Source: Methylocystis sp. IM3
GTDB lineage: Bacteria > Pseudomonadota > Alphaproteobacteria > Rhizobiales > Beijerinckiaceae
NCBI RefSeq assembly: GCF_038070105.1
Contig: NZ_JBBPBZ010000004.1
Span: 1 to 64,000, forward strand
DNA: 64,000 nucleotides
Direction: 5' to 3'
In this document: in pieces, positions 1 through 64,000 of the stretch
Numbering within the stretch: the first letter of the stretch is position 1
How the letters are laid out: every line of letters begins with the position of its first letter
Notes under the pieces: generated by a model
The model's database searches: none
What the model was told of the DNA's origin: nothing
What the model saw: only the letters and a program-made list of their open reading frames with translations
Translations under genes and position numbers: made by a program

Positions 1-213
1 GGGATGATAGCCCGACCCATTCCGCCGTCGGGACGGCTCGCCTTCTTGGCCGTTGTCGAGCCGTCCATCCACGACCATCCCAGGCACCTACCCGCCGGCA
101 GAACTGCGGCACGGCGCTGCCAGTTCGAGGATTGCTTCTTGCTGATCCCCATCTCGTAAAGGGTATGAGGTTCGGTTCCATTGGTGGACCGAACTTCTCC
201 CTTCGTGTGCTGA

Positions 214-528
214 TTAGCGCCGGATGGGTTCGGCTTCGCCTTCTCCATTTCGGAAAGCAGCTGCCCGGCCCGGCGCTCGGCGCGAAGGCGGCGCAAAGGG
301 ATCTGGCGTCATAGCGCCCCGGCAGCGCAGGACGAGGGCGTAACGGCCGGACTCGGAGACGGTAAGGACGTTCGGGTTTCCATCGGCAGGAGTTCTCCCA
401 GTTAAACTGATGGAACCCCTCTCGTCTTGATCCAGCCTCTCGACAGCCATGCTGACGTTGCCGAGCCGGAGCGTCTCGCAGACATCCTTGGCGACGAACC
501 AGGGGTAGCATTTGAGGTCCGCCTCTTC
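214..528 (-). pseudogene. BRO-N domain fragment (phage antirepressor type)
   Basis: The minus-strand frame reads LKCYPWFVAKDVCETLRLGN and continues into a stretch ending VLTVSESGRYALVLRCRG. This is the pattern of the BRO family N-terminal DNA-binding domain found in phage antirepressors and toxin-like accessory genes. The frame opens just after an in-frame TAA at 531-529, so the usual first 15-20 residues and the start codon are missing. After RCRG the protein stops resembling the family, where an RxxEAKxFRRWV segment is expected. It is a relic, probably of a prophage or a BRO-type accessory gene. Confidence 0.65.
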
Positions 529-731
529 TTAGGCGCTTTTTCTGAATCCAATCTCTCGGATACGAATTTCCGCCACAGCCACTGAAACCCGGAATTCTGA
601 CGCACACGCTTCCGCGGTTCTCGCGCCGGCCGCCCATTTCTTAACTCAGAACCTATATCTCTATTTAGACTTGCGACCATTTCCGGAAGAGTTTCGTCTA
701 CGCGCCGTTTTGCAGTTTCCTCGGAGGCGGC

Positions 732-803
732 TTGGGCGTGTCAGCTATTGCCAAGAAGCTGGGTATCTGCCGGGCATCTGTGTATCGTGCCCTGGCGTCA
801 TGC
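732..803 (+). pseudogene. Resolvase/invertase C-terminal HTH fragment
   Basis: The reading frame GVSAIAKKLGICRASVYRAL is the C-terminal helix-turn-helix of serine recombinases of the Tn3 resolvase group. No catalytic domain lies upstream, and the frame runs on into sequence antisense to the neighbouring kinase. It is a short leftover of a transposon resolvase, not a functional gene. Confidence 0.6.
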
Positions 804-1816
804 TACTGGAAGGCTAATGATAAACTCACTGCCTTTATCAACGCCGTCACTCCGAGTTTCAATGAATCCATGATGAAGCTCGACAATCTGCTTCACAAGG
901 GCGAGGCCGATGCCCAGTCCCGATGGACATATTGAGTCTTCTGCCTGCTTGAATAACTCGAATATGGTCGGCAGAGCCTCTGGAGAAATGCCCCGCCCAT
1001 CATCTCGAACCGTGGTTACAAGGTAATCACCTTGATGCTTGATAGACACATCGATGCAGCCGCCTGCCGGGGTGAACTTAGAGGCCTTGTCGAGAAGATT
1101 GGTGAAGACTTGGGATAGACGGACCGGGTCCGCTTGAATTGTGGGCGTCTCTGGCTCAGTGGTGAAGAGAACACTTTGGCCAGCTTGTTCAATTGACGGC
1201 TTATTGGCTTCCACTGCACTCCGAACAATCTGAGATAAATCAACCAGCTCAGGGCGTAGGTCAATCTTCCCACCTTTGATGCGAGAGACTTCCAGTAAGT
1301 CATCAACCAATCTGACAAGACTGGTTGCCTGCCGGTCCATGATTTCGAGCAGGCTTCCGGGCGCATTGACGCCGGTCCTCTGCATAACGGCGAGACTATT
1401 GCGGAGAGTCGCAAGCGGGTTTCGAAGTTCATGAGCGAGCGTCATAAGATATATGTCCCGGGCACGTATCGCCTCTCGCAATTCGTGGTCGGCCTGTTGG
1501 CGTTTATCGATTATGAAGGCAGTGGCTAATATGCCCATGGTTACAAAGGCACGGTTAGTCCACATGACAGAATGCGCCGACTCTGTTGTCGATGGAGAGC
1601 CAATAACGCCGGCGAGCGGCACAAGAACGACGCTGGTGAGAGCCATGGCCCACATCATCCGCCGCTCTCCGTCCTGGCCAAGAATAGAAGCAGCACGAAA
1701 GCGTAGAGAAAAGGAACCATTATGTTTGCTGGGATTACTAAGTCGAGGGCGAATACCGAAGCGACAAGAAGCCATTTTACCAAAGGTAGCACCTTGTTGG
1801 TTGCGGTCATCTTCAT
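798..1816 (-). pseudogene. Membrane sensor histidine kinase, frameshifted
   Basis: The main open frame (1775-798, 325 codons) has one membrane segment, an H-box (LAHELRNPLATLRN), an N-box region, a G1 box (DDGRGISPE) and a G2 box (GLGIGLALVKQIVE), so it is an orthodox HisKA/HATPase_c kinase. The true start appears to be ATG at 1816 in another frame, MKMTATNKVLPLVKWLL, followed by a second hydrophobic segment. The two frames overlap at about 1675-1658, where a one-base indel near AGCGGCGG would join them. The invariant N-box Asn is also replaced by Lys (NLLDKASKFT). No response regulator is adjacent. Both lesions suggest an inactive gene; a sequencing error at the frameshift cannot be excluded. 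Confidence 0.75.
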
Positions 1817-1895
1817 GATAAGCAGACCTCTCGCAGCGAACGATAGAAGCGGTGCTGGGGGGAGCCAGCGTTGCGGCGGCCAGCGGTGAGCTACC

Positions 1896-2168
1896 TCATC
1901 GCGCCCTCATATCCGCCCGCGCCTTCCTCAGCCTCACGCCCGAGCCGCCGCCGTTCTCAGGGATAAACTCGACGCCCGCCGCCTCCAGGGCGGCGCGTAA
2001 TTTGGCCATCGCGCCGGCGCTCGCCTGATCTTTCCGAAGCCCTTCTGCCCGGTTGACTGTTTCAGCCGAAACACCGGCGGCGCTCGCGAGGTCGGTCCTA
2101 GACCAATTTAGCAGTCCCCTTGCGGCTCGAAGCTGCTCTGGAGATATCGACACAAATTCTGTTGACAT
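1896..2168 (-). CDS. XRE-family helix-turn-helix regulator
   Basis: The protein has 90 residues. Residues about 10-45 form a Cro/C1-type helix-turn-helix (SPEQLRAARGLLNWSRTDLA followed by GVSAETVNRAE). The C-terminal half (LRAALEAAGVEFIPENG) is the usual tail of short prophage or accessory XRE regulators. It is monocistronic, and its 5' end lies inside a direct repeat and beside a perfect inverted repeat (2150-2204), which suggests autoregulation. No toxin gene is recognisable next to it. The family assignment is firm and the regulon is unknown. Confidence 0.85.
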   Translation of the reverse strand: MSTEFVSISPEQLRAARGLLNWSRTDLASAAGVSAETVNRAEGLRKDQASAGAMAKLRAALEAAGVEFIPENGGGSGVRLRKARADMRAR

Positions 2169-2204
2169 GTTTTGTGTATCCTTTTACACAAATCCTGTTA
2201 ACAT
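2150..2204. promoter_or_regulatory. Putative operators of the XRE regulator
   Basis: A 19-bp direct repeat (2150-2168 and 2186-2204, 17 of 19 identical, spaced exactly 36 bp) brackets a perfect 8-bp inverted repeat, TTTGTGTA (2171-2178) and TACACAAA (2185-2192). The left copy overlaps the first codons of the regulator and the right copy contains the palindrome TGTTAACA. The layout fits a repressor covering its own promoter. Binding is inferred. Confidence 0.5.
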
Positions 2205-2275
2205 AAAAGCTGTCACTCAATCCAGAGACCAGACACGCGGAAACCACCGTTTTCCGCGAACAGCGGAGCCATCCC

Positions 2276-2539
2276 ATGCCTTGGAAAACAGCCGCTACCC
2301 TCATTGCCGCCGCCCCATTCGCCACCCTGTGCTTCGCCTTGCCCGGGCGGCTATTTGAGACGCACCGCGCGGCCAAAGCGTTGGAACTGGCCATCAGCGG
2401 CGCTGAGATCGATGACGAGGACGCAAAGAACGCCCTCGCCCTGCTCGCGAGCCCGTCTCGTCGGATCGAAGCCGGAAGCCGGGAATGGGCGGCGTGGTCC
2501 GCCTTCTACCGGGCGACGAAGGCAAGACGCGCGCCGTAG
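2276..2539 (+). CDS. Small hypothetical protein with N-terminal hydrophobic segment
   Basis: This 87-residue frame is divergent from the XRE gene. It begins MPWKTAATLIAAAPFATLCFA, a plausible signal peptide or single membrane anchor, followed by an Ala/Glu/Asp-rich helical part (AAKALELAISGAEIDDEDA). I do not recognise a family. The strong amphipathic helix and the AT-poor third positions favour a real gene, but the start and coding status are uncertain. Confidence 0.4.
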   Translation: MPWKTAATLIAAAPFATLCFALPGRLFETHRAAKALELAISGAEIDDEDAKNALALLASPSRRIEAGSREWAAWSAFYRATKARRAP

Positions 2540-2615
2540 GACAAGCGCGGGGGCTGGAGGTTTCCGAGCAGGTGGCCATCTTCCAAAGTAGCGGCAGAAT
2601 AATCGGGAAGGCGAT

Positions 2616-2927
2616 ATGGCCTATGAGTTCCAGACGAAGCTTTACCAATCGTCCGACGATTTGTGCCGGGCCATTGCAGCGACGTGGCTATCAGAGAGCG
2701 CCTTAAAATGGCAAAAGCAGATGGCCACCATTCTCGCCTATAAGACCAACGAAGAGCTCGCCGACGACGCGGTTAAGGGCCTTGGCCTCGTATGCTGTGA
2801 GCCCCGCAGCGCTAAAGCCGAGCGGCCCAAACGGAAGGAGCAACGCGGCCTCACACGCGAGGATATTGCGGCTGGCTTCGCGTGGGTGCGCGAGCACTTG
2901 GATGCATTACCGCCGAGTGCGCTATGA
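2616..2927 (+). CDS. Hypothetical protein, 103 aa
   Basis: It begins MAYEFQTKLYQSSDDLCRAI after a GGGAAGG ribosome-binding-like sequence. The composition is globular in the first half, with a basic linker (KAERPKRKEQR) and a helical C-terminus (TREDIAAGFAWVREHLDAL). No family is recognised. It lies 76 bp behind the preceding small gene on the same strand and could share its transcript. Confidence 0.45.
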   Translation: MAYEFQTKLYQSSDDLCRAIAATWLSESALKWQKQMATILAYKTNEELADDAVKGLGLVCCEPRSAKAERPKRKEQRGLTREDIAAGFAWVREHLDALPPSAL

Positions 2928-3455
2928 CCTACGATCGGCGCGCGATCATGTGTGACGCCTAGAAACGCTTCCGTGACGGTCAGCGCCTCGGGCTGGGGTG
3001 GACCTTTGGCCGCTGCTTTCCCCGGCATGGCAGGCGGCGAAGATCAGGCGGGGAAGCTCTCCAAGCGGTGCCCGTAGGCGCGCTGGCGCGTGCGTCGCTT
3101 GTCTTCGTAATGATCACCGCCAGCTATTCTTCCTGTGGCGCGACCAGGATAAGCCTCAATAGATAATCCCTTCGGCCAGATCATACTCACCGCCATGGGC
3201 GTGGCTATCGTAATGCTCTTCGGCCTCAAGATAGCGAAGGTATTGATCGCGGTCGCCGCGGCGCCACTTGCAACCAACTAAAGTGCTGCCTGCACACCGT
3301 CTTGCTTTTATGAAATCAGCCGCTTAGGCTTTCCACAAGCCGACAGACTTCGCCGACAAGAGAAACGCCCCTACCATGGATGTATCGGCTGGGCGTTTTT
3401 TGGTTTTTGATGGACCGCGACGACGCTGGCTCCAAAATAGCTAGAACCTGAGGTC
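2928..3455. other. Gene-poor stretch
   Basis: No convincing gene is seen. A short plus-strand frame at 3196-3282 (MGVAIVMLFGLKIAKVLIAV, 28 codons) resembles a membrane helix but has no clear ribosome-binding site. The stretch ends in the terminator-like hairpin at 3363-3401. Confidence 0.4.
3363..3401 (+). terminator. Rho-independent-like hairpin
   Basis: The arms AAACGCCC (3363-3370) and GGGCGTTT (3391-3398) are followed by a T-rich run that resumes after GG. The loop is about 20 bases, long for a terminator, so the strength is uncertain. It would end transcripts arriving from the small genes at 2.3-2.9 kb. Confidence 0.45.
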
Positions 3456-3819
3456 AGCGCAAAAGTGCCCGCTCGATTTCGTCGCCGTGACGTAGCCAGG
3501 GATCAACATAATGCTCTGGAAGCTTAACGTAATTGGCTATTTCGGAAATAGTCCGAGACCCGTCTCCAAACGCCGTTATGAGCACCGCCATTGCCCGAAA
3601 AGCCCCAAGATGGTCATTAAGGGCAGGAAGAAACGGCGCACCTTTGAGGAGGGAGATGGATCGTTTCGTTTCGATGCTGTTTCCCAAGGGTGAACGTTGG
3701 CTCGTTGACCTGAAATTCTTCCCTGGGGAACAGCCTGTCACGGTGGAAGAGTCCTGCGAAGAAGTGCATTCTGCCTTCTTGTAGGTGGAGTCCGGCCAAT
3801 CTGACGGTCTGACCGGCAA
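3454..3819 (-). CDS. Doubtful hypothetical protein
   Basis: The minus-strand frame has a protein-like C-terminal part (NDHLGAFRAMAVLITAFGDG, then SEIANYVKLPEHYVDPWL) but a Ser/Thr-rich, unconvincing N-terminal part that overlaps the small plus-strand frame at 3656-3784. If real, it is probably only the 3' end of a decayed gene. No family is recognised. Confidence 0.25.
   Translation of the reverse strand: MPVRPSDWPDSTYKKAECTSSQDSSTVTGCSPGKNFRSTSQRSPLGNSIETKRSISLLKGAPFLPALNDHLGAFRAMAVLITAFGDGSRTISEIANYVKLPEHYVDPWLRHGDEIERALLR
3656..3784 (+). CDS. Small hypothetical protein, 42 aa
   Basis: MDRFVSMLFPKGERWLVDLK and the rest of the frame have a balanced, protein-like composition and follow a strong GAGGAGGG Shine-Dalgarno sequence, although the spacing to ATG is short (about 3 bases). 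The frame ends at a TAG, after which the same frame still looks coding for about 35 codons, so it may be the front of a gene shortened by a nonsense mutation. It conflicts with the minus-strand frame on the same bases. Confidence 0.35.
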   Translation: MDRFVSMLFPKGERWLVDLKFFPGEQPVTVEESCEEVHSAFL

Positions 3820-3918
3820 CAGCCGCCGTCTTCATGGTATTTTTCTTCATGGCATGGCCTCCCCTCCGTCGCTCCACCAGGGGAATCGTTTGGGTTAGGT
3901 AACCCGGAGACCACGCCA

Positions 3919-4036
3919 ACCAAATTTCAACCACCTTCGCGACGGGACCGCCTACCCGGTCGTCCAGGCGTTCTGCCAAGAGCGTCAGTTGGGATCGATC
4001 GGCGCCTTCTAAAAAACGTCCCGTCATCTTCCCCAT
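3919..4036 (-). pseudogene. IS1182-type transposase N-terminal fragment
   Basis: MTGRFLEGADRSQLTLLAER and the following LDDRV match the characteristic first residues of IS1182-group transposases (FxEGxDRxQxTLxPExLDD). The similarity ends after about 39 codons, and the DDE catalytic core is absent. It is a truncated insertion-sequence remnant. Confidence 0.6.
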
Positions 4037-4253
4037 CGAGCGACGAGGGAATTGTAACTTACTCGCGCGTTTTTACAACCAGGGTCATGAGCTTGCCCCT
4101 CGCTTGGCGAAGCTGTGAGGCGTAGCTGGGGACGTGCAAGTGGAGCGGCAATTGGCCGCGCCGCCTCGATCTCAATTCAATTTAAAAAGACCGTAGCTTC
4201 GCCCAGGCTCTGGGCAAGCGAGCATTTGACATTGCAATAGCGGGAAGCGCCCT

Positions 4254-5423
4254 ATGGGACATATCGATTCAATCTTGGACGCCGTTCGACAGATTGAGCC
4301 GGTCATTCGAGAGAATGCGGCGGCCGCCGAGCGTGATCGCAGACTGTCGGCGCCGGCGGCCGCCGCGATGCGAGAGGCGGGTCTTTATCAGCTATGGCGG
4401 CCGAAAGCGCTCGGCGGACTCGAAGTCGATCCTCTTACGGCTTTCCGCGTGATCGAGGAGTTAGGCCGCATCGACAGCGCGGCGAGCTGGAATCTGCAGG
4501 TTTCCATCGCCCACGATCTGTTCGGGCCCTGGTTCGGCGACGCCGCCGCGCGCGAAATATCCGGGGGCGACGCCGTCGCCGTCGGCGGCCAGCAACCGGC
4601 GCGCCAGGCTGTTCCCGTCGAGGGAGGCTATCTCCTGTCGGGCCGAACCCCTTTTGTCAGCGGCGCACATCAGGCGACAGTGTATCTTGGCTACGCCAAC
4701 ATATTCGAAAATGGCGAGCTGCGCCGGGGCGCTGACGGCGCGCCCGAAACTCTCCTGGTCGCCTGCCCCGCGAAAGACGCCGAAATCATCGACAATTGGA
4801 ACGTCATCGGCATGCGCGGCACCGGCAGTCACGACGTTGAAATGAAGGACGCGTTCATTCCCGCGCACTGGGCCGTCCCATGGGCGCCGTTGCAAAAGCC
4901 GGGAAGCGCCTATGGGGGGCCCCTCTATCGTCTCACGGTATGGCCGGCGATTGCGGCCCTCACGCCGCCGGCGCTGGGCATTGCCCGCGCCGCGATCGAC
5001 GAGGCCATCGAACTCATAAAGGCGAAGACCCCAGCGTTCGGCGCCAAGACGCTGAAGGTTCATGGCCTCGCGCAGTCGCAACTCGCGCGCGCCGAAGCAA
5101 AGCTCAGCGGCGGTCGCGCCTTTTTCTACCAGACATTCGAGGAGGCGTATGCGGAAGCCGTCGCCGGATGCCCCATCGACATTGAGCTGAAGGCGAAAAT
5201 GCAGCTCGCAATGACCCACGCCATGCTCGAAGCTGCGGCCGCCGTCGACATTGTCCACGAGATCGTTGGCGCGTCAGGCGTGCGTGATGAATACAGCTTC
5301 TCCCGCCATTTCCGCGACATTCACGTCATCACCCAGCATGGCTTCATCAACTCCGCCAAGTTGCTGCCGGTGGGGCAGATTATGCTGGGGCTCGCGCCTG
5401 ACTGGCCGTTCTTTGCCTTCTGA
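4254..5423 (+). CDS. Acyl-CoA dehydrogenase-fold flavoprotein
   Basis: The protein has 389 residues with the three-part acyl-CoA dehydrogenase fold: an N-terminal helical domain (GLYQLWRPKALGG near residue 45), a central beta domain (GTGSHDVEMKDAFIP near 185) and a C-terminal helical domain ending RHFRDIHVITQHG. The C-terminal layout is that of the acyl-CoA_dh_2 branch, which contains flavin-dependent monooxygenases of the HpaB/DszC type as well as dehydrogenases. The catalytic Glu of classical acyl-CoA dehydrogenases is not evident. No flavin reductase lies nearby, so the substrate is unknown. The ATG start follows GGGAAG. Its 3' end is overlapped by the tail of the adjacent broken IS6 transposase. 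Confidence 0.85.
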   Translation: MGHIDSILDAVRQIEPVIRENAAAAERDRRLSAPAAAAMREAGLYQLWRPKALGGLEVDPLTAFRVIEELGRIDSAASWNLQVSIAHDLFGPWFGDAAAREISGGDAVAVGGQQPARQAVPVEGGYLLSGRTPFVSGAHQATVYLGYANIFENGELRRGADGAPETLLVACPAKDAEIIDNWNVIGMRGTGSHDVEMKDAFIPAHWAVPWAPLQKPGSAYGGPLYRLTVWPAIAALTPPALGIARAAIDEAIELIKAKTPAFGAKTLKVHGLAQSQLARAEAKLSGGRAFFYQTFEEAYAEAVAGCPIDIELKAKMQLAMTHAMLEAAAAVDIVHEIVGASGVRDEYSFSRHFRDIHVITQHGFINSAKLLPVGQIMLGLAPDWPFFAF

Positions 5424-6179
5424 CAGTCGCCGGCTCAATATTTGGCTGTGTTGCGTTAATTTCATTAGAGCATGGGTCCGGGTGCTCCTCGGAGCATTTC
5501 AGGCGGCCAATGAATAAAACTGTTCTGCCGGCGGAGAGACTTCTGCTCGTGTCGGAAACTATCTGGCCTTTGTTGATCATGTGCATGAGTTCGATGCCTT
5601 GCAAGGTGGTTCGGGCCGAGTGAAAAGAATTGAAACCAAGCGCCAGCCGCACCACTCGCTTGACGACTCGGTGGTCCTGTTCGACGATGTTATTCAGGTA
5701 TTTGATTTGCCGCATCTCGATCTCTTGACCGGTTTCCTCCTTGAGCGCCTCGATGGCTGCCGCATTGGCGTCGCTCTTGTCGATCGTAATCTTTTCCGGC
5801 AGGCCGTGTTGCCCGACCGCTTTCTTGAAAAAACGCAGAGCGGCTTTCTTATCGCGGTAGGCTGCCAACAAGAAATCGATGGTGTTCCCCTGCTTGTCGA
5901 CGGCGCGGTAGAGGTATTTCCACTGGCCGTTGACCTTGATGTAGGTCTCGTCCATCCGCCAGCTGTTGCCGACCGCGCGCTTCTCGCCTTTCCGGAAGGC
6001 GGCCTCTAACTGCGGCGTGAATTTCTGGACCCAGCGGTAAATGTTGGAATGGTCAACCTTAACGCCGCGTTCGAGCATCATTTCTCTAGGTTCCGGTAGC
6101 TGAGAGGATAGGCGAGGTACCAGCGGACACAAAGCAGGATGATGTCCTTTTCGAAGCGGTGTCCTTTGAAGTCGATCAT
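5380..6179 (-). pseudogene. IS6-family transposase, frameshifted
   Basis: The DDE transposase of the IS26 group is clear: HSNIYRWVQKF, the first Asp in WRMDETYIKVNGQWKYLYRA, the second in ITIDKSDANAAAI and the Glu in YLNNIVEQDHR. The ATG at 6179 begins MIDFKGHRFEKDIILLCVRW, and the frame breaks at about 6090, where one G is missing (CTAGAGAAATG instead of CTAGAGGAAATG). At the other end the frame has no stop inside the element: it reads through the presumed terminal repeat (GGCTGTGTTGCGTTAA, starting 5444) and 44 bases into the 3' end of the dehydrogenase gene. A matching right terminal repeat was not found with confidence. Confidence 0.85.
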
Positions 6180-6230
6180 GGGGGCCAATCTAAGCGTTGC
6201 CGGGTGGACCCACAGCTTAACCAAGGGACC

Positions 6231-6415
6231 ATTCCGGTCAGCGGCGATGCATCCCGCGTCGCCGAGCAGAGCATATCCGGCATGCTGCCATCATGGATCC
6301 CTGTGAGCAGCGCCATGACGGCAAAAGTCGGCGCGGCTGCAAGGCCGAGCCAACCAGCCGCGCCGAGCGCCGCCGCATGGCTGCGGCGCTCGGTTTCATT
6401 GCCGGAGGCGATCAT
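6231..6415 (-). pseudogene. Truncated small membrane protein
   Basis: The frame MIASGNETERRSHAAALGAA leads into a hydrophobic segment (GLAAAPTFAVMALLTGIHDG) and a conserved-looking MPDMLCSATRDASPLTGMVP, after which the sequence becomes element-like (WLSCGSTRQRL). The expected second membrane segment is missing, apparently removed by the IS6 insertion. Its ATG overlaps the stop of the DUF899 gene (ATGA), so the two formed an operon. Confidence 0.5.
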
Positions 6416-7182
6416 CGCGTCACCTGCTCATAACTGTCGTGGTGACGCCACCAGACGCCATCTTCGTTGCGCCCTCTGGGGGCGCGGTCGAGCCACTGGT
6501 ACATGCCCCAGAGCCCGTCCAGTCCGCGGGCGTAGGTCGAATAGCTGTGATAGACGACGCCGTCCTCGAGAACGAAAGCGCTGAGGCCCGGCCGCTCGCG
6601 CACGTAGGCGATCGGTTCGGCGCCGGCCATGACCGCGTTCTCGATCACGACGGGCGGAAGTGTCGTCTCGGTCATCGCGTGGTCGCCGCGACGGAAATTG
6701 TATTCACTGCCGCCGTTGCGCTGCTGCTCCTCGGTAATCGAGACGTTGAAATCGTAGTTGAAGTCGCCGTCCTCCGATGACGCCCAAGGAAAAGTCCAGC
6801 CCATCCGCTGTTTGAACGCCTGCAGCTTCGGAAGCGGCGCACGCGATGTCGCCCAGAGCATCACGTCGTGGTTGACGAGATGCACCGCGATGCCGTTGAA
6901 GCCGTCGGCAATCGATGAGCAGGAAATGCAACCCGCTTTGTAGTCCGGCCCGAACATGAAGTGATAGACGAAGAGCTGCGAGCGCCCCCGGAAGAGATCC
7001 GCAAGCGAAGCCTTCCCTTCGTCGATGTCGAACCGATAGTCCTTTTCCACGCGGACCCAAGGCAGTTCCTGGCGGCGCCGCGCGAGTTCATCGCTCTGCC
7101 GCGTCGCCGCCTTTTCGGCGTCAAGCAGCTCGAGCCGCGCCGCGAGCCACTGTTAGCGCGTGCCGGTCTTGTGTGTCGTCAT
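6412..7182 (-). pseudogene. DUF899 thioredoxin-like protein with a nonsense codon
   Basis: The frame from ATG at 7182 reads MTTHKTGTR, then TAA (7155-7153), then QWLAARLELLDAEKA and on through RRRQELPWVRVEKDYRFD to a normal C-terminus. It is a complete DUF899 protein (thioredoxin-fold family) interrupted at codon 10. The Cys pair GCISCSS near the start of the core fits the family's dithiol motif. A GTG at 7050 could restart translation, giving 212 residues without the N-terminal helix. The neighbouring truncated membrane gene overlaps its stop codon. Confidence 0.8.
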
Positions 7183-7267
7183 CGTCAATCTCCGTAACCG
7201 AACCGATGTGAGTTAGACTAGGACCGGACTCGGGCTTCCTGGGAGTTACAAGTGTGACGGGATTTCG

Positions 7268-8493
7268 GTGGACTCGCTGATCACAGCGGCGGCGCGGGCG
7301 CTCGCGATGGGCGACCCCCTCGGCGGCTGAACAGAGTGGCGCTTCGCGATGACGCGGCGGCGCTCGCGCTTCGCGGCATCGCCATGGCCCAGCTCGGCGA
7401 CCTTAACTGCGCGAAGGCGCTAATGCGGCGAGCAGCCGACGCCTTCGGCCCGCGAGAGGCGGTCGCTCGCGCGAGATGCGTCGTCGCCGAGGCTGAGATC
7501 GCGCTTGCTTCGCGCGACCTCACCTGGCCCACGAAGACGCTCGCCGTGGCATTGAAGACTCTCGAAGCGTATGGCGACAGCGCGAACGCCGCCCATGCGC
7601 GCTATCTCGAGGCCCGGCGCCTTCTCCTGATCGGGCGCCTCGACGAGGCCGAGCACAGGCTCGCGCAGTTCGATCTCTCGGGCATAACGCCTGCGCTGCG
7701 CACGATACATGAGCTCGCGGTCGCCGGGGTCTCCATGCGGCGCGTCCGCGCAAGGGCGGCGCACGCAACCCTCATCCGCGCCGAGGAAGCCGCGCGCTGG
7801 GCGCGCATTCCGGCGCTCGCGGCGGAGGTCGAACAAGCGCTCGCTGTCCTGAAAACGCCTGTGGCGCGGCTGATCGCGCGCGGCGAGGAGCGCGCTCTCC
7901 TGCTAGAAGAAGTCGAGGCGCTGTTCGCATCGGATGCGCATGTCATCGACGCTTGCCGCAATCTCGTGCGCGAGCGAAACATGATCGTGCCGCTTGCAAA
8001 GCGTCCCGTGCTGTTTGCGCTCGCGCGCGTGCTTGGCGAGGCATGGCCCGGGGACGTGCCCCGGGATGTGCTGCTTATTAACGCCTTCGGCGCGAAGCAC
8101 GCCGACGAATCCCATCGCGCGCGGTTGAGAGTCGAGATCGGGCGGCTGCGGAGGCTGCTTCGGGCGGTCGCCCGCGTGAACGCGACGAAACGAGGATTCG
8201 CGCTCGCTCCGCAGGGCGCGCGCGAGGTCATCGTGTTGGCGCGACCGGTTGAAGAACGGCACGCGGCGGCGCTCGCCTTTCTGGCAGACGGGGAGTCATG
8301 GTCGGGCTCGGCGCTCGCACTCGCACTCGCACTCGGCGCCAGCCAGCGCACCGTGCAGCGCGCCCTCAAGGAACTTGCTGCGGCGGGAAAGGCACAGGCA
8401 TTCGGCCGCGGGCGGGCGCTGCGCTGGATGACCCCGCCGCTCCCGGGATTCGCGACAACCTTGTTACTCCCTGCTCCGCTCCCGGCCGACTAG
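7268..8493 (+). pseudogene. HTH transcriptional regulator, frameshifted near the start
   Basis: The long frame starts only at GTG 7336, but the preceding sequence from GTG 7268 reads VDSLITAAARALAMGDPLGG and hits TGA at 7328; a one-base indel within GGCGGC (7322-7327) would join it to LNRVALRDDAAALALRGIAM. The product has helical TPR-like repeats (residues about 10-180) and a C-terminal helix-turn-helix (SALALALALGASQRTVQRAL). It precedes a beta-propeller gene by nine bases and lies divergent from the DUF899 gene, so it may have regulated them. The effector is unknown. Confidence 0.7.
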
Positions 8494-8502
8494 GATGGAA
8501 GA

Positions 8503-9147
8503 ATGAAAACTTCAAAGGCAAAGATGGTTCGCGAATACGGGCCCTTCCCCGAGGCCGAACAGGTCCACGGGGTCTCGTTCAATGGCAAGCATGTCTGGTT
8601 CGCATCTGGCAACCGGCTGAACGCCTTCGATCCGGAGAGCGGCAAGAAGCTGCGCTCGCACGATGTCGCTGGGCATGCAGGCACCGCGTTCGACGGCGAG
8701 CATCTGTTCCAGATCGCCGAGAGCCGCATCGAGAAGATCGACCCGAAAACCGGCCGCGTGTTCGCCACGATTCCGGCTCCCGGCGGCGGTGGTGACTCGG
8801 GACTTGCCTGGGCCGAAGGCACACTATGGGTCGGCCAGTATCGGGAGCGGAAAATCCATCAGATCGTCCCGGAGACCGGAGTGATCCTTCGCACCATCGA
8901 ATCCAATCGCTTCGTCACCGGCGTCACATGGGTCGACGGCGAGATGTGGCACGGCACCTGGGAGGATGGCGAGAGTGATCTAAGACGCATTGATCCACAA
9001 ACGGGAGAGGTGCGGGAACGGATCGAGATGCCGCGTGGCGTCGTCGTATCGGGGCTTGAATCCAATGGCGGCGATCTGTTCTTTTGCGGAGGCGGAAGCA
9101 GCGGCAAGGTGAGAGCCGTCCGCCGGACCACCAAAGCACCAGAGTAG
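8503..9147 (+). CDS. Beta-propeller protein (glutaminyl cyclotransferase/NHL-like)
   Basis: The protein has 214 residues and no signal peptide. It is built of repeated blades of about 40 residues, each carrying a pattern such as VWFASGNRLNAFDPESGKKL, RIEKIDPKTGRVFATIPAPG and LRRIDPQTGEVRERIEMP. The repeats resemble the propeller of plant-type glutaminyl cyclotransferases and Vgb-like proteins, but five short blades and no obvious catalytic residues leave the activity open. It follows the broken regulator by nine bases on the same strand and probably shares its transcript. Confidence 0.75.
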   Translation: MKTSKAKMVREYGPFPEAEQVHGVSFNGKHVWFASGNRLNAFDPESGKKLRSHDVAGHAGTAFDGEHLFQIAESRIEKIDPKTGRVFATIPAPGGGGDSGLAWAEGTLWVGQYRERKIHQIVPETGVILRTIESNRFVTGVTWVDGEMWHGTWEDGESDLRRIDPQTGEVRERIEMPRGVVVSGLESNGGDLFFCGGGSSGKVRAVRRTTKAPE

Positions 9148-9269
9148 CCTAAGGATTATTGACTACTACCGGTGGTCCAATGGCGACACGCGCCCTCCGC
9201 TGATCGAGACAACCACTTACAAAGGTTCAATTTCTATCTGGAGAGTTGTGGCGGTCGCCGGCCTGCTGT

Positions 9270-9956
9270 TCAGACAATCTCCGTCTTGGAGAGGATCTCC
9301 GTTCTCCGCCCCGCCTCCCGCGCCATTGCTTGCCGGTACGACGTGTAGATATCGTCGCGCTCGGGAAGAGAATTTGTTCCGAGGCAAGTGGTCCATTCCG
9401 CAGTTTTCAGGACAGCGGCGAACCGCGATTGCAGGACGATGCATACGACTCGGTGAATATCCTCAGCTGAGGCGTAGCCTGCACTGTTCGCATAGGAAAC
9501 CGACCCTGCTGCGTCCGACAAAAACTCCACTGCGAAGTCCAAATGCAAGGCGTGTACGATGGTCGAGAGAATGCAATTGTGCGTCATGTAACCCACTATT
9601 GTCACTGTATCGATCGCATTCGCTCGCAGCCATTGCTCAAGGTCGGTGCCGGTGAACGCGCTTGGCAGCAATTTTTCCACGTAATGATCATGCGGTCGCT
9701 TGGCGATCTCGGCATGAATCTCGCCGCCACGGCTTCCGTTGGCGAAAATTAGGCTGCTCTCCGGCGCCAATTGCTTGACGACAACGATCTTGACGCCCGC
9801 CGCTGACGCCACATCCATGGCGCGCGCCAGGTTTTCGACGCTGTCGCGGAAGGGCGGACTTTGAATAGCCAGTTCTCCGCCGTCGTAGTCGTTCTGAACA
9901 TCGATAACGATTAGGGCGCGACGCGTTGATAAATTGCGGACAGGTGCGATGGTCAT
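9270..9956 (-). CDS. Isochorismatase-like cysteine hydrolase
   Basis: The protein has 228 residues from ATG 9956, chosen because the upstream in-frame codons run antisense into the divergent regulator. The cysteine hydrolase triad is visible: Asp in ALIVIDVQNDYDGG near residue 19, Lys in YVEKLLPSAFTGTDLEQWL near 95, and the nucleophilic Cys in GYMTHNCILST near 128. The family includes isochorismatases, nicotinamidases and biuret or ureidoacrylate hydrolases; the substrate cannot be chosen from sequence. The gene is divergent from a GlxA/AraC-type regulator 136 bp away, which probably controls it. Confidence 0.85.
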   Translation of the reverse strand: MTIAPVRNLSTRRALIVIDVQNDYDGGELAIQSPPFRDSVENLARAMDVASAAGVKIVVVKQLAPESSLIFANGSRGGEIHAEIAKRPHDHYVEKLLPSAFTGTDLEQWLRANAIDTVTIVGYMTHNCILSTIVHALHLDFAVEFLSDAAGSVSYANSAGYASAEDIHRVVCIVLQSRFAAVLKTAEWTTCLGTNSLPERDDIYTSYRQAMAREAGRRTEILSKTEIV

Positions 9957-10091
9957 TTTGTCTCCTACCGGATTCGGCGCGGCGAGTCTCAGAATAGGAG
10001 GGGCGACGATATGCGAAACTGACCCGATTGACATCGTTCGAAAGAATCGGGACATTTTGCCCGTCTTTTTTGCCCGTCTTCGGGAGTCCGC

Positions 10092-11054
10092 ATGACCGAT
10101 CCGATCGTCGCTGTTGTCGCCTTCGAGGCTATCAGCCCTTTCCATCTATCGGTACCGTGCTTGGTGTTTGGTGAGGACCAAACGCAACTCGGCTTACCGC
10201 GCTTCGATTTCCGCGTCTGCGCTCTGGAAGAGGGTCCGATCCGGACCGAAGCAGGGCTGACGCTGACCACGCGACACACTCTCACGGGACTTGGAGGCGC
10301 AGACATAATCATCCTGCCAAGCTGGCGTGAACTTGATGAGCCCCCGCCACCGACCCTGGTGGAGGCGCTACGCCTTGCGCATGCGAGAGGCGCGCTGCTG
10401 GTGGGCCTTTGCCTCGGCGCCTTTGCCATTGCGGCGACAGGATTACTGTCGGGACGACGGGCAACCACGCATTGGGCTTTTTCCGAGAAGTTGAGCCAGC
10501 TCTATCCGGATATAGCCGTTGAGCCCAAGCTGCTTTACGTGGACAACGGCGATGTGGTCACCTCCGCGGGCGTGGCCGCAGGGCTCGATTGCTGTCTCCA
10601 TATCGTCCGGGCCCGCTATGGTGCGGAGCCGGCGCTGCGCCTCGCTCGACGTATTGTTCTGTCGCCGCACCGGCAGGGAGGACAGGCCCAATTCATAGAA
10701 CGGCCAATCGCCAGGACTCCCGCCACTGACCGTTTCGCTCGGGCGCTGGAGAATGTTCGCGCCACGCTCAGCGAACCGCATAATCTCGACAGTGTGGCCG
10801 AGACAGCAGGTCTGACTCGGCGGACGTTTACGCGTCGCTTCCGGAAAGCGATGGGCGCCAGCTTCAGCGACTGGTTGATTCTTCAACGGATCGAGCTGGC
10901 GCAACAGCTCCTTGAGTCGACGGATGAGACGATCGACGTCATCGCCTTCCGCGCGGGCTTTGGGACCGCAACGTCGCTGCGTCAGCATTTTGCCTCACGT
11001 CTGAAGCTTTCACCCACGCATTATCGAAGGTCATTCTCAAAAGGCGCGGCGTAG
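10092..11054 (+). CDS. GlxA-type transcriptional regulator (DJ-1/PfpI plus AraC HTH)
   Basis: The protein has 320 residues. The first about 190 form a class-I glutamine-amidotransferase-like/DJ-1 domain, with the nucleophile-elbow-like GLCLGAFAIAATGLLSGRRA and VTSAGVAAGLD. Residues about 220-315 carry two AraC helix-turn-helices (SVAETAGLTRRTFTRRFRKA and IDVIAFRAGFGTATSLRQHF). It resembles GlxA, FtrA and CdhR regulators, which sense small metabolites. Divergent placement makes the adjacent cysteine hydrolase gene its most likely target. Confidence 0.9.
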   Translation: MTDPIVAVVAFEAISPFHLSVPCLVFGEDQTQLGLPRFDFRVCALEEGPIRTEAGLTLTTRHTLTGLGGADIIILPSWRELDEPPPPTLVEALRLAHARGALLVGLCLGAFAIAATGLLSGRRATTHWAFSEKLSQLYPDIAVEPKLLYVDNGDVVTSAGVAAGLDCCLHIVRARYGAEPALRLARRIVLSPHRQGGQAQFIERPIARTPATDRFARALENVRATLSEPHNLDSVAETAGLTRRTFTRRFRKAMGASFSDWLILQRIELAQQLLESTDETIDVIAFRAGFGTATSLRQHFASRLKLSPTHYRRSFSKGAA

Positions 11055-11084
11055 ACGATACAGGTTAAGCGAGATTGACGCAAC

Positions 11085-11930
11085 TCAGGCGTCGCGCGTC
11101 GATGCTTGAGGCTCTATCTCGTTTGCATTCGAGTTAACTACTCCGCTGCCAAATTGCATAGACTCCTCATTGGGCGCCGAGAAAGTCCTGGCTTGAGAAG
11201 AAACAAGTTGAACGAAGCGCCTACGAGCTTTCCCGACGTATGGATTGGAGCCTTCGATCGCTTGCACAACCTCTGGCGCATCGTAACGGACCATGTCGAC
11301 CGCTTCCATAAGCAAGTCAAAACTCCTTGTCGTCATGCGTGTAGGTAGCGGCTCCATCTCAATGAGCGCTTTGGCAATGAGGTGCATCAACGCTTGGGCC
11401 ATGGCGGCTTCTCGATCATGGGCATCGGGCGTCGTCATGATGACGCGCAAGCCAAGAACCTTTCGAAGGAAGGCGGCCACCCGGCGGCCGCGCCGGCCAC
11501 GGATCGGGCAGACAGCGATCTTTAGCCCCCTAATGCCATTGCGGGCGCTTTGCGGCCCGAACAGCGGGTGCGTCGCTACGATCTCAACTTGCTCCGGGAG
11601 GTTTCGCCTCATGATTTCGGCCGGAATCTTTTTGACCGATCCGACGTCGAGCACGAGCGCACCCCGCCGCAGGTGAGGGATGATCGCTTCAATCGTTCCC
11701 TCAAGGCGGTCAACTGGCGTCGCGATGATGACTACGGGGCATTTGGCGGCGGTCGAGAGGTCGGTTAGCATGGCTCCGCACATCTCCGCCGAGCCGCCTT
11801 GCGGCGGGACCGGATCATAGGCGTACACCCGGAAATGCTTGCTAAGGTGCTGCGCCATCAAGCGCCCGAACGCCCCAAAGCCAATGACGCCAATGAACGG
11901 GTGGAAAGCGGTCGTCCTATTTGATGACAC
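11085..11930 (-). CDS. tyrA: Prephenate dehydrogenase (TyrA-like)
   Basis: This protein of about 281 residues would oxidatively decarboxylate prephenate to 4-hydroxyphenylpyruvate in tyrosine synthesis. It shows an N-terminal Rossmann motif (IGVIGFGAFGRLMAQHL), the NAD-binding ATPVDRLEGTI region, LDVGSVKK and the catalytic His in THPLFGPQSA, then a helical dimerisation domain. I prefer the GTG start at 11930, preceded by AGAGG at seven bases, over an upstream TTG at 11960. It is monocistronic and follows a structured leader (11968-12075) with a possible Phe/Tyr leader peptide. It may be an extra, plasmid-borne copy. Confidence 0.85.
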   Translation of the reverse strand: MSSNRTTAFHPFIGVIGFGAFGRLMAQHLSKHFRVYAYDPVPPQGGSAEMCGAMLTDLSTAAKCPVVIIATPVDRLEGTIEAIIPHLRRGALVLDVGSVKKIPAEIMRRNLPEQVEIVATHPLFGPQSARNGIRGLKIAVCPIRGRRGRRVAAFLRKVLGLRVIMTTPDAHDREAAMAQALMHLIAKALIEMEPLPTRMTTRSFDLLMEAVDMVRYDAPEVVQAIEGSNPYVGKARRRFVQLVSSQARTFSAPNEESMQFGSGVVNSNANEIEPQASTRDA

Positions 11931-11967
11931 TGTTGAACCTCTGCAGAGATGCGAGGCCAACGGCGTC

Positions 11968-12075
11968 CCTCAGGGTTCAACCGCTAGCGACGCAGCGGTT
12001 GAAAGATGGCAAAGCACCTCGCCGCTAAAAAAGCGGCGCGTAATAGAACCCTGAGGAGGACGGAGACAAAGCCAT
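11968..12075 (-). promoter_or_regulatory. Attenuator-like leader of tyrA with possible leader peptide
   Basis: An 11-bp perfect inverted repeat (CCTCAGGGTTC at 11968-11978, its complement at 12046-12056) encloses two hairpins: AACCGCT/AGCGGTT (11979-12000) and GCCGCT/AGCGGC with an A5 loop on the plus strand (12021-12037). Together they form a three-way junction. On the minus strand a 16-codon frame, MALSPSSSGFYYAPLF (12075-12025), places Phe-Tyr-Tyr and a final Phe beside the left arm of the outer stem, as in amino-acid attenuators. A TTGACA at 12109-12104 could be its -35 element, which would make the peptide nearly leaderless. No clean U-run terminator is seen. Confidence 0.5.
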
Positions 12076-12305
12076 ATCTCAACTAAGGCCGCCTCTATCG
12101 AAATGTCAACAGACTTCCACCGCACGATCACTCGTTCTCAAAGAGGCGGAGTCGCTGGCGGTTTGTCAGCTTCTCCCCGAGTTGAACGCCTTTCTCACGA
12201 TTTCGCGCCCTCACTTGCCGACCGGTCGCGGCCGCCCTTGCCTTCTATTATGCTCCTTCCCACGCCCAGGATGAAGAAACCCGGAAGGGGGAGGGAGGCA
12301 GCCAG

Positions 12306-12545
12306 ATGACCGACGCGCCGACTTTCGCCATGGGATCCACCTTTCTGGCCACGCCGCCGAGCGACGCGGACGGCGCTGTCGCTGTTGCCGTGATCCCGCT
12401 CGATATTGGCGTGAGCTACCGCGCCGGGACGCGGTTTGGCCCCGAGGCGATCCGGCGCGCGAGCGCTATGCTCGTCGGCGGCGGGCGCCCGCCGCATTGG
12501 GTAGACCCGTCGGCCCTGCCCATCGCCGACGTGGGAAATTTTGAG
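12306..12545 (+). pseudogene. Agmatinase/ureohydrolase N-terminal fragment
   Basis: MTDAPTFAMGSTFLATPPSD begins an N-terminus that continues with VIPLDIGVSYRAGTRFGPEA and PIADVGNF, the first about 80 residues of the agmatinase family. The Mn-binding motifs (GGDH, DAHxD, DID) are all missing, and the frame ends after unrelated codons at 12599. It is a 3'-truncated relic. Confidence 0.7.
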
Positions 12546-12599
12546 AGGGTCAGTGAGCGGCATTTGACATCCTTAACGATCCAAAGCGTTAATCCATAG

Positions 12600-13015
12600 C
12601 TTCGGTTATCGTCGCAGAGTTTCATTAGGTGGAAACCTCAATTTTGTGGAGTTCAAAGGAACTCCTCGGCGGTCGATACATTTCGGATGCAATGTACTAC
12701 TTCGCTTATCACGACAGCCCTACGGCCAGCTTCTTTCCTGCTCGGGCGTCGCCACTTCTCCGAGAAACGCATCAGGCCGAATCGACACGTGTCGTGCATT
12801 CCGACTATCAATCAGGTGCTTACACCCTTAAGAGATTAGGCGCATATTTCGGGGTGGATCGCTTTGTCGGGAAGGCCCGGTTTGGAGCGGTCAGTCGCCG
12901 CACCGACGACATGCAAAAGGACGGCGCCCGGGAGTCCGACTAGCCGGTCGCCGTTTTTAGGCAAGAGACTCGGGTCTCCCGCCTCCAGTCCGCCGCTTTC
13001 CTGACAGGCTGCTTA
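12600..13015. other. Stretch without a convincing gene
   Basis: A plus-strand frame (12629-12943) contains SDYQSGAYTLKRLGAYFGV, reminiscent of the helix-turn-helix at the end of REP-associated or IS200-like transposases, but the surroundings are unrelated and the match is too short to call. Nothing else is seen. Confidence 0.3.
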
Positions 13016-13201
13016 TCATCGTTTCGGATTTGAGCGACTGTGCCAAAGCCAATTCGAGTCATTCGGTATAGGCTGGAGCAGCTCGGCATACGACTGTGGC
13101 GTTAAGACTTCGGCAAGCGTTTTCGCCGGTGGCGCAGCTTCGGCGGCGAGAGGGGTCAACGCCGTAATGGCGCCGACAAGGCCAACCGTTCTTTTGTCCA
13201 T
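13016..13201 (-). CDS. Small exported hypothetical protein
   Basis: The 61-residue product begins MDKRTVGLVGAITALTPLAA, a typical signal peptide with an Ala-x-Ala cleavage region (AEAAPPA), followed by LTPQSYAELLQPIPN. The last 15 residues (DSNWLWHSRSNPKR) look foreign to this family of small exported proteins, so the 3' end may be frameshifted. It lies upstream of nothing on its own strand; function unknown. Confidence 0.45.
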   Translation of the reverse strand: MDKRTVGLVGAITALTPLAAEAAPPAKTLAEVLTPQSYAELLQPIPNDSNWLWHSRSNPKR

Positions 13202-13411
13202 GGACGTGATCCTCTCCGATAAGCCGTGATTGCCGGCGTTTCGAGCCGCATTGTGGCGGCGCGGTGGCTTTCGGCGAGGATGGCTAGTTTATGATGAATT
13301 ACCCATGAATGACCGGCTAGGACATCTCTATAGCCGACCTTCCGTTCTGAAACGCCTTAAAGCTCTGCATCGGAACAAAGAAAGACCGCACAACTCCACG
13401 AGCTCCCGCCA

Positions 13412-14014
13412 TTATGCGACCCGCAGCTTCGCCGCGATGCAGGCGACATGAGCGCCCTGAAACCGCGCGCCGGCGAGCTCGTTTTCGGACGGCTGACGCG
13501 AGCCGTCGCCAGCGGCAATCGTCGTCGCGCCATAGGGCGAGCCGCCGGACATGTCCTGAACGCCCATCTGCCCTTGGAACGAATAAGGCAGCCCGACGAT
13601 CACCATGCCTTGGTGGAGTAATACCGTATGCGTCGAGAGAATGGTGCTTTCCTGCCCGCCATGTTGGGTCGCGGTCGAGGTGAACACGCTGCCGACTTTG
13701 CCGATGAGCTGGCCCTTTATCCAAAGCCCGCCAGTCTGGTCGAGAAAATTCTTCATCTGCGCCGGCATATTGCCGAAGCGTGTCGGAACGCCAATGATGA
13801 TAGCGTCGTAGTCAGGAAGCTCGGCAACGCTGGCGAGCGGCGCGGGCTGATCGAGCCGAAATCCGCTGTTGCGGGCGATTTCTTCGGGGACCAACTCAGG
13901 CACACGTTTGATCACAGCTTCCGCGCCGGTCTCGCGGACGCCCTGCGCGACAGCGGACGCCATTTTTTCAATATGGCCGTAGCTGGAATAATAAAGAATA
14001 AGAACCTTGGTCAT
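13412..14014 (-). CDS. wrbA: NAD(P)H:quinone oxidoreductase WrbA
   Basis: This 200-residue flavodoxin-fold protein would reduce quinones by two electrons using FMN. It has [19 protein letters not shown] at the phosphate-binding loop, [27 protein letters not shown], and [19 protein letters not shown], all diagnostic of WrbA. The length is normal and the start is unambiguous. It follows the pirin gene by 67 bases on the same strand, and a LysR regulator is divergent from the pair, so the two probably form one oxidative- or electrophile-stress unit. Confidence 0.95.
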
Positions 14015-14081
14015 GCGCTGAAGCCTTTCTTGTTGCGTTCAACAAAAAGAGCCGCGAGCGGGAAGGCCCGCGGCCCAAGAA

Positions 14082-14948
14082 TCACGCCGAAATCCCCGCG
14101 AAACGGCCGGCCTCGAAATCGGCAATCGCCTGCCGAATTTCGTCCTTGGTGTTCATCACGAAGGGACCGTAAGCCGCGATTGGCTCGGCGATCGGCTCGC
14201 CGGAAAGGATCAGCAGCTTCGCGTCGCTATTGGCATCGAGCGTGATTGCGCCGCCCGTGCGGTCGAGCAACACGATTTGCGCCTCGCGCGCGATCTGGGT
14301 CCCGTTGATCTCGATCGTCCCGGCAAGGACGACGACGCCAAAGTTATGGCCTTCGGGCAGCGTCAGCGCTGTGCCGTGGCCCGCCTTTAAGCGAACGTCC
14401 CAGACATCAATCGGCGTGAAGGTCCGCGCGGGGCCTTTCTCGCCGCCATACTCGCCGGCGATCACCCGCACGAAGCCCGCGTCCTCCGGCAAGGCGACAT
14501 TAGGAATGTCCTTGTCGAGAAGGGCTTGATAGCCCGGCTTCGTCCCTTTGTCCTTGGCGGGCAGGTTTACCCACAGCTGGACCATTTCGAGCGTGCCGCC
14601 CGTGGCGGTGAACGCATGGGAATGGAACTCCTCATGCAGTATGCCCGACGCCGCCGTCATCCACTGGACGTCGCCTGGGCCGATGACGCCGCCCGCCCCC
14701 GTCGAGTCGCGATGCTCGACCTCGCCGTCATAGACGATGGTCACGGTCTCGAAACCCCGGTGCGGATGCTCGCCGACGCCGCGCGGCTGCGCGGCCGGCG
14801 GAAAGCTTTGGGGACCGGCGTAATCGAGCAGCAGGAAGGGGCTGATATGCTCGCCCAGGGTCTGGTGCGAGAACAGCGAGCGGACGGGAAAGCCGTCGCC
14901 AACCCAATGCGGGCGAGGGGCGGAATAGACGCCTAGAATTTTCCTCAT
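14082..14948 (-). CDS. Pirin family protein
   Basis: The 288-residue bicupin has the N-terminal pirin motif with the metal-binding His residues in GEHPHRGFETVTIVYDGEV and the HEEFHS segment, then a C-terminal cupin domain (PEGHNFGVVVLAGTIEINGT). Bacterial pirins include quercetin 2,3-dioxygenases and redox-sensing regulators; the residues seen are consistent with an iron or nickel site but do not select the role. It is first in a two-gene unit with wrbA and lies 111 bp from the divergent LysR gene, its likely regulator. Confidence 0.92.
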   Translation of the reverse strand: MRKILGVYSAPRPHWVGDGFPVRSLFSHQTLGEHISPFLLLDYAGPQSFPPAAQPRGVGEHPHRGFETVTIVYDGEVEHRDSTGAGGVIGPGDVQWMTAASGILHEEFHSHAFTATGGTLEMVQLWVNLPAKDKGTKPGYQALLDKDIPNVALPEDAGFVRVIAGEYGGEKGPARTFTPIDVWDVRLKAGHGTALTLPEGHNFGVVVLAGTIEINGTQIAREAQIVLLDRTGGAITLDANSDAKLLILSGEPIAEPIAAYGPFVMNTKDEIRQAIADFEAGRFAGISA

Positions 14949-15059
14949 GGTTTGTTCCTTTTGGCAACTTGGCCTGCTGGTTTAGGTATGGCCATAGAAC
15001 GTCTCCCTGAGTAGAGCTCAATTCTTGACCTCATCGTCCTATTTGATGGACAATGGAGC

Positions 15060-15986
15060 GTGCATGACCTGAATGACCTCTATTTTTTCGTCCAAGTGGT
15101 CGACCATGGGGGCTTTGCCCCCGCGGCCCGCGCCTTGGGTCTGCCGAAGTCGCGTCTCAGCCGGCGCATTCAGCTGCTCGAGGAACGCCTTGGCGTGCGC
15201 CTGATCCAGCGCTCAACCCGGCGCTTTGCCGTCACCGAAATCGGTCAGGAATACTATCGGCACTGCGTCGCCATACTGGTGGAAGCGGACGCGGCGCAGG
15301 ACGTGATCGAGCGTTCGCACGCCGAACCTCAAGGCATGGTACGGCTGAGCTGCCCGCCGGCTCTGGTGTGCTTTCAGGTCGGCGACATCATCGCCCGCTT
15401 TATGGCGGCAAATCCGCGCGTCTTCGTCCATCTCGAAAGCACAAGCCGCCCGGTCGACGTCATCGCCGAGGGGTTCGACATGGCGCTTCGCGTGCGGTTT
15501 CCGCCGCTTGAGGAAAGCGATCTCGTCATGCGCTTTCTGGCTGAAAGCCCGCAACGGCTGGTCGCCAGCCCAAGCCTCGTCGCTCAATTCGCAGGACCGC
15601 TGGCGCCTGCCGATCTTGCGGGCTTGCCGAGCATTGATTTCGGCCCGCCGCAGCGCGCGCATCAATGGTGTCTTGATGACCCCAAAGGCGAATCCGCGCT
15701 TATTGCACATCAACCCCGTCTGATCACAGACGACCTCGCGCAAATGCGCTTGGCGGCGTTGCGCGGCGTTGGCGTGGCGCAATTGCCCGCCTTTGTGGTG
15801 GACGAGGACATCGCGGCGGCGACGCTTGTTGAAATCATCCGAGAATGGACGCCCAGAACGGGCGTCATCCATGCGATCTTCCCATCCCGCCGAGGTTTGC
15901 TGCCCGCCGTTCGCGGGTTGCTCGACTTCTTGGCCAAGGAATTTTCCGGGGCTCCGCGCGTTGGCCGTGTCTCGGGAGAAGCATAA
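15060..15986 (+). CDS. LysR-family transcriptional regulator
   Basis: The 308-residue protein starts at GTG 15060 (MHDLNDLYFFVQVVDHGGFA) with the winged helix in residues 3-60 (ARALGLPKSRLSRRIQLLEE) and a periplasmic-binding-like effector domain after residue 90. It is divergent from pirin-wrbA. The 111-bp gap contains GTCC-N8-GGAC near 15035-15050 and a TTGACC, suitable for LysR binding and overlapping promoters. This is the usual pattern of a quinone- or electrophile-responsive activator next to pirin and wrbA, but the inducer is inferred. Confidence 0.92.
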   Translation: MHDLNDLYFFVQVVDHGGFAPAARALGLPKSRLSRRIQLLEERLGVRLIQRSTRRFAVTEIGQEYYRHCVAILVEADAAQDVIERSHAEPQGMVRLSCPPALVCFQVGDIIARFMAANPRVFVHLESTSRPVDVIAEGFDMALRVRFPPLEESDLVMRFLAESPQRLVASPSLVAQFAGPLAPADLAGLPSIDFGPPQRAHQWCLDDPKGESALIAHQPRLITDDLAQMRLAALRGVGVAQLPAFVVDEDIAAATLVEIIREWTPRTGVIHAIFPSRRGLLPAVRGLLDFLAKEFSGAPRVGRVSGEA

Positions 15987-16043
15987 GGTGGTTACGGAAC
16001 CGGCGCGAGCTGCCCTTTTCCAGTTTGAATGCAGGAAGGGGTC

Positions 16044-16319
16044 TCAAGGCTCTGGCTTCCTGACGAAGCCAAAATAAAAGCAGAGCAGGAAGAGGACAAA
16101 ATGGACGAGGGAGCGGACACCACTGATTTTGGGTGTTTCGACAAACGTAGTCCCCAGCAGAGGCACAGAAACATCGGCGAGATAGAGATAGGACAGGATG
16201 CCGGACGACACGAAGAACGCGCCTGCCAAAAATTTGCGGACGTCCCTGCTTCGCCACGCGAGATAGAGGCTTCCAGCAGCCATGGCGAGCGCTGCGGCTA
16301 TATAGAGGGAGATGACCAT
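16044..16319 (-). CDS. Small integral membrane protein, 91 aa
   Basis: The start is the ATG at 16319, which has a strong AGGAGGAAAGG Shine-Dalgarno sequence; the longer upstream frame runs through insertion-sequence end repeats and is not coding. It has three hydrophobic segments: residues 1-20 (MVISLYIAAALAMAAGSLYL), about 30-50 (FLAGAFFVSSGILSYLYLAD) and about 68-86 (LVHFVLFLLCFYFGF). No family is recognised. Confidence 0.6.
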   Translation of the reverse strand: MVISLYIAAALAMAAGSLYLAWRSRDVRKFLAGAFFVSSGILSYLYLADVSVPLLGTTFVETPKISGVRSLVHFVLFLLCFYFGFVRKPEP

Positions 16320-16470
16320 CCTTTCCTCCTGTATGCCATGAACGCGAGCGAGAAATCGCCCAGCCAAGCAGCGAGATTGCCGAGGGCGCGCGGCGCTTGC
16401 CCAGAGGCCAGTTTTGGAGCGGCCTCGACCAGCGTGCCGCTGCGTCGGCAGGCCCGCTTGCCGTGCAAGC

Positions 16471-16503
16471 GGGGACATTGCAACCCAAACGAGGGGACAG
16501 TGC
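16471..16503. repeat. Insertion-sequence end remnant
   Basis: The short direct repeats GGGGACATTGC (16471-16481) and GGGGACAGTGC (16493-16503) resemble the multiple terminal repeats of IS21-type elements. No transposase gene is attached, so this is at most an element end left after deletion. It abuts the 3' end of the kinase/phosphatase gene. Confidence 0.35.
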
Positions 16504-16535
16504 GACGGCAAGGTGACAGGCGCTTCAGGACATGT

Positions 16536-18245
16536 TTATCGAAAAGCTAGTGAAATTATCAACAAAAACATCAGCAGCATTGACGAAACTTGCCAGAATA
16601 GCAATGGATTGCGCTGATACAGAGGTTTTTTTCCGTGGATGGTGGGTCGCGTTCTCGCCGCGTCATTTTCCAATTCAAACGCAAATTCAAGCACGTCGCC
16701 GAACCGCTCATTTTCTCGAACCGCGATGGCCTTGGAAATGGCGGCGTCGAGCCAAGCCGGAAGATCAGGCCGCTTGATCAAAATCGATTTCGGCGCGCCG
16801 AACCTCGGTTTGCTAAAGGGCTCAATTTCACCGTAGGGATAAGAACGACAAAACATGCGATAAATTGTGACCCCCAGAGCATAAAGATCCGACGATTCAT
16901 TGCCTGTAGCGCCTTCGAATAGCTCTGGCGCCATATAGCTTGGCGTTCCAGGGCTAAACTGATCGGGTATATCTTCGAGGTGCGGCGCGCGACAAACGCC
17001 AAGGTCAATCAGCCTTAGCCCGCCGTCGTGCGTAAGTATGACGTTTTCAGGTTTCACGTCTCTATGAATGATCCCGGATCGATGCAGTGTCGCAACCGCT
17101 CTCGAAAGCCGAAGCGCTATCGGTATTCCCTCTGTCAAATCGATCTTCGGCTCTCGAGATAGCCGCTGTTCCAAGGTTTCACCGTCGTAAAAGGGCATGA
17201 CGGAATAGAGACGGGTTTGGCGCATGGGGGCTACATCAACTATTTCCCCAATGAACGGACTCCGGACGCGCGCCGCCACCCAAGATTCGGTTATGAACGC
17301 CACACGATACGTCGCATCATCTGCAACATCCGGTTTTGGAAACTTGACCACGACGACCTTGCCGCTCTGTAAATCGGTAGCGCGCAAGAGCGCGCTGTAG
17401 CGCCCTTGCGACAAAGCGTCGTCAATCCGGAAATCGTCTACGATCTCCCCTTCCCGCGGAACGTCACAAATGGGAAGAGCCGCGGCAAACTGCGCCAAGG
17501 CATGCTCGTCGGCAGGAGGCAAATCGACGACATCGATCACAAGCGCCGTGACATTGTCGTTGCTGCCCGCCTCGAGCGCTCTTTGGACGATAGCTTCGGA
17601 GGTCTCCTGCGGGGAGCGTCGTTCCGATAAGTGGCCTAACAAAAGAGCGTTGCTGAGCACCCCGTGGACACCGTCCGAGCAAAGTAGGAATCGATCATGA
17701 AGGCCGAGGGCGCAAGACGCCTGGTCAAAAAGGGCGGAGTCTTCGAACCCTACAGCACGGCGAAGGACGTGAGCGAATTCGCCGTGTCCGACGACGTGAT
17801 CTTTCGTGAGCTGATGTAATGCTCCATCCGTATCAAGGCGATAGATCCGCGTATCTCCAATGTGCAAGACAAACGCGGTGCGACGAGAAAGGATGATTGA
17901 GCTCAACGTCGAGGCCATGCCCTCTAACCGAGGGTCGACCCGCCCCTGAGCCGCAATCCAGGCGTTAGCCGCCTCGAGCGAGCGAGCCGCAGCTCGAATG
18001 ACGCCGAGGGTCTCCGGTTGCGCATAATACCCATCAAGGAACGTTCGCACGGCGGTCTCCGCCGCCACGCGCCCGCCCTTGTGGCCGCCAACGCCATCGG
18101 CGATCGCGGCCACAACCCCCTGTATGGATCCCGTACCCCGCGGACCATAGCAAACTCCGACATAGTCCTGATTATCGGGACGGCGGCCCCGCTCGGTGGC
18201 GAAGCCGACGTCGACCCTTAAATCGTGGCGGGAACCGAGCGTCAC
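16536..18245 (-). CDS. PP2C phosphatase-Ser/Thr kinase fusion with membrane anchor
   Basis: The 569-residue protein has three parts. Residues about 8-235 are a PP2C-type phosphatase (RRPDNQDYVG, AIADGVGGHKGG, LHIGDTRIYRL, LCSDGVHGVLS, SNDNVTALVIDVV). Residues about 255-530 are a Hanks-type kinase (VVVVKFPK for the ATP Lys, IIHRDVKPENVIL catalytic loop, LIDLGV in place of DFG, GTPSYMAPEL). The C-terminus is one membrane helix (FWQVSSMLLMFLLIISLAF). The glycine-rich loop is poor. It follows narK by 16 bases and ends the nas unit, so it may adjust nitrate uptake or reduction by phosphorylation. The substrate is unknown. Confidence 0.92.
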   Translation of the reverse strand: MTLGSRHDLRVDVGFATERGRRPDNQDYVGVCYGPRGTGSIQGVVAAIADGVGGHKGGRVAAETAVRTFLDGYYAQPETLGVIRAAARSLEAANAWIAAQGRVDPRLEGMASTLSSIILSRRTAFVLHIGDTRIYRLDTDGALHQLTKDHVVGHGEFAHVLRRAVGFEDSALFDQASCALGLHDRFLLCSDGVHGVLSNALLLGHLSERRSPQETSEAIVQRALEAGSNDNVTALVIDVVDLPPADEHALAQFAAALPICDVPREGEIVDDFRIDDALSQGRYSALLRATDLQSGKVVVVKFPKPDVADDATYRVAFITESWVAARVRSPFIGEIVDVAPMRQTRLYSVMPFYDGETLEQRLSREPKIDLTEGIPIALRLSRAVATLHRSGIIHRDVKPENVILTHDGGLRLIDLGVCRAPHLEDIPDQFSPGTPSYMAPELFEGATGNESSDLYALGVTIYRMFCRSYPYGEIEPFSKPRFGAPKSILIKRPDLPAWLDAAISKAIAVRENERFGDVLEFAFELENDAARTRPTIHGKKPLYQRNPLLFWQVSSMLLMFLLIISLAFR

Positions 18246-18261
18246 TTTCGGTCTCGTTACG

Positions 18262-19518
18262 TTAAATTCTAGCGCCCGAGATAGCGCCCCACGTCGTGCG
18301 CCAGCGGGTTTTCACGAATATCAGACCCAGGAGCCCTAGCAACGCCAAACAACCGAAGAAGAGGAAACCCGCGGTAAAGCCACCAGTCGCGCCTTTGGAA
18401 TAAGCGAGCGATTTAGCCAAGAAAAACCCGCCCAAACCGCCGGCTGCGCCGACGAGACCCGTCATCGCGCCGATCTCCTTGCGGAACCGTTGCGGCAGCA
18501 GCTGGAACACCGCGCCATTTCCCATGCCCAGGCAAAGAACGCCAAGCGAAAACAAGCCAACAGCCGTAAATGCGGTCGTCGGGAGCTGAGTCAGGCTCCA
18601 ACCGCCCATCTTCGGAGCCGGTCCCTCAGGTAGGAAGGCGATCGCAAAATAGCAGACTGAGACCGCCAAGAAGAGAACGGAAAGGGTCCTAACGCCGCCG
18701 ATCCGATCAGCGATGTAGCCACCCACCGGCCTGAAGCCCGAACCGAAGGCGACAATCAGTGCGACGACGAGCCCGGCAGCGACGCCGGTCGCGTGATAGT
18801 GCGTGGTAAAATAAAGCGGCAACGCGGAAGCCAAGCCGACGAAGCCGCCGAAAGTGATGAAATAGAAAAACATGAACCAACGACTGTCGGAGTCGCGAAG
18901 CATCTTTCCGTAATCAGACGTGCTGATTGTCGACTTTGCTCCCGGCGCGTCTTTGGCGGCGAGCGCATAAATTGCAAACACGACCGCCATCAGCACAAAC
19001 AGCACGCCGTAAACCGTTCGCCACCCATAGGTTTCCGCGATCCAGGGCGCAAAGACCGTATCCAGCACCACGCCCATGTTTCCAGCGCCAGCGATGCCCA
19101 TCACAACCCCCTGATATTGGGGCGGATACCACCGGCCCACCTGAGGCAAGGCGACGGCGAAGGAGGCGCCGGCAAGACCAAGCGCGATTCCAAATAGTAC
19201 AATCGCGGCAGGGCTAGACAGTCCGAGGACACTGACCATGGACACGGCAAACATGACGATCGCCTGTGCGGCGATGCCGGCCTTTTTCGAGCCGATAATG
19301 TCGGCGAGGAGGCCAAGTGGCACGCGGAAAAAGGCGCCGCCGAGCACCGGGATAGCGACAAGTGAAAGCTTATCTTCCACCGAAACGCCCATCCCGTTTG
19401 TGATATAAATCATGAGCGGACCTAAAGAAACCCAAGCCATGAAGCTGATGTCGAAATACAGAAAGGCGGCTAGAAGGGTTGGCCAATGGCCGACTTTCCG
19501 GAACTCTTCGAGTTTCAT
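18262..19518 (-). CDS. narK: Nitrate/nitrite transporter of the NarK/NasA (NNP) family
   Basis: This 418-residue major-facilitator protein has 12 hydrophobic segments. The nitrate signature is present in the fifth segment (GIAGAGNMGVVLDTVFAPWI), with the partner motif GNGAVFQLLPQRFRKEIGAM in the second half and Arg residues in FFRVPLGLLAD and GFRPVGGYIADRIGG that bind the anion in this family. It lies between nasA (102 bp upstream) and the kinase/phosphatase gene (16 bp downstream), so it is the inner-membrane uptake step of the assimilation pathway. Confidence 0.95.
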   Translation of the reverse strand: MKLEEFRKVGHWPTLLAAFLYFDISFMAWVSLGPLMIYITNGMGVSVEDKLSLVAIPVLGGAFFRVPLGLLADIIGSKKAGIAAQAIVMFAVSMVSVLGLSSPAAIVLFGIALGLAGASFAVALPQVGRWYPPQYQGVVMGIAGAGNMGVVLDTVFAPWIAETYGWRTVYGVLFVLMAVVFAIYALAAKDAPGAKSTISTSDYGKMLRDSDSRWFMFFYFITFGGFVGLASALPLYFTTHYHATGVAAGLVVALIVAFGSGFRPVGGYIADRIGGVRTLSVLFLAVSVCYFAIAFLPEGPAPKMGGWSLTQLPTTAFTAVGLFSLGVLCLGMGNGAVFQLLPQRFRKEIGAMTGLVGAAGGLGGFFLAKSLAYSKGATGGFTAGFLFFGCLALLGLLGLIFVKTRWRTTWGAISGARI

Positions 19519-19619
19519 TTTCGATCCTCTTTGGTTGTGTCCGCGGTGATTACGAAAACATCAGGTGGGCGACGTCTAGAGTCTCGGCAGGCCCCGCTTG
19601 GAGAGCTCCCATGCGACCG

Positions 19620-22241
19620 TTAGGACCGAGCGGCTGCATCGAGTATCCGCTTGATCTCCGGTAAACACGAGCCGCAGCTGGTTCCAGCTTTACATGCGGC
19701 GCCAATGTCCGCCGCCGAACGGCGCCCCTGTTGCGCTAACGTTTCGATGCGCTTGACGCCGACGCCAAAGCACGCGCAGACGAGCGCTCCCTCATCGTCA
19801 ATCGCCTTCCCGACGTGGCCCGAAAGCAGTTGCTCCAGTTGCGAGTCCCAACTAGGCGCGATCGGCGCAATGGCCCAAATGAACTCAGCGCGCGCCTCGC
19901 GGAAGGCCGCGCCTCGGTAGGAGGCGGTCGCCTCGTCGATAAACTCGACGAGATCATTTCCTGAAAAATGCTGGCGGATGGTCGCCAACCAGTCAGGGTC
20001 CGAGAGATCCGTCGCAACCCGATAACCGTAGCCATTTGCAACGGCGATTCTCGCCCACCAAACCCCTTTGTCAAACGCCACGGCCCTACGCGACAACAGG
20101 AAACCCGCTCGTGCGAACGAGGCTGGCGCAATCGCTGCCGGCGTCGCCTTGGCCTCTGGCTGTCCGGAATATGGATCGAGGAAAGATCCGACAAGCGCGC
20201 CGACACGCGCCTGCGCGGCGGTTTCGTCTGTCCAATGGATTGGAGCGAAGATGCTCCCCTCCGGCTGCCTGTCTGTCGTCACGGCGCGCAGGGTGCAGAC
20301 GCCGTATCTTGTTGTGATCTGAACGAACCCGCCATCTTCTATGCCAAAGCGCTTTGCTTCACTTGGATTGATTTCGACAAAGGGTTCGGGAAGATGTCGG
20401 GCAAGTCTGGGAGACGCCCCGGTTCGTGTCATTGTATGCCATTGGTCACGAATCCGACCCGTATTCAACCGAAGCGGGAAACTCGGTGTGAGACGAGTCG
20501 CTAAAGCAGGTCGCGAGGGAGCGACAAACACCGCTTTTCGGTCATCCGTGAAGAACCGCCCGCTTTCGAAAAGTCGCAGGGTTCCCGTCGTTTCTCCGCT
20601 CCGAACTGGCCATTGCGTGGGCTCCAACGCGTCGTATTCGGTGTCACTGAGGTCTGAGAAACCGCCGATGTCAAAATCGCGCGTCCCCTCGTTTTCGAAG
20701 GAAGACAATGCTGCGTGTTCACGAAACACATCCGCCGCCGACGCAAAATCGAACCCTTCGTATCCCATACGCTTTGCGAGATCCGAGAAAATTTCCCAAT
20801 CAGCGCGAGCTGCACCTGGGGCCGGATTGAACGACCGTTGCCGAGAGATTCTTCGTTCTGAATTTGTGACTGTTCCGTTCTTTTCGCCCCACGCCTGAGC
20901 GGGAAGGAGAAAGTGTGGGCCTCTGTTGATCGTATCGTTGGAGGCCACATTGTCTGAGACAACAAACAGCTCAAGTTTTCTGAGCGCGGCACGGGCTGCG
21001 TCAGCATTTGGCAGAGACGCCGCCGGATTTGTCCCCGCCACCCAAAGCGCTTTGATCTCGCCTCGCGCGATAGCGTCGAACATCTGTACGGCTTTGTGGC
21101 CCTCCTTCACCGCCATATGGGGAGCGTTCCAGAAGCGGCGGACACGATCTATGCTGTCAACGTCAAAACCCATATGGGCAGCGAGACTATTCGCAAGTCC
21201 GCCGACCTCTCGTCCGCCCATCGCATTCGGCTGGCCGGTCAGGGACAACGGCGAAGCCCCTACTTTGCCGATTCTTCCGGTTGCGAGGTGACAATTGATG
21301 ATCGCGTTTACTTTGTCCGTTCCTTGAGCCGACTGATTGACGCCCTGCGAAAAGGCGGTGACCGTTCGCGGGGTCTTCGCGAATAATTCGAAAAGGGAAA
21401 TGAGGTCGGTTTCGCGCAAGCCCGTCGCGAGCGCGGTTTTCTCGATAGACGGCGCGATTGCGCGCGCGGCGTCGAGAGCGCCCGCCAACCCGCGCGTATG
21501 AGAAAGAATAAAATCGGCGTCGAATGCGCCAAATTTATCGAGATAAACCAGCAAGCCGCTAAATAGCGCTTGATCGCTGCCTGGCCTAATCTCAAGGAAG
21601 AGATCCGCGCTCTCCGCTGTTGCGGTCCGCCTCGTATCGATCACGATGATCTTGGCGCCGCGCTCGGCCTTGTTCTGGATTACGCGTTGGAAGAGAACCG
21701 GGTGACACCAGGCGGCGTTGGATCCGACGAGAATAATGAGGTCCGCTTGATCGAGGTCTTCGTAGCAGCCCGGCACGGTATCTGAGCCAAAGGCGCGCTT
21801 GTGTCCGGCGACGGTTGAGGCCATGCACAGTCTTGAATTGGTGTCGACGTTAGACGAGCCTATGAAGCCTTTCATGAGCTTGTTGGCGACATAATAGTCT
21901 TCGGTCAGAAGCTGGCCGGAAAGGTAAAAGGCGACGGCGTTCGGGCCATGACAGCGGATGATTTCCTGAAATCGCGCTGCGATACCATCCAAGGCGGCGC
22001 CCCAGCTTACCCGCCTATAGGCTTCGTTATGCTGCTTTTGCATTGGGAAAAGCAGGCGGCCTTCCAGACTGAGCGTTTCGTCGAGCGCAGATCCCTTGGA
22101 GCAAAGGCGGCCGAAATTGGCTGGATGGTTTGGATCCCCCCGAACTCGCACGGGCTCGCTCTTGTGATCCGAGGACACGAGAACGCCGCAGCCGACGCCG
22201 CAGTATGGACAGGTTGTCCGCGTTTCTGTGATCGCTTCCAT
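19620..22241 (-). CDS. nasA: Assimilatory nitrate reductase catalytic subunit
   Basis: The protein of about 873 residues reduces nitrate to nitrite in the cytoplasm. It has an N-terminal [4Fe-4S] motif (CPYCGVGCGVLV with a fourth Cys in GRLCSKG), a molybdenum-bis-MGD core with the Mo-ligand Cys in RLCMASTVAGHKRAFGSDTV, the MGD-binding GQPNAMGGREVGG, and a C-terminal BFD-like [2Fe-2S] domain (CACFGVGV, then CKAGTSCGSCLPEIKRIL). I chose ATG 22241 because it has AGGAGA at five bases and lies just ahead of the cluster; a TTG overlapping the preceding stop is the alternative. Electrons probably come from the neighbouring flavoprotein. Confidence 0.97.
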   Translation of the reverse strand: MEAITETRTTCPYCGVGCGVLVSSDHKSEPVRVRGDPNHPANFGRLCSKGSALDETLSLEGRLLFPMQKQHNEAYRRVSWGAALDGIAARFQEIIRCHGPNAVAFYLSGQLLTEDYYVANKLMKGFIGSSNVDTNSRLCMASTVAGHKRAFGSDTVPGCYEDLDQADLIILVGSNAAWCHPVLFQRVIQNKAERGAKIIVIDTRRTATAESADLFLEIRPGSDQALFSGLLVYLDKFGAFDADFILSHTRGLAGALDAARAIAPSIEKTALATGLRETDLISLFELFAKTPRTVTAFSQGVNQSAQGTDKVNAIINCHLATGRIGKVGASPLSLTGQPNAMGGREVGGLANSLAAHMGFDVDSIDRVRRFWNAPHMAVKEGHKAVQMFDAIARGEIKALWVAGTNPAASLPNADAARAALRKLELFVVSDNVASNDTINRGPHFLLPAQAWGEKNGTVTNSERRISRQRSFNPAPGAARADWEIFSDLAKRMGYEGFDFASAADVFREHAALSSFENEGTRDFDIGGFSDLSDTEYDALEPTQWPVRSGETTGTLRLFESGRFFTDDRKAVFVAPSRPALATRLTPSFPLRLNTGRIRDQWHTMTRTGASPRLARHLPEPFVEINPSEAKRFGIEDGGFVQITTRYGVCTLRAVTTDRQPEGSIFAPIHWTDETAAQARVGALVGSFLDPYSGQPEAKATPAAIAPASFARAGFLLSRRAVAFDKGVWWARIAVANGYGYRVATDLSDPDWLATIRQHFSGNDLVEFIDEATASYRGAAFREARAEFIWAIAPIAPSWDSQLEQLLSGHVGKAIDDEGALVCACFGVGVKRIETLAQQGRRSAADIGAACKAGTSCGSCLPEIKRILDAAARS

Positions 22242-22306
22242 TCGTTCTCCTGGAGAAGCCATCCCACGCGTCGTCACAGCAAGAACATCCTCGAACATGT
22301 CGGGCC

Positions 22307-23896
22307 TCAATAGACGTCCTGTTGGTAACGACCGGCCTTCTTCAACTGCGCGACGAAGGCAATCGCTTCGTCGACGCTACGCGCGCCAAACTCAGCGACA
22401 ATGTCGACGAGCGCGCGCTCGACGTCCTTGGCCATGCGCTGGGCGTCGCCGCAGACATAGAAATGCGCGCCCTCGGCAAGCCATGCCCATAATTCGCGGC
22501 CGGACTGGCGCATGCGGTCCTGCACGTAGAATTTCTCCGCTCCGTCCCGCGACCAGGCGAGCGACAGGCGCGTCAGCAGACCGGTCGCTTTCATTGTCTC
22601 GAATTCGTCAGCGTAGAAAAAATCGCAGGCCGAGCGTTGGTGACCGAAGAAAAGCCAGTTGGCTCCCTTCGCGCCGCTCGCCGCCCGTTCCTGAAGAAAG
22701 GCGCGGAACGGCGCAACGCCCGTCCCCGGACCGACCATGATAATCGGCAATGCGGGGTTCTCCGGAAGCGCGAAGCCATGCGCCTTCTGGACATAGGCGC
22801 GCAAGGATTCTGCCGGCGCGACACGTTCGGCGAGAAAGGTCGAGGCGACGCCAAGGCGCTTGCGCTTGCCGATAACATAGCGCACCGCGTCGACCGTGAG
22901 CGATAGGCGTCCTGGCGCCGCCTTCGGCGAGGAGGAAATCGAATAGAGCCGGGGCGCCAAGGGGTCTAGCGCCTCCACGAAGGCCTCGGGGTGCGGACGC
23001 GCACTGGGGAATTTGCGAAGAACCGCGAGCACGTCGAGCGTCGCGGCGTCGCCGTCCGGGTCCTCGCCTTGCGCGAGGCGGCGCGCCTTGTCGCGATCGG
23101 CCCCGCCGGTGATGAAGGAGAGGAGTTCAAAGAGCGCGTCAGGCGCGGGCGAGAGCGACAAGTCATCGAGCAGGAGGTCACGCAGCGTTTTGCCGCGCAC
23201 CGCCGTGACATGGGACGCCCCGAGCGTTGCGATGATCTGGTCAACAAGACCGAGGTCGTTCCGGACGAAGATGCCGAAACTGTCGCCAGCCGCGTAGTCT
23301 AACTGGCTTTCCGAGACGTCGAAGTCGATGTGCCAGGTTTCCTTCGCCGATCCCTCGCCATTGAGCCGTCGCCGGGAGAGAAACGTGACCGACGCAGGAT
23401 TATCTCGCGAATATCCCCGGCCGCCGATCGGCGCCGGCTCCGACTTCTCGGTCGACGCGCCGGTCGGTGCGGGCGCCGTCTCCAGGTCCGCAGCGAGCGT
23501 CTTGAGCATGCGCGCGGTTTCCTTGCCGCCCGGGGCGCAAAGATTGAGCCGCGCCTCCTTGCGTGTGGCGACCGCGTCCGCGTAGCTCTCGCAACTATAG
23601 CCGCATTGGCCGCAATCCTGCTGCGCCATCGCCGCCATCATCCTTCGGCGCAGCGGTCGGCCTTCAGCGAGCTTCATGCGCGCATCGAGAGCCAGCGTCT
23701 GGTCGTGCCAGGGCGCCTCACCGTCATCGGAATCAGTAATTACATGAACGGCGCCACTGGGCTCGAATGCAATTGGCGTGGCGCCGCTATCGACGGACAG
23801 GTAGGCCGCGAAGAATCCGTTGAGCCAGCTCCGCTGCTCGGGGGAGAAGGGCGCCGCTTCGGGGATGAGGCTCGACGGACGCGTCATGTGGGTCAT
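22307..23896 (-). CDS. CysJ-like flavoprotein reductase of the nas operon
   Basis: This 529-residue protein has an N-terminal Cys motif (QQDCGQCGYSCESYADAV and a fourth Cys in LNLCAPGG) suited to an Fe-S cluster, then a CysJ-type FAD-binding insert domain (RLYSISSSPKAAPGRLSLTV) and an NADPH domain (GPGTGVAPFRAFLQERAASG, then FYVCGDAQRMAKDVERALVD). There is no flavodoxin domain. Similar proteins, often named sulfite reductase alpha, sit in alphaproteobacterial nitrate clusters. Its position between nirA (ATGA overlap) and nasA suggests it passes NADPH electrons to one or both reductases. That role is inferred. Confidence 0.9.
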   Translation of the reverse strand: MTHMTRPSSLIPEAAPFSPEQRSWLNGFFAAYLSVDSGATPIAFEPSGAVHVITDSDDGEAPWHDQTLALDARMKLAEGRPLRRRMMAAMAQQDCGQCGYSCESYADAVATRKEARLNLCAPGGKETARMLKTLAADLETAPAPTGASTEKSEPAPIGGRGYSRDNPASVTFLSRRRLNGEGSAKETWHIDFDVSESQLDYAAGDSFGIFVRNDLGLVDQIIATLGASHVTAVRGKTLRDLLLDDLSLSPAPDALFELLSFITGGADRDKARRLAQGEDPDGDAATLDVLAVLRKFPSARPHPEAFVEALDPLAPRLYSISSSPKAAPGRLSLTVDAVRYVIGKRKRLGVASTFLAERVAPAESLRAYVQKAHGFALPENPALPIIMVGPGTGVAPFRAFLQERAASGAKGANWLFFGHQRSACDFFYADEFETMKATGLLTRLSLAWSRDGAEKFYVQDRMRQSGRELWAWLAEGAHFYVCGDAQRMAKDVERALVDIVAEFGARSVDEAIAFVAQLKKAGRYQQDVY

Positions 23897-25641
23897 TGTA
23901 AAATCTCCGACTCCGCCAGACGACGGATCGTTGCCGCGTCACAGCGCCGCGCAAAGGCGGCAAAATCTTCGGTGTTGCTTTCGCGACATCGGCGATAGAC
24001 GCGCAAGATAGCCGCCACCGTCTCCGGTGCGTCCTCTGCGCGTACGTTTTGGAAGAGTTCGCGCGCGATCGCCGCCTCGTTCCCGAAGCTGCCGCCGACG
24101 AGAATGTGATAACCTTCGACCGCTTCGCCCTCGTCGTTGATCGGAACACGCGCGCCAATGAGGCCGATGTCGCCGATATAATGCTGCGCGCAGGAATGAT
24201 GGCAGCCGGTCAAGTGGATATTGACGGGGGTATCCATCGGCGCCGTCGCCTCGCAGTGATCGGCGATCAGCGCCGCATGGCGTTTCGTGTCGGCCGCGGC
24301 AAAACGACAACCAAATTTCCCCGTGCAGGCGACGAGGCCAGCGCGGATCGGCGAAGCCTTTGTCGATAGGCCCAGAGCCTCGACTGCGGCGATCGCGTCC
24401 GCAACCCGTGCGTCCGGCACGCCCGTAAGGAGCAAATTCTGCCAAACGGTGAGGCGCAGGCCGCCGTCGCCATGATCGCGCGCGGCGCGCGCGAGGCCGC
24501 GCGCCTCTTCTGAAGTCAGGCGTCCGAGCGGCAGAGCGACTCCAATCCAGTTGAGGCCCGGCTGTTTTTGCGGATGCACGCCGATGTGCGCGGCGCGATC
24601 CTGACGCGGACGCGGGGCAACGGCTTCCATCGCAATGTGGACAAGTTTCCGGCCGAGTTTCTCCTCGACCGCCTGGAGAAATTTCTCGAAGCCCCAGGCG
24701 TCGAGAACATATTTGAGCCGCGCCTTGGCGCGGTCAGTGCGGTCGCCGTGTTCGATGAAAACGCGCAGGATCGCGTCCGCGACCTCCACCGTCTCGTCCG
24801 GATGAACAATAACTCCCGTATCGCGAGCAAAATCCTTATGGCCCGTGATGCCCCCCAAGGCGAGACGAAACCACACACCCGGCGCAACGCCGTGGCCGTC
24901 GCGCACCTCGACCGCCTGAAATCCGATGTCGTTTGTGTCCTCCAGCGCGCCGACCAATCCGGCGCCGTCGAAGGCTATGTTGAATTTTCGCGGCAGGCCA
25001 TAGAGCGAACGGTCATTTAAAATGTGGTGATGCATCGCGCGGGCGTAAGGCCGCGTGTCTATCAACTCCTGGGGATCGACGCCGGCCGTCGGCGTGCCGG
25101 TAACGTTGCGGATATTGTCGGCGCCCGCGCCCTTGCTCCAGAGCCCGAGGTCTTGCACCGCCTCGACGATCTCAACCGCATTCTTCGGCGCGATCTCGCG
25201 GATCTGAAGATTGGCGCGCGTTGTCGCGTGCAGATAGCCGCCGCCATGCAATTCCGCGAGATCGGCAAGACCCGCGAACTGCCAATGGGTGAGGACGCCG
25301 TTAGGAATGCGCAACCGCAGCATATAGGCGTCCTGCGCCGGCGCGACATAGAAGAGACCGTGGTAGCGCCAACGAAAATTGTCGGCGGGTTTTGGCGACA
25401 CGTTTTCCTTCGTTTGCGCGACGAGGCGCGGATAGGCGTCGAAGGGATGGGTCTCGCGCTTCCATTTCTCCTGATCGGTCAGCTTTCGGCCACTGGCAAT
25501 GACCTGATCTTGCGCGACAAGATGCACCGCGTCGGGGCCAGTCGGCTGGGCGACAGGCGTTGATCTCATCTCGCGCGCGGAAAGTCCCGCAACGAACCCT
25601 TCGAGATAGCGCTTCTGATCGACCGTGAAATCCGCTGTCAT
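23893..25641 (-). CDS. nirA: Ferredoxin-type nitrite reductase (siroheme, [4Fe-4S])
   Basis: The protein of about 582 residues reduces nitrite to ammonium with six electrons. It has duplicated ferrite-reductase-like domains, two siroheme/4Fe-4S half motifs (CTGKFGCRFAAADTKRHA and TGCHHSCAQHYIGDIGLIGA), and the substrate-binding LHATTRANLQIREI and GVDPQELIDTRPYA segments. ATG 25641 is preferred over GTG 25650. It is now the first intact gene behind leader A, because a NirB-like gene in between has been reduced to a fragment. Its stop overlaps the start of the flavoprotein gene. Confidence 0.95.
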   Translation of the reverse strand: MTADFTVDQKRYLEGFVAGLSAREMRSTPVAQPTGPDAVHLVAQDQVIASGRKLTDQEKWKRETHPFDAYPRLVAQTKENVSPKPADNFRWRYHGLFYVAPAQDAYMLRLRIPNGVLTHWQFAGLADLAELHGGGYLHATTRANLQIREIAPKNAVEIVEAVQDLGLWSKGAGADNIRNVTGTPTAGVDPQELIDTRPYARAMHHHILNDRSLYGLPRKFNIAFDGAGLVGALEDTNDIGFQAVEVRDGHGVAPGVWFRLALGGITGHKDFARDTGVIVHPDETVEVADAILRVFIEHGDRTDRAKARLKYVLDAWGFEKFLQAVEEKLGRKLVHIAMEAVAPRPRQDRAAHIGVHPQKQPGLNWIGVALPLGRLTSEEARGLARAARDHGDGGLRLTVWQNLLLTGVPDARVADAIAAVEALGLSTKASPIRAGLVACTGKFGCRFAAADTKRHAALIADHCEATAPMDTPVNIHLTGCHHSCAQHYIGDIGLIGARVPINDEGEAVEGYHILVGGSFGNEAAIARELFQNVRAEDAPETVAAILRVYRRCRESNTEDFAAFARRCDAATIRRLAESEILQ

Positions 25642-25679
25642 TTTGTGCACCCTTTTTTCGTCACTCCGCCGAACCTCGC

Positions 25680-25812
25680 AGTTGTAGGCAAGTCGCGCCT
25701 CCTCGCCGATTACGCAAATCTAATAGCGGTCGGGAGCCGCGAAATTCAGCTTATCAGCTAGGCGTGTGGAAGCCATGCCGCCCCCCACAACAACAAGTTT
25801 CTCGTTGTGCAT
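25680..25812 (-). pseudogene. NirB-type FAD/NAD(P) domain fragment
   Basis: From ATG 25812 the frame reads MHNEKLVVVGGGMASTRLAD and soon meets TAG at 25722-25720, then continues in frame as ICVIGEEARLAYN before running into the nirA start. This is the N-terminal dinucleotide-binding motif of the NAD(P)H-nitrite reductase large subunit or a related FAD-dependent oxidoreductase. Only about 45 codons survive, with a nonsense codon inside. It sits directly behind leader A, so it was once the first gene of this operon. Confidence 0.8.
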
Positions 25813-25913
25813 TGACCCCTAGTCCTCACATGGACCTATCGTGATCGGCTCTGAACAATTCGACCTCGCGACACTGTTCGCTTCGCCTTGTTCACGCAGC
25901 TACGACGGAACAG

Positions 25914-25994
25914 AAAAAAGCCGCGCCCAAAATCGCCCGCGTTGACGGACGTTTCGGGACAGCGGCGTTGCTGTTTGAGCCCCTCGTTGGGCTC
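25914..25994 (-). promoter_or_regulatory. ANTAR-type dual-hexaloop leader and terminator (leader A, nirA operon)
   Basis: On the minus strand, hairpin P1 is GAGCCC-AACGAG-GGGCTC (25994-25977) and hairpin P2 is ACAGC-AACGCC-GCTGT (25974-25959). Both have six-base loops with A at position 1 and G at position 4, the signature of ANTAR-protein RNA targets. The 3' half of P2 (GCCGC) also pairs with GCGGC at 25924-25920 to form a terminator followed by six U (25919-25914), so P2 and the terminator exclude each other. NasT binding would stabilise P1/P2 and allow read-through into the nitrite and nitrate reductase genes. Confidence 0.85.
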
Positions 25995-26028
25995 CGCGCC
26001 CTTCGGCGCGCTATTTCAAAAACGACCT

Positions 26029-26044
26029 TGCAAGACCGGCGCCA
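26029..26044 (-). promoter_or_regulatory. Sigma-54-type promoter before leader A
   Basis: The minus strand reads TGGCGCCGGTCTTGCA, with GG and GC exactly ten bases apart and one mismatch to the TGGCAC-N5-TTGCA consensus. Transcription would start near 26018, about 24 bases before hairpin P1. It predicts NtrC-type, nitrogen-limitation control of the operon. The assignment rests on sequence and position. Confidence 0.75.
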
Positions 26045-26118
26045 GTCGACAAACGCAGGAGCTTCCAGTGAAATGTGAAGGCTTTAGAGACGCTGGTTTC
26101 GTCCTTCTTGACGCATGC

Positions 26119-27320
26119 TCACGTGTTCAGCACGTTCCGCTGCATCTCTATGCACAGTGCGTGCAGTTTGGCTTCACGCTCCCGATCCAATGTGGAAGGA
26201 TCTAGATAAGCTTCGAGCTCGCAAGCATTGAACGCGACGCCAGCAAAAGCGCTTATCTTGCTCGTTTTTCCGGTTACGCTTCCGCCTGTGGCTTGATCAA
26301 AATATGCGTCCTCATATACGGAGCGAGCTGTCTGCATCGCTTCCAGTGAAAACGGCGCTTGTCCCCACCGGACCATTTGCGCGTAAAGCCACGCCGCCTG
26401 AACGGGATCCGGCCTGCCGGATGCCGCATTGCCAAAGATGAGATAGTCCTTTGTCACCCCCGCGGATCCCACGCGGCCCTCGAACGTGCGCTCCAAGGCT
26501 TGGGCGCCAGCACCGATTCGATCGGGACCCGAAAGCATAGCGAGCGCCTCTGACCGGTTTTCAGGCGACGCGATAAAATCCGCCGCTTTGAGGCAGGCTC
26601 GAATGAGCCCCACAACTGTCTCGGGCTCGTTTTTCGCGAGCTCGGCGCTGATCGCCAAGGTCTTCTCGGGCGCAGGATTGAAAATGGCGCCGCCGGGATG
26701 CAGAATGATCCTCACGCCGTGTATCTCGGCCACTGTATTCCAGGGCGCTCCGACACAGAATCCGTCGACCTGCCCTTTCGCCAGATTCTCGACCATATAA
26801 GGTGGCGGTAAGACAATGAGACGCACATCCCTGTCGGGATCAAGTCCGCCTTCCGCCATCCAGAAGCGCAACTGATAATTATGTGTCGAGAAGGGAAACG
26901 TCATGCCGAAAGTGAACGGCTCCTCACCTCGGCTTTCGCGTAAGTCGATGACGGCTTTCAACGCTCTTATGCTCACGCGGGGATCGGACAGATCGCCTTG
27001 CGCCACGCTCGAGAGCGTTTCGTATAGCTTCGGCGAAACGGTGATGGCGTTGCCATTCATCGCTAGATTGAGGGTAGCGATCGTCGGTCTCTTCATCTGC
27101 CTCAGGCCAAGCGTCGCGGCGATCGCCATTGGAGCGAGCAAATGCGCCGCTTGGATTGTCCAATCGAAAGCCTGTCACGTATGTTGGACCAGGAGACCTC
27201 CTGCACCAGTTCAACATCCAAGCCCTCTTCCGCCGCAAAGCCCTTGTCAACTGCGACCAGAAGGGGCGCTGCGTCAACAAGTGGAATGAAGCCGATCCTG
27301 AGCTTGCGATCAGCATTCAT
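26119..27320 (-). pseudogene. nasS: Second nasS, frameshifted (NrtA-like nitrate sensor)
   Basis: From ATG 27320 the frame gives MNADRKLRIGFIPLVDAAPL and QEVSWSNIRDRLSIGQ, then shifts at about 27150 into AAHLLAPMAIAATLGLRQMK and on through FPFSTHNYQLRFWMAEGGLD to the C-terminus. It is a paralogue of the intact nasS at 29.9-31.1 kb. The break replaces the HYD segment after SIG. The last 25 residues (STLDREREAKLHALC and following) differ from the intact copy and match the junction seen in the third remnant at 33.7 kb. The frame also joins the upstream nasT remnant without a stop. Confidence 0.85.
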
Positions 27321-27892
27321 CTGAAAATCTCCCAAGCAGCTATCAACAGATTTTGCAACTTCGTTCATTTTCACGCTTTCGCACATCGCTCGGCCGCGCA
27401 TCAAATTATACGCCTCCGATTCCGTCAGACCCTTTGCTTGCATCAAGATTGTCTTGGCTCGATCGACGACCTTTCGCTCTTCGAGGTCCGACCTCGCTTT
27501 CTCCAATTCGCTTTGTAGATTTGCAAAGGCGTTGAAGCGCGATATGCAGACGTCGAGGATGGACTTGATGCGTTCCTTTCTAAGTCCATCGACAATGTAC
27601 GCGGAAACCCCTGCGTCGACCGACGCCTGAATGAACCTGGCGTCCGCCTTGTCGACAAACATGGCGATCGGGCGTCGGACGGCGCGGCTTACTTAAAACA
27701 TTTGTTCGAGTTCGTCCCGCGACGGACTTCCCAGATCGATCAAAATGACGTCGGGGTCGATCGAGTAGATGCGACTGAGCAAATCAGTTTTTTCTCGGCA
27801 AGATAGACAATGTCGGTAAAGCCTGCCTCCCGCAACCCTTCTTCCAAGATCGCGAATCGGATAGAGCTTTGATCGACAATAACGATTTTCAC
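27321..27892 (-). pseudogene. nasT: Second nasT (ANTAR regulator), frameshift plus nonsense
   Basis: From GTG 27892 the frame reads VKIVIVDQSSIRFAILEEGL and is homologous to the intact NasT. It breaks in a run of six A near 27785 (GAGAAAAAACTG), resumes as SRIYSIDPDVILIDLGSPSR, and then meets TAA at 27695-27693 where the intact copy has Gln (EQMFQVSRAV). The ANTAR domain after it (ERKVVDRAKTILMQAKGL) is open but has lost its stop and runs into nasS. At least two lesions make a functional product unlikely. Confidence 0.85.
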
Positions 27893-28104
27893 CGCATCCG
27901 CTCCGCCGCAAGCCGCGAGTGCTTCCAAGTGGCTTTTGCGCGATTTTGCGCCGGCGGAGACGTGTGGACCGCCAGTGCGCTGAAAGACAAGGGTTGCTCG
28001 TCAAGAAGACGATCAACGGTTTTTACGACGCCGACCGCGCCGAGATAGAGGGCGACAAGAAGAACGAGAAGTTCCAAAAACGAAATGATTAGGGCGCCAC
28101 GCAT
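27889..28104 (-). CDS. Small membrane protein coupled to the broken nasT
   Basis: This 71-residue frame from ATG 28104 (MRGALIISFLELLVLLVALY) has one strong membrane helix followed by a polar tail. Its TGA overlaps the GTG of the nasT remnant, so the two were translationally coupled. No counterpart precedes the intact nasT. I do not recognise a family. The start is uncertain because a longer frame begins at 28224. Confidence 0.5.
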   Translation of the reverse strand: MRGALIISFLELLVLLVALYLGAVGVVKTVDRLLDEQPLSFSALAVHTSPPAQNRAKATWKHSRLAAERMR

Positions 28105-28246
28105 GCGCAAGAAGAGCGCGTCGATCGTATCAATGTGGCGTAACTTCCAGCTGCAATGGCTCCTCGCGCTCCCGATCAACATCGCGAACGTCCGCCTCTG
28201 TTTGGAGAAAAAATGAGCGTCCACCAGTCGCGGCGGACGCGTCGTT

Positions 28247-29521
28247 TCAGATTTTCACCTTGAGCTGCATGCCGGCCTGCCAATTCTTCATGATCTGCGG
28301 ACCGTTCAGATTCTGGTAGACGGGCAACCCCGCTTCAACGCCTAACGTCCAATTCTCATAACCGATGAATTTCCCGCTGACCGTGCCGCCGCCAAAGAGC
28401 TCGACTCTCTGGCCTCCGAAAAAAAGCGGGTTGGAGGGCGCTGCGGGGCCGCGGATCTCGGGGTCCCAACCGCGGATCGCGCCCTGCATTGTCGCATTTA
28501 CTCTAAACGTCGTGGTGAGGCCGGGTGTCCATGTGTACCCGGCCCAGCCGTTTAGCTCGTGAAGGTCGCCCCACATATAGCCCTTTGGATTGAGCGTATA
28601 CCCGCCCCACGGCTTTAATTCGGGTATGTTGGCCCAGGTGTAGCCCTCCGGATTAGGCCCAAGCGGAAAGCGCCCGCGATAGGAGACGCCCCATGACCAC
28701 GCACCCAGATTGCCCGCATAGACGATCCCCGGCATGATGTCGTAGGTGCCGGTTCCTAGCTGCATTCCGTAAAAGCCGCGGATGTTCTGAACGGTTCCGT
28801 TTGGGAGAACGAAATTATCGAGTGTCGCGCGGTTCGATCCGGTGGGGAAGGAGAAGCCGAGAGAAACCTGGATGCGGTTGATGTCGTCCTGGTAGGCGCG
28901 ATAGACGCCCGAAAGATTGAAATCCGTTAGGCTTGAAGTATCGGGGTAATTTCTAGCGAGCGGCTGGATGCCGCTCGTGCCCTTGAACACAAGCGCGTCA
29001 AGACTTTTTTCAATCATGCCGGCATTCAGAACGACGCATAAGTCCTTGGTGACTCCGTAGTTGAGGCCAACGATCTGGGTTCGGACAGCAATGTTCTGAG
29101 GAATAATCCGAACCGGTTGCCGCGGATTGAGAAAAAAGGGAACCGTCGAGACAATATATTCATTCCAAACGGTCCGCGTCCCCATCTTCATACCCGACAG
29201 ATTGGAGAAGGTCGGCGTGATTGAGAGAACGAGTTTTCCTGGCGCCGGAATGTCAAGACCAAAAACGCCGATCGGCCCGGGAGGCGGAGCTGGCGGCGGC
29301 AGTGCGCTGGCAAGGGGCGGCGGTGGCGGCGCGTTTAGCTTGCTCGCCGCTACATTGGCCTTCAACGGCGATCCCGTCGTTCGTGCGGCGGCCGCCCGAG
29401 GTCCCGACTTTTTCGAAATCTCTCCCGCTTGCGCGCTTAAAGCGTGCAGCAAAAGAAAGATCGCTCCTAAGAGAGTCGAAGCGAAAATTTGCCCATGTCT
29501 CTGATGATGCCTCGTTTCCAT
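28247..29521 (-). CDS. Outer-membrane channel protein of the nas cluster
   Basis: The 424-residue protein starts at ATG 29521; a longer frame upstream merely runs through leader B. A signal peptide (METRHHQRHGQIFASTLLGA, cleavage after SAQA) is followed by a Pro-rich linker (residues about 60-95) and a beta-barrel rich in alternating aromatic strands (LVLSITPTFSNL, IQVSLGFSFPTGSNRA, GTYDIMPGIVYAGNLGAWSW, ending KNWQAGMQLKVKI). It resembles the outer-membrane family labelled phenol-degradation MetA/transporter. Control by its own sigma-54 promoter and ANTAR leader ties it to nitrate or nitrite assimilation, probably as an outer-membrane uptake channel. That role is inferred. Confidence 0.8.
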   Translation of the reverse strand: METRHHQRHGQIFASTLLGAIFLLLHALSAQAGEISKKSGPRAAAARTTGSPLKANVAASKLNAPPPPPLASALPPPAPPPGPIGVFGLDIPAPGKLVLSITPTFSNLSGMKMGTRTVWNEYIVSTVPFFLNPRQPVRIIPQNIAVRTQIVGLNYGVTKDLCVVLNAGMIEKSLDALVFKGTSGIQPLARNYPDTSSLTDFNLSGVYRAYQDDINRIQVSLGFSFPTGSNRATLDNFVLPNGTVQNIRGFYGMQLGTGTYDIMPGIVYAGNLGAWSWGVSYRGRFPLGPNPEGYTWANIPELKPWGGYTLNPKGYMWGDLHELNGWAGYTWTPGLTTTFRVNATMQGAIRGWDPEIRGPAAPSNPLFFGGQRVELFGGGTVSGKFIGYENWTLGVEAGLPVYQNLNGPQIMKNWQAGMQLKVKI

Positions 29522-29570
29522 GTCACCCTGCCATTCGCGCTTCGCTAGCGCAATCGCGGGAGCCAAATAC

Positions 29571-29655
29571 AAAAAAGCCGCTGCCCAACCCCTCTCGCAT
29601 GAGTCGCGAGATGGCTGGAACAGCGGCGTTGCTGCGTCTGACCCGTCGTTGAGTC
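29571..29655 (-). promoter_or_regulatory. ANTAR-type dual-hexaloop leader and terminator (leader B, channel gene)
   Basis: On the minus strand P1 is GACTC-AACGAC-GGGTC (29655-29640) and P2 is CAGC-AACGCC-GCTG (29634-29621). Both loops are hexamers with A1 and G4, and P2 has the same loop as in leader A. P2 shares GCCGCTG with the 5' arm of a strong terminator whose 3' arm (CAGCGGC, 29583-29577) is followed by six U (29576-29571). An inner hairpin CTCGC/GCGAG fills the terminator loop. The structure predicts NasT-dependent antitermination of the channel gene. Confidence 0.85.
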
Positions 29656-29686
29656 GACCACGCATCGCGTGGTTTGCGACAGGAAT

Positions 29687-29702
29687 TGCAAGTATCAGGC
29701 CA
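29687..29702 (-). promoter_or_regulatory. Sigma-54-type promoter before leader B
   Basis: The minus strand reads TGGCCTGATACTTGCA, with GG-N10-GC spacing and an intact TTGCA half; the -24 half is TGGCCT instead of TGGCAC. A start near 29676 would put P1 about 20 bases into the transcript, matching the geometry of leader A. Confidence 0.65.
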
Positions 29703-29894
29703 CGGCGTCGCGATGGAGGAAATGGCTTCAGTTCAACGAGAAAGATCAGACCGATGTCGATTTCCGCGACATTTTGCGCTCAAAATCTAAGCGCTGCTCT
29801 GTCCAAGCATTGGGCAGAATGTCCGCCATCGGATCTTCAGGGATCGGACAGTTTTGGCTTGGAGCACGAGGCCGCTCATCCGAGCATACGACGA

Positions 29895-31061
29895 TCAGCG
29901 GACAACCGGATCCTTCGCGGCGATCGGAAATGCGCCGATATAGGTCTCCATGGCGTCTGCGTCGAAGGCAGGGCCGGCGAAGGCCGAAATGTGGGCGGGC
30001 GGGACCCCCGGGTTGGGTCCGATCTCCCGATCGAAAAAAGCTGGATTGAATACGCCTTCAGCAATGCGCTGGGCCTCGGCTGACGTACGCGCCTGGCCCC
30101 AACGTGCCATCTGGGCGAAAAGCCATGCGGCCTGATAAGGATCGGGACGTCCCGAAATTCGGTCGCCAAAAATCAGGTAATCTTTATTCGCCGTCGAAGC
30201 GGTCGCGCACCAGCGCCCGTCGAGGATGTGGTGAAGCGTCTTCGCGTCGATGCCGACACGGTCCGAACGGGCCAGGATCGCTGCGACTTCGGCCCGATTG
30301 TCTGGCGCTGCGACGAAATCGGCGGCCTTCAGGCAGGCGCGGATCAGCGCCGAGACCAGCCAGGGGTCCCTATCCGCAGTGCTTTCGCGTATCGCCAGCG
30401 TCTTTTCGGGAGCTGGGTTAAAAATCGCACATCCAGGGTGCAGAACCACGCCTTTGGCGGTCTCAGCCGCAACGGCGTTCCAGGGCGCTCCGACGCAAAA
30501 GCCGTCGATCTGCCCGTTGGCGAGGTTTTCGGCCATGAAGGGCGGCGGCAGCACGACAAGACGCAAATCCTTGTCAGGGTCGATGCCGCCTTGAGCCATC
30601 CAATAGCGCAACTGGTAATTATGCACGGAAAACGGGAAGGTCATTGCGAAGGTCAACGGCTCGGCGCCGCGTTTTTCGTCTTCGCTGACGACTGCGCGCA
30701 GCGCGCGGGCGCTGATCAAGGGATCGGCGATGTCGCCATCCGCGGCCCCGAGCAGACGGGCGTTAAGCGACGGGGAGACAGTGATGGCGTTGCCGTTCGT
30801 CGCCAAATTAAGCGTCGCGATAAGCCGAACCTTAACCTGCCTGAGACCGAGGGTTGCCGCGATGGACATCGGCGAGAGAAGATGGGCAGCGTCATAATGG
30901 CCGATCGCGAGACGATCGCGTATGTTGGACCAGGAGACCTCGCGCACCAACGTCACATCGAGGCCCTCAGCGGCGGCGAAACCTTTATCGACGGCGACAA
31001 AGACGATCGCGGCGTCGACGAGCGGCATGAACCCAATTCTAACGGGACGGAGCGACGTCAT
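29895..31061 (-). CDS. nasS: Nitrate/nitrite-sensing regulator NasS
   Basis: This 388-residue periplasmic-binding-like protein related to NrtA has no signal peptide, so it is cytoplasmic. It shows MTSLRPVRIGFMPLVDAAIV, EVSWSNIRDRLAIGHYDAAH, LATNGNAITVS, TFPFSVHNYQLRYWMAQGGI and QIDGFCVGAPWNAVA, the conserved segments around the nitrate pocket. Its ATG overlaps the nasT stop (ATGA, 31061-31058), giving coupled synthesis in the stoichiometric order known for NasT-NasS. By analogy with Azotobacter and Paracoccus, NasS holds NasT inactive until nitrate or nitrite binds. Confidence 0.93.
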   Translation of the reverse strand: MTSLRPVRIGFMPLVDAAIVFVAVDKGFAAAEGLDVTLVREVSWSNIRDRLAIGHYDAAHLLSPMSIAATLGLRQVKVRLIATLNLATNGNAITVSPSLNARLLGAADGDIADPLISARALRAVVSEDEKRGAEPLTFAMTFPFSVHNYQLRYWMAQGGIDPDKDLRLVVLPPPFMAENLANGQIDGFCVGAPWNAVAAETAKGVVLHPGCAIFNPAPEKTLAIRESTADRDPWLVSALIRACLKAADFVAAPDNRAEVAAILARSDRVGIDAKTLHHILDGRWCATASTANKDYLIFGDRISGRPDPYQAAWLFAQMARWGQARTSAEAQRIAEGVFNPAFFDREIGPNPGVPPAHISAFAGPAFDADAMETYIGAFPIAAKDPVVR

Positions 31062-31630
31062 TTGAGCAACTCGGATGCGGTGATGACGGACTGAGCGATC
31101 TCTGCGATTTTCTTGCTCTCGCGCATGGCGACCTTGCGCAGCAGCCGATAGGCTTCTTCTTCCGACAGATTCTTCGTCTTCATAAGGATGCCCTTGGCTC
31201 GATCGATGGTTTTGCGCTCCTGAAGGTCCGATTTGGCGCGCGATAGTTCGCTTTGAAGCTTGGCGAATGCGTTGAAGCGGGACACGCAAAGATCAACAAT
31301 CGACTTGATCCGTTCTTTCTTCAGCCCATCGACGATATAGGCCGACACGCCAGCGTCGACGGACGCCTGTATCGAGGCGGCGTCCGCTTGATCGACAAAC
31401 ATAGCGACCGGCCGCCGGACAGCGCGACTAACCTGGAACATCTGCTCCAGCTCGTCGCGAGAGGGGCTTTCGAGATTGATGAGAATGACTTCGGGGTCGA
31501 TGGCGTAAATGCGTTTTAGGAGATTTTGCTTCTCGAAGATGCGCTCGACATTTTTGAAGCCTGCCTCTCGTAAACCCTCTTCAAGGATTGCGGCGCGGAT
31601 CGCGCTTTCATCAACAATAACGATTTTCAC
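31058..31630 (-). CDS. nasT: ANTAR antitermination regulator NasT
   Basis: The 190-residue protein has an N-terminal receiver-like domain (MKIVIVDESAIRAAILEEGL) and a C-terminal ANTAR RNA-binding domain (LQERKTIDRAKGILMKTKNL followed by SEEEAYRLLRKVAMRES). The receiver position normally holding the phosphoacceptor Asp reads ILINLES, that is Asn, consistent with control by NasS rather than by phosphorylation. Its targets are very probably the two dual-hexaloop leaders at 25.9 and 29.6 kb. A sigma-54-like sequence lies 38 bases upstream of the start. Confidence 0.95.
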   Translation of the reverse strand: MKIVIVDESAIRAAILEEGLREAGFKNVERIFEKQNLLKRIYAIDPEVILINLESPSRDELEQMFQVSRAVRRPVAMFVDQADAASIQASVDAGVSAYIVDGLKKERIKSIVDLCVSRFNAFAKLQSELSRAKSDLQERKTIDRAKGILMKTKNLSEEEAYRLLRKVAMRESKKIAEIAQSVITASELLK

Positions 31631-31667
31631 GAGTTTACGCTCGAGCTACGGATTTGGCATTCTGCAT

Positions 31668-31683
31668 TGCAAGAAGTGAGCCG
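31668..31683 (-). promoter_or_regulatory. Sigma-54-like promoter of nasT-nasS
   Basis: The minus strand reads CGGCTCACTTCTTGCA, with GG-N10-GC spacing and an intact TTGCA but two mismatches in the -24 half. It sits 38 bases upstream of the nasT ATG. It is weaker than the two leader promoters, but the same position and 3' half recur. Confidence 0.5.
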
Positions 31684-31818
31684 TTGGCCTACCGCTTGAA
31701 CATGACAGGAATGTTAAGCTTCTGTTTAGATGCGCAAAGGAAGCATGCTTGCTTCCTGCCGCGTGATTCCCTCCGACGGCCCAACTCTTCTTACGCCTCG
31801 ATCTCTCTCTCATCGGAC

Positions 31819-33539
31819 GGTTCTTCCTCACTTTCTGTTGCGCCCTTGATCGACTGGGGTAGAGACCATAGCTTGGCCGCGTGCAAAGAAAATCGGTTTG
31901 GCCCTCGGGCAGGGCATTCGTATTTTAGACGCCAAGCAATCCGGCAGCCACTGGCTGATTTCGGCGACGGCCATCGGGTCTGGTGTCTGTCCAGACTGCG
32001 GGAAACGCTCGACGCGCCGATACGGCTGGCATGAGCGCCATCTCCAGGATCTGCCGGCGCAAGGCGCCCCTGTCGCTGTAAAGCTTCGCCTCCAGCGCTG
32101 GCAATGTCGAAACGAAAGCTGCGAGCGTAAGACGTTCACCGCGCAACTGGCCGAGGTCGCGGCGCCTCGAGCGCGCCGCACCGAGCGGGCGACCGAAATC
32201 ATTTATCTTCTCGGCCATGGCGTGGGCGGGCGTCCGGGAGAGCGCCTGATCAAGCGAATTGGCATGCCGACCAGCGATGACACGATCCTGCGCTGTCTCA
32301 AACGACGGGTAAAGGCGCGCGGCTCGGAGGAGACGGCGCGCGTCGTAGGCGTCGATGATTGGGCTTGGCGCAAGGGCTCGACTTACGCGACCATCATCGT
32401 GGACTTGGAGCGCCGGGAGGTGCTCGATCTATTTCCCGAGCGCGCCGCAGGCATGACCGCGGAGTGGCTCAAGCGGCATCCCAGCGTCGAGATCATCAGC
32501 CGCGATCGCTGCGGTTCGTTCGCCCAAGGGGCCCACGAAGGCGCGCCGCAGGCGCGGCAAATCGCCGACCGCTTTCATATCCTCCAGAACCTACGGGAGG
32601 CGGTTCAGGCGCAACTGGGCCGTGCGGCAGGGTTTTCCGCACGTCCATTGTTGCCGGCGGACGGCGAAGAGGTTGCCAGCGTGCGGGATAAGCACGGCGG
32701 CGCTGAGCATCGCCGTCTCACCAGAGTGGCGAACGAGCGTTCAAGGCAAGCGGTTTTCGATCAGGTTCGGGCGCTCCACAAGGAGGGTCGAAATGTGATG
32801 GACATCGCGCGACAGACGGGGTTCGATCGCCGCACGGTCGCGAAATGGATCCGAGCCGAAGCGCCTCCCAAGCGGAGCGCTGTAGCGCCAAAGATGACAT
32901 CCCCTCGGCATTTCGAAGATTATTTATCACGCCGCTGGTCGGAAGGTTGCGTGCGCGGTCGTCGCCTGTTCCAGGAAATCAAAGCGCGCGGTTACACTGG
33001 CAGTTTCTCAAATCTCGAACGGCTGCTGGCGAAATGGCGCAATCCGAAACGCAAAACTGCAAGGACCGCACCGATTGTCCCAAGGCCGCAGCCACTGGAT
33101 CCGGCGACCGGACGTTCGATTTCGCCGATCATCGCCGCCGCGCTTTGCATCAAGCCGCGTGGGCTGTTGACCGTCAATCAAGCTGCAAAAGTCGATGCCA
33201 TGAAAAAGGACTGGCCAGAGTTCGCGGCGATGCGTCGGCTCGCCATGCGATTCAGGGGCCTGTTCAAAAGCAAGAGCGCCAGCAAGCTTGGCGCTTGGCT
33301 GAGAGACGCCCAGAAATCGGGCTTGTACGCGATGCAACGTTTCGCTCGCACGGCGCAGAGAGACATCGACGCGGTGAGAAATGCGATCACTGAGCCGTGG
33401 AGCAACGGCCAGACGGAAGGACAAATCAATCGTTTGAAGGCGCTCAAACGAACGATGTATGGCCGAGCGGGGCCAGAACTCCTCCGTGCGCGCTTGCTTC
33501 CTGCGTAGCGGCCACTGCAACAGAAAGTGAGGAAGACCC
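31819..33539 (+). mobile_element. ISL3-family insertion sequence
   Basis: Terminal inverted repeats of 20 bp are perfect (TCTTCCTCACTTTCTGTTGC at 31822-31841 and its complement at 33517-33536) and extend to about 23 bp with one mismatch. The element holds one transposase gene. No matching 8-bp target duplication is seen, because the right flank is an IS1380 fragment and the left flank is different DNA, so a deletion followed the insertion. Confidence 0.85.
31898..33508 (+). CDS. ISL3-family transposase
   Basis: The 536-residue protein is complete. It has an N-terminal zinc-finger-like region (GVCPDCGKRSTRRYGWHERH, then CRNESCERK), the DDE core starting at VVGVDDWAWRKGSTYATIIV, a second Asp in IISRDRCGSFAQGA, an inserted helix-turn-helix (VMDIARQTGFDRRTVAKWIR) and the final Glu in WSNGQTEGQINRLKALKRTM. 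The start is placed at 31898 inside the left terminal repeat region. The transposase should be active in principle. Confidence 0.92.
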   Translation: MALGQGIRILDAKQSGSHWLISATAIGSGVCPDCGKRSTRRYGWHERHLQDLPAQGAPVAVKLRLQRWQCRNESCERKTFTAQLAEVAAPRARRTERATEIIYLLGHGVGGRPGERLIKRIGMPTSDDTILRCLKRRVKARGSEETARVVGVDDWAWRKGSTYATIIVDLERREVLDLFPERAAGMTAEWLKRHPSVEIISRDRCGSFAQGAHEGAPQARQIADRFHILQNLREAVQAQLGRAAGFSARPLLPADGEEVASVRDKHGGAEHRRLTRVANERSRQAVFDQVRALHKEGRNVMDIARQTGFDRRTVAKWIRAEAPPKRSAVAPKMTSPRHFEDYLSRRWSEGCVRGRRLFQEIKARGYTGSFSNLERLLAKWRNPKRKTARTAPIVPRPQPLDPATGRSISPIIAAALCIKPRGLLTVNQAAKVDAMKKDWPEFAAMRRLAMRFRGLFKSKSASKLGAWLRDAQKSGLYAMQRFARTAQRDIDAVRNAITEPWSNGQTEGQINRLKALKRTMYGRAGPELLRARLLPA

Positions 33540-33540
33540 G

Positions 33541-33735
33541 GCAATCTGCCACAGGCGAGCTTGAACGCGGGATCGACACGCAGGCTGTCCAGATCGTCGG
33601 CGTCCTCGTAGCCGCAGGCGATGGCGAAGGCGCGCGCGCGGATCATGTCGGCGAGCGTGTGCGTGATCCGGGACGGATCGCGCCGATCCGGAAATGCGCG
33701 GGCAAGCCTATCGGCGATCCCCAGACGGCACAGTG
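33541..33735 (-). pseudogene. IS1380-family transposase fragment
   Basis: The frame LGIADRLARAFPDRRDPSRI, then ADMIRARAFAIACGYEDADD and LRVDPAFKLACGRLP, is unmistakable IS1380 transposase (residues about 40-105 of a full protein). It is cut on one side by the ISL3 element and on the other by fusion to a decayed nasS. The DDE core is absent. Confidence 0.8.
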
Positions 33736-34135
33736 AGTGAAGTTTGGCTTCACGCTCCCGATCCAATGCGGAAACATCTGAGGTAAGCTTCGTTCCCGGA
33801 AGCATTGTACTTGACGCCAAAAAAACGCCAATAGCGATTCATTTCTCGGTTACGCTTCCGCCAGACCCCGCGATCAAAACATGCGTCCTCATATACGGAG
33901 CGGGGCAATCTGCGGCGCTTCCATTTGCGTGTGCGTAAAACCGCGCCCTTTGAACGGGGTTCCGGCTTGCCGGATGCCGCACCGCTAGGAATGATGCCCC
34001 CGGATCACGCGGCCCTCGAAGTTGCGCTGCAAGACTTTGGCGTCGGATCCGATTCGATGGGGACACAAAAGCATAGCGAACGCCTCTTGGCCCCAAATAG
34101 CCCGAATAAACAATTCCTGGCATGATGTCGTAGGT
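33736..34135 (-). pseudogene. Third nas-module remnant (channel-nasS chimera)
   Basis: Bases 33737-34085 align in order with 26150-26560 of the broken nasS, including shared strings such as TTACGCTTCCGCC, ATGCGTCCTCATATACGGAG and CTTGCCGGATGCCGCA, but with many small deletions. Bases 34090-34135 instead match the channel gene at 28700-28760 (GGCATGATGTCGTAGGTG; minus-strand MPGIVYSGYLGP). The remnant is therefore a deletion fusion of a further channel gene with a further nasS. It ends at the same LDREREAKLH sequence that closes the second nasS. Confidence 0.75.
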
Positions 34136-34222
34136 GTCGAGAAAATGCGGCTGGTTGAAAGAGAAAGGCTCGTCGCATAATTGCTCGGCTATGGGAGACG
34201 CCGAACGCGGGCAAGGTCAAAT

Positions 34223-34264
34223 GGCCATTGTTCGGTTGCAATATATCACATGCGAACAATGGCC
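34223..34264 (-). terminator. Long hairpin behind the double-barrel gene
   Basis: Perfect 12-bp arms (GGCCATTGTTCG at 34223-34234 and its complement at 34253-34264) flank an 18-base loop, starting 26 bases after the stop of the outer-membrane gene. The U-run is weak (ATTT), so it may act as a processing or stability hairpin rather than as a terminator. Confidence 0.5.
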
Positions 34265-34289
34265 GCGTTCACGTATCGTCTTTAGACGC

Positions 34290-36221
34290 TCAGTTGGCAG
34301 TCGTGACCGTAGTCGTAATGCCCCAGTTGAGGTGGTAGTTTACGCCCGCGCGGACGACGTGCCCGTTGAAGGGCGCCTGGTAAGCGACGCTAGAGAGCTG
34401 CCCTTTCGAGGAAGTATAATATAAGGGTAGCCCAGCCTTCGCCGTGTTGGCGACGCCGAGGTCCCAGTGGAGGTATTCAGCTTTGAGGCTCCATTTCAGG
34501 AGGAACAGCCACTCGACACCCGCTCCAGCCGCCCATCCTGGACTCATGTCGGCATACCCGAGCCAACTGCCCCCCAAGTTGAGGACCGGTTTAAGAAGCG
34601 GGCTGAAATAGGTCGCGTTGAGATCAGTCTCGCCGAAGGCGAACCCCCCTGTTCCATAAAGCAGCGTGGTCGGCGTCACGAGATAACCCACGCGAGCGCG
34701 CACTGTGCCGAGATTGCGCTGGTCGCGCCCCGCCTGAAGAAAGGTGGCGGGAGCCCCCTGCCATGAAGTGCTACTGTGGATGCCGACCGCAGTCCCTTGG
34801 AGGTCCGCTTCTAGGCCGGCAACCATCTTTTCCTGGAACTGATAATTGTAGCCGATTTGACCACCGCCGAGGACGCCTCTGCTATTCAGGTTGATGCTGG
34901 AGGGCAGAGCCCCGGACTGCCAGAGCGAAACAAATCCGCCAGAGCCTACATAACTGAAGTTGGTGTCGGTGTCGCCAGCCCAAATAGAGCCGGCGTTCAC
35001 GCCGAAGTAGAGGCCAGCCCAGGAGGCAACCGGCACCAACGTGGCGGCAAGGCTCGTGTTCTTAAACACAGGCGATGCGGAAGCAACCATTTTCGCCTGC
35101 GGGTCGCCGATCTTCCAACGCAGCGCCATACCTGCCTGCCAGTTCTTGGAGAGCTGCGGACCGTTAAGGTTCTGGTAAACCGGCACGCCCCCTTCGACGC
35201 CGATCGTAAAGCCTGGCGCGCCGAAGAGCTTTCCGTCAATGTCCGCGCCGGCGTACATTTCGATTCTCTTGCCGCCGTAAAAATTCGGGTTCGCGCTCTG
35301 AAGCTTGCCTGGCATCAGCCAATCTGCTCCGGCGATCGGGCTCTGAATATTAAAGTTGGCGCGGATTGTCGTCGTGAACCCAGGAAACCAAGTGTAACCG
35401 CCCCAGGCGTTCACCTCCTGATAATTGCCCCACATGTATCCTTGTGGATTGTAAGTAAGAGGAAGCCGGGCTCGATAGGAGAGGCCCCACGACCATGGCG
35501 CAATTCTCCCCGCATACATGACGCCCGGCAGCACGTCATACGTGCCCGTTCCTGATTGCATGCCATAGAAGGCCCGGCCGATAGTGTAACCGCCGCCGGT
35601 TTGCAACAGCGCGCCACCCAGATTGTGATTGCTTCCTGTTGGAAAGGACACCCCCAGATTAAGCTTTATTCGATGGATCGGATCCTCGTAAGCACGCCAA
35701 ATGAGCGCAGCTGACGAATCCTGAAGGCTATCCGTCCCCGGAAAACTCATCCCACGCGGTATAAGGTTGGATTCTCCATAGAAGGTCATGAGGTCGGAGT
35801 GCTTCTCAACCATGCCCGTGGCGAGCACGATGGATAAGTTTTTTGCGATACCGTAGGCGAGCGTGACAGTCTGCGCCTGGGTGAACTGATTTTGCGGAAC
35901 AATACGCACGTTCGACGCCAAAGGGCTCCAAAACCACGGAGTCGTCGACACAATATATTGGGAGGAGACCCCTTTTGTGCCTATGAGCGAATGGGAATTA
36001 TTGGCAAATGTGGGAATAACGGAAAGCGTCGCCTTTCCCGGTTCCGGCATGTTGTCGCCGAATACGGAAAGCGGGGGTGGCGGGGGCGGCGTTTCCGGCT
36101 CCTCCTGTGGACCGAAAGACGGCACGACCAAAGCGTCTTCCGCTTGTGCCGGCACAAAAGCTGCATTCAATCCACTCAGGCTGAGAGCGGCGCAGAGCGT
36201 CTGAGCTGTTCTTTTTCGCAT
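34290..36221 (-). CDS. Outer-membrane protein with two fused beta-barrel domains
   Basis: The 643-residue protein has a signal peptide (MRKRTAQTLCAALSLSGLNA, cleavage near AQA) and a Pro-rich linker (EEPETPPPPPPLSVFGDNMP). Residues about 50-390 are homologous to the nas channel at 28.2-29.5 kb (for example TGSNHNLGG, GTGTYDVLPGVMYAGRIAPW, KNWQAGMALRWKIGD). Residues about 410-643 are an Omp25/RopB-like opacity barrel (WAGLYFGVNAGSIWAGDTDT, GGQIGYNYQFQEKMVAGLEA, ending VVRAGVNYHLNWG). Fusion of two complete barrels is unusual. It starts the nas region but shows no ANTAR leader upstream. It is probably a paralogue of the channel gene. Confidence 0.85.
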   Translation of the reverse strand: MRKRTAQTLCAALSLSGLNAAFVPAQAEDALVVPSFGPQEEPETPPPPPPLSVFGDNMPEPGKATLSVIPTFANNSHSLIGTKGVSSQYIVSTTPWFWSPLASNVRIVPQNQFTQAQTVTLAYGIAKNLSIVLATGMVEKHSDLMTFYGESNLIPRGMSFPGTDSLQDSSAALIWRAYEDPIHRIKLNLGVSFPTGSNHNLGGALLQTGGGYTIGRAFYGMQSGTGTYDVLPGVMYAGRIAPWSWGLSYRARLPLTYNPQGYMWGNYQEVNAWGGYTWFPGFTTTIRANFNIQSPIAGADWLMPGKLQSANPNFYGGKRIEMYAGADIDGKLFGAPGFTIGVEGGVPVYQNLNGPQLSKNWQAGMALRWKIGDPQAKMVASASPVFKNTSLAATLVPVASWAGLYFGVNAGSIWAGDTDTNFSYVGSGGFVSLWQSGALPSSINLNSRGVLGGGQIGYNYQFQEKMVAGLEADLQGTAVGIHSSTSWQGAPATFLQAGRDQRNLGTVRARVGYLVTPTTLLYGTGGFAFGETDLNATYFSPLLKPVLNLGGSWLGYADMSPGWAAGAGVEWLFLLKWSLKAEYLHWDLGVANTAKAGLPLYYTSSKGQLSSVAYQAPFNGHVVRAGVNYHLNWGITTTVTTAN

Positions 36222-36617
36222 TTACGTTCCAGAGTTTTACAACGAGCCGACCGTCCTATGGCGGGGAGAGTCGGCTGAATTTTTGGGGGTCGTAATTCGG
36301 CATCTGCGTTTGGTTTTACGTCGATTCCACCGGCTAGATGCCTCCGCCGAAATCCAGCTATATATCTACACTATATAACGCTAACGTGTGGCTGTTAAAG
36401 CCATTACAAATCAATTTGCTGATAGTGTGGCTGAATTACAACACCTGCAACCTTAAATAAGCATGCTGCCGTTTCTTATGCCAACATGACAAACAACAAA
36501 CTGGCGGATCGAAGGTGAAATATAGATAAAGTCCTTCTCAGTGGCTCGATACGTACAGTAACGTCTGGTCATATCGTGGTCGTAAAAATAAAAGGTTCCG
36601 AGCCTTATGGGAAACCA
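36222..36617. other. AT-rich intergenic region upstream of the double-barrel gene
   Basis: No gene is seen. The part from 36360 to 36600 is clearly AT-richer than its surroundings and contains TATATATC and CTATATAAC, so it probably holds the promoter of the minus-strand outer-membrane gene. A 6-bp hairpin (GCCGAC/GTCGGC) lies at about 36247-36275. No hexaloop pair or sigma-54 box was found. Confidence 0.5.
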
Positions 36618-37038
36618 TTACAGTTGTAGTTTGGTGTGGGAACGCTTTGCCTGGGCCTGGTGGGCTCGTCTCCAAAGCGACCAAGCTATGACAAACTCAG
36701 GTCGAATGCGTTTTCTGGCCAGGCGCGTCGCCAGGCGACGAATTTCTTGCATTGACCAATGGATCAGTGAATCTTCGAGGAGGAACGACGCGCCAGGATC
36801 TTTGTGCTGCGAATTGTTTTTGGGGGCGACGTAACGGCGTTGGCGTGAGCCCGGATCGCGGCCTTCATGGCGAAGGCCAGCATGACGCGCGAAGCATGAC
36901 GACACCATCCGTGCCAGGAACGCGTCTCGTTGTTATCGAGGCCGAGTTCGTTCTTCGCGGTTTCGAAGCTATCTTCGATAGCCCAACGACGCCCTTCGAT
37001 TTTCACCAATCTTTCGATTGAGTGCGTATTGAACGAAC
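36618..37038 (-). pseudogene. IS701-family transposase C-terminal fragment
   Basis: The minus-strand frame EGRRWAIEDSFETAKNELGL, NETRSWHGWCRHASRVMLAF and, after a frameshift near 36830, HWSMQEIRRLATRLARKRIR and VIAWSLWRRAHQAQAKRSH are the C-terminal end of IS701-type transposases. The 5' part is missing: the fragment stops exactly where the IS66 element was inserted (target duplication at 37031-37038). Confidence 0.75.
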
Positions 37039-37143
37039 GTAAGCGGTGCGACTGGGACACGTCGATCGGTTGTGGATGGCGTCACCTGTACAGTTGACCA
37101 GCGATGAGAGGAGTGGCGTTGTGGCTCATGAGGAGCGACGCCG

Positions 37144-37581
37144 ATGATGATCGAGGACCAGCTTCGCGAGCGGCTAAAGAAGGTCGAGGCGCTGTATTTC
37201 GGCTCGACGAGCGCGGGCGAGCGCGAGGCGGCCGGCGCAGCGGCCGATCGGTTGAGAGCAAAGCTCGATGAGGCGGCGCGCAGCGATCCTCCCGTCGAGA
37301 TGAAGTTCACCCTGCCGGACGAATGGTCGGTGCGTTTGTTCGTCGCTCTGTGCCGACGCTACGGCGTGCGTCCCTTTCGCTATCCGCGGCAACGCCGCAC
37401 GACGATCATGGTGAGAGCGCCGCGGCGCTTTTTCGACACCGTCGTATGGCGGCAATTTTCCGACCTGCACACGGACCTTTGGATCTATTTCGAGCAGACG
37501 ACGGAGCGGCTGATCAAAGAGTCGATCTGTTCGGACACGAGGGACGCGGAAACGGCCAGCGAGCCGAACCTGTTGCGTTGA
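37144..37581 (+). CDS. IS66 passenger gene, DUF2786-like conserved protein
   Basis: The 145-residue protein begins with a DUF2786-like helical segment (MMIEDQLRERLKKVEALYFG, GEREAAGAAADRLRAKL) and continues with VRLFVALCRRYGVRPFRYPR and WRQFSDLHTDLWIYFEQTTE. It lies inside the IS66 terminal repeats, convergent with tnpC, so it moves with the element. The function is unknown; related short proteins are common in alphaproteobacteria. Confidence 0.7.
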   Translation: MMIEDQLRERLKKVEALYFGSTSAGEREAAGAAADRLRAKLDEAARSDPPVEMKFTLPDEWSVRLFVALCRRYGVRPFRYPRQRRTTIMVRAPRRFFDTVVWRQFSDLHTDLWIYFEQTTERLIKESICSDTRDAETASEPNLLR

Positions 37582-37588
37582 CGGCGGA

Positions 37589-39147
37589 TCAAGCCGATTT
37601 GCCTTGTTCACGCGCAGCTTTCCAGTTCCACGCCAGAAGCTCGGCGAGCTGGTTGTTGGTCGTCGCGCCGGAGACCATGCGCTCCAGCACATCTGCGAGC
37701 CACGTCTCCGGATCGACGCCATTGAGCTTCGCCGTCTGAATCAGCGAAGAGAGGATCGCCCATGTTTCTGCGCCGCCATTGTCGCCGGCGAAAAGTGAGT
37801 TGCGTTTGCCGATAGCGATCGAGCGAATAGGGCGCTCAACGATGTTGGTGTCCGGCTCGATGCGGCCGTCACCGAGAAAGCGCGTCAGTCCGCTCCAATG
37901 AGCGAGCGTATAGTTGATCGCCTTGGTCAGCGGCGAGATTTGCGACAGTCCATCGCGCACGGCGACCAAGCGGGCGTGTAGCGCCTCCATGATTGGCTTT
38001 GTCTCCACCTGCCGGATAGCGCGCCGCTCGTCGGCGCTTTTGCCGCGAATGCGCTTCTCGATCGCATAGACCATTGCGATCGTCTCGATGACCTCTTTGG
38101 CGAATGGCGAGTTCGTCGTCTTGAACACCGCGACGAACTTGCGACGTGCGTGAGTGAGGCAGAAGGCGAGCGTGATGCAGCTCTCGGCGCGCTGGTCTTT
38201 AACCAGAGCCTTGTAGGCGGCGTAGCCGTCAACCTGCAAGATCCCTGTAAAGCTGGAAAGCTGCGATGCGATCTCCTTCTTGCTGCGGCCTCCAGCGAAC
38301 ACATAGGCGACGGCAGGCGGAGCAGGTCCCGCCCACGGGCGGTCGTCGGTCGCATGCGCCCAGAACTGTCGGAGCTTCACATGCCCGGGCGCCAGCACAG
38401 GCATCGGCGTCTCGTCGCAGAAGAGCCGCGGACAGCGATGCATCACCGCCAATGGCAGATCATAGAGCCCTTCAGCATCCAGGCCGTCCCCTTCATCCAG
38501 CGCGCCAGCGTCTGCCGATCGACAACGACGCCCTGGCCGGCAAGGATGGCGGTCTGACGGTAGAGGGTCGACAACCAGCCGTATTTGGCGACGGCAATAT
38601 GGGCGACGAGCGCCGTCGAGACCATGCCGCCTTCGATCAATTGCGCCGGCGCTGGCGCCTGCACGACTGCGCTTTCACAAGCTCGGCAAGCATATTTGGG
38701 CCGGATCGTGCGCAAGACACGCAGCACGGCCGGAACGCGGTCGAGCGCCTCGCTCACATCCTCTCCGATGCGATGCATTTTTCCTTTGCAGCAGGGACAC
38801 AGCGTCGTCGCCGGCTCGATCACGCGCTCGCAGCGGGGGAGATGCTCGGGCAGCTTCCCGATATTGCGTTCGGCCTTTTTGCGCGGTGTTTTGCTGGCTG
38901 GCTCGCCTGGCGGAACGTCGTCGTTCCCCGCCGCCGTCTTCCGCGTCTCCTCGGCGCGACCCTCCAAAAGGTCGAGCGCGAGTTGCTCTGAGCCCAGCCC
39001 GGCAAAGCGCTCGGAGCGCGCGCCAAAAATCAGCGCTTTCAGCGTCACGATCGTTGTCCGCAGCGTCTCGTTTTCCGCTTCGAGCGCGAGCGCCAACTCC
39101 GTCAGCAGAGCCGGATCCGATGGAAGGAGCGTGGAGCGAAGCGCCAT
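37589..39147 (-). pseudogene. tnpC: IS66 transposase TnpC, frameshifted
   Basis: The N-terminal frame (39147-38443) has the leucine-rich helix, a zinc-finger-like CPCCKGKMHRIGEDVSEALD and the RPKYACRACE motif. It shifts at about 38463 (KGSMICHWR in place of KGLYDLPLA) owing to loss of one G, and the second frame supplies the DDE core (LFCDETPMPVLAPGHVKL, LQVDGYAAY, NIVERPIRSIAIGKRNSLFA). A complete protein would have about 520 residues. The element is probably no longer autonomous. Confidence 0.9.
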
Positions 39148-39197
39148 GATATGAATGTACCATCGCGCCCGCGGAAGCTCCAGCTAATGCAGCTATG

Positions 39198-39554
39198 TCA
39201 CGCCGTTTTATTCGGCTTCGTCACCGCCTTCGGCACGATGCGCGCCCATTCCGACAAGCCGTCGAACAACATCGCGAACTGCGTCGGCGTCAGAGCGATT
39301 ACGCCGTCCTGTACCGGCGGCCAAGCGAAGTCGCTGTTCTCCAGCCACTTGGTCGCCAGCACTGTTCCCGAGCCGTCGAAGAGGAGGAGCTTCAAACGAT
39401 CCTTGCGCTTGGCGCGGAAGACATAGACATCGCCGCAGTAAGGATTGCACTTCAAATCTTCCGCCACGAGCGCGACGAGACCGTGCACACCCTTACGGAA
39501 ATCGACTGGCCGCGTCGATACAAACACGCGTCGCTGCGCGCCGATGGAGATCAT
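39198..39554 (-). CDS. tnpB: IS66 accessory protein TnpB
   Basis: The 118-residue protein carries the IS66 Orf2 signature (VFVSTRPVDFRKGVHGLVAL, CGDVYVFRAKRKDRLKLLLF, DGSGTVLATKWLE). Its start overlaps the tnpA stop by four bases (ATGA). It is required for IS66 transposition in studied elements. Confidence 0.93.
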   Translation of the reverse strand: MISIGAQRRVFVSTRPVDFRKGVHGLVALVAEDLKCNPYCGDVYVFRAKRKDRLKLLLFDGSGTVLATKWLENSDFAWPPVQDGVIALTPTQFAMLFDGLSEWARIVPKAVTKPNKTA

Positions 39555-39991
39555 CGCGAGCGACGCAGCGCCGAAATCACTGCATCGACCGTCGCGCCGT
39601 CCGCGCCCTTCGGGACACGGATCGTCGCATCCCCCATTGAAATCTCGATCGCGCAGGACGCGACTGAGGCCGCCTCGGTCTCCTCGTCAATCGCGGTGGC
39701 GCTGCCCCGTTGTCCCTCGTTAGCTCTCAAGCGCACCGCCGCGAACAGCGATACATGGTCCGGCGTCTTTAGCGCCTCCCGGGTCTGTCGGCGCCAGACC
39801 GTCAATAGTCCACGGCTCACGCCGTTGCGTCGAGCGACATCCGATATATTCGCGGTCGGCGCCAGGCTCTCGGCGACGATCCGGGCCTTCTCTGCCGACG
39901 TCCAACTGCGCCGACGCCGGCTCCCGGTGATCACCTCCACCCGCTGATAAGTTCTGCCTTCATACATGGCTTCAAGCATGGAATGATCCAT
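39551..39991 (-). CDS. tnpA: IS66 accessory protein TnpA
   Basis: The 146-residue protein has a helix-turn-helix (RRRRSWTSAEKARIVAESLA, NISDVARRNGVSRGLLTVWR) and a short C-terminal domain (DATIRVPKGADGATVDAVIS), as in IS66 Orf1. It is the first gene of the element, reading inward from the right terminal repeat. Confidence 0.9.
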   Translation of the reverse strand: MDHSMLEAMYEGRTYQRVEVITGSRRRRSWTSAEKARIVAESLAPTANISDVARRNGVSRGLLTVWRRQTREALKTPDHVSLFAAVRLRANEGQRGSATAIDEETEAASVASCAIEISMGDATIRVPKGADGATVDAVISALRRSR

Positions 39992-40177
39992 CCGATCCTC
40001 CTCCGCTCCAAATCACACGAAGAGGATCGCTCGCCAATTAGAATTTTACGAGGTGTGCCGCTCGCACCGCTTACGAACGAACCCGCTACGCGGGAGCGGC
40101 GGCGAGACCGCTGAAGTGAAGCCTCCTGTCTGAGAGGATGTGATCGTCACATCGACCCCTCTCAGCACAGGAGCCCC

Positions 40178-40672
40178 GATGGCTACGACGAGCCCTCTTC
40201 GCCAACGCATGATCGAAGACATGACGATCCGCAACCTGTCGCAGGCGACGCAGCAATATACATCTACGCGGTGGCGAGATTCAGCCGCCATTTTAATTCA
40301 TCCGCAGACCGACTCGGCACGGAGGAGGTCCGCGCCTACCAGCTGCATCTCGTCGCGCAGAAGCATTCTTGGGGGCACATAAACCAGGTCACCTGCGCCT
40401 TGCGGTTCTTCTATGGCGTGACCTTGGGGCAAAAGGACGCGATCGAGCGGATCGTCTTCGGCCGCGAGCCCGAGAAGCTCCCAGCGGTTCTGAACGCCGA
40501 TGAAGTCGTGCGCTTCCTGGAAGCGGTCGAAGGATTTCGCAACCGGGTGGCGCTCGCGACTGCTTATGCGGCGGGATTGCGGGTCCGGGAAGTCACCCGT
40601 CTAAAGGTCGCCTCGATCGACAGCGCACGAATGCTGATCCACGTCGAAGTGGGCAAAGGCGGCAAGGAGTGA
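40178..40672 (+). pseudogene. Tyrosine recombinase of an IS91-type element, frameshifted and truncated
   Basis: MATTSPLRQRMIEDMTIRNL starts as in the intact recombinase at 53.4-54.2 kb, then shifts near 40265 to ARFSRHFNSSADRLGTEEVR and continues to AAGLRVREVTRLK and VGKGGKE. The HxxR and Tyr motifs are deleted. It joins directly to a piece of the IS91 transposase, so an internal deletion removed the C-terminal half of one gene and the start of the next. Confidence 0.85.
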
Positions 40673-40678
40673 TACGCG

Positions 40679-40894
40679 ATGTTGTCGCCGCGCCTCCTTG
40701 ACCAGCGTCGCACGATGGCCGCCATCGAGGCGTGCCGGACCGCGACGCTCGGTGGGCATGTCGAGCAGTGCGAGGACTGCGGCCAGCTCCGTGTCGCCTA
40801 TAATAGCTGTCGCAACCGGCACTGCCCCAAGTGCCAGGGGCTCGCACGCGCGCAATGGCTTGCCGATCGTCGCGCCGAACTCCTGCCGGTTCCC
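40679..40894 (+). pseudogene. IS91-family transposase N-terminal fragment
   Basis: The frame TMAAIEACRTATLGGHVEQC, then CRNRHCPKCQGLARAQWLAD and RRAELLPV matches the zinc-binding N-terminus of the intact IS91 transposase at 52.2-53.4 kb, at about 75 percent by eye. It ends abruptly at 40894 against the first codons of a czcA-like gene. The HUH nuclease core is absent. Confidence 0.85.
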
Positions 40895-40921
40895 CGAAAA
40901 GGCGATGATCCGCTGCATCAT
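40895..40921 (-). pseudogene. First nine codons of a truncated czcA-like gene
   Basis: Immediately downstream of the efflux adaptor gene, ATG 40921 begins MMQRIIAFS, the usual opening of CzcA/CusA-type RND pumps, and the reading frame then runs antisense into the IS91 fragment. The pump gene was evidently cut away by the mobile element. Confidence 0.6.
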
Positions 40922-40933
40922 GGTCTTTGGCCG

Positions 40934-42217
40934 TCACTCCTCGGGGATTTCGCTCTTGCCCGCTTCGGCCTTGAGCACGAAGCTGTTGGCGACCGCGATC
41001 CTCTCGCCCGCTTTGAGACCCTTGGCGATTTCCACGGAATTCTCGTCGCCGTCGCCCAGTTCCACGACGCGCTTCTCGAAACCGTTTTTCACGCGCACGA
41101 AAACGGTCGGCTCGTTGTGGACGAGCTGAACGGCCGCGCGCGGAGCCAGGATTTTGACCGGGCTCTGCTCGAGGGTAATCTCGGCATTAAGCAGGACGCC
41201 AGGACGAAGCGCGAAATCTGGATTTTTGAAAGTCGCTAGAACATCGCCCGTGCGCGTCTCGGGCGTGATCATCGCATTGACGACCCGCACCCTCCCTTGA
41301 AAGCTGCGGCCGTCCGGCGCCTTCAAGACGACCGGCTGGCCCTCCCGCACGCTGGCGAGGTTCGCCACTGGCACGGCGAGATCGGCCTCAACCTCGGAGA
41401 GGTCAGCAAGAACATATAGCTGGCTTTCGCCCGTCACGGGCTGACCCAAACTCGCAAGACGTTCGATGACCCGCCCCTTGATGGGGGCGCGAATCTCCTT
41501 CTCACGCAGCCGCGCAATGGGCTGTGAGCCAAGAGCGGCGATCTCGCTTTCTGAGAGGTCCAGCGCCGCAAGCTTGCCACGGGCGAGATCGAGCCGCAGC
41601 CTCGCCTCGGTGAAGGTCGTCTTTGCCTTCAGGAAGAGTTGCTCGGCCGTAATCTTCTTCTCGAACAGGCCCTTCTCCCGCTGGAACAGCTGCGACTGCA
41701 AGTCAAAATTGGCCAGCGCCGCGAGATACTCGCTCTTGGCGTCGGCGACCTCGCGAGAGTCAATGACGGCGATGGTTTCGTTCTTCGCAACCTCCCCGCC
41801 GAGTTTCTTACGCATTTCGGCGATGACGCCCGAAACCTTGGCGGCGACGCGGGCGAGATGGTCTGGCTCTGGGTTGAGGGCCGCCGGCACGGTGAGGCGG
41901 CGCTTTATGAGGCCAGGGCCGACGGCAGCGATCCTGATCTTGGCGGCTGAAATTTGATCATCCGTCAGCTGAATGAGGCTTTCGGGCGTCTTTTGCTCGA
42001 CAGGCTCGCTGACTTGCGTCTTCGTCGGAAAGATTGATCGCAGTGGCGCCCAAAGCTGCGGAAACCACGAAACCAGAAAGGCGGCTGCGAGGATCGCTGC
42101 AGCGAATAGAAGCCAGCGGGAGCGCAATTTAGCGCTGCTTCGCCGCGCCCGCTCGACAAGCGCGCCCCGGAGAGGCCCAAGCCCACGTTCGTTGCTATCC
42201 ACCTCGGCAGCTCCCAA
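40934..42217 (-). CDS. RND efflux periplasmic adaptor (CzcB-like)
   Basis: The 427-residue membrane-fusion protein has a basic N-terminus and one membrane anchor (WLLFAAAILAAAFLVSWFPQ), a biotinyl-lipoyl-like domain (AKVSGVIAEMRKKLGGEVAK, GQPVTGESQLYVLADLSEVE), a long helical hairpin (residues about 165-225) and a beta-barrel (RSFQGRVRVVNAMITPETRT). This is the CzcB/CusB heavy-metal branch. The matching pump gene is reduced to nine codons, so the adaptor is orphaned here. The divergent PepSY-RR-HK operon is its likely regulator. Confidence 0.9.
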   Translation of the reverse strand: MGAAEVDSNERGLGPLRGALVERARRSSAKLRSRWLLFAAAILAAAFLVSWFPQLWAPLRSIFPTKTQVSEPVEQKTPESLIQLTDDQISAAKIRIAAVGPGLIKRRLTVPAALNPEPDHLARVAAKVSGVIAEMRKKLGGEVAKNETIAVIDSREVADAKSEYLAALANFDLQSQLFQREKGLFEKKITAEQLFLKAKTTFTEARLRLDLARGKLAALDLSESEIAALGSQPIARLREKEIRAPIKGRVIERLASLGQPVTGESQLYVLADLSEVEADLAVPVANLASVREGQPVVLKAPDGRSFQGRVRVVNAMITPETRTGDVLATFKNPDFALRPGVLLNAEITLEQSPVKILAPRAAVQLVHNEPTVFVRVKNGFEKRVVELGDGDENSVEIAKGLKAGERIAVANSFVLKAEAGKSEIPEE

Positions 42218-42377
42218 CTGCGCTTAAATCCGAACCGAAGACCACCCCGGCCGGCGCCTGGAGAGTCTTGTGTCTGGCGAACACGCTCAGCGCTGCCCCT
42301 CATATCAGCCCGAAGCTGTAGGCTGGCTATCTCCGACTGTTATCGATTTGACAGGCGCAGTACGGCATACTGAATTC

Positions 42378-42710
42378 ATGGTCAGAATTGGGCGAAAAAC
42401 CTGCAGCCGGGCGCTCTTCGCGCTTTCCATAGCCGTAACCAGCGGTGCCGCAATAGGCGGCGAATCAGGCAAGAAAGCTGACGATCATGACATTGCCCTT
42501 GGAGCTCTTGCTCGCCAGGAGATCCTGCCTTTGGAGACGGTTCTGTCTCGAGTCCGCAAGACTATCTCTGGCGATGTCGTCGGCATTGAGCTCGCGCAAA
42601 ACGACGGCGTCTGGGTGTATGAACTCAAGGTAATCGGGCCCGGGAATAACATGGTCGAAGCGTTCATCGATGCGCGAACAGCCGAAGTCATCGAGACCAG
42701 AGGCAAATAA
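42378..42710 (+). CDS. PepSY-domain periplasmic protein
   Basis: The 110-residue protein starts at ATG 42378 (MVRIGRKTCSRALFALSIAV), a clear signal peptide; an upstream in-frame start would overlap the divergent promoter. Residues about 40-108 form a PepSY domain (LETVLSRVRKTISGDVVGIE, WVYELKVIGPGNNMVEAFID). Such proteins accompany OmpR-type two-component systems controlling metal efflux and may modulate the sensor. Its TAA overlaps the next ATG (TAATG). Confidence 0.85.
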   Translation: MVRIGRKTCSRALFALSIAVTSGAAIGGESGKKADDHDIALGALARQEILPLETVLSRVRKTISGDVVGIELAQNDGVWVYELKVIGPGNNMVEAFIDARTAEVIETRGK

Positions 42711-43372
42711 TGCGCGTTTTACTCATAGAAGACGACGAGCGCATCGCTCGCAACGTCCAGGAGGCGCTCACTGAAGCAGGTTATCTGGTGGACTGGGAAG
42801 GCGACGGTGAACAAGCTTGGTTCAAGGGCGACACCGAAGATTACTCTGCCGTCATTCTCGACCTCGGCTTACCCCGTCTCGACGGCCTCACCATCTTGAA
42901 AAGATGGCGCGCGAATGGCCGAGGGATGCCTATTCTGATCCTGACTTCGCGCGACACCTGGGCGGAACGGGTTGAGGGCATCAATTCTGGGGCCGATGAC
43001 TATCTGCCAAAACCCTTCAAGATGGAAGAATTGCTGGCGCGGCTTCGCGCCATCGTGCGTCGGTCGGCCGGCCTGTCCACGTCGGTCATTACCGTCGGTC
43101 CGTTGAGCCTCGATACGCGCCAGATGCGGCTGACCCGCGATGGCGCCCCAGTCAACCTCACGCCACAGGAGTATCGACTGCTGAGCTATTTGATGCACCA
43201 CTCCGGTCGCGTGGTTCCACATTCAGAATTGATGGAGCAACTGTTTCCTCACGATTACGATAAGAATAGCAACGCTATTGAAGTTTTGATCGGACGCGTC
43301 CGCAAAAAAATCGGGCTTAACTGCATCGAGACGCGCCGCGGCTTCGGTTACACGATTGGCGTGGACGGATGA
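42710..43372 (+). CDS. OmpR-family response regulator
   Basis: The 220-residue protein has a receiver domain with acidic pocket IEDDERIA, phosphoacceptor Asp in YSAVILDLGLPRLDGLTIL, Thr in LILTSRD and Lys in DDYLPKPF, then a winged-helix output domain (NLTPQEYRLLSYLMHHSGRV, ETRRGFGYTIGVDG). It is of the QseB/CusR type. It overlaps the PepSY gene by one base and the kinase gene by four, so the three genes form a tight operon divergent from the efflux adaptor. Confidence 0.95.
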   Translation: MRVLLIEDDERIARNVQEALTEAGYLVDWEGDGEQAWFKGDTEDYSAVILDLGLPRLDGLTILKRWRANGRGMPILILTSRDTWAERVEGINSGADDYLPKPFKMEELLARLRAIVRRSAGLSTSVITVGPLSLDTRQMRLTRDGAPVNLTPQEYRLLSYLMHHSGRVVPHSELMEQLFPHDYDKNSNAIEVLIGRVRKKIGLNCIETRRGFGYTIGVDG

Positions 43373-44751
43373 GCGGCAAGTCTTTGCGTCTGCGCCTCTT
43401 GGTCGCGGCCGCGATATCCTTGATTATCGCCCTGCTTCTTGCTGGCGTTGGGCTTGTTGACGTGTTTGAACGTTATGTCGTTCGCCGCATCGGAGCAGAA
43501 CTCGACACCTACGTTCGCCAACTCGCCGCGAATGTTTCTTTATCTTCGGATGGCGCGCTTAAGATTAATGGGAGGTTGGCGGATCCCCGCTTCGAGGCGC
43601 CATTAAGCGGTCTTTACTGGCAAGTGAGCGACGACGCCACGGGCGCTAAATCGCGGTCGCGCTCATTGTGGGACCACGCCATCGAACTCCCCGATGATCC
43701 GCTGAAGCCGGGCGCGGTTCACCGGCATGATTTGCCCGGGCCGAATGGCGAAACTCTTTTCGTCAGCGAGCGCGGCGTTATCTTTACCGTTGGCGAGGAG
43801 AAGCATCTTTTAAGGATCATCGCCGGCATAGATCGCAAGGAGATTATCGAGGCGCGACGCGAATTTGCCGGCGACGTCGCCCAGTCTCTGGCAATTCTGG
43901 CCGCGGTTCTCCTGGCGGCTGCATGGGGACAGATTGCGGTCGGCCTGAGACCTCTCGAAGCCGTCCGCCGTAGCGTCAACGCCGTTCGCTCCGGGGAACA
44001 AAAGTCGATTCGAGTCGATGGCCCAGAGGAGATCATGCCCCTCGTCGGCGAGGTCAATTCGCTGCTTGAAGCAAAGGCGAAGACCATCGAAGCCGCCAAG
44101 GCGCGCGCGGCCAACTTGGCGCATGCGCTCAAAACGCCGCTAACGGTGCTGGCGACGGATGCGGAACGTCTGGCCCGAAAGGGCGAGACAGAAATCGCAA
44201 GCGAACTTCATGATCTTGCCTTTGGCATGCGTCGCCAGATTGACCGTGAGCTTTCCAGGGCGCGTTTGCAATCGGCCGCGGCGACGGCCAGACAGTCGAC
44301 CGGGGTGCGCGAGGTAATTGAGGGCGTCATCAGGACGCTGTCCCGCAGCCCCAAAGGGGCGACGGTATCTTGGAGAATCGAGCTCCCGAGCACTGCAAGA
44401 ACCAGCGTCTCGGAGGAAGACGGGACCGAATTATTCGGCGCGCTCTTGGACAACGCCCTCAAATGGTCACGGTCCGAAATCCGCGTCGCCGAACTGGATG
44501 GAGACAGCCTCTGCATCCTTATCGAAGACGACGGCCCAGGCGTTTCAGCAGACCAACTGGCCAGACTTGGCCGGAGAGGCGTAAGGCTGGACGAAACCAT
44601 CGAAGGTTCGGGACTCGGTCTCGCGATCGCTGCCGACATTCTCGAGGCCTACGGTGGCGAGATAAGGTTTGGAATGCGCGAGCCGCACGGGCTGCAAGTG
44701 GTTGTCGCCTTGCCAGCTGCCCGTCGCCGAGATTTGCATGCGCCCAAATGA
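43369..44751 (+). CDS. Sensor histidine kinase
   Basis: The 460-residue kinase has two membrane helices (about residues 10-35 and 170-190) enclosing a periplasmic domain, a HAMP-like region, a PhoQ-type H-box (ANLAHALKTPLTVLATDAER) and a full ATP-binding domain (LLDNALKWSRSEIRV, IEDDGPGVS, GSGLGLAIAADILEAYGGEI). All catalytic motifs are intact. It partners the preceding response regulator; a metal or envelope signal is likely from the context. Confidence 0.95.
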   Translation: MSGKSLRLRLLVAAAISLIIALLLAGVGLVDVFERYVVRRIGAELDTYVRQLAANVSLSSDGALKINGRLADPRFEAPLSGLYWQVSDDATGAKSRSRSLWDHAIELPDDPLKPGAVHRHDLPGPNGETLFVSERGVIFTVGEEKHLLRIIAGIDRKEIIEARREFAGDVAQSLAILAAVLLAAAWGQIAVGLRPLEAVRRSVNAVRSGEQKSIRVDGPEEIMPLVGEVNSLLEAKAKTIEAAKARAANLAHALKTPLTVLATDAERLARKGETEIASELHDLAFGMRRQIDRELSRARLQSAAATARQSTGVREVIEGVIRTLSRSPKGATVSWRIELPSTARTSVSEEDGTELFGALLDNALKWSRSEIRVAELDGDSLCILIEDDGPGVSADQLARLGRRGVRLDETIEGSGLGLAIAADILEAYGGEIRFGMREPHGLQVVVALPAARRRDLHAPK

Positions 44752-44875
44752 CGACAATTGGACGCAGCGGCTTGCGATTGCCCAGCGACCCGGCTGAGGG
44801 CAGAGAGAAGACAGGGATATTCCAATGGGATATCCCTCGATTTGAGGGCGCCAGCACCGATGGACAGGATCGTTG

Positions 44876-45035
44876 CGGGGGGAAGCGGCGCTCGAGGCGG
44901 CGACGGAACGCTTCCGTCCCATTGTGATGACGACCCTGTCGGCGATCTTTGGAGCTTTGCCGTTGGCGCTGGCGACGGGAATAGGCGCCGAGATGCGCCG
45001 ACCTCTCGGCATTGCAATCGTTGGCGGCTTAGTGC
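44876..45035 (+). pseudogene. RND pump C-terminal fragment
   Basis: The frame [20 protein letters not shown], then [20 protein letters not shown] and [11 protein letters not shown] is the region of transmembrane helix 11 of AcrB/MdtB-type RND transporters. About 55 codons remain and the final helix is missing. It is unrelated to the nine-codon czcA start at 40.9 kb in orientation, so it belongs to another, deleted pump. Confidence 0.75.
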
Positions 45036-45067
45036 CGCGTTTCATTGGCGCATCGCGGCTCCTCTCG

Positions 45068-45766
45068 TCACTCCTCCCAATCCGTCTCAGTGAGTGCGTC
45101 ATCGTCCCAAGCGCTGGGCGTCTCGAACAGCCCGAGGGCATCGTCGAGGACGCCCTCGATCTCGTCATCGCTTTCGCTCCCGACGGCGCGAGCGGCGCCC
45201 AGCGCGTCGAGATCGGGCAGATCGCGCAGGCTGCCGAGCGCGAAGACTTCGAGGAAACGGGCGGTCGTCACCCAGGCGATCGGCGCCCCGGGCTGAGGAG
45301 CGCGCGGGCCGGGCGCGATGACGCCGAGGCTCTTCAACCGGCCGAGAATGTCGCGGCTGATGTCGTGGCCAGCGAGACGCGAGAGTTCGGCGCGGGTGAC
45401 CGGCTGCTGATAAGCGATGGCCGAGAGCGCCAGCATTTCCAGTTTGGTGAAAGACGGCGGCCCCGCATCCTTGGTCCCGGCCAGGGCCCGCAAGGTTTCG
45501 GCGTGGCGGGGTCGCGTTCGAAATTGCCAGCCGCCCGCGACGAAGATGATCTCGTAAGGCCGTGCTTTCAGCTCTTCATTGATATCGCCGATGAGCGCGT
45601 CGAGCCGGCACGCGTCGCCGATAAGTCCAGCGAGCGTCTCGCGGGAAACCGGCTTCGCCGACGCGAAGATCGCCGCCTCGGCGCGCAGCATCCACTCGCG
45701 CCAGCGCATCCCCTCCGGCAGGTCGGAGAGATCGCGATCAAGACGGGCGGCGTTGGCGCGGCTCAT
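45068..45766 (-). CDS. scpB: ScpB-like segregation/condensation protein
   Basis: The 232-residue protein has the paired winged helices of ScpB ([72 protein letters not shown]), which bridges SMC heads through ScpA kleisin in chromosome condensation. No scpA or smc is present, so this is a plasmid-borne variant. Its ATG overlaps the DUF1403 stop (ATGA), and the two are known to pair on rhizobial plasmids. The acidic C-terminus is longer than in chromosomal ScpB. Confidence 0.88.
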
Positions 45767-46785
45767 AGACCATAGATCCTGAAGGTGTCGCGCCCGCTGA
45801 GCTCGCGCGCGGCACCGAGCGCGACGAGGCGGTCGAACAGCCGCCGCGCGGCGCGATCCGACATTCTTACGCGGGCCACTGCGGCGGAAGGGGTGACGCC
45901 GTCATCCGCGAGGAGGAGATCGACGACGCGACGCGCGCCCTTCGCGCGCAAGACCGGCGCTACGGAAAGAAGCCTTTGCGCTCGCCGGGACAGGTCGACG
46001 GCGAGCGCATGCGCCTCGACGACCGCGAGGCCGTAAGCGCGCGCGACGGAGGCGGGCCAGTCGTCGTCCGTCGGTCGCGGACGGTGACCCCTCTCCCCTG
46101 CCCCACGCCGAAGCGACGGCTGCAGGATCGCAACGGCGAAGAGCGGAACTGGCCGCGTCCAGTCGAGACGGCGCGCTAACGCAAAATCGGCGACGACGAA
46201 GGCGAAAACTTCCGCGTCTATGGAGGGCGGACAGAGTTTCATCGCCGCGGCGCTAGCCCGTGCCGCCGCAGTGAGCGGATCGGGCGCCGAGGTCGCCACT
46301 TCCGCGAGCGCGCCGGCGTCGATCGCCTCATTTAGTCCAAGAAGCCCCGCCGTGCGCGAGGTCGCCGCATCGAGTCGCGCCGGCAGCGATGCATAGAGTC
46401 GAAACAGCCGGTGCAGTCGCCCAACAGGGCTGGTCTCGCCGCCGCCGGCAAGATGTTCGGCGTCGCGCAAGGCGGCCGCGTCCTCGCGCAGCCCGCAAAG
46501 CGCCGCGCAGGAATCGGCGGCGCGCAGCGCAAGGCGCTGGCGCAGGCAACCGGCATAGACCGGCTCGCCCCCGTCGGCGCCGCGCAGAATCTGGTCGAAC
46601 AGCGCCAGGCCGGCGGCGGCGGAAAAGGCCGCGCCCGGATCGGGACCCTGGGTTCGTGCCCAGCGCGGAAGGGGTCGAATGTCAAAGGCTTGCGTTGCTT
46701 GCTCCGCCCCGGTGCGGCGCGCGCGCGGCGGCCGCTTTGCGGCGGGAACGGGCGTGGACGCGGAGGTCGAATCAAGTGCGTGCAT
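45763..46785 (-). CDS. DUF1403 family protein
   Basis: The 340-residue protein starts at ATG 46785 ([20 protein letters not shown]); the longer upstream frame lacks a good start. The body is helical and Ala/Leu/Arg-rich ([25 protein letters not shown]-like internal segments) and the last about 80 residues resemble a winged helix ([40 protein letters not shown]). The function is unknown. It overlaps scpB and follows a 13-bp inverted repeat at 46861-46893, suggesting a plasmid maintenance or recombination role. Confidence 0.8.
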
Positions 46786-46860
46786 GCAAAGAATCCTACC
46801 GGACAGCGGCGCTTTGTCACGCAATTTCCGGCCCAATCCGCCGGGCTTGTCTTGTGGTTT

Positions 46861-46893
46861 CTATGTCCGATAATCTGCGCTTATCGGACATAG
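46861..46893. repeat. LoxP-like palindrome (13-bp arms, 7-bp core)
   Basis: CTATGTCCGATAA (46861-46873) and its exact complement TTATCGGACATAG (46881-46893) are separated by TCTGCGC. The size of arms and core is that of a tyrosine-recombinase crossover site (loxP and FRT have 13-bp arms with 8-bp cores). It lies 75 bp upstream of DUF1403-scpB and could equally be their operator. Confidence 0.6.
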
Positions 46894-47320
46894 CGGCAAA
46901 CCCCTGCTCTACGGGGCCGGACAGCGGCTTTTGGGCCGCCCGCAGCGCGCCCAGGCGTCGGATTTTTGGCGCCTGAGAGCGCGCCAGGCCGCCAAACACG
47001 ATCTCTTGGGCGGCGACAACGAGGACGACATCGCCAAAGGCGACGAGGAGGACCGAAAGGCGCGCGGTGCGTCGAGCGGATGGGCGTCGGAGTTTGGCGC
47101 GAAAAAATTCGGAACCGCGTCGCGCTGTGGAGGCGACCACGACGGGCTGTGGCGATGAATGAAGGGGGCGCCGAGCGAAAGCCGGGCGCCCGGCGCGCCC
47201 AGGCGGCATGAAAAAACCCGCCGGAGACGGGCCTTGTCGGTCGGGGAGCGCGGCGTTGTCGGTGAGACGTGATGCCGGCCCGCCCGGATTGGGGCGGCTG
47301 GCGACGCGCCCCCTGGCGTG
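46894..47320. other. Stretch without a convincing gene
   Basis: Several overlapping frames exist on the plus strand, but all are Arg/Gly/Ala-rich, as expected from GC-rich non-coding DNA, and none resembles a family. On the minus strand GCCCGTCTCCGGCGGG (47232-47217) can fold into a 7-bp stem followed by six T (47216-47211), a good Rho-independent terminator with no obvious gene before it. Confidence 0.45.
47211..47232 (-). terminator. Rho-independent terminator, minus strand
   Basis: The stem GCCCGTC/GGCGGGT with a three-base loop is followed by a run of T. No minus-strand gene is recognised upstream of it, so it may protect the scpB-DUF1403 promoter region from read-through. Confidence 0.4.
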
Positions 47321-47334
47321 CTATGCTAGTATAG
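47321..47334. promoter_or_regulatory. Palindromic operator of the toxin-antitoxin locus
   Basis: CTATGCTAGTATAG is a 14-bp palindrome with one mismatched pair. It lies five bases upstream of the antitoxin ATG and overlaps a likely -10 element. This position is normal for autoregulated FitAB/VapBC operons. Confidence 0.55.
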
Positions 47335-47338
47335 AACG

Positions 47339-48033
47339 ATGCCCGTCAATCTCTCCATCAAGAACGCGCCGGACGACGTCGTCGAGCGGCTCCGCCGGCG
47401 CGCCGAGCGGCATCACCGCTCGCTCCAGGGCGAGCTGCTCGCCATCAGTGAGGACGCCGCGCGTCCGGAAACTGAGGCCCCGGGGGCGCCAACGGCCGCC
47501 GACCAGCAGGCCCCCTGCCCCGGCCGACCAAGCCTCGTCGACGACTTGCTCGCGGGTCCGGCCTGGGATGACGAATTGGCGGAGGCGGTCATGGCGCGCG
47601 CGCGAGCCGAGCCGCGGCGCGATTTTCTGATGTACCTCGTCGACACCAATGTCGTCTCCGAAGCCCGGCGCGGGTCGGCGCAGGCGCTTGCATGGCTACG
47701 AGCAGTCGAGCCGGGCGGCATTTATCTCAGCGCCCTCACCCTCGGCGAGGTCATGCGCGGCATTGCGCTCAAGCAGAAATTTGATCCCGTCGCCGACGTC
47801 TCACCGAGTGGCTGCGAAAGTTGCGCCACGACCATGGCGACCGCATTCTGCCAGTCACCGACCAGATCGCCGTTGAATGGGGGCGCGTCGCCGCCATTCG
47901 TCCCCGCGGAGACATTGACGGCCTGATCGCCGCGACCGCGATCGTTCACGACCTCATTCTTGTCACCCGCAACGTCAGAGATTTCGACGACACCGGGGTT
48001 TGGCGGCCAATCCCCGGGGAGACGCAGCCGTAA
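47339..48033 (+). pseudogene. FitA-type antitoxin joined to a frameshifted VapC/FitB toxin
   Basis: Residues 1-30 (MPVNLSIKNAPDDVVERLRR) form a ribbon-helix-helix antitoxin. The toxin begins at ATG 47630 (MYLVDTNVVSEARRGSAQAL), the PIN domain with Asp-4 region and ALTLGEVMRGIALKQ. Instead of the usual TGATG overlap, the sequence is GATTTTCTGATG, which puts antitoxin and toxin in one frame. A second shift at about 47800 moves the rest of the toxin (WGRVAAIRPRGDIDGLIAAT, ILVTRNVRDFDDTGV) into another frame. The catalytic acidic residues are therefore split between frames and the toxin is probably dead. Confidence 0.8.
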
Positions 48034-48059
48034 GGCCGATCCGGATCGGAGAGAGATTT

Positions 48060-48240
48060 ATCGATGACCTAGCCGGAAAGGTGGTGCGGGGCGCCGTCCG
48101 GTTTCGGCTGATTCTCGCGCTGCTCCTATTTCTGCCCGGGCGCCTCGACTGGCCGCGAGGCTGGGCCTTCTGCGCGGCTGTTCTTTGCCGAGCGACTCGG
48201 CCCTCCCCTCTCTTTGCTGAAGAGCGATCGCGCTTTGCCC
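48060..48240 (+). pseudogene. Possible methyltransferase-family membrane fragment
   Basis: The frame AGKVVRGAVRFRLILALLLF, then LPGRLDWPRGWAFCAAVL resembles the first two membrane helices of isoprenylcysteine-methyltransferase-like proteins. It then degenerates into Arg/Pro-rich sequence. The match is short and the call is tentative. Confidence 0.3.
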
Positions 48241-48778
48241 GCCCGGCGACTGGAGGCCGGTCCAAGCTCCGAAACGAAGCCCGCTCAAAAGCGGATCGCC
48301 TGGGGTTCGCGCCGCCGCCCTGGCGACTGCGATCGTATTCGGCCTGATCTTCTCCCGTGGCGGTCGCCGCGGGCTTCGCCTTGGGGATGAACGCGGCTCG
48401 GCCGGATTTGGTCATAGCCCCTTCCCCTGAATCGCCGCAAAAATGGGCGGTGCCAGGTCCGAACGGCTCAAGGACAAGGACGTCGAGCCGCTCGTTGGGC
48501 GGACAGCGCTCGCCGCAGGTGGGCGCGGGGGCCTGTCGGAGGAAGTGTGTCAGCGGACTTTTTTTGGGGGGCGCAGCCTGCGCGCGGGCTGGCAAGCTCC
48601 GCCCAGATCGACACGGGTTTTGCAGAGAAGCACCTCGGCCACGCCAGGGCCCAGATCCCCCCAGATATCAGAGGATGCGCGATAGGTTCCGGGTCAATAT
48701 GACCAAAGCGACTCAGCTTTAGCCCCTCTGCGCGATGCGGTAGTGTCCGTTGTAATGAAATGCGAGAGGGGGACCTAA
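48241..48778. other. Stretch without a convincing gene
   Basis: All frames are short or of Arg/Pro/Gly-rich random composition. No repeats or RNA genes are seen. GCGAGAGGGGG at 48763-48773 is the ribosome-binding site of the next gene. Confidence 0.4.
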
Positions 48779-49624
48779 TTGCGGACGCGAGTTGAGGCGC
48801 AGCTGGATCTCTTTAGCGGCGGAGGAATTGCCTCGGTGCAGGCGTCGAAGACAGGCACGGCTCCGACCGTCGTTAATCCCGCCGCGCTGAGCGACAATGA
48901 AATCCTGACGGGGATTCCGGACGCGGGCATCCCACTTGTGTTTGCGTTGATCGACGAGGCCGGGCGCCGAAAATTGCAGGATGCGGTCCCCGTCCTCGAC
49001 AGGGTTTGCCGTCTTTTCACGGGGTTCGGGATCGAACGTGAGGTCCCGGAGCAGGCGGCATCGCTTCGCGCGCTCGCCTCCGTCGGCGGGCGTGAAGCTC
49101 AATTAGTCATGTCTCGATTGCTGGCCGACGGCGTCATTCAGGGGCCAACGCTGAGAATCGGGGCCCGCGCCTCGGCGGCCCTCAAATGCCGGCTGCCGGC
49201 GGAAACCGTCTTGTCCTTCCTGAGCTGCTCCGATCCAGAAATGCGGGCGACGGCCTGTGACCTGACGATTCCTCGAGCCGACATATTCGCCGTCCTGGTC
49301 GGTTTGCTGGCCGACCCCGACAGGAATGTGCGATCGTCCGCCGCATGCGCTCTTGGGCGCCACGGAAGACATGAAGCCCGAGATGTCCTGAAAAATCTGC
49401 TCCGCAGGGCGCCGACGCCTACCGTCGTCGAAGCGATCGCCCCGGTTGCCGATGAGGAATGTATCGTTCTTCTGGGCAGGCTCGCGAGAACCGGTGGGGG
49501 CCTGGCGAAGGCGGCGTTGGATGCGTTATCCGGCATCGACGATCCATTGGCGCTCAAGATTTCCGACGAACTTACCGAGCAAGAGGCTTGGACAGAGCAT
49601 TATGACGCAAGAGGCTCTCTATGA
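48779..49624 (+). CDS. HEAT-repeat protein
   Basis: The 281-residue protein starts at TTG 48779, directly after a stop and seven bases behind GAGGGGG; no ATG serves better. It consists of HEAT-like helical repeats of about 30-35 residues (DAVPVLDRVCRLFTGFGIER, ILTGIPDAGIPLVFALIDEA, DPDRNVRSSAACALGRHGRH, SCSDPEMRATACDLTIPRAD, ALDALSGIDDPLALKISDEL). Such solenoids bind proteins; the function is unknown. It stands alone with no recognisable partner. Confidence 0.7.
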   Translation: MRTRVEAQLDLFSGGGIASVQASKTGTAPTVVNPAALSDNEILTGIPDAGIPLVFALIDEAGRRKLQDAVPVLDRVCRLFTGFGIEREVPEQAASLRALASVGGREAQLVMSRLLADGVIQGPTLRIGARASAALKCRLPAETVLSFLSCSDPEMRATACDLTIPRADIFAVLVGLLADPDRNVRSSAACALGRHGRHEARDVLKNLLRRAPTPTVVEAIAPVADEECIVLLGRLARTGGGLAKAALDALSGIDDPLALKISDELTEQEAWTEHYDARGSL

Positions 49625-50099
49625 TCGCGATTGCTATGCCCGGGCCAATAAGCAGGCGGCGTTGCTGCGGGCAGGCAAGATCGGGACGCGCGTCGAAGGC
49701 AGAGAGGGCCGCTGCGCCGCCAGCGAGGGCGAGCGTCTGCGTTTCGTCGAGAAGAATGAGCGACGCAGAGCCGAAACGGCCGCGCACCTCTCGCCCATTC
49801 GCCGTTGAGCAAGGGATCAAGGGCATCATGGGCGTGAAAACTAATCCGGGAAGGCCACCCCCCTGCCCGCCGCGGGCTGGAGGACGGGCCCTGAGCCGCA
49901 TGCGCGGCGTAGGGTTCGCTAGGCTCCGACCCGTTTTAGAATCGCGCCCGGCCGCGGACCGCCGTCTGGAAAGCGGCCGGCTGCAGCGGCGCGCAGGCCT
50001 TTGCGCCTGAAGAATATTCGGCACCGCTTCGGAATGCTAGGCTTCCGAGCTGACGCCCTGGGGCGGGCCGGGATGGGGCATTCTTTGCCGCGGCTGATA
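49625..50099. other. Stretch without a convincing gene
   Basis: Frames on both strands overlap extensively and have Arg/Pro/Gly-rich composition without family resemblance. Nothing else is seen. Confidence 0.4.
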
Positions 50100-50306
50100 G
50101 CCTCTCAACCTTCCCCCTGTTTTGGCGCGACATATCCGTGCCTGGCCTTTTTTGTGCCTGGCTAAGGAGGCCGGCGCTGGCGGCGCGCGGATCGCCGAAC
50201 CATCGCGCCTTGCGCTGCCCGCGGGCGCCGATGCGGCCCGTTCCCTCTTCAGAACGACGCCGCTGAAGAGGTCGGGGAGGATCTCGAGCCTATAGAAGCG
50301 GCGCAT
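50100..50306 (-). pseudogene. WGR-domain protein, frameshifted fragment
   Basis: MRRFYRLEILPDLFSGVVLK begins a WGR domain, a small nucleic-acid-associated module. Loss of one G in GAACGGGCCGC shifts the frame; restoring it gives RIGARGQRKARWFGD in place of the Trp-Gly-Arg segment of the family. The rest (KKGQARICRA and following) is scrambled. A decayed short gene. Confidence 0.7.
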
Positions 50307-50382
50307 GGTGCGGGCCGGATCGATGCGAAGAAGGAGGATTTAAAAAACGCCAATCATCCAGAGATCTGCGGGGCGTATCCAA

Positions 50383-50446
50383 AGTTGCACGCGCGCAACT
50401 CGGTGCCAAGGCGTGGTTGGGCATACTAAGTTGCACGCGTGCAACT
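50383..50446. repeat. Two parS-like palindromes
   Basis: AGTTGCACGCGCGCAACT (50383-50400, one mismatched pair) and AGTTGCACGCGTGCAACT (50429-50446, perfect) both fit GTTNNNNGCNNNNAAC, the general form of parS sites of repABC plasmids bound by RepB. Their starts are 46 bp apart. repB lies 5.3 kb away with insertion-sequence debris between. LacI-family operators can look similar, but no such regulator is nearby. Confidence 0.55.
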
Positions 50447-50479
50447 CAGGGGTGGCGGGGCTTCAAAAGCCGTTAGGCG

Positions 50480-51245
50480 TTATCCCAATAGAACATCGAG
50501 CTCTAGGCTTACGTATCGGCGCAAGCGCTTTGTTTCGCCGGGCATCCAAACGCCGTCCGCCGGCCGGATCCTTGCTCGCCCGGATACTCGCGGGTCGTGC
50601 TGCACGGGGGTGCGCGCCCAATGTAGATGCCGTTGCGGAGACGCGTGCGCCGCCAGGCGGATCAGCACGATCTTGCTTTGTCGAGATCGCTTCGTGATCC
50701 GCGCGACGCCCGACGGACAGCGCGGCGCGGGATAATCTCTACGTTGCAGCGCGTCCTGAACTTGGCGAGGACAATCCTTCCGACACCCGGCTAGGATCGC
50801 AGGATCGTCACGTCGCGCTGCTCCTCTTTCTGCCCCTCGGCGTTCCCGGGTCATTCGGTCAGACGATCGATCTTGCTATTGGCCTCGCTGATCTGGCGGT
50901 TGATCAGGGCGAGGCGGCGAGCGACGGCTTCGAGGTGGCCGGTTGTGGCACTCACTGTTGCAGCGGCGACGGGGGTAGACGGCGCCTTGAGCCGTAAACT
51001 TGGAAGCCCCGCTCCATCAAGCTTTCCGCGACGGGGGCGATGCGGAACCTCGATGGTGACCTATCACGGCCTCGAGCGCCGCGCCGGTGGGTTTGAGAAT
51101 CCAGTCGGCGATCTCCTTACCTTCGCGGTCATGGGCGAAGGCGCATTCGCCGATCTTGGAGCCTTTGGCGCCCGACGCGCGAAGTGGTGCGTCTGCGTGG
51201 TCCAATCGACCTTGCGAGCCGCTATTATTATCATCAATGTCTAAG
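50480..51245 (-). pseudogene. IS110-family transposase, decayed
   Basis: Three pieces in order on the minus strand fit IS110: the N-terminal RNaseH-like part (LDIDDNNSGSQGRLDHADAP, IGECAFAHDREGKEIADWIL), a linker helix (HLEAVARRLALINRQISEAN) and the C-terminal helix-hairpin-helix part (ALQRRDYPAPRCPSGVARIT, IRLAAHASPQ, WARTPVQHDP). The pieces lie in different frames, and the central catalytic segment is missing. Confidence 0.75.
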
Positions 51246-51439
51246 CCCCCCTCGTCACGGAGCCGCCGCGATGTCAGCCTTTCGCTGTAATTGCGCTCGA
51301 AGGCGCGGACTCCCGACGGGGCATCTATCGCGGCTGCCCGCCAGGGCACAGATCCCCCCAGGTGTTCAGGACACAGGGGGCGATTGGTCCCGCGCGCCGC
51401 GCCGCGTGGCGCCTCCAACCGTGCGCTACTCATCGTGAA

Positions 51440-51741
51440 CCCTAGAAAGGGTACAGGGGGGCTTTGCTCGCGCGTAAGGACGCCTATTGATCATGGCATA
51501 TTAGTTGTCGGCGTCTTGGGTCAAATCGCGAAAAACCCCGACCCCAAACGCCGGTTCTGGCCCATCGGCTGAAGCGCAGATGCACGACGCGCAAACCGCC
51601 GAAGCGCTCCGGCAGATCGCCGCCCGGGGGATGCCGGCGCGATACCGGTACAGCACCCCTCAACAAAAAAGCCGGCTGTCCTTTGCGGTCAGGCCTACGG
51701 TGTCTTCGCGCCCTGGGAAGCAAATCTGATGCAGCTTCCAT
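51440..51741 (-). pseudogene. IS5-family transposase N-terminal fragment
   Basis: The minus-strand frame GDLPERFGGLRVVHLRFSRW, then ARTGVWGRGF is the typical IS5 N-terminal domain, preceded by a frameshifted LLPRARRH and FLLRGAVPVSRRHPP. A further shift at about 51510 gives DADN and YAMINRRP in place of the first catalytic Asp region. Truncated and inactive. Confidence 0.75.
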
Positions 51742-52174
51742 CGATCATCGCGCAGAGCATGACAACGCGCAATAGGTCGGCCCGTCCGGCCGACCGCCTA
51801 TGAATCACGCATCCTGGGAATCTGGAGGGTTATGTGAGGTCCGCGGCACGATGTTTGGCTTGTCCCGGAGCGGACCTCACATAAGCCGGATTGAACGAAG
51901 GCGCGGGTCGTTAGTCACTATGGGGAAAGCGCGTCTCGTCGTCGTTTGGCACAGGGCCGCGGCGGGCGCCGGCGCTTGTGGCGGGGGACGAGAACTCGGC
52001 GAGTGGGCGGGAAGCGATCGAGCAGGCCGGAGTTCGTGGCCGTCTGTCGCGGTATTGGCGTCATGTGGATGAAGATTTTCGCGCTCGCGGCGCGAGGCGG
52101 CGTCCCGTCGGCGTGTCGTACGACGAGCGAAACTGGGAGTTGCGCAGGGTTCCAAGCGGAGATGATGGCCGGGC
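51742..52174. other. Left end region of the IS91-type element
   Basis: No gene is seen. It contains the 15-bp inverted repeat at 51830-51884, then about 290 bp of GC-rich sequence between this hairpin and the transposase stop, as is usual for IS91-type rolling-circle elements. Confidence 0.45.
51830..51884. repeat. Terminal hairpin of the IS91-type element
   Basis: TTATGTGAGGTCCGC (51830-51844) and its exact complement (51870-51884) flank a 25-base loop. A related GTTATATGAGGATC occurs at the far side near 54342, suggesting that both mark the element ends. Such hairpins serve as origin or terminus in rolling-circle transposition. Confidence 0.55.
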
Positions 52175-53362
52175 TCATGACGTGTCGCATCGGAACGGGC
52201 GAGGCCTCGCGGGTGGAACGATGCCGATGCGGCGCATGCGTCCGCCGCAGTCAGGACATGGGAAGGCGGCGCCAATTGCGGCGGTCGATGAATGCTCGCA
52301 GGCGCGGACCTTCGGCTCGGCCGGATCCTCGGCGGCGGCGGCGAGCCGACGACAGAGCGCGAGCCGTTCCTCGCGGTCGCCCCTGGCCAGAAGGCCATAA
52401 TGGCGGATGCGGTGAAAGCCGTCGGGGAGCACATGCAGCAGAAAGCGGCGAATGAACTCGTCGGGCGAGAGGCGCATGATCCGACGGCGCCCCTGGCGGC
52501 GGTAGTCCTTGTAAGAGAAAGCGACGCCATCGTCGCCGACTGCGACCAGCCTCGAATTGGCGATCGCTGCGCGGTGGGTATAGCGCGCGAGATAGGCGAG
52601 CACCTGCTCGGGACCGCCGAAAGGCGGCTTGGCGTAGACGATCCAATCTGTCTTGCGCAGCGCGACGATGCGCTCGGCGAAAGCGTGTGGTTCGCAGAGC
52701 GGCGCCAGCTCGCCGAAAAAGCACAGCTCGCCTTTGTCGAACGCCGCCTCCAAGGCGGCGAGGAACAATCGGCGGAACAAGCGCGCCAGCGCCTTCACCG
52801 GCAGAAAGAAGCCCGGCTTGCAAACGATCCAGCGCTCGCCGTCGAGCGAGACGCCGCCGCCGGGGACGACGCAATGGACATGGGGATGATGGGTGAGCGT
52901 CTGGCCCCAGGTGTGGAGAACCGCGAGCAGCCCAATCCTGGCGCCGAGGCGCTTCGGATTTGCGGCGAGCGTCATGGTCGCCTCGGCCGCGGCGCGCATC
53001 AGCGTGGCGTAGAGAAGCCTCTTGTTCTGGAAGGCGACCTCAGCCGCCGCCGGCGGCAGGGTGAAGACGAGGTGGAAATAAGGCGCCGGCAGCAACTCGG
53101 CCTTGCGCGCGTCGAGCCAGGCGGCCCGCGCCGCGCCTTGGCATTTTGGGCAATGCCGGTTGCGGCAGGAGTTGTAGGCGATGCGTCTCGCGCCGCAATC
53201 ATCGCATTGCTCCATATGGCCGCCGAGCGCCGCCGTCCGGCACGTCGCGATCGCGCTCATGACGCGGCGCTCGCAGCGGCCGAGATGGCCGGCGTGATCG
53301 TGAAGATAGGCGCCGCCATGGCGCCGGAGGATGTCGGCGAGCTCGATCGCCGGCCTCTCCAC
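52175..53362 (-). CDS. IS91-family transposase (HUH nuclease)
   Basis: The 395-residue protein has an N-terminal zinc-binding region (MEQCDDCGARRIAYNSCRNR, HCPKCQGAARAAWL), the HUH motif in LTHHPHVHCVVPGGGVS, and the C-terminal RYTHRAAIANSRLVAVGDD and YKDYRRQGRRRIM segments. It is full length and opens downstream of a tyrosine recombinase gene six bases away, the arrangement common for these elements in alphaproteobacteria. A deletion derivative of the same pair is at 40.2-40.9 kb. Confidence 0.93.
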   Translation of the reverse strand: MERPAIELADILRRHGGAYLHDHAGHLGRCERRVMSAIATCRTAALGGHMEQCDDCGARRIAYNSCRNRHCPKCQGAARAAWLDARKAELLPAPYFHLVFTLPPAAAEVAFQNKRLLYATLMRAAAEATMTLAANPKRLGARIGLLAVLHTWGQTLTHHPHVHCVVPGGGVSLDGERWIVCKPGFFLPVKALARLFRRLFLAALEAAFDKGELCFFGELAPLCEPHAFAERIVALRKTDWIVYAKPPFGGPEQVLAYLARYTHRAAIANSRLVAVGDDGVAFSYKDYRRQGRRRIMRLSPDEFIRRFLLHVLPDGFHRIRHYGLLARGDREERLALCRRLAAAAEDPAEPKVRACEHSSTAAIGAAFPCPDCGGRMRRIGIVPPARPRPFRCDTS

Positions 53363-53368
53363 GCCCGG

Positions 53369-54229
53369 TTACTCGGGCGGCGTCACCTCCAAGGAAAGGC
53401 AGTCCAAGGGGCTCTTCGTCCCGCTGATCAGATGCGTCGAGACCTGCGTGTAGCGCGCCGTCGTCGACAGATGCTCGTGGCCGAGCAGCACCTGGATGAT
53501 GCGAATGTCGACGCCGCTCTCCAGGAGATGCGTCGCGAAGCTGTGCCGCAGGACGTGGACGCTCACCCTCTTGTCGATACCAGCCGCCGCACGCGCCGAA
53601 CGGCAGGCGGCGTGCAGGACGGTCTGATCGATCGGCTTATCCTTGTCGCGACCGGGAAACAAAAAGCTCTCCGGCCGAGCCAGACGCCAATAGCTGCGCA
53701 GGATGCCGAGCAATTGCTCGGACAACATGACGTAGCGCTCCTTGCCGCCCTTGCCGCGCTCGATCCGAATGACCATGCGGTCGCTGTCGATGTCGGCCGC
53801 CTTCAGGCCGATCACCTCCGACACGCGCAGTCCCGCGGCATAGGCCGTGGTGAGCGCGACGCGGGCTTTGAGGCTCGAGACGGCTTCGAGAAAGCGGACC
53901 ACTTCGTCCGCGCTCAGCACGGACGGGAGCTTGCGCGGCTCGCGGGCGTAGGCGATCCGCTCCGGGATCGTCTCGCAACCAAGCGTCACTCCGTAGAAAA
54001 AACGCAGCGCACAGACGATCTGATTGAGCGACGCCCAGGATATGCCCTTCGAGATCAAATGCACTTGGTAGGCGCGGACGTCCTCCAGGCCCAGGCGGTC
54101 AGGCGAACGCCCGAAATACCGGCTGAACTTCGCGACGGCGTGAATGTAGGATTGCTGGGTCGCCGGAGAAAGATTGCGGACCGTCATGTCCTCGATCATG
54201 CGACGACGCAGAGGGCTGATCTCGGCCAT
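53369..54229 (-). CDS. Tyrosine recombinase associated with the IS91-type element
   Basis: The protein of about 286 residues starts at ATG 54229 (MAEISPLRRRMIEDMTVRNL). It has a SAM-like N-terminal domain and a catalytic domain with Arg in YAAGLRVSEVIGLK, Lys in ERGKGGKERYV, His-x-x-Arg in VHVLRHSFATHLLESG, and LGHEHLSTTARYTQVSTHL with the nucleophilic Tyr. All catalytic residues are present. A 13-bp inverted repeat lies just upstream (54237-54286). Confidence 0.93.
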   Translation of the reverse strand: MAEISPLRRRMIEDMTVRNLSPATQQSYIHAVAKFSRYFGRSPDRLGLEDVRAYQVHLISKGISWASLNQIVCALRFFYGVTLGCETIPERIAYAREPRKLPSVLSADEVVRFLEAVSSLKARVALTTAYAAGLRVSEVIGLKAADIDSDRMVIRIERGKGGKERYVMLSEQLLGILRSYWRLARPESFLFPGRDKDKPIDQTVLHAACRSARAAAGIDKRVSVHVLRHSFATHLLESGVDIRIIQVLLGHEHLSTTARYTQVSTHLISGTKSPLDCLSLEVTPPE

Positions 54230-54236
54230 CTGGAAA

Positions 54237-54286
54237 CCTCCTGTCTGAGGGTGGGTTGCAACGCCCAAATCCTCTCAGACAGGAGG
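54237..54286. repeat. Inverted repeat before the recombinase gene
   Basis: CCTCCTGTCTGAG (54237-54249) and CTCAGACAGGAGG (54274-54286) are perfect 13-bp arms. The same arms, slightly degenerate, precede the recombinase remnant at about 40120-40175. The repeat is a constant part of the element, either a recombinase operator or an end structure. Confidence 0.65.
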
Positions 54287-54289
54287 CCA

Positions 54290-54555
54290 ATCACGCGACC
54301 TCGCCCCTCCCGCCGCGATCAGCGGCTTCGTTCAATCTGGAAAGTTATATGAGGATCAATCCCTCGATTGATGGCTGGCCCGGTTCGAGTCAAATGTATA
54401 ATTTTTACAAAGTAGGCCCAATATAAATCTTAGTTCAGCCTCGTTAATACTTCGTTAAGGAAAAATTTCTTGCCTGTATCGAAGAATCAGTTCTTACTCG
54501 CGATCAGCGCATTTTATTGCAAACAGCTCAAAATCCCGCAGGTGCAGGAAGTCAA
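54290..54555 (+). promoter_or_regulatory. AT-rich upstream region of repABC
   Basis: From about 54390 the composition changes from GC-rich element DNA to AT-rich sequence with repeated CTTCGTTAA/CTCGTTAA strings (54450-54470). It probably contains the repA promoter and the RepA/RepB autoregulation site. No exact operator could be fixed. Confidence 0.5.
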
Positions 54556-55761
54556 ATGCCAAAGACAAAGCCCCTCCGGCAAAGCGGCGATAACGACTTG
54601 CGAACGCTGATTAACGCGGACGCCGCCGACCTCTCTATGCGCTTACGGGCCCAGCAAATGCGGGACTTCCCGCCAGCAGCCCAAAAGACCCTTCGTCGGT
54701 TCTCGCCCTCGGAGGCCGCAAGATTCATAGGAATCCACGAGGGGTATTTGCGGCAACTCGTGGCGGAAGGGAAGGGGCCGCCGATACAGCCGAATAATCG
54801 GCGCACATATTCAATTGAAGATATCGAAGCGCTGCGATCAGATCTAGATCGAAGTGGGAAGGGGGCGCGCCGCTATGTGCCGCACCGCAGGGAAGGTGAG
54901 TCCCTTCAGGTCATCGCTGTAGTGAATTTCAAGGGGGGCAGCGGTAAGACCACGACAACAGCTCACCTGGCGGAGTTTCTGGCGTTCCATGGATATCGCG
55001 TATTGGCTGTGGATCTCGATCCACAGGCGAGCCTGTCGACTATGTTCGGTTTGCAGCCCGAACTAGACGTAGGTGAAAACGAGACGATCTACGGAGCTAT
55101 AAGATACGATGCAGAACGGCGGTCAATGGCCGAGATCGTTCAATCTACCTACATCCCAAACCTTCACATCGTTCCGGGCCAGCTTGAGCTTATGGAGTTC
55201 GAACATGAAACCCCTAAATTTCTTGTCGAACATAGGAAATCGGGGCAGGTCTTCTTCGCACGTATTCAAGAAGCAATTGCCGAAGTTGAAGACATCTATG
55301 ACGTGATTTTGATCGACTGCCCGCCGCAACTAGGTTTTCTGACACTTTCTGCGCTATGCGCTGCGACTGCGGTATTGATTACTGTTCATCCGCAGATGCT
55401 TGATGTTCTTTCCATGTCTCAATTTCTAAACATGACCGGCAGTCTACTTGACGTTGTTGTAAACGCCGGAGGGTCTACTGAATATGACTGGATGCGGTAT
55501 CTTGTTACTCGTTATGAGCCGAGTGATGGGCCTCAAACAACGATGGTCGGCCTCATGCGATCGGTTTTCGGATCGCGCGTGCTAACGCATCCAATGGTGA
55601 AAAGCACTGCAATCGCCGACGCAGGGCTGACAAAGCAGACTCTCTATGAAGTCGAGCGTCAGCAGTTCACCCGCGGAACGTATGATCGCGCGATCGAAGC
55701 GCTCGATCTCGTTAATGGGGAGATTGAAAGCCTCATCAGGCAAGCGTGGGGGAGAAATTGA
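54556..55761 (+). CDS. repA: Plasmid partition ATPase RepA (ParA type)
   Basis: The protein of about 401 residues has an N-terminal helix-turn-helix (RRFSPSEAARFIGIHEGYLR), then a deviant Walker A motif (VNFKGGSGKTTTTAHLAEFL), VLAVDLDPQASLSTMFG, DVILIDCPPQLGFLTLSALC and the ParA C-terminal part. ATG 54556 follows AGGAAG; an upstream TTG at 54517 is possible. RepA segregates the plasmid with RepB and represses the repABC operon. Its stop overlaps the repB ATG by one base (TGATG). Confidence 0.97.
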   Translation: MPKTKPLRQSGDNDLRTLINADAADLSMRLRAQQMRDFPPAAQKTLRRFSPSEAARFIGIHEGYLRQLVAEGKGPPIQPNNRRTYSIEDIEALRSDLDRSGKGARRYVPHRREGESLQVIAVVNFKGGSGKTTTTAHLAEFLAFHGYRVLAVDLDPQASLSTMFGLQPELDVGENETIYGAIRYDAERRSMAEIVQSTYIPNLHIVPGQLELMEFEHETPKFLVEHRKSGQVFFARIQEAIAEVEDIYDVILIDCPPQLGFLTLSALCAATAVLITVHPQMLDVLSMSQFLNMTGSLLDVVVNAGGSTEYDWMRYLVTRYEPSDGPQTTMVGLMRSVFGSRVLTHPMVKSTAIADAGLTKQTLYEVERQQFTRGTYDRAIEALDLVNGEIESLIRQAWGRN

Positions 55762-56783
55762 TGGCTCGCAAGATCGATTTCAACGTCTCGGCGGCGGAAT
55801 TGGAAAAAGCTGATTCGTCCCCTTCCTCTGAGGGAAAAGCATCGCGCCACCCGCTTCTCGCCCTTCAACGGACGATGAAACAGTCAAGCGCCCTTCGGGC
55901 CGTCTCGGAATCTCTCGATGGTTACAACGAGAAGGTTAAGCATGCGGAAGAGATCGAACAGTTGCTCACGGCGGGGCAGACGATTGTTGATCTCGATCCA
56001 CACCTTGTAGACGCATCATTTGTCCGCGACCGCATGGAAGCCACAGAGGAGCAGAACGCTGCATTCCGGGAGATGATCAGGGAACATGGACAGGCTGTGC
56101 CCATTCTAGTTCGCCCCCATCCTGGCAATCCAAACCGGTTTGAGGTCGCGTTCGGTCATCGCCGGCTCCGAGCGGCGCGAGAGCTTGGCATCAAGGTGCG
56201 CGCAGTTGTCCGAAACCTGACCGATGACCAGTTGGTCATTGCGCAAGGTCAGGAAAATAGCGGTCGCACAGATCTCACCTTTATCGAGCGAGCTCGATTT
56301 GCTGCGCAACTAGAAGAGAGGAAGTTTCCACGCGAAACAATTCAATCGGCACTTGGCGTCGATAAGACCGTGCTCTCGCGCCTGATTAGCATTGCAATTC
56401 ACATACCAGCCCCTCTTATCGACGCAATCGGACCAGCTCCGAGCTTCGGCCGAGTACGATGGCAGGAAATGAAGGAGCTGCTCGATCAAGGAGAAAACCG
56501 ATTGCGAGCGCAGCAGGTGGTAACCGCCACCAGCTTCGCCAACCTCAGCTCCGATTCTCGCTTCGAGACTCTTTACAACAAGTTGCGCCCCAAAACGGTG
56601 CGCTCTCGCAAAGAAGCATGGAGTGCAAATGACGGTACGCGCGCCGCGTATATTCTGCGTTCGGGCAGGAAACTTTCGCTGACGTTCGACGAACGGGCGA
56701 CGCCCCGGTTCGGAGATTTTGTCATGGAGAAGTTGCAGGGGCTCTATGACGAATACAAGGCGCTTAGCGACAAGGAAAACTAA
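55761..56783 (+). CDS. repB: Plasmid partition protein RepB (ParB type)
   Basis: The protein of about 340 residues starts at ATG 55761 (MARKIDFNVSAAELEKADSS). It has the ParB/Srx nuclease-like domain (MIREHGQAVPILVRPHPGNP, FEVAFGHRRLRAARELGIKV, GQENSGRTDLTFIERARFAA) and the KorB-like helix-turn-helix (IQSALGVDKTVLSRLISIAI) that binds parS. The two palindromes at 50.4 kb are candidate sites. The gene is coupled to repA, as is normal in repABC plasmids. Confidence 0.97.
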   Translation: MARKIDFNVSAAELEKADSSPSSEGKASRHPLLALQRTMKQSSALRAVSESLDGYNEKVKHAEEIEQLLTAGQTIVDLDPHLVDASFVRDRMEATEEQNAAFREMIREHGQAVPILVRPHPGNPNRFEVAFGHRRLRAARELGIKVRAVVRNLTDDQLVIAQGQENSGRTDLTFIERARFAAQLEERKFPRETIQSALGVDKTVLSRLISIAIHIPAPLIDAIGPAPSFGRVRWQEMKELLDQGENRLRAQQVVTATSFANLSSDSRFETLYNKLRPKTVRSRKEAWSANDGTRAAYILRSGRKLSLTFDERATPRFGDFVMEKLQGLYDEYKALSDKEN

Positions 56784-56787
56784 TCCT

Positions 56788-56821
56788 CTCGTAAGGTCCG
56801 CGCAGAGCGGTCCGTTACGAG
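56788..56821 (+). promoter_or_regulatory. Structured leader between repB and repC
   Basis: CTCGTAA (56788-56794) and TTACGAG (56815-56821) form a stem around an inner imperfect pair (GGTCCGC and GCGGTCC). The structure lies in the repB-repC mRNA just upstream of the antisense RNA target and could be part of the folding switch that limits RepC translation. Confidence 0.5.
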
Positions 56822-56850
56822 GCCATATAGCCAAACTGGAGATAACCCGC

Positions 56851-56903
56851 AAAAGAAAAGGCCCCCGAAACGTCGCCGTCCCGGAAGCCTCTCTAAGTCT
56901 AGC
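56851..56903 (-). ncRNA. repABC counter-transcribed RNA (ctRNA)
   Basis: On the minus strand TTGACA (56938-56933) and GAATCT (56915-56910) are 17 bases apart, a strong sigma-70 promoter. About 15-50 bases downstream, GGCTTCCGG (56889-56881) and TCGGGGGCC (56868-56860) pair over nine positions and are followed by TTTTCTTTT, a clear terminator. The predicted RNA is about 53 nt and antisense to the repB-repC spacer, matching the size and place of the incompatibility RNA of repABC plasmids, which represses repC. Confidence 0.85.
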
Positions 56904-56995
56904 AGCTAGAGATTCTCACTTCCGCGAATCACTGTCAAGAGTCTCGGCTCCGATTCGGAGAGCAGATTTCTTTTGCCTGAACGAAGGGCAAAGGA

Positions 56996-58330
56996 ATGCA
57001 GACATATTCGTCGACGCCTTTTGGGCGGCGATCGCTGACGCTCGCCATGATGGCGAGCCAGGCGGCCGCGAAGGATTTTACCGAACGCCCCGGTGCACGG
57101 GAGACCGTCATCCATAAATGGCGGCTTTTCCGCGCGCTTACCGAGGCGAAGAACCCGCTTGGCGTCTCCGACCGGGCGCTTTCCGTCCTCCACGCGCTCC
57201 TGAGCTTTCATCAGGAGACGGCCCTGACTCTCGTTGGCGGTGAGCGGAAGGAAGGGCAGGGGGAGGAGCCCGCAGAAGGGATCATCGTCTTTCCATCCAA
57301 CCGGGAGCTCTCCATCCGCGCCCATGGCATGGCTCCGGCGACCCTGCGCCGCCATCTCGCGGCCCTCGTGGACGCGGGGCTTATCATCCGTCGGGACTCC
57401 GCCAACGGCAAACGCTTCGCCCGGAGAGGGTCGTCTGGCGAGATCGCGGACGCCTTCGGCTTCGACCTCACCCCCCTCGTCATGCGCGCCTCGGAGATCG
57501 AGGCGCTCGCCGAGGAGGTGCGGGCCGAGAACCGGGCCATGGCCCTGCTGCGCGAGAGGATCACGCTCGCCCGCCGCGACATCGCCAAGATGATCGAGAT
57601 GGCGCTGGAGGAGGGAATTCCCGGCCAGTGGGACGAGGCGCACATGCGCTACGCAGTCCTCACCGGGCGCTATGCGCGCAACCTGTCGCGCGCCGATCTG
57701 GAGGCGCTGGCGGGAGAAATCGCGGCGCTCGCGGCAGAAATCCGTAACTTATTGGAAATGCGTATAAAAGAAGAAAATATGAGCGGCAATGAGTCTCAAA
57801 ACGAGCGCCACATACAGAATCAAACCACAAAAAATCCAGATCTTGAACCTCGCCTTCGAGAAGGCAGGGCGGCGGCGCCCGGGCTCGCGATCGTCGGAGC
57901 GGAAGCCCCAATCGACGGGCGGCGGGAAATTGAGGTTCCCGGACCGGCAGCGGTCAATCCGAAGTCGACTCCGCCGAGAGCTTTCCCTCTTGGCATGGTG
58001 CTCTCGGCCTGCCCCGATATCGTCGACTACGCCAAAGGCGGCAAGATCCACAATTGGCGGGATCTGACCGACGCCGCTGCCATCGTCCGGTCGGCGCTTG
58101 GCGTCTCGCCAGACGCATGGGCGAAGGCGCTCGAGGCGCTTGGCGAGCATGATGCCGCAATCGTCATCGCCGCCATCCTGCAGCGCGGCGATGAGATCCG
58201 CAGCGCCGGCGGCTATCTGCGCGCGCTGACCGAGAAGGCCAGGGCAGGGGAGTTTTCGCTCGGGCCCCTGCTCATGGCGCTGCTGCGCGGCAAGGCGCGC
58301 GGGAGGGGCTGCGAAAGGGCGGCGGGATGA
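56996..58330 (+). CDS. repC: Replication initiator RepC
   Basis: The 444-residue protein starts at ATG 56996 (MQTYSSTPFGRRSLTLAMMA). It carries the RepC N-terminal winged-helix region (RALTEAKNPLGVSDRALSVL, IVFPSNRELSIRAHGMAPAT, LRRHLAALVDAGLIIRRDSA) and a C-terminal domain (YAKGGKIHNWRDLTDAAAIV, GDEIRSAGGYLRALTEKARA). An AT-rich patch within the gene (about 57740-57850, over an otherwise GC-rich background) is where the origin of repABC plasmids is expected. Expression is limited by the ctRNA just upstream. Confidence 0.97.
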   Translation: MQTYSSTPFGRRSLTLAMMASQAAAKDFTERPGARETVIHKWRLFRALTEAKNPLGVSDRALSVLHALLSFHQETALTLVGGERKEGQGEEPAEGIIVFPSNRELSIRAHGMAPATLRRHLAALVDAGLIIRRDSANGKRFARRGSSGEIADAFGFDLTPLVMRASEIEALAEEVRAENRAMALLRERITLARRDIAKMIEMALEEGIPGQWDEAHMRYAVLTGRYARNLSRADLEALAGEIAALAAEIRNLLEMRIKEENMSGNESQNERHIQNQTTKNPDLEPRLREGRAAAPGLAIVGAEAPIDGRREIEVPGPAAVNPKSTPPRAFPLGMVLSACPDIVDYAKGGKIHNWRDLTDAAAIVRSALGVSPDAWAKALEALGEHDAAIVIAAILQRGDEIRSAGGYLRALTEKARAGEFSLGPLLMALLRGKARGRGCERAAG

Positions 58331-58731
58331 CGCGGCGGGGATTGTCGATCGCTTCAAGAAAACTACGAGCGAAGGCCAAGATAGCCGTAAGCTGCTTGAT
58401 GCGCAGCTCGAGCGACGCCGTATCGGCTCGCCACATAGGCCGGCGGCATCCGCTTCCGTGTGTTAGGGCGGCGAGCGGTTCGTCATCATCGCGGCGCAAC
58501 GCCGGACGTTGGCGATCGCGATTAGGCGCAGGGGGCGAAGCAACGCGGGAAGAAGCTAAGAGAATGGCTGAGACCTTAGGAGATTGGGATCCAGCCCTTT
58601 TACCTAAAACCAACAGCCAGGAGCTTTAGCGCGATAGACGCCAACCCGCAAATCCAAACGCATTTAGGACGACCGCCACCTTCCGTGATAGGTGAAGGCA
58701 TCGACACGCGACAGCTCAGCCCTCACTCCCG
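58331..58731. other. Stretch downstream of repC without a convincing gene
   Basis: Short Arg/Ser-rich frames occur on both strands and overlap each other. One minus-strand segment (TASLELRIKQLTAILAFARS) looks helical but has no start or family. No parS-like palindrome or terminator was found here. Confidence 0.4.
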
Positions 58732-61428
<2,697 letters not shown>

Positions 61429-61432
61429 AATC

Positions 61433-62569
61433 ATGGGCTTCTGGAGCTTTCGCCCCTACGTGCCGGTCGCCAAGCGGCGTGCGCAGGCGGCGCGTGAGAT
61501 CGAGAAGTTGAGGAAAAAGCGTCCCGCCATCGCGCCGGTCCTTATCGAGGGCCGCAAGATCGCCCACAGCTTCTGGGGCAGGGCCTGGTGCGAAAATCTC
61601 GAGCGCTATTCCGATTTCGAAAGCAGATTGCCCCGCGGACGAAGCTATGTGCGCAACGGTCTGATTGTCGATCTGCAAATCGAGCGAGGGGCGCTGCGCG
61701 CCCTGGTGAGCGGCTCAGACCTCTACGAAGTGCAAATCGACATTGCCGTGGCGGCGCCTGCGCGCTGGAGGGCGATCTGCAAGGATTGCGCTGGATCCAT
61801 CGGCTCGCTGGTGGAGCTCCTGCAGGGAAAGCTCTCAAAAAATGTAATGGAACGGGTGTGCCGCGAAGGTGATGGTCTGTTCCCGGCCCCGAGCGAGATC
61901 AAGATGTCCTGTTCCTGCCCAGATTGGGCTGACATGTGCAAGCATGTTGCGGCCACACTCTATGGCGTCGGTGCGCGCCTCGACGCGACGCCTGACCTCT
62001 TGTTCACCTTGCGGGGCGTCAATCGCGCCCAATTGATCGCAACCGCCAGCGCTGATCTTCCGACAACGGGAGAAGATGTCGCGAGCAATCGCCTCCTGTC
62101 AGACGATGACATCGGAGCGCTGTTTGGCATCGCCATGACGCCGCCCGCTGCTGGCCCACGAGCAACCCGCAAGAAACAAGCAGGTTCGGGGGTCGATTTC
62201 GGCAATCAACACGACCGGGCGGCCGGCATCGACACGGCCAAGAGATCCAGCCCTTCCTCCAAACGCGACAAGCAAGTGTCGGCGGGGCGGAGCAGAGCCG
62301 CGAAGAAGTCGGAGGCGGCCACGCCGGTTGCCCACAGTAAGAAGAAGACGGCTGCAAACGAACGCCCAAATAAGCCTGCCGAAAAAGACAGCCTTGGTCG
62401 ATCAACTGGAAAGGCGGCGGATGATAGGACGTCAGCACCGGACACGCCGGCCGGGAAGCCACTCGTCAGATCGCGCCGCGGAGATGGAACGCCCCCTGGA
62501 CGGACGAGGGCGGCGAAGTGGATAAGCGCAAAAGCGCGCAAAGCTCAACGGCGCACGTCGGGACGATAA
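61433..62569 (+). CDS. SWIM zinc-finger protein
   Basis: The protein of about 378 residues starts at ATG 61433 (MGFWSFRPYVPVAKRRAQAA), four bases after the SNF2 stop. The SWIM motif CSCPDWADMCKHVAATLYGV (CxC-xn-CxH) lies near residue 165. The part after residue 240 is a low-complexity Lys/Arg/Ala/Ser tail that may bind DNA. SWIM proteins are known to pair with SNF2 helicases in bacteria. The product probably acts with the preceding helicase. Confidence 0.92.
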   Translation: MGFWSFRPYVPVAKRRAQAAREIEKLRKKRPAIAPVLIEGRKIAHSFWGRAWCENLERYSDFESRLPRGRSYVRNGLIVDLQIERGALRALVSGSDLYEVQIDIAVAAPARWRAICKDCAGSIGSLVELLQGKLSKNVMERVCREGDGLFPAPSEIKMSCSCPDWADMCKHVAATLYGVGARLDATPDLLFTLRGVNRAQLIATASADLPTTGEDVASNRLLSDDDIGALFGIAMTPPAAGPRATRKKQAGSGVDFGNQHDRAAGIDTAKRSSPSSKRDKQVSAGRSRAAKKSEAATPVAHSKKKTAANERPNKPAEKDSLGRSTGKAADDRTSAPDTPAGKPLVRSRRGDGTPPGRTRAAKWISAKARKAQRRTSGR

Positions 62570-62834
62570 CCGTTTTCAGACGCGGCCCGTTCTACGTTCC
62601 TATGGGATCGCATTTCGACCGGAGAGCCAAGTGGAACTTGGCTTATCCGCCACCGTCTCAGCCCCACGTGTTGGCGTCGGTGAGGCGCCCGCACATCTGC
62701 TTGCTTCTCGGAGTCCCCGTTGTTGGCCCCGTAAGAGCGCACCAACGCACCAATAAGACAAATGTCAGCGACAGATTGCAGCGCAAAAGTAAAGCAGTGG
62801 CAGCGTGTCAGGTTTTGGCCGCGCGCCCGCAGGG
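62570..62834. other. Intergenic region between convergent genes
   Basis: No gene is seen. Open frames here are random in composition, and no clear bidirectional terminator hairpin was found. Confidence 0.4.
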
Positions 62835-63329
62835 TTAAACAGTAGCAGAGTTATGCAGGCGTTGTCTGGCAAGATACTTCCTTAGCCCTCGCTCGCCTCG
62901 CGGCATTGTCCAAGCGTGATTAAGCCTCATGAGCGGGCGAAGCAATGCCGCGAAGAACAGCGGAAAGGGTAAATTGACTGCAGCCTTCCAATCAAAGTCA
63001 ACATGCGTGCCGCTCGCTGTCATGGCTATCACAGCTCGCCACTCGCCCTCGAAATCCCCAGTAATTTTGGCCTCGATCAATCGCGGGCGTTCTAACGCAG
63101 TCGCTTCGGCTATGAATTTGAACTCGTAGGGCAGAAAGCCTCTTACTCGCCCGAACCCGCGGTCGCCCAATGCAGGCTGATCTCCCCCTGCTAACTTTTT
63201 GCTTTCGAGAAAGACGCCCTTCCACCATAACGGCCAGTCCTCACCATGCGCGAGCGCAAGCCAGACTTCATCCGGACAAGCGCCAGGGAAATTCCAGCTT
63301 TCTCGAAAATGAAGTGAGCATCTAGCCAC
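62835..63329 (-). CDS. SRPBCC-family protein
   Basis: The protein of about 164 residues has the START/SRPBCC ligand-binding fold pattern (SLHFRESWNFPGACPDEVWL, ALAHGEDWPLWWKGVF, RLIEAKITGDFEGEWRAVIA, THVDFDWKAAVNLP). I prefer GTG 63329, which has GGGGAGG six bases upstream; ATG 63359 would add ten residues. Such proteins bind small hydrophobic ligands; no catalytic assignment is possible. It is monocistronic. Confidence 0.8.
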   Translation of the reverse strand: MARCSLHFRESWNFPGACPDEVWLALAHGEDWPLWWKGVFLESKKLAGGDQPALGDRGFGRVRGFLPYEFKFIAEATALERPRLIEAKITGDFEGEWRAVIAMTASGTHVDFDWKAAVNLPFPLFFAALLRPLMRLNHAWTMPRGERGLRKYLARQRLHNSATV

Positions 63330-63463
63330 ATTTTCCTCCCCATTGCTTGGGAAAGGCATGTCACCACCCAAGGTAACAATGGCACGAAGGTGCTGTTGTC
63401 AGGTTTCGAATGCGCCAAACTTCGACGGCTCCTCAAAAGACGGGTGGCCCCAAAAATCCACCG

Positions 63464-63874
63464 TCAGTCGTCGTCAAATTCTTCCAGCTCCTCGGCCGTC
63501 AATTTGCCCGCCTTACGGCGGCGCAAAAACTCCTCGGTGTCAAGGTAGTCTCGCACCTGCAATATCGCGCCAACCTCATCCTCTAGTCCGTCAAACTCGA
63601 AGCTGATCTTGTCCCGCTCAGTTCTAGTGAATGCCTTTAGAACTCTGTCGGCTGCAGTCTCGGCTTCCTCCAGCGTATCATACGGTCCTAGTGTGCAAAC
63701 TTTGTCTTGAAACGTTATCGGCTGGCCATCGTCCTCGTCTTCTTTTCCTTCCTCGTCTTCCTCGCCCTCCGAATCTTCTCTTTCGTTATCGTCAGTCCCG
63801 TCCCGCTCGTGGACCTCGTTTTCGTCAGATGCGGATAAGTCTCGTTCAATGAGAACTTGGACGATGTGCTTCAC
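63464..63874 (-). CDS. Acidic hypothetical protein, 136 aa
   Basis: It begins MKHIVQVLIERDLSASDENE and contains a strongly acidic, low-complexity stretch (residues about 20-50, mostly Glu and Asp), then a compact part (VCTLGPYDTLEEAETAADRV, DKISFEFDGLEDEVGAILQV) and another acidic tail. No family is recognised. The acidic surface recalls DNA-mimic or histone-like antagonists, but there is no motif to support that. Confidence 0.65.
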   Translation of the reverse strand: MKHIVQVLIERDLSASDENEVHERDGTDDNEREDSEGEEDEEGKEDEDDGQPITFQDKVCTLGPYDTLEEAETAADRVLKAFTRTERDKISFEFDGLEDEVGAILQVRDYLDTEEFLRRRKAGKLTAEELEEFDDD

Positions 63875-64000
63875 TTGCTTCCCTTTTTTTTCGACCCGGT
63901 AAGTAATTTTATCGCGTGCCGGTCACGTGCCAGCTCGGTACCTCGAAGCGTATATCAGTCCACCTTTGCGGCAATCTCACCGGAACGAAAGATTGGGCGA

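Follow-up and report, generated by a model that had tools for sequence, protein, structure and literature searches.

The window analysed here comprises positions 1–64,000 of contig C4 from the 4.9 Mb genome of Methylocystis sp. IM3, and this contig is probably a large plasmid because it carries a repABC-type S-element and a ctRNA. On the minus strand, intact nasT and nasS genes are followed by a gene for an outer-membrane beta-barrel protein, which forms a unit with a promoter of its own, and further along by a second, broken nasT-nasS copy and a set of genes assigned to nitrate and nitrite reduction and transport (Table 1). Another intact nasT is encoded elsewhere in the genome, at C2:318130. 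The molybdoenzyme is the presumed assimilatory nitrate reductase, although the NCBIfam matches shown for it (Fdh-alpha, NasC and others) all fall below their cut-offs.

Table 1. Features of the barrel leader and of the surrounding nitrate genes in the window.
Feature	Position	Strand	Basis
Sigma-54-type promoter TGGCCTGATACTTGCA (GG-N10-GC)	29687..29702	-	sequence
Extra 5' hairpin accacgc-gat-gcgtggt, 5' of P1	29657..29673	-	sequence
ANTAR hairpin P1, gactc-AACGAC-gggtc, loop A1 and G4	29640..29655	-	sequence, pattern scan
ANTAR hairpin P2, gcagc-AACGCC-gctgt, loop A1 and G4	29620..29635	-	sequence, pattern scan
Intrinsic terminator hairpin, T6 tail ending at 29571	29571..29627	-	
Gene for an outer-membrane beta-barrel protein of 424 aa whose N-terminal helix would suit a signal peptide	28247..29521	-	
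nasT (ANTAR antiterminator), intact	31058..31630	-	PF03861, E 2e-20
nasS (NMT1_2-type, presumed nitrate sensor), intact	29895..31061	-	PF13379, E 4e-70
Second nasT-nasS copy, disrupted by frameshifts and by an in-frame TAA stop	26119..27892	-	
Other ANTAR leader, before nirA, loops AACGAG / AACGCC	25912..25996	-	
TGGCGCCGGTCTTGCA, just upstream of the nirA leader	26029-26044		
nirA-type nitrite reductase	23893..25650	-	NF007126, above its cut-off
Flavin reductase (sulfite reductase alpha-like)	22307..23896	-	NF004859, above its cut-off
Molybdoenzyme, presumed assimilatory nitrate reductase	19620..22310	-	PF00384 and Fer2_BFD
NarK-like MFS carrier	18262..19560	-	best match TIGR00886, below its cut-off

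The sequence-only reading had placed two ANTAR hairpins, a U-tailed terminator and a GG-N10-GC promoter in front of the barrel gene, and all of these were recovered on the minus strand between 29702 and 29571. Both the leader sequence and its folding show that the 5' strand of the terminator is the 3' strand of P2, and thus P2 and the terminator are mutually exclusive. The terminator ends 50 nt before the barrel ATG (29521), and none of 200 dinucleotide shuffles folds as well as the leader RNA (z -3.47). The locus combines what is expected of a NasT-type target leader: two hairpins with A1/G4 hexaloops, a terminator that P2 excludes and an ANTAR protein in the same genome; a -24/-12 element of the form TGGY-N-TTGC, as expected for sigma-54, precedes it. 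No Rfam family matched the leader, either across the whole window at the gathering threshold or at E ≤ 5 in 22000–36500.

We defined a strict pattern (two A1/G4 hexaloops and a U-run, with the opening bases of the P2 3' strand recurring ahead of the U-run), which matched the window only once, at the barrel leader, and never in 60 first-order resamples. A looser pattern also recovered the nirA leader, together with one overlapping match inside it and one additional weak match on the plus strand at 12831. The nirA leader fails the strict pattern. Both leaders exist as had been proposed, but they are not the only ones: a covariance model (R1), for which 15 barrel leaders and two others (17 in all) served as input, detected four in the source genome with E below 1e-11. 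Two of these precede the window barrel and nirA; the other two lie on C2, one before the nrtA gene of another nas cluster and one before a barrel paralog (C2:2982403). The last leader and its barrel stand alone, in surroundings that look flagellar by eye.

When 19 homologous loci were scanned without a model, the barrel was immediately preceded by an ANTAR pair with a U-run in 14. Of the remaining five, L011 and L023 are true misses, and the other three offer no more than 302 nt of sequence 5' of the match. The only other match in these loci was the nirA leader of L007. GG-N10-GC lies upstream of all 18 leaders read out (window, L002 and the 19 homologous loci). The 39 Methylocystis genomes contain 66 barrel-family genes (fragments joined) and 55 R1 matches (E up to 6e-6), and 32 of the barrels have a leader within 600 nt 5'. 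A barrel family occurring mostly away from nas genes had been named as grounds for doubting the nitrate reading; the division is about half and half, with 31 barrels nasT-linked, 34 not, and one undeterminable (G029:C89, about 70%, without a leader, where the contig ends inside the gene). The leader precedes every one of the 28 nasT-linked barrels with assembled upstream DNA, the other three (G027:C9, G028:C99, G038:C115) starting at a contig end. The same genome as the undeterminable case also has a nasT-linked barrel that is split and has a leader (G029:C26) and a fairly close barrel (61%) that has none (G029:C77, which is L011). Conversely, 28 of the 32 leader-bearing barrels are nasT-linked, the exceptions being the orphan of the source genome (G000), its twin in G018, a stop-broken copy in G009 and a copy in G024 that is followed by an apparently broken nasS. 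The copy on the second contig of G009 (L104), a leader with a barrel gene interrupted by a stop, is a decaying stand-alone unit. In most Methylocystis loci read, the order is leader, barrel, nasT, nasS and further genes, and the barrel is the first gene of operons that either have a NarK-like carrier as their last gene or include nrtABC.

Seven of the 55 R1 matches are divergent leader-like elements in seven Methylocystis genomes (L120, L121, L124–L128), with a U-first P1 loop, a P2 loop that is mostly AAAGCC and mostly a short T-run. They precede genes that by eye encode an OFA-like 573-aa MFS protein or a homospermidine-synthase-like protein. We did not accept them as NasT leaders given the U-first loop and, in most, the T4 tail; they might instead be linked to a different ANTAR protein or be of another kind.

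For the fine structure we compared 36 barrel leaders (of 40 known; G018:C11, G019, G029:C26 and G033 were not included) with 36 other leaders. The A1/G4 loop was present in P1 of 36/36 and P2 of 34/36 barrel leaders (P2 of L176 and L178 was not parsed), and in 27/36 and 35/36, respectively, of the others, a conservation that is partly by construction since rows were picked by R1 and the parser favours A-first loops. Among 26 distinct barrel-leader P1 hairpins, six have the fourth pair changed on both sides from G-C to A-T, and sliding the partner by one base either way leaves no paired change. The strict promoter motif TGGY-N7-9-TTGC lies upstream of 33/36 barrel leaders and 22/36 other leaders, compared to 1.1% of random 79-nt stretches; the loose form GG-N10-GC occurs before 36/36 barrel leaders but also in 46% of such stretches. 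In many leaders a further hairpin, whose sequence varies, is located between the -12 element and P1, outside the two-hairpin module. Compared with 100 mononucleotide shuffles per leader, folding of the region before P1 reached p ≤ 0.05 in nine of 36 barrel and nine of 36 other leaders (72 in total).

The sequence-only reading had suggested a search for the same pairing in other alphaproteobacteria, and it was found in one further genus. Within a 248-genome family sample, nine genomes of genus g42 (presumably Methylosinus) have a leader, which precedes a barrel in eight. Two of these barrels head a nasTS operon, and six stand alone, the nas query genes being absent from their 13-kb stretches, so that nasT linkage of leader-bearing barrels is 2/8 here and 28/32 in Methylocystis. 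In five barrel-less clusters (L094, its same-species twin L129, and L180–L182), nrtA has a leader and nasT has none. The leader thus goes with the barrel and not merely with the nas operon, given the six stand-alone units and the leader of barrel-less clusters lying before nrtA instead of nasT. We consider that the stand-alone units argue for, rather than against, shared regulation.

Beyond Methylocystis and Methylosinus, R1 matched 56 sites, 22 of them within the family and 34 elsewhere in the order; 48 (20 and 28) were examined by taking the best-scoring query within 1.3 kb of the leader as the downstream gene. In none of the 48 was this gene the barrel. The gene was nrtA in 39 cases, a NarK-type MFS carrier in seven, a NasS-like gene in one, and unassigned in one; among the NarK-type cases two are only 24–26% identical, one is a partial match 1.2 kb away and one is the source of the query. 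Because 39 of 48 precede nrtA and seven a NarK-type carrier, the leader, as judged from comparative sequence, is a marker of nitrate uptake genes outside the two genera. NasT was detected in 41 of 45 leader genomes (in G211 by a short 38% match only) compared to 131 of 248 overall (Fisher p 4e-9). It was not found in the other four, including the stretches around their leaders; nasS lies upstream of the leader in three of these (in G263 1.7 kb away, at the contig start), two of the stretches stop at a contig end, and 6 kb read in G239 contained no nasT. A Pfam search for ANTAR returned nothing in these four genomes and likewise nothing in 14 control genomes, and thus carries no weight here. 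The barrel occurs in 34 of the 248 genomes, such that most NasT-bearing relatives do without it, and nitrate entry therefore needs no such barrel in general.

The window barrel matched no Pfam and no NCBIfam family. Its relatives carry the misleading database name "alpha-amylase", which we correct here: there is no amylase domain. PF13557 was not matched at E ≤ 0.01 by any of 65 barrel alignment members or by the window protein; it was found in a distant Ruegeria relative and weakly (E 0.014) in one Methylocystis relative. A sequence search of the PDB returned a single chain (E 1.2). The predicted fold is a barrel of about 12 strands, the number seen in COG4313/PF13557 channels, and is nearest to the COG4313 channel. 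The barrel tree included 66 of 68 extracted barrels, after removal of L104 (broken by a stop) and of a duplicate of L142, and did not include several barrels on short contigs (e.g., L011). The barrel domain has a mean net charge of +5.4 in the 35 leader-bearing rows, compared to +2.8 in the 31 without a leader (p 0.01, uncorrected for kinship), a difference that we kept out of the evidence. Some paralogs have other neighbors. In Methylosinus sp. C49 (L193, 3774–5990), a barrel paralog and an OMP_b-brl domain form one protein directly before feoB, and leaderless paralogs in five loci (L027, L133, L134, L135 and L136) have an NMT1-type ABC substrate-binding gene at a distance of about 2 kb, with an ORF that looks regulator-like by eye in between in four of them.

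Leader anatomy, its conservation, its coupling to the barrel and the predicted fold come from this analysis, and they lead us to the following model. A transcript would start at the sigma-54 promoter, we infer under nitrogen limitation and via NtrC. Without nitrate, NasS would hold NasT, the terminator would form and the barrel would not be made. With nitrate or nitrite, NasT would be freed and bind P1-P2, P2 would then tie up the terminator's strand, and transcription could continue into the barrel gene. Dissociation of NasS-NasT and leader binding are known from other bacteria, Paracoccus (PMC3795266) and Bradyrhizobium (PMC6759348). The proposed control of the barrel by nitrate and NasT is strongly supported by the comparison, including the leader at all 28 nasT-linked barrels with upstream DNA, and we consider it very likely that NasT regulates the barrel. 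In the best explanation that we can offer from regulation and context, the barrel would be an outer-membrane entry path for nitrate or nitrite that feeds NarK or NrtABC, nitrate itself being the presumed substrate. This part of the earlier claim gains from the leader marking nrtA and NarK-type genes elsewhere and loses from the likeness to COG4313 and from the half of the family without a nasT link. On balance, we judge the reading as a whole, a NasT-dependent antitermination leader serving a nitrate/nitrite entry route, to be probable.

The barrel could be under NasT control and yet have another cargo, such as a molecule of hydrophobic or amphipathic nature, something exported (e.g., nitrite) or a general solute required when nitrate serves as nitrogen source. 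The fold points this way, as the solved COG4313-like member is thought to carry hydrophobics (PMC4493636, in the part available), as do the family members before feoB or near an NMT1-type gene and the leader-bearing member among flagellar-looking genes; however, the leader class nearly always precedes nitrate import genes outside the two genera, and the barrel heads operons with a NarK-like carrier or nrtABC. We regard another cargo as rather unlikely, while giving it real weight.

The leader might alternatively autoregulate nasT-nasS or the whole operon, with the barrel an incidental first gene. This would fit the gene order of most Methylocystis loci, but in the window the barrel unit comes after nasTS with its own promoter, leader and barrel are alone in six Methylosinus genomes and at C2:2982403 of the source genome, and a barrel-less nasT lacks the leader in five of five loci (two being twins). 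Autoregulation as the leader's main reason is largely refuted by the stand-alone units and appears improbable to us. Finally, a terminator lies about 270–325 nt after nasS, and the element might simply be the terminator of that gene, or a chance resemblance. Against both are the absence of strict matches in the 60 resamples, conservation with pair changes on both sides, and an association with the barrel instead of nasS; comparison and resampling together rule these origins out, and we attach virtually no weight to them. Returning to the nitrate/nitrite entry route, a wider version can be put forward only tentatively: type II methanotrophs might possess a dedicated outer-membrane nitrate channel among COG4313-like paralogs, each of which would pair with its own inner-membrane importer (NarK/NrtABC in the case of nitrate, FeoB in that of ferrous iron, and an NMT1-type importer), with a portable NasT leader that stays with the nitrate paralog even outside the nas operon.

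In nitrate assimilation, passage across the outer membrane is usually ascribed to porins without further specification. In the loci studied, one barrel family, and thereby a named candidate gene, is singled out by an RNA signature that elsewhere marks nitrate import genes, which would add an outer-membrane protein to the predicted NasT regulon. The mechanism itself has precedent in NasST systems; judging by the literature searched, this outer-membrane target is novel. Among the literature matches listed, covering titles and the starts of abstracts outside supplements and most subscription journals, there was no NasT-controlled porin, and nothing was found that joins ANTAR, nitrate assimilation, porin and leader, or on "nitrate porin" and similar phrases.

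The closest known systems are those of Paracoccus denitrificans (PMC3795266) and Bradyrhizobium diazoefficiens (PMC6759348), in which NasS-NasT antitermination acts on nas, nirA and nos genes and which share with the barrel leader a NasT-type ANTAR protein, a NasS-type sensor and hairpins before a terminator. Targets with leader hairpins described there are nasA, nosR, nirA, a coxS-like gene, narK and bjgb; unlike the barrel here, no outer-membrane target with a leader is mentioned in the available portions of these papers, in which the outer membrane protein blr1311 rises in a nasT mutant. The general ANTAR dual-hairpin RNA of EutV (PMC3369931) likewise has two short stems, A1/G4 hexaloops and an adjoining intrinsic terminator; the barrel leader differs in its sigma-54-type promoter, its often present extra 5' hairpin and its outer-membrane target, "porin" and "outer membrane" being absent from the main text of that paper. 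The COG4313 channel Pput2725 (PDB 4rl8, PMC4493636) let ions and certain small molecules through in vitro, but, in the part available, its authors judge a hydrophilic cargo unlikely and propose hydrophobic substrates; the main text does not contain "nitrate," and the window barrel differs in having no PF13557 match. OpdQ of Pseudomonas aeruginosa (PMC4694141) resembles our reading of the barrel in being a nitrate-regulated porin gene, but is, per the title, under the NarXL two-component system and not an RNA leader. In an ntrC mutant of Burkholderia cenocepacia (PMC5491218, on the NtrC regulon), nasT declines along with several genes for outer-membrane porins, with neither a leader nor a nitrate link mentioned for these porins in the portion available.

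Several minor observations concern the genes around the barrel. The close relative locus L007 has one nasT-nasS pair between the barrel and the nirA leader, with each gene matched unbroken. Between the nirA leader and nirA, at about 25650–25820 on the minus strand of the window, there is by eye an apparent FAD-dependent oxidoreductase remnant with a stop, and in Methylocystis sp. MJC1 (L191) an annotated FAD-dependent oxidoreductase gene precedes nirA. On the other side, 2.7 kb beyond nasT, a leaderless barrel paralog fused to an OMP_b-brl domain (34290–36221, minus strand) is separated from nasT by an ORF at 31898–33508 that appears transposase-like by eye.
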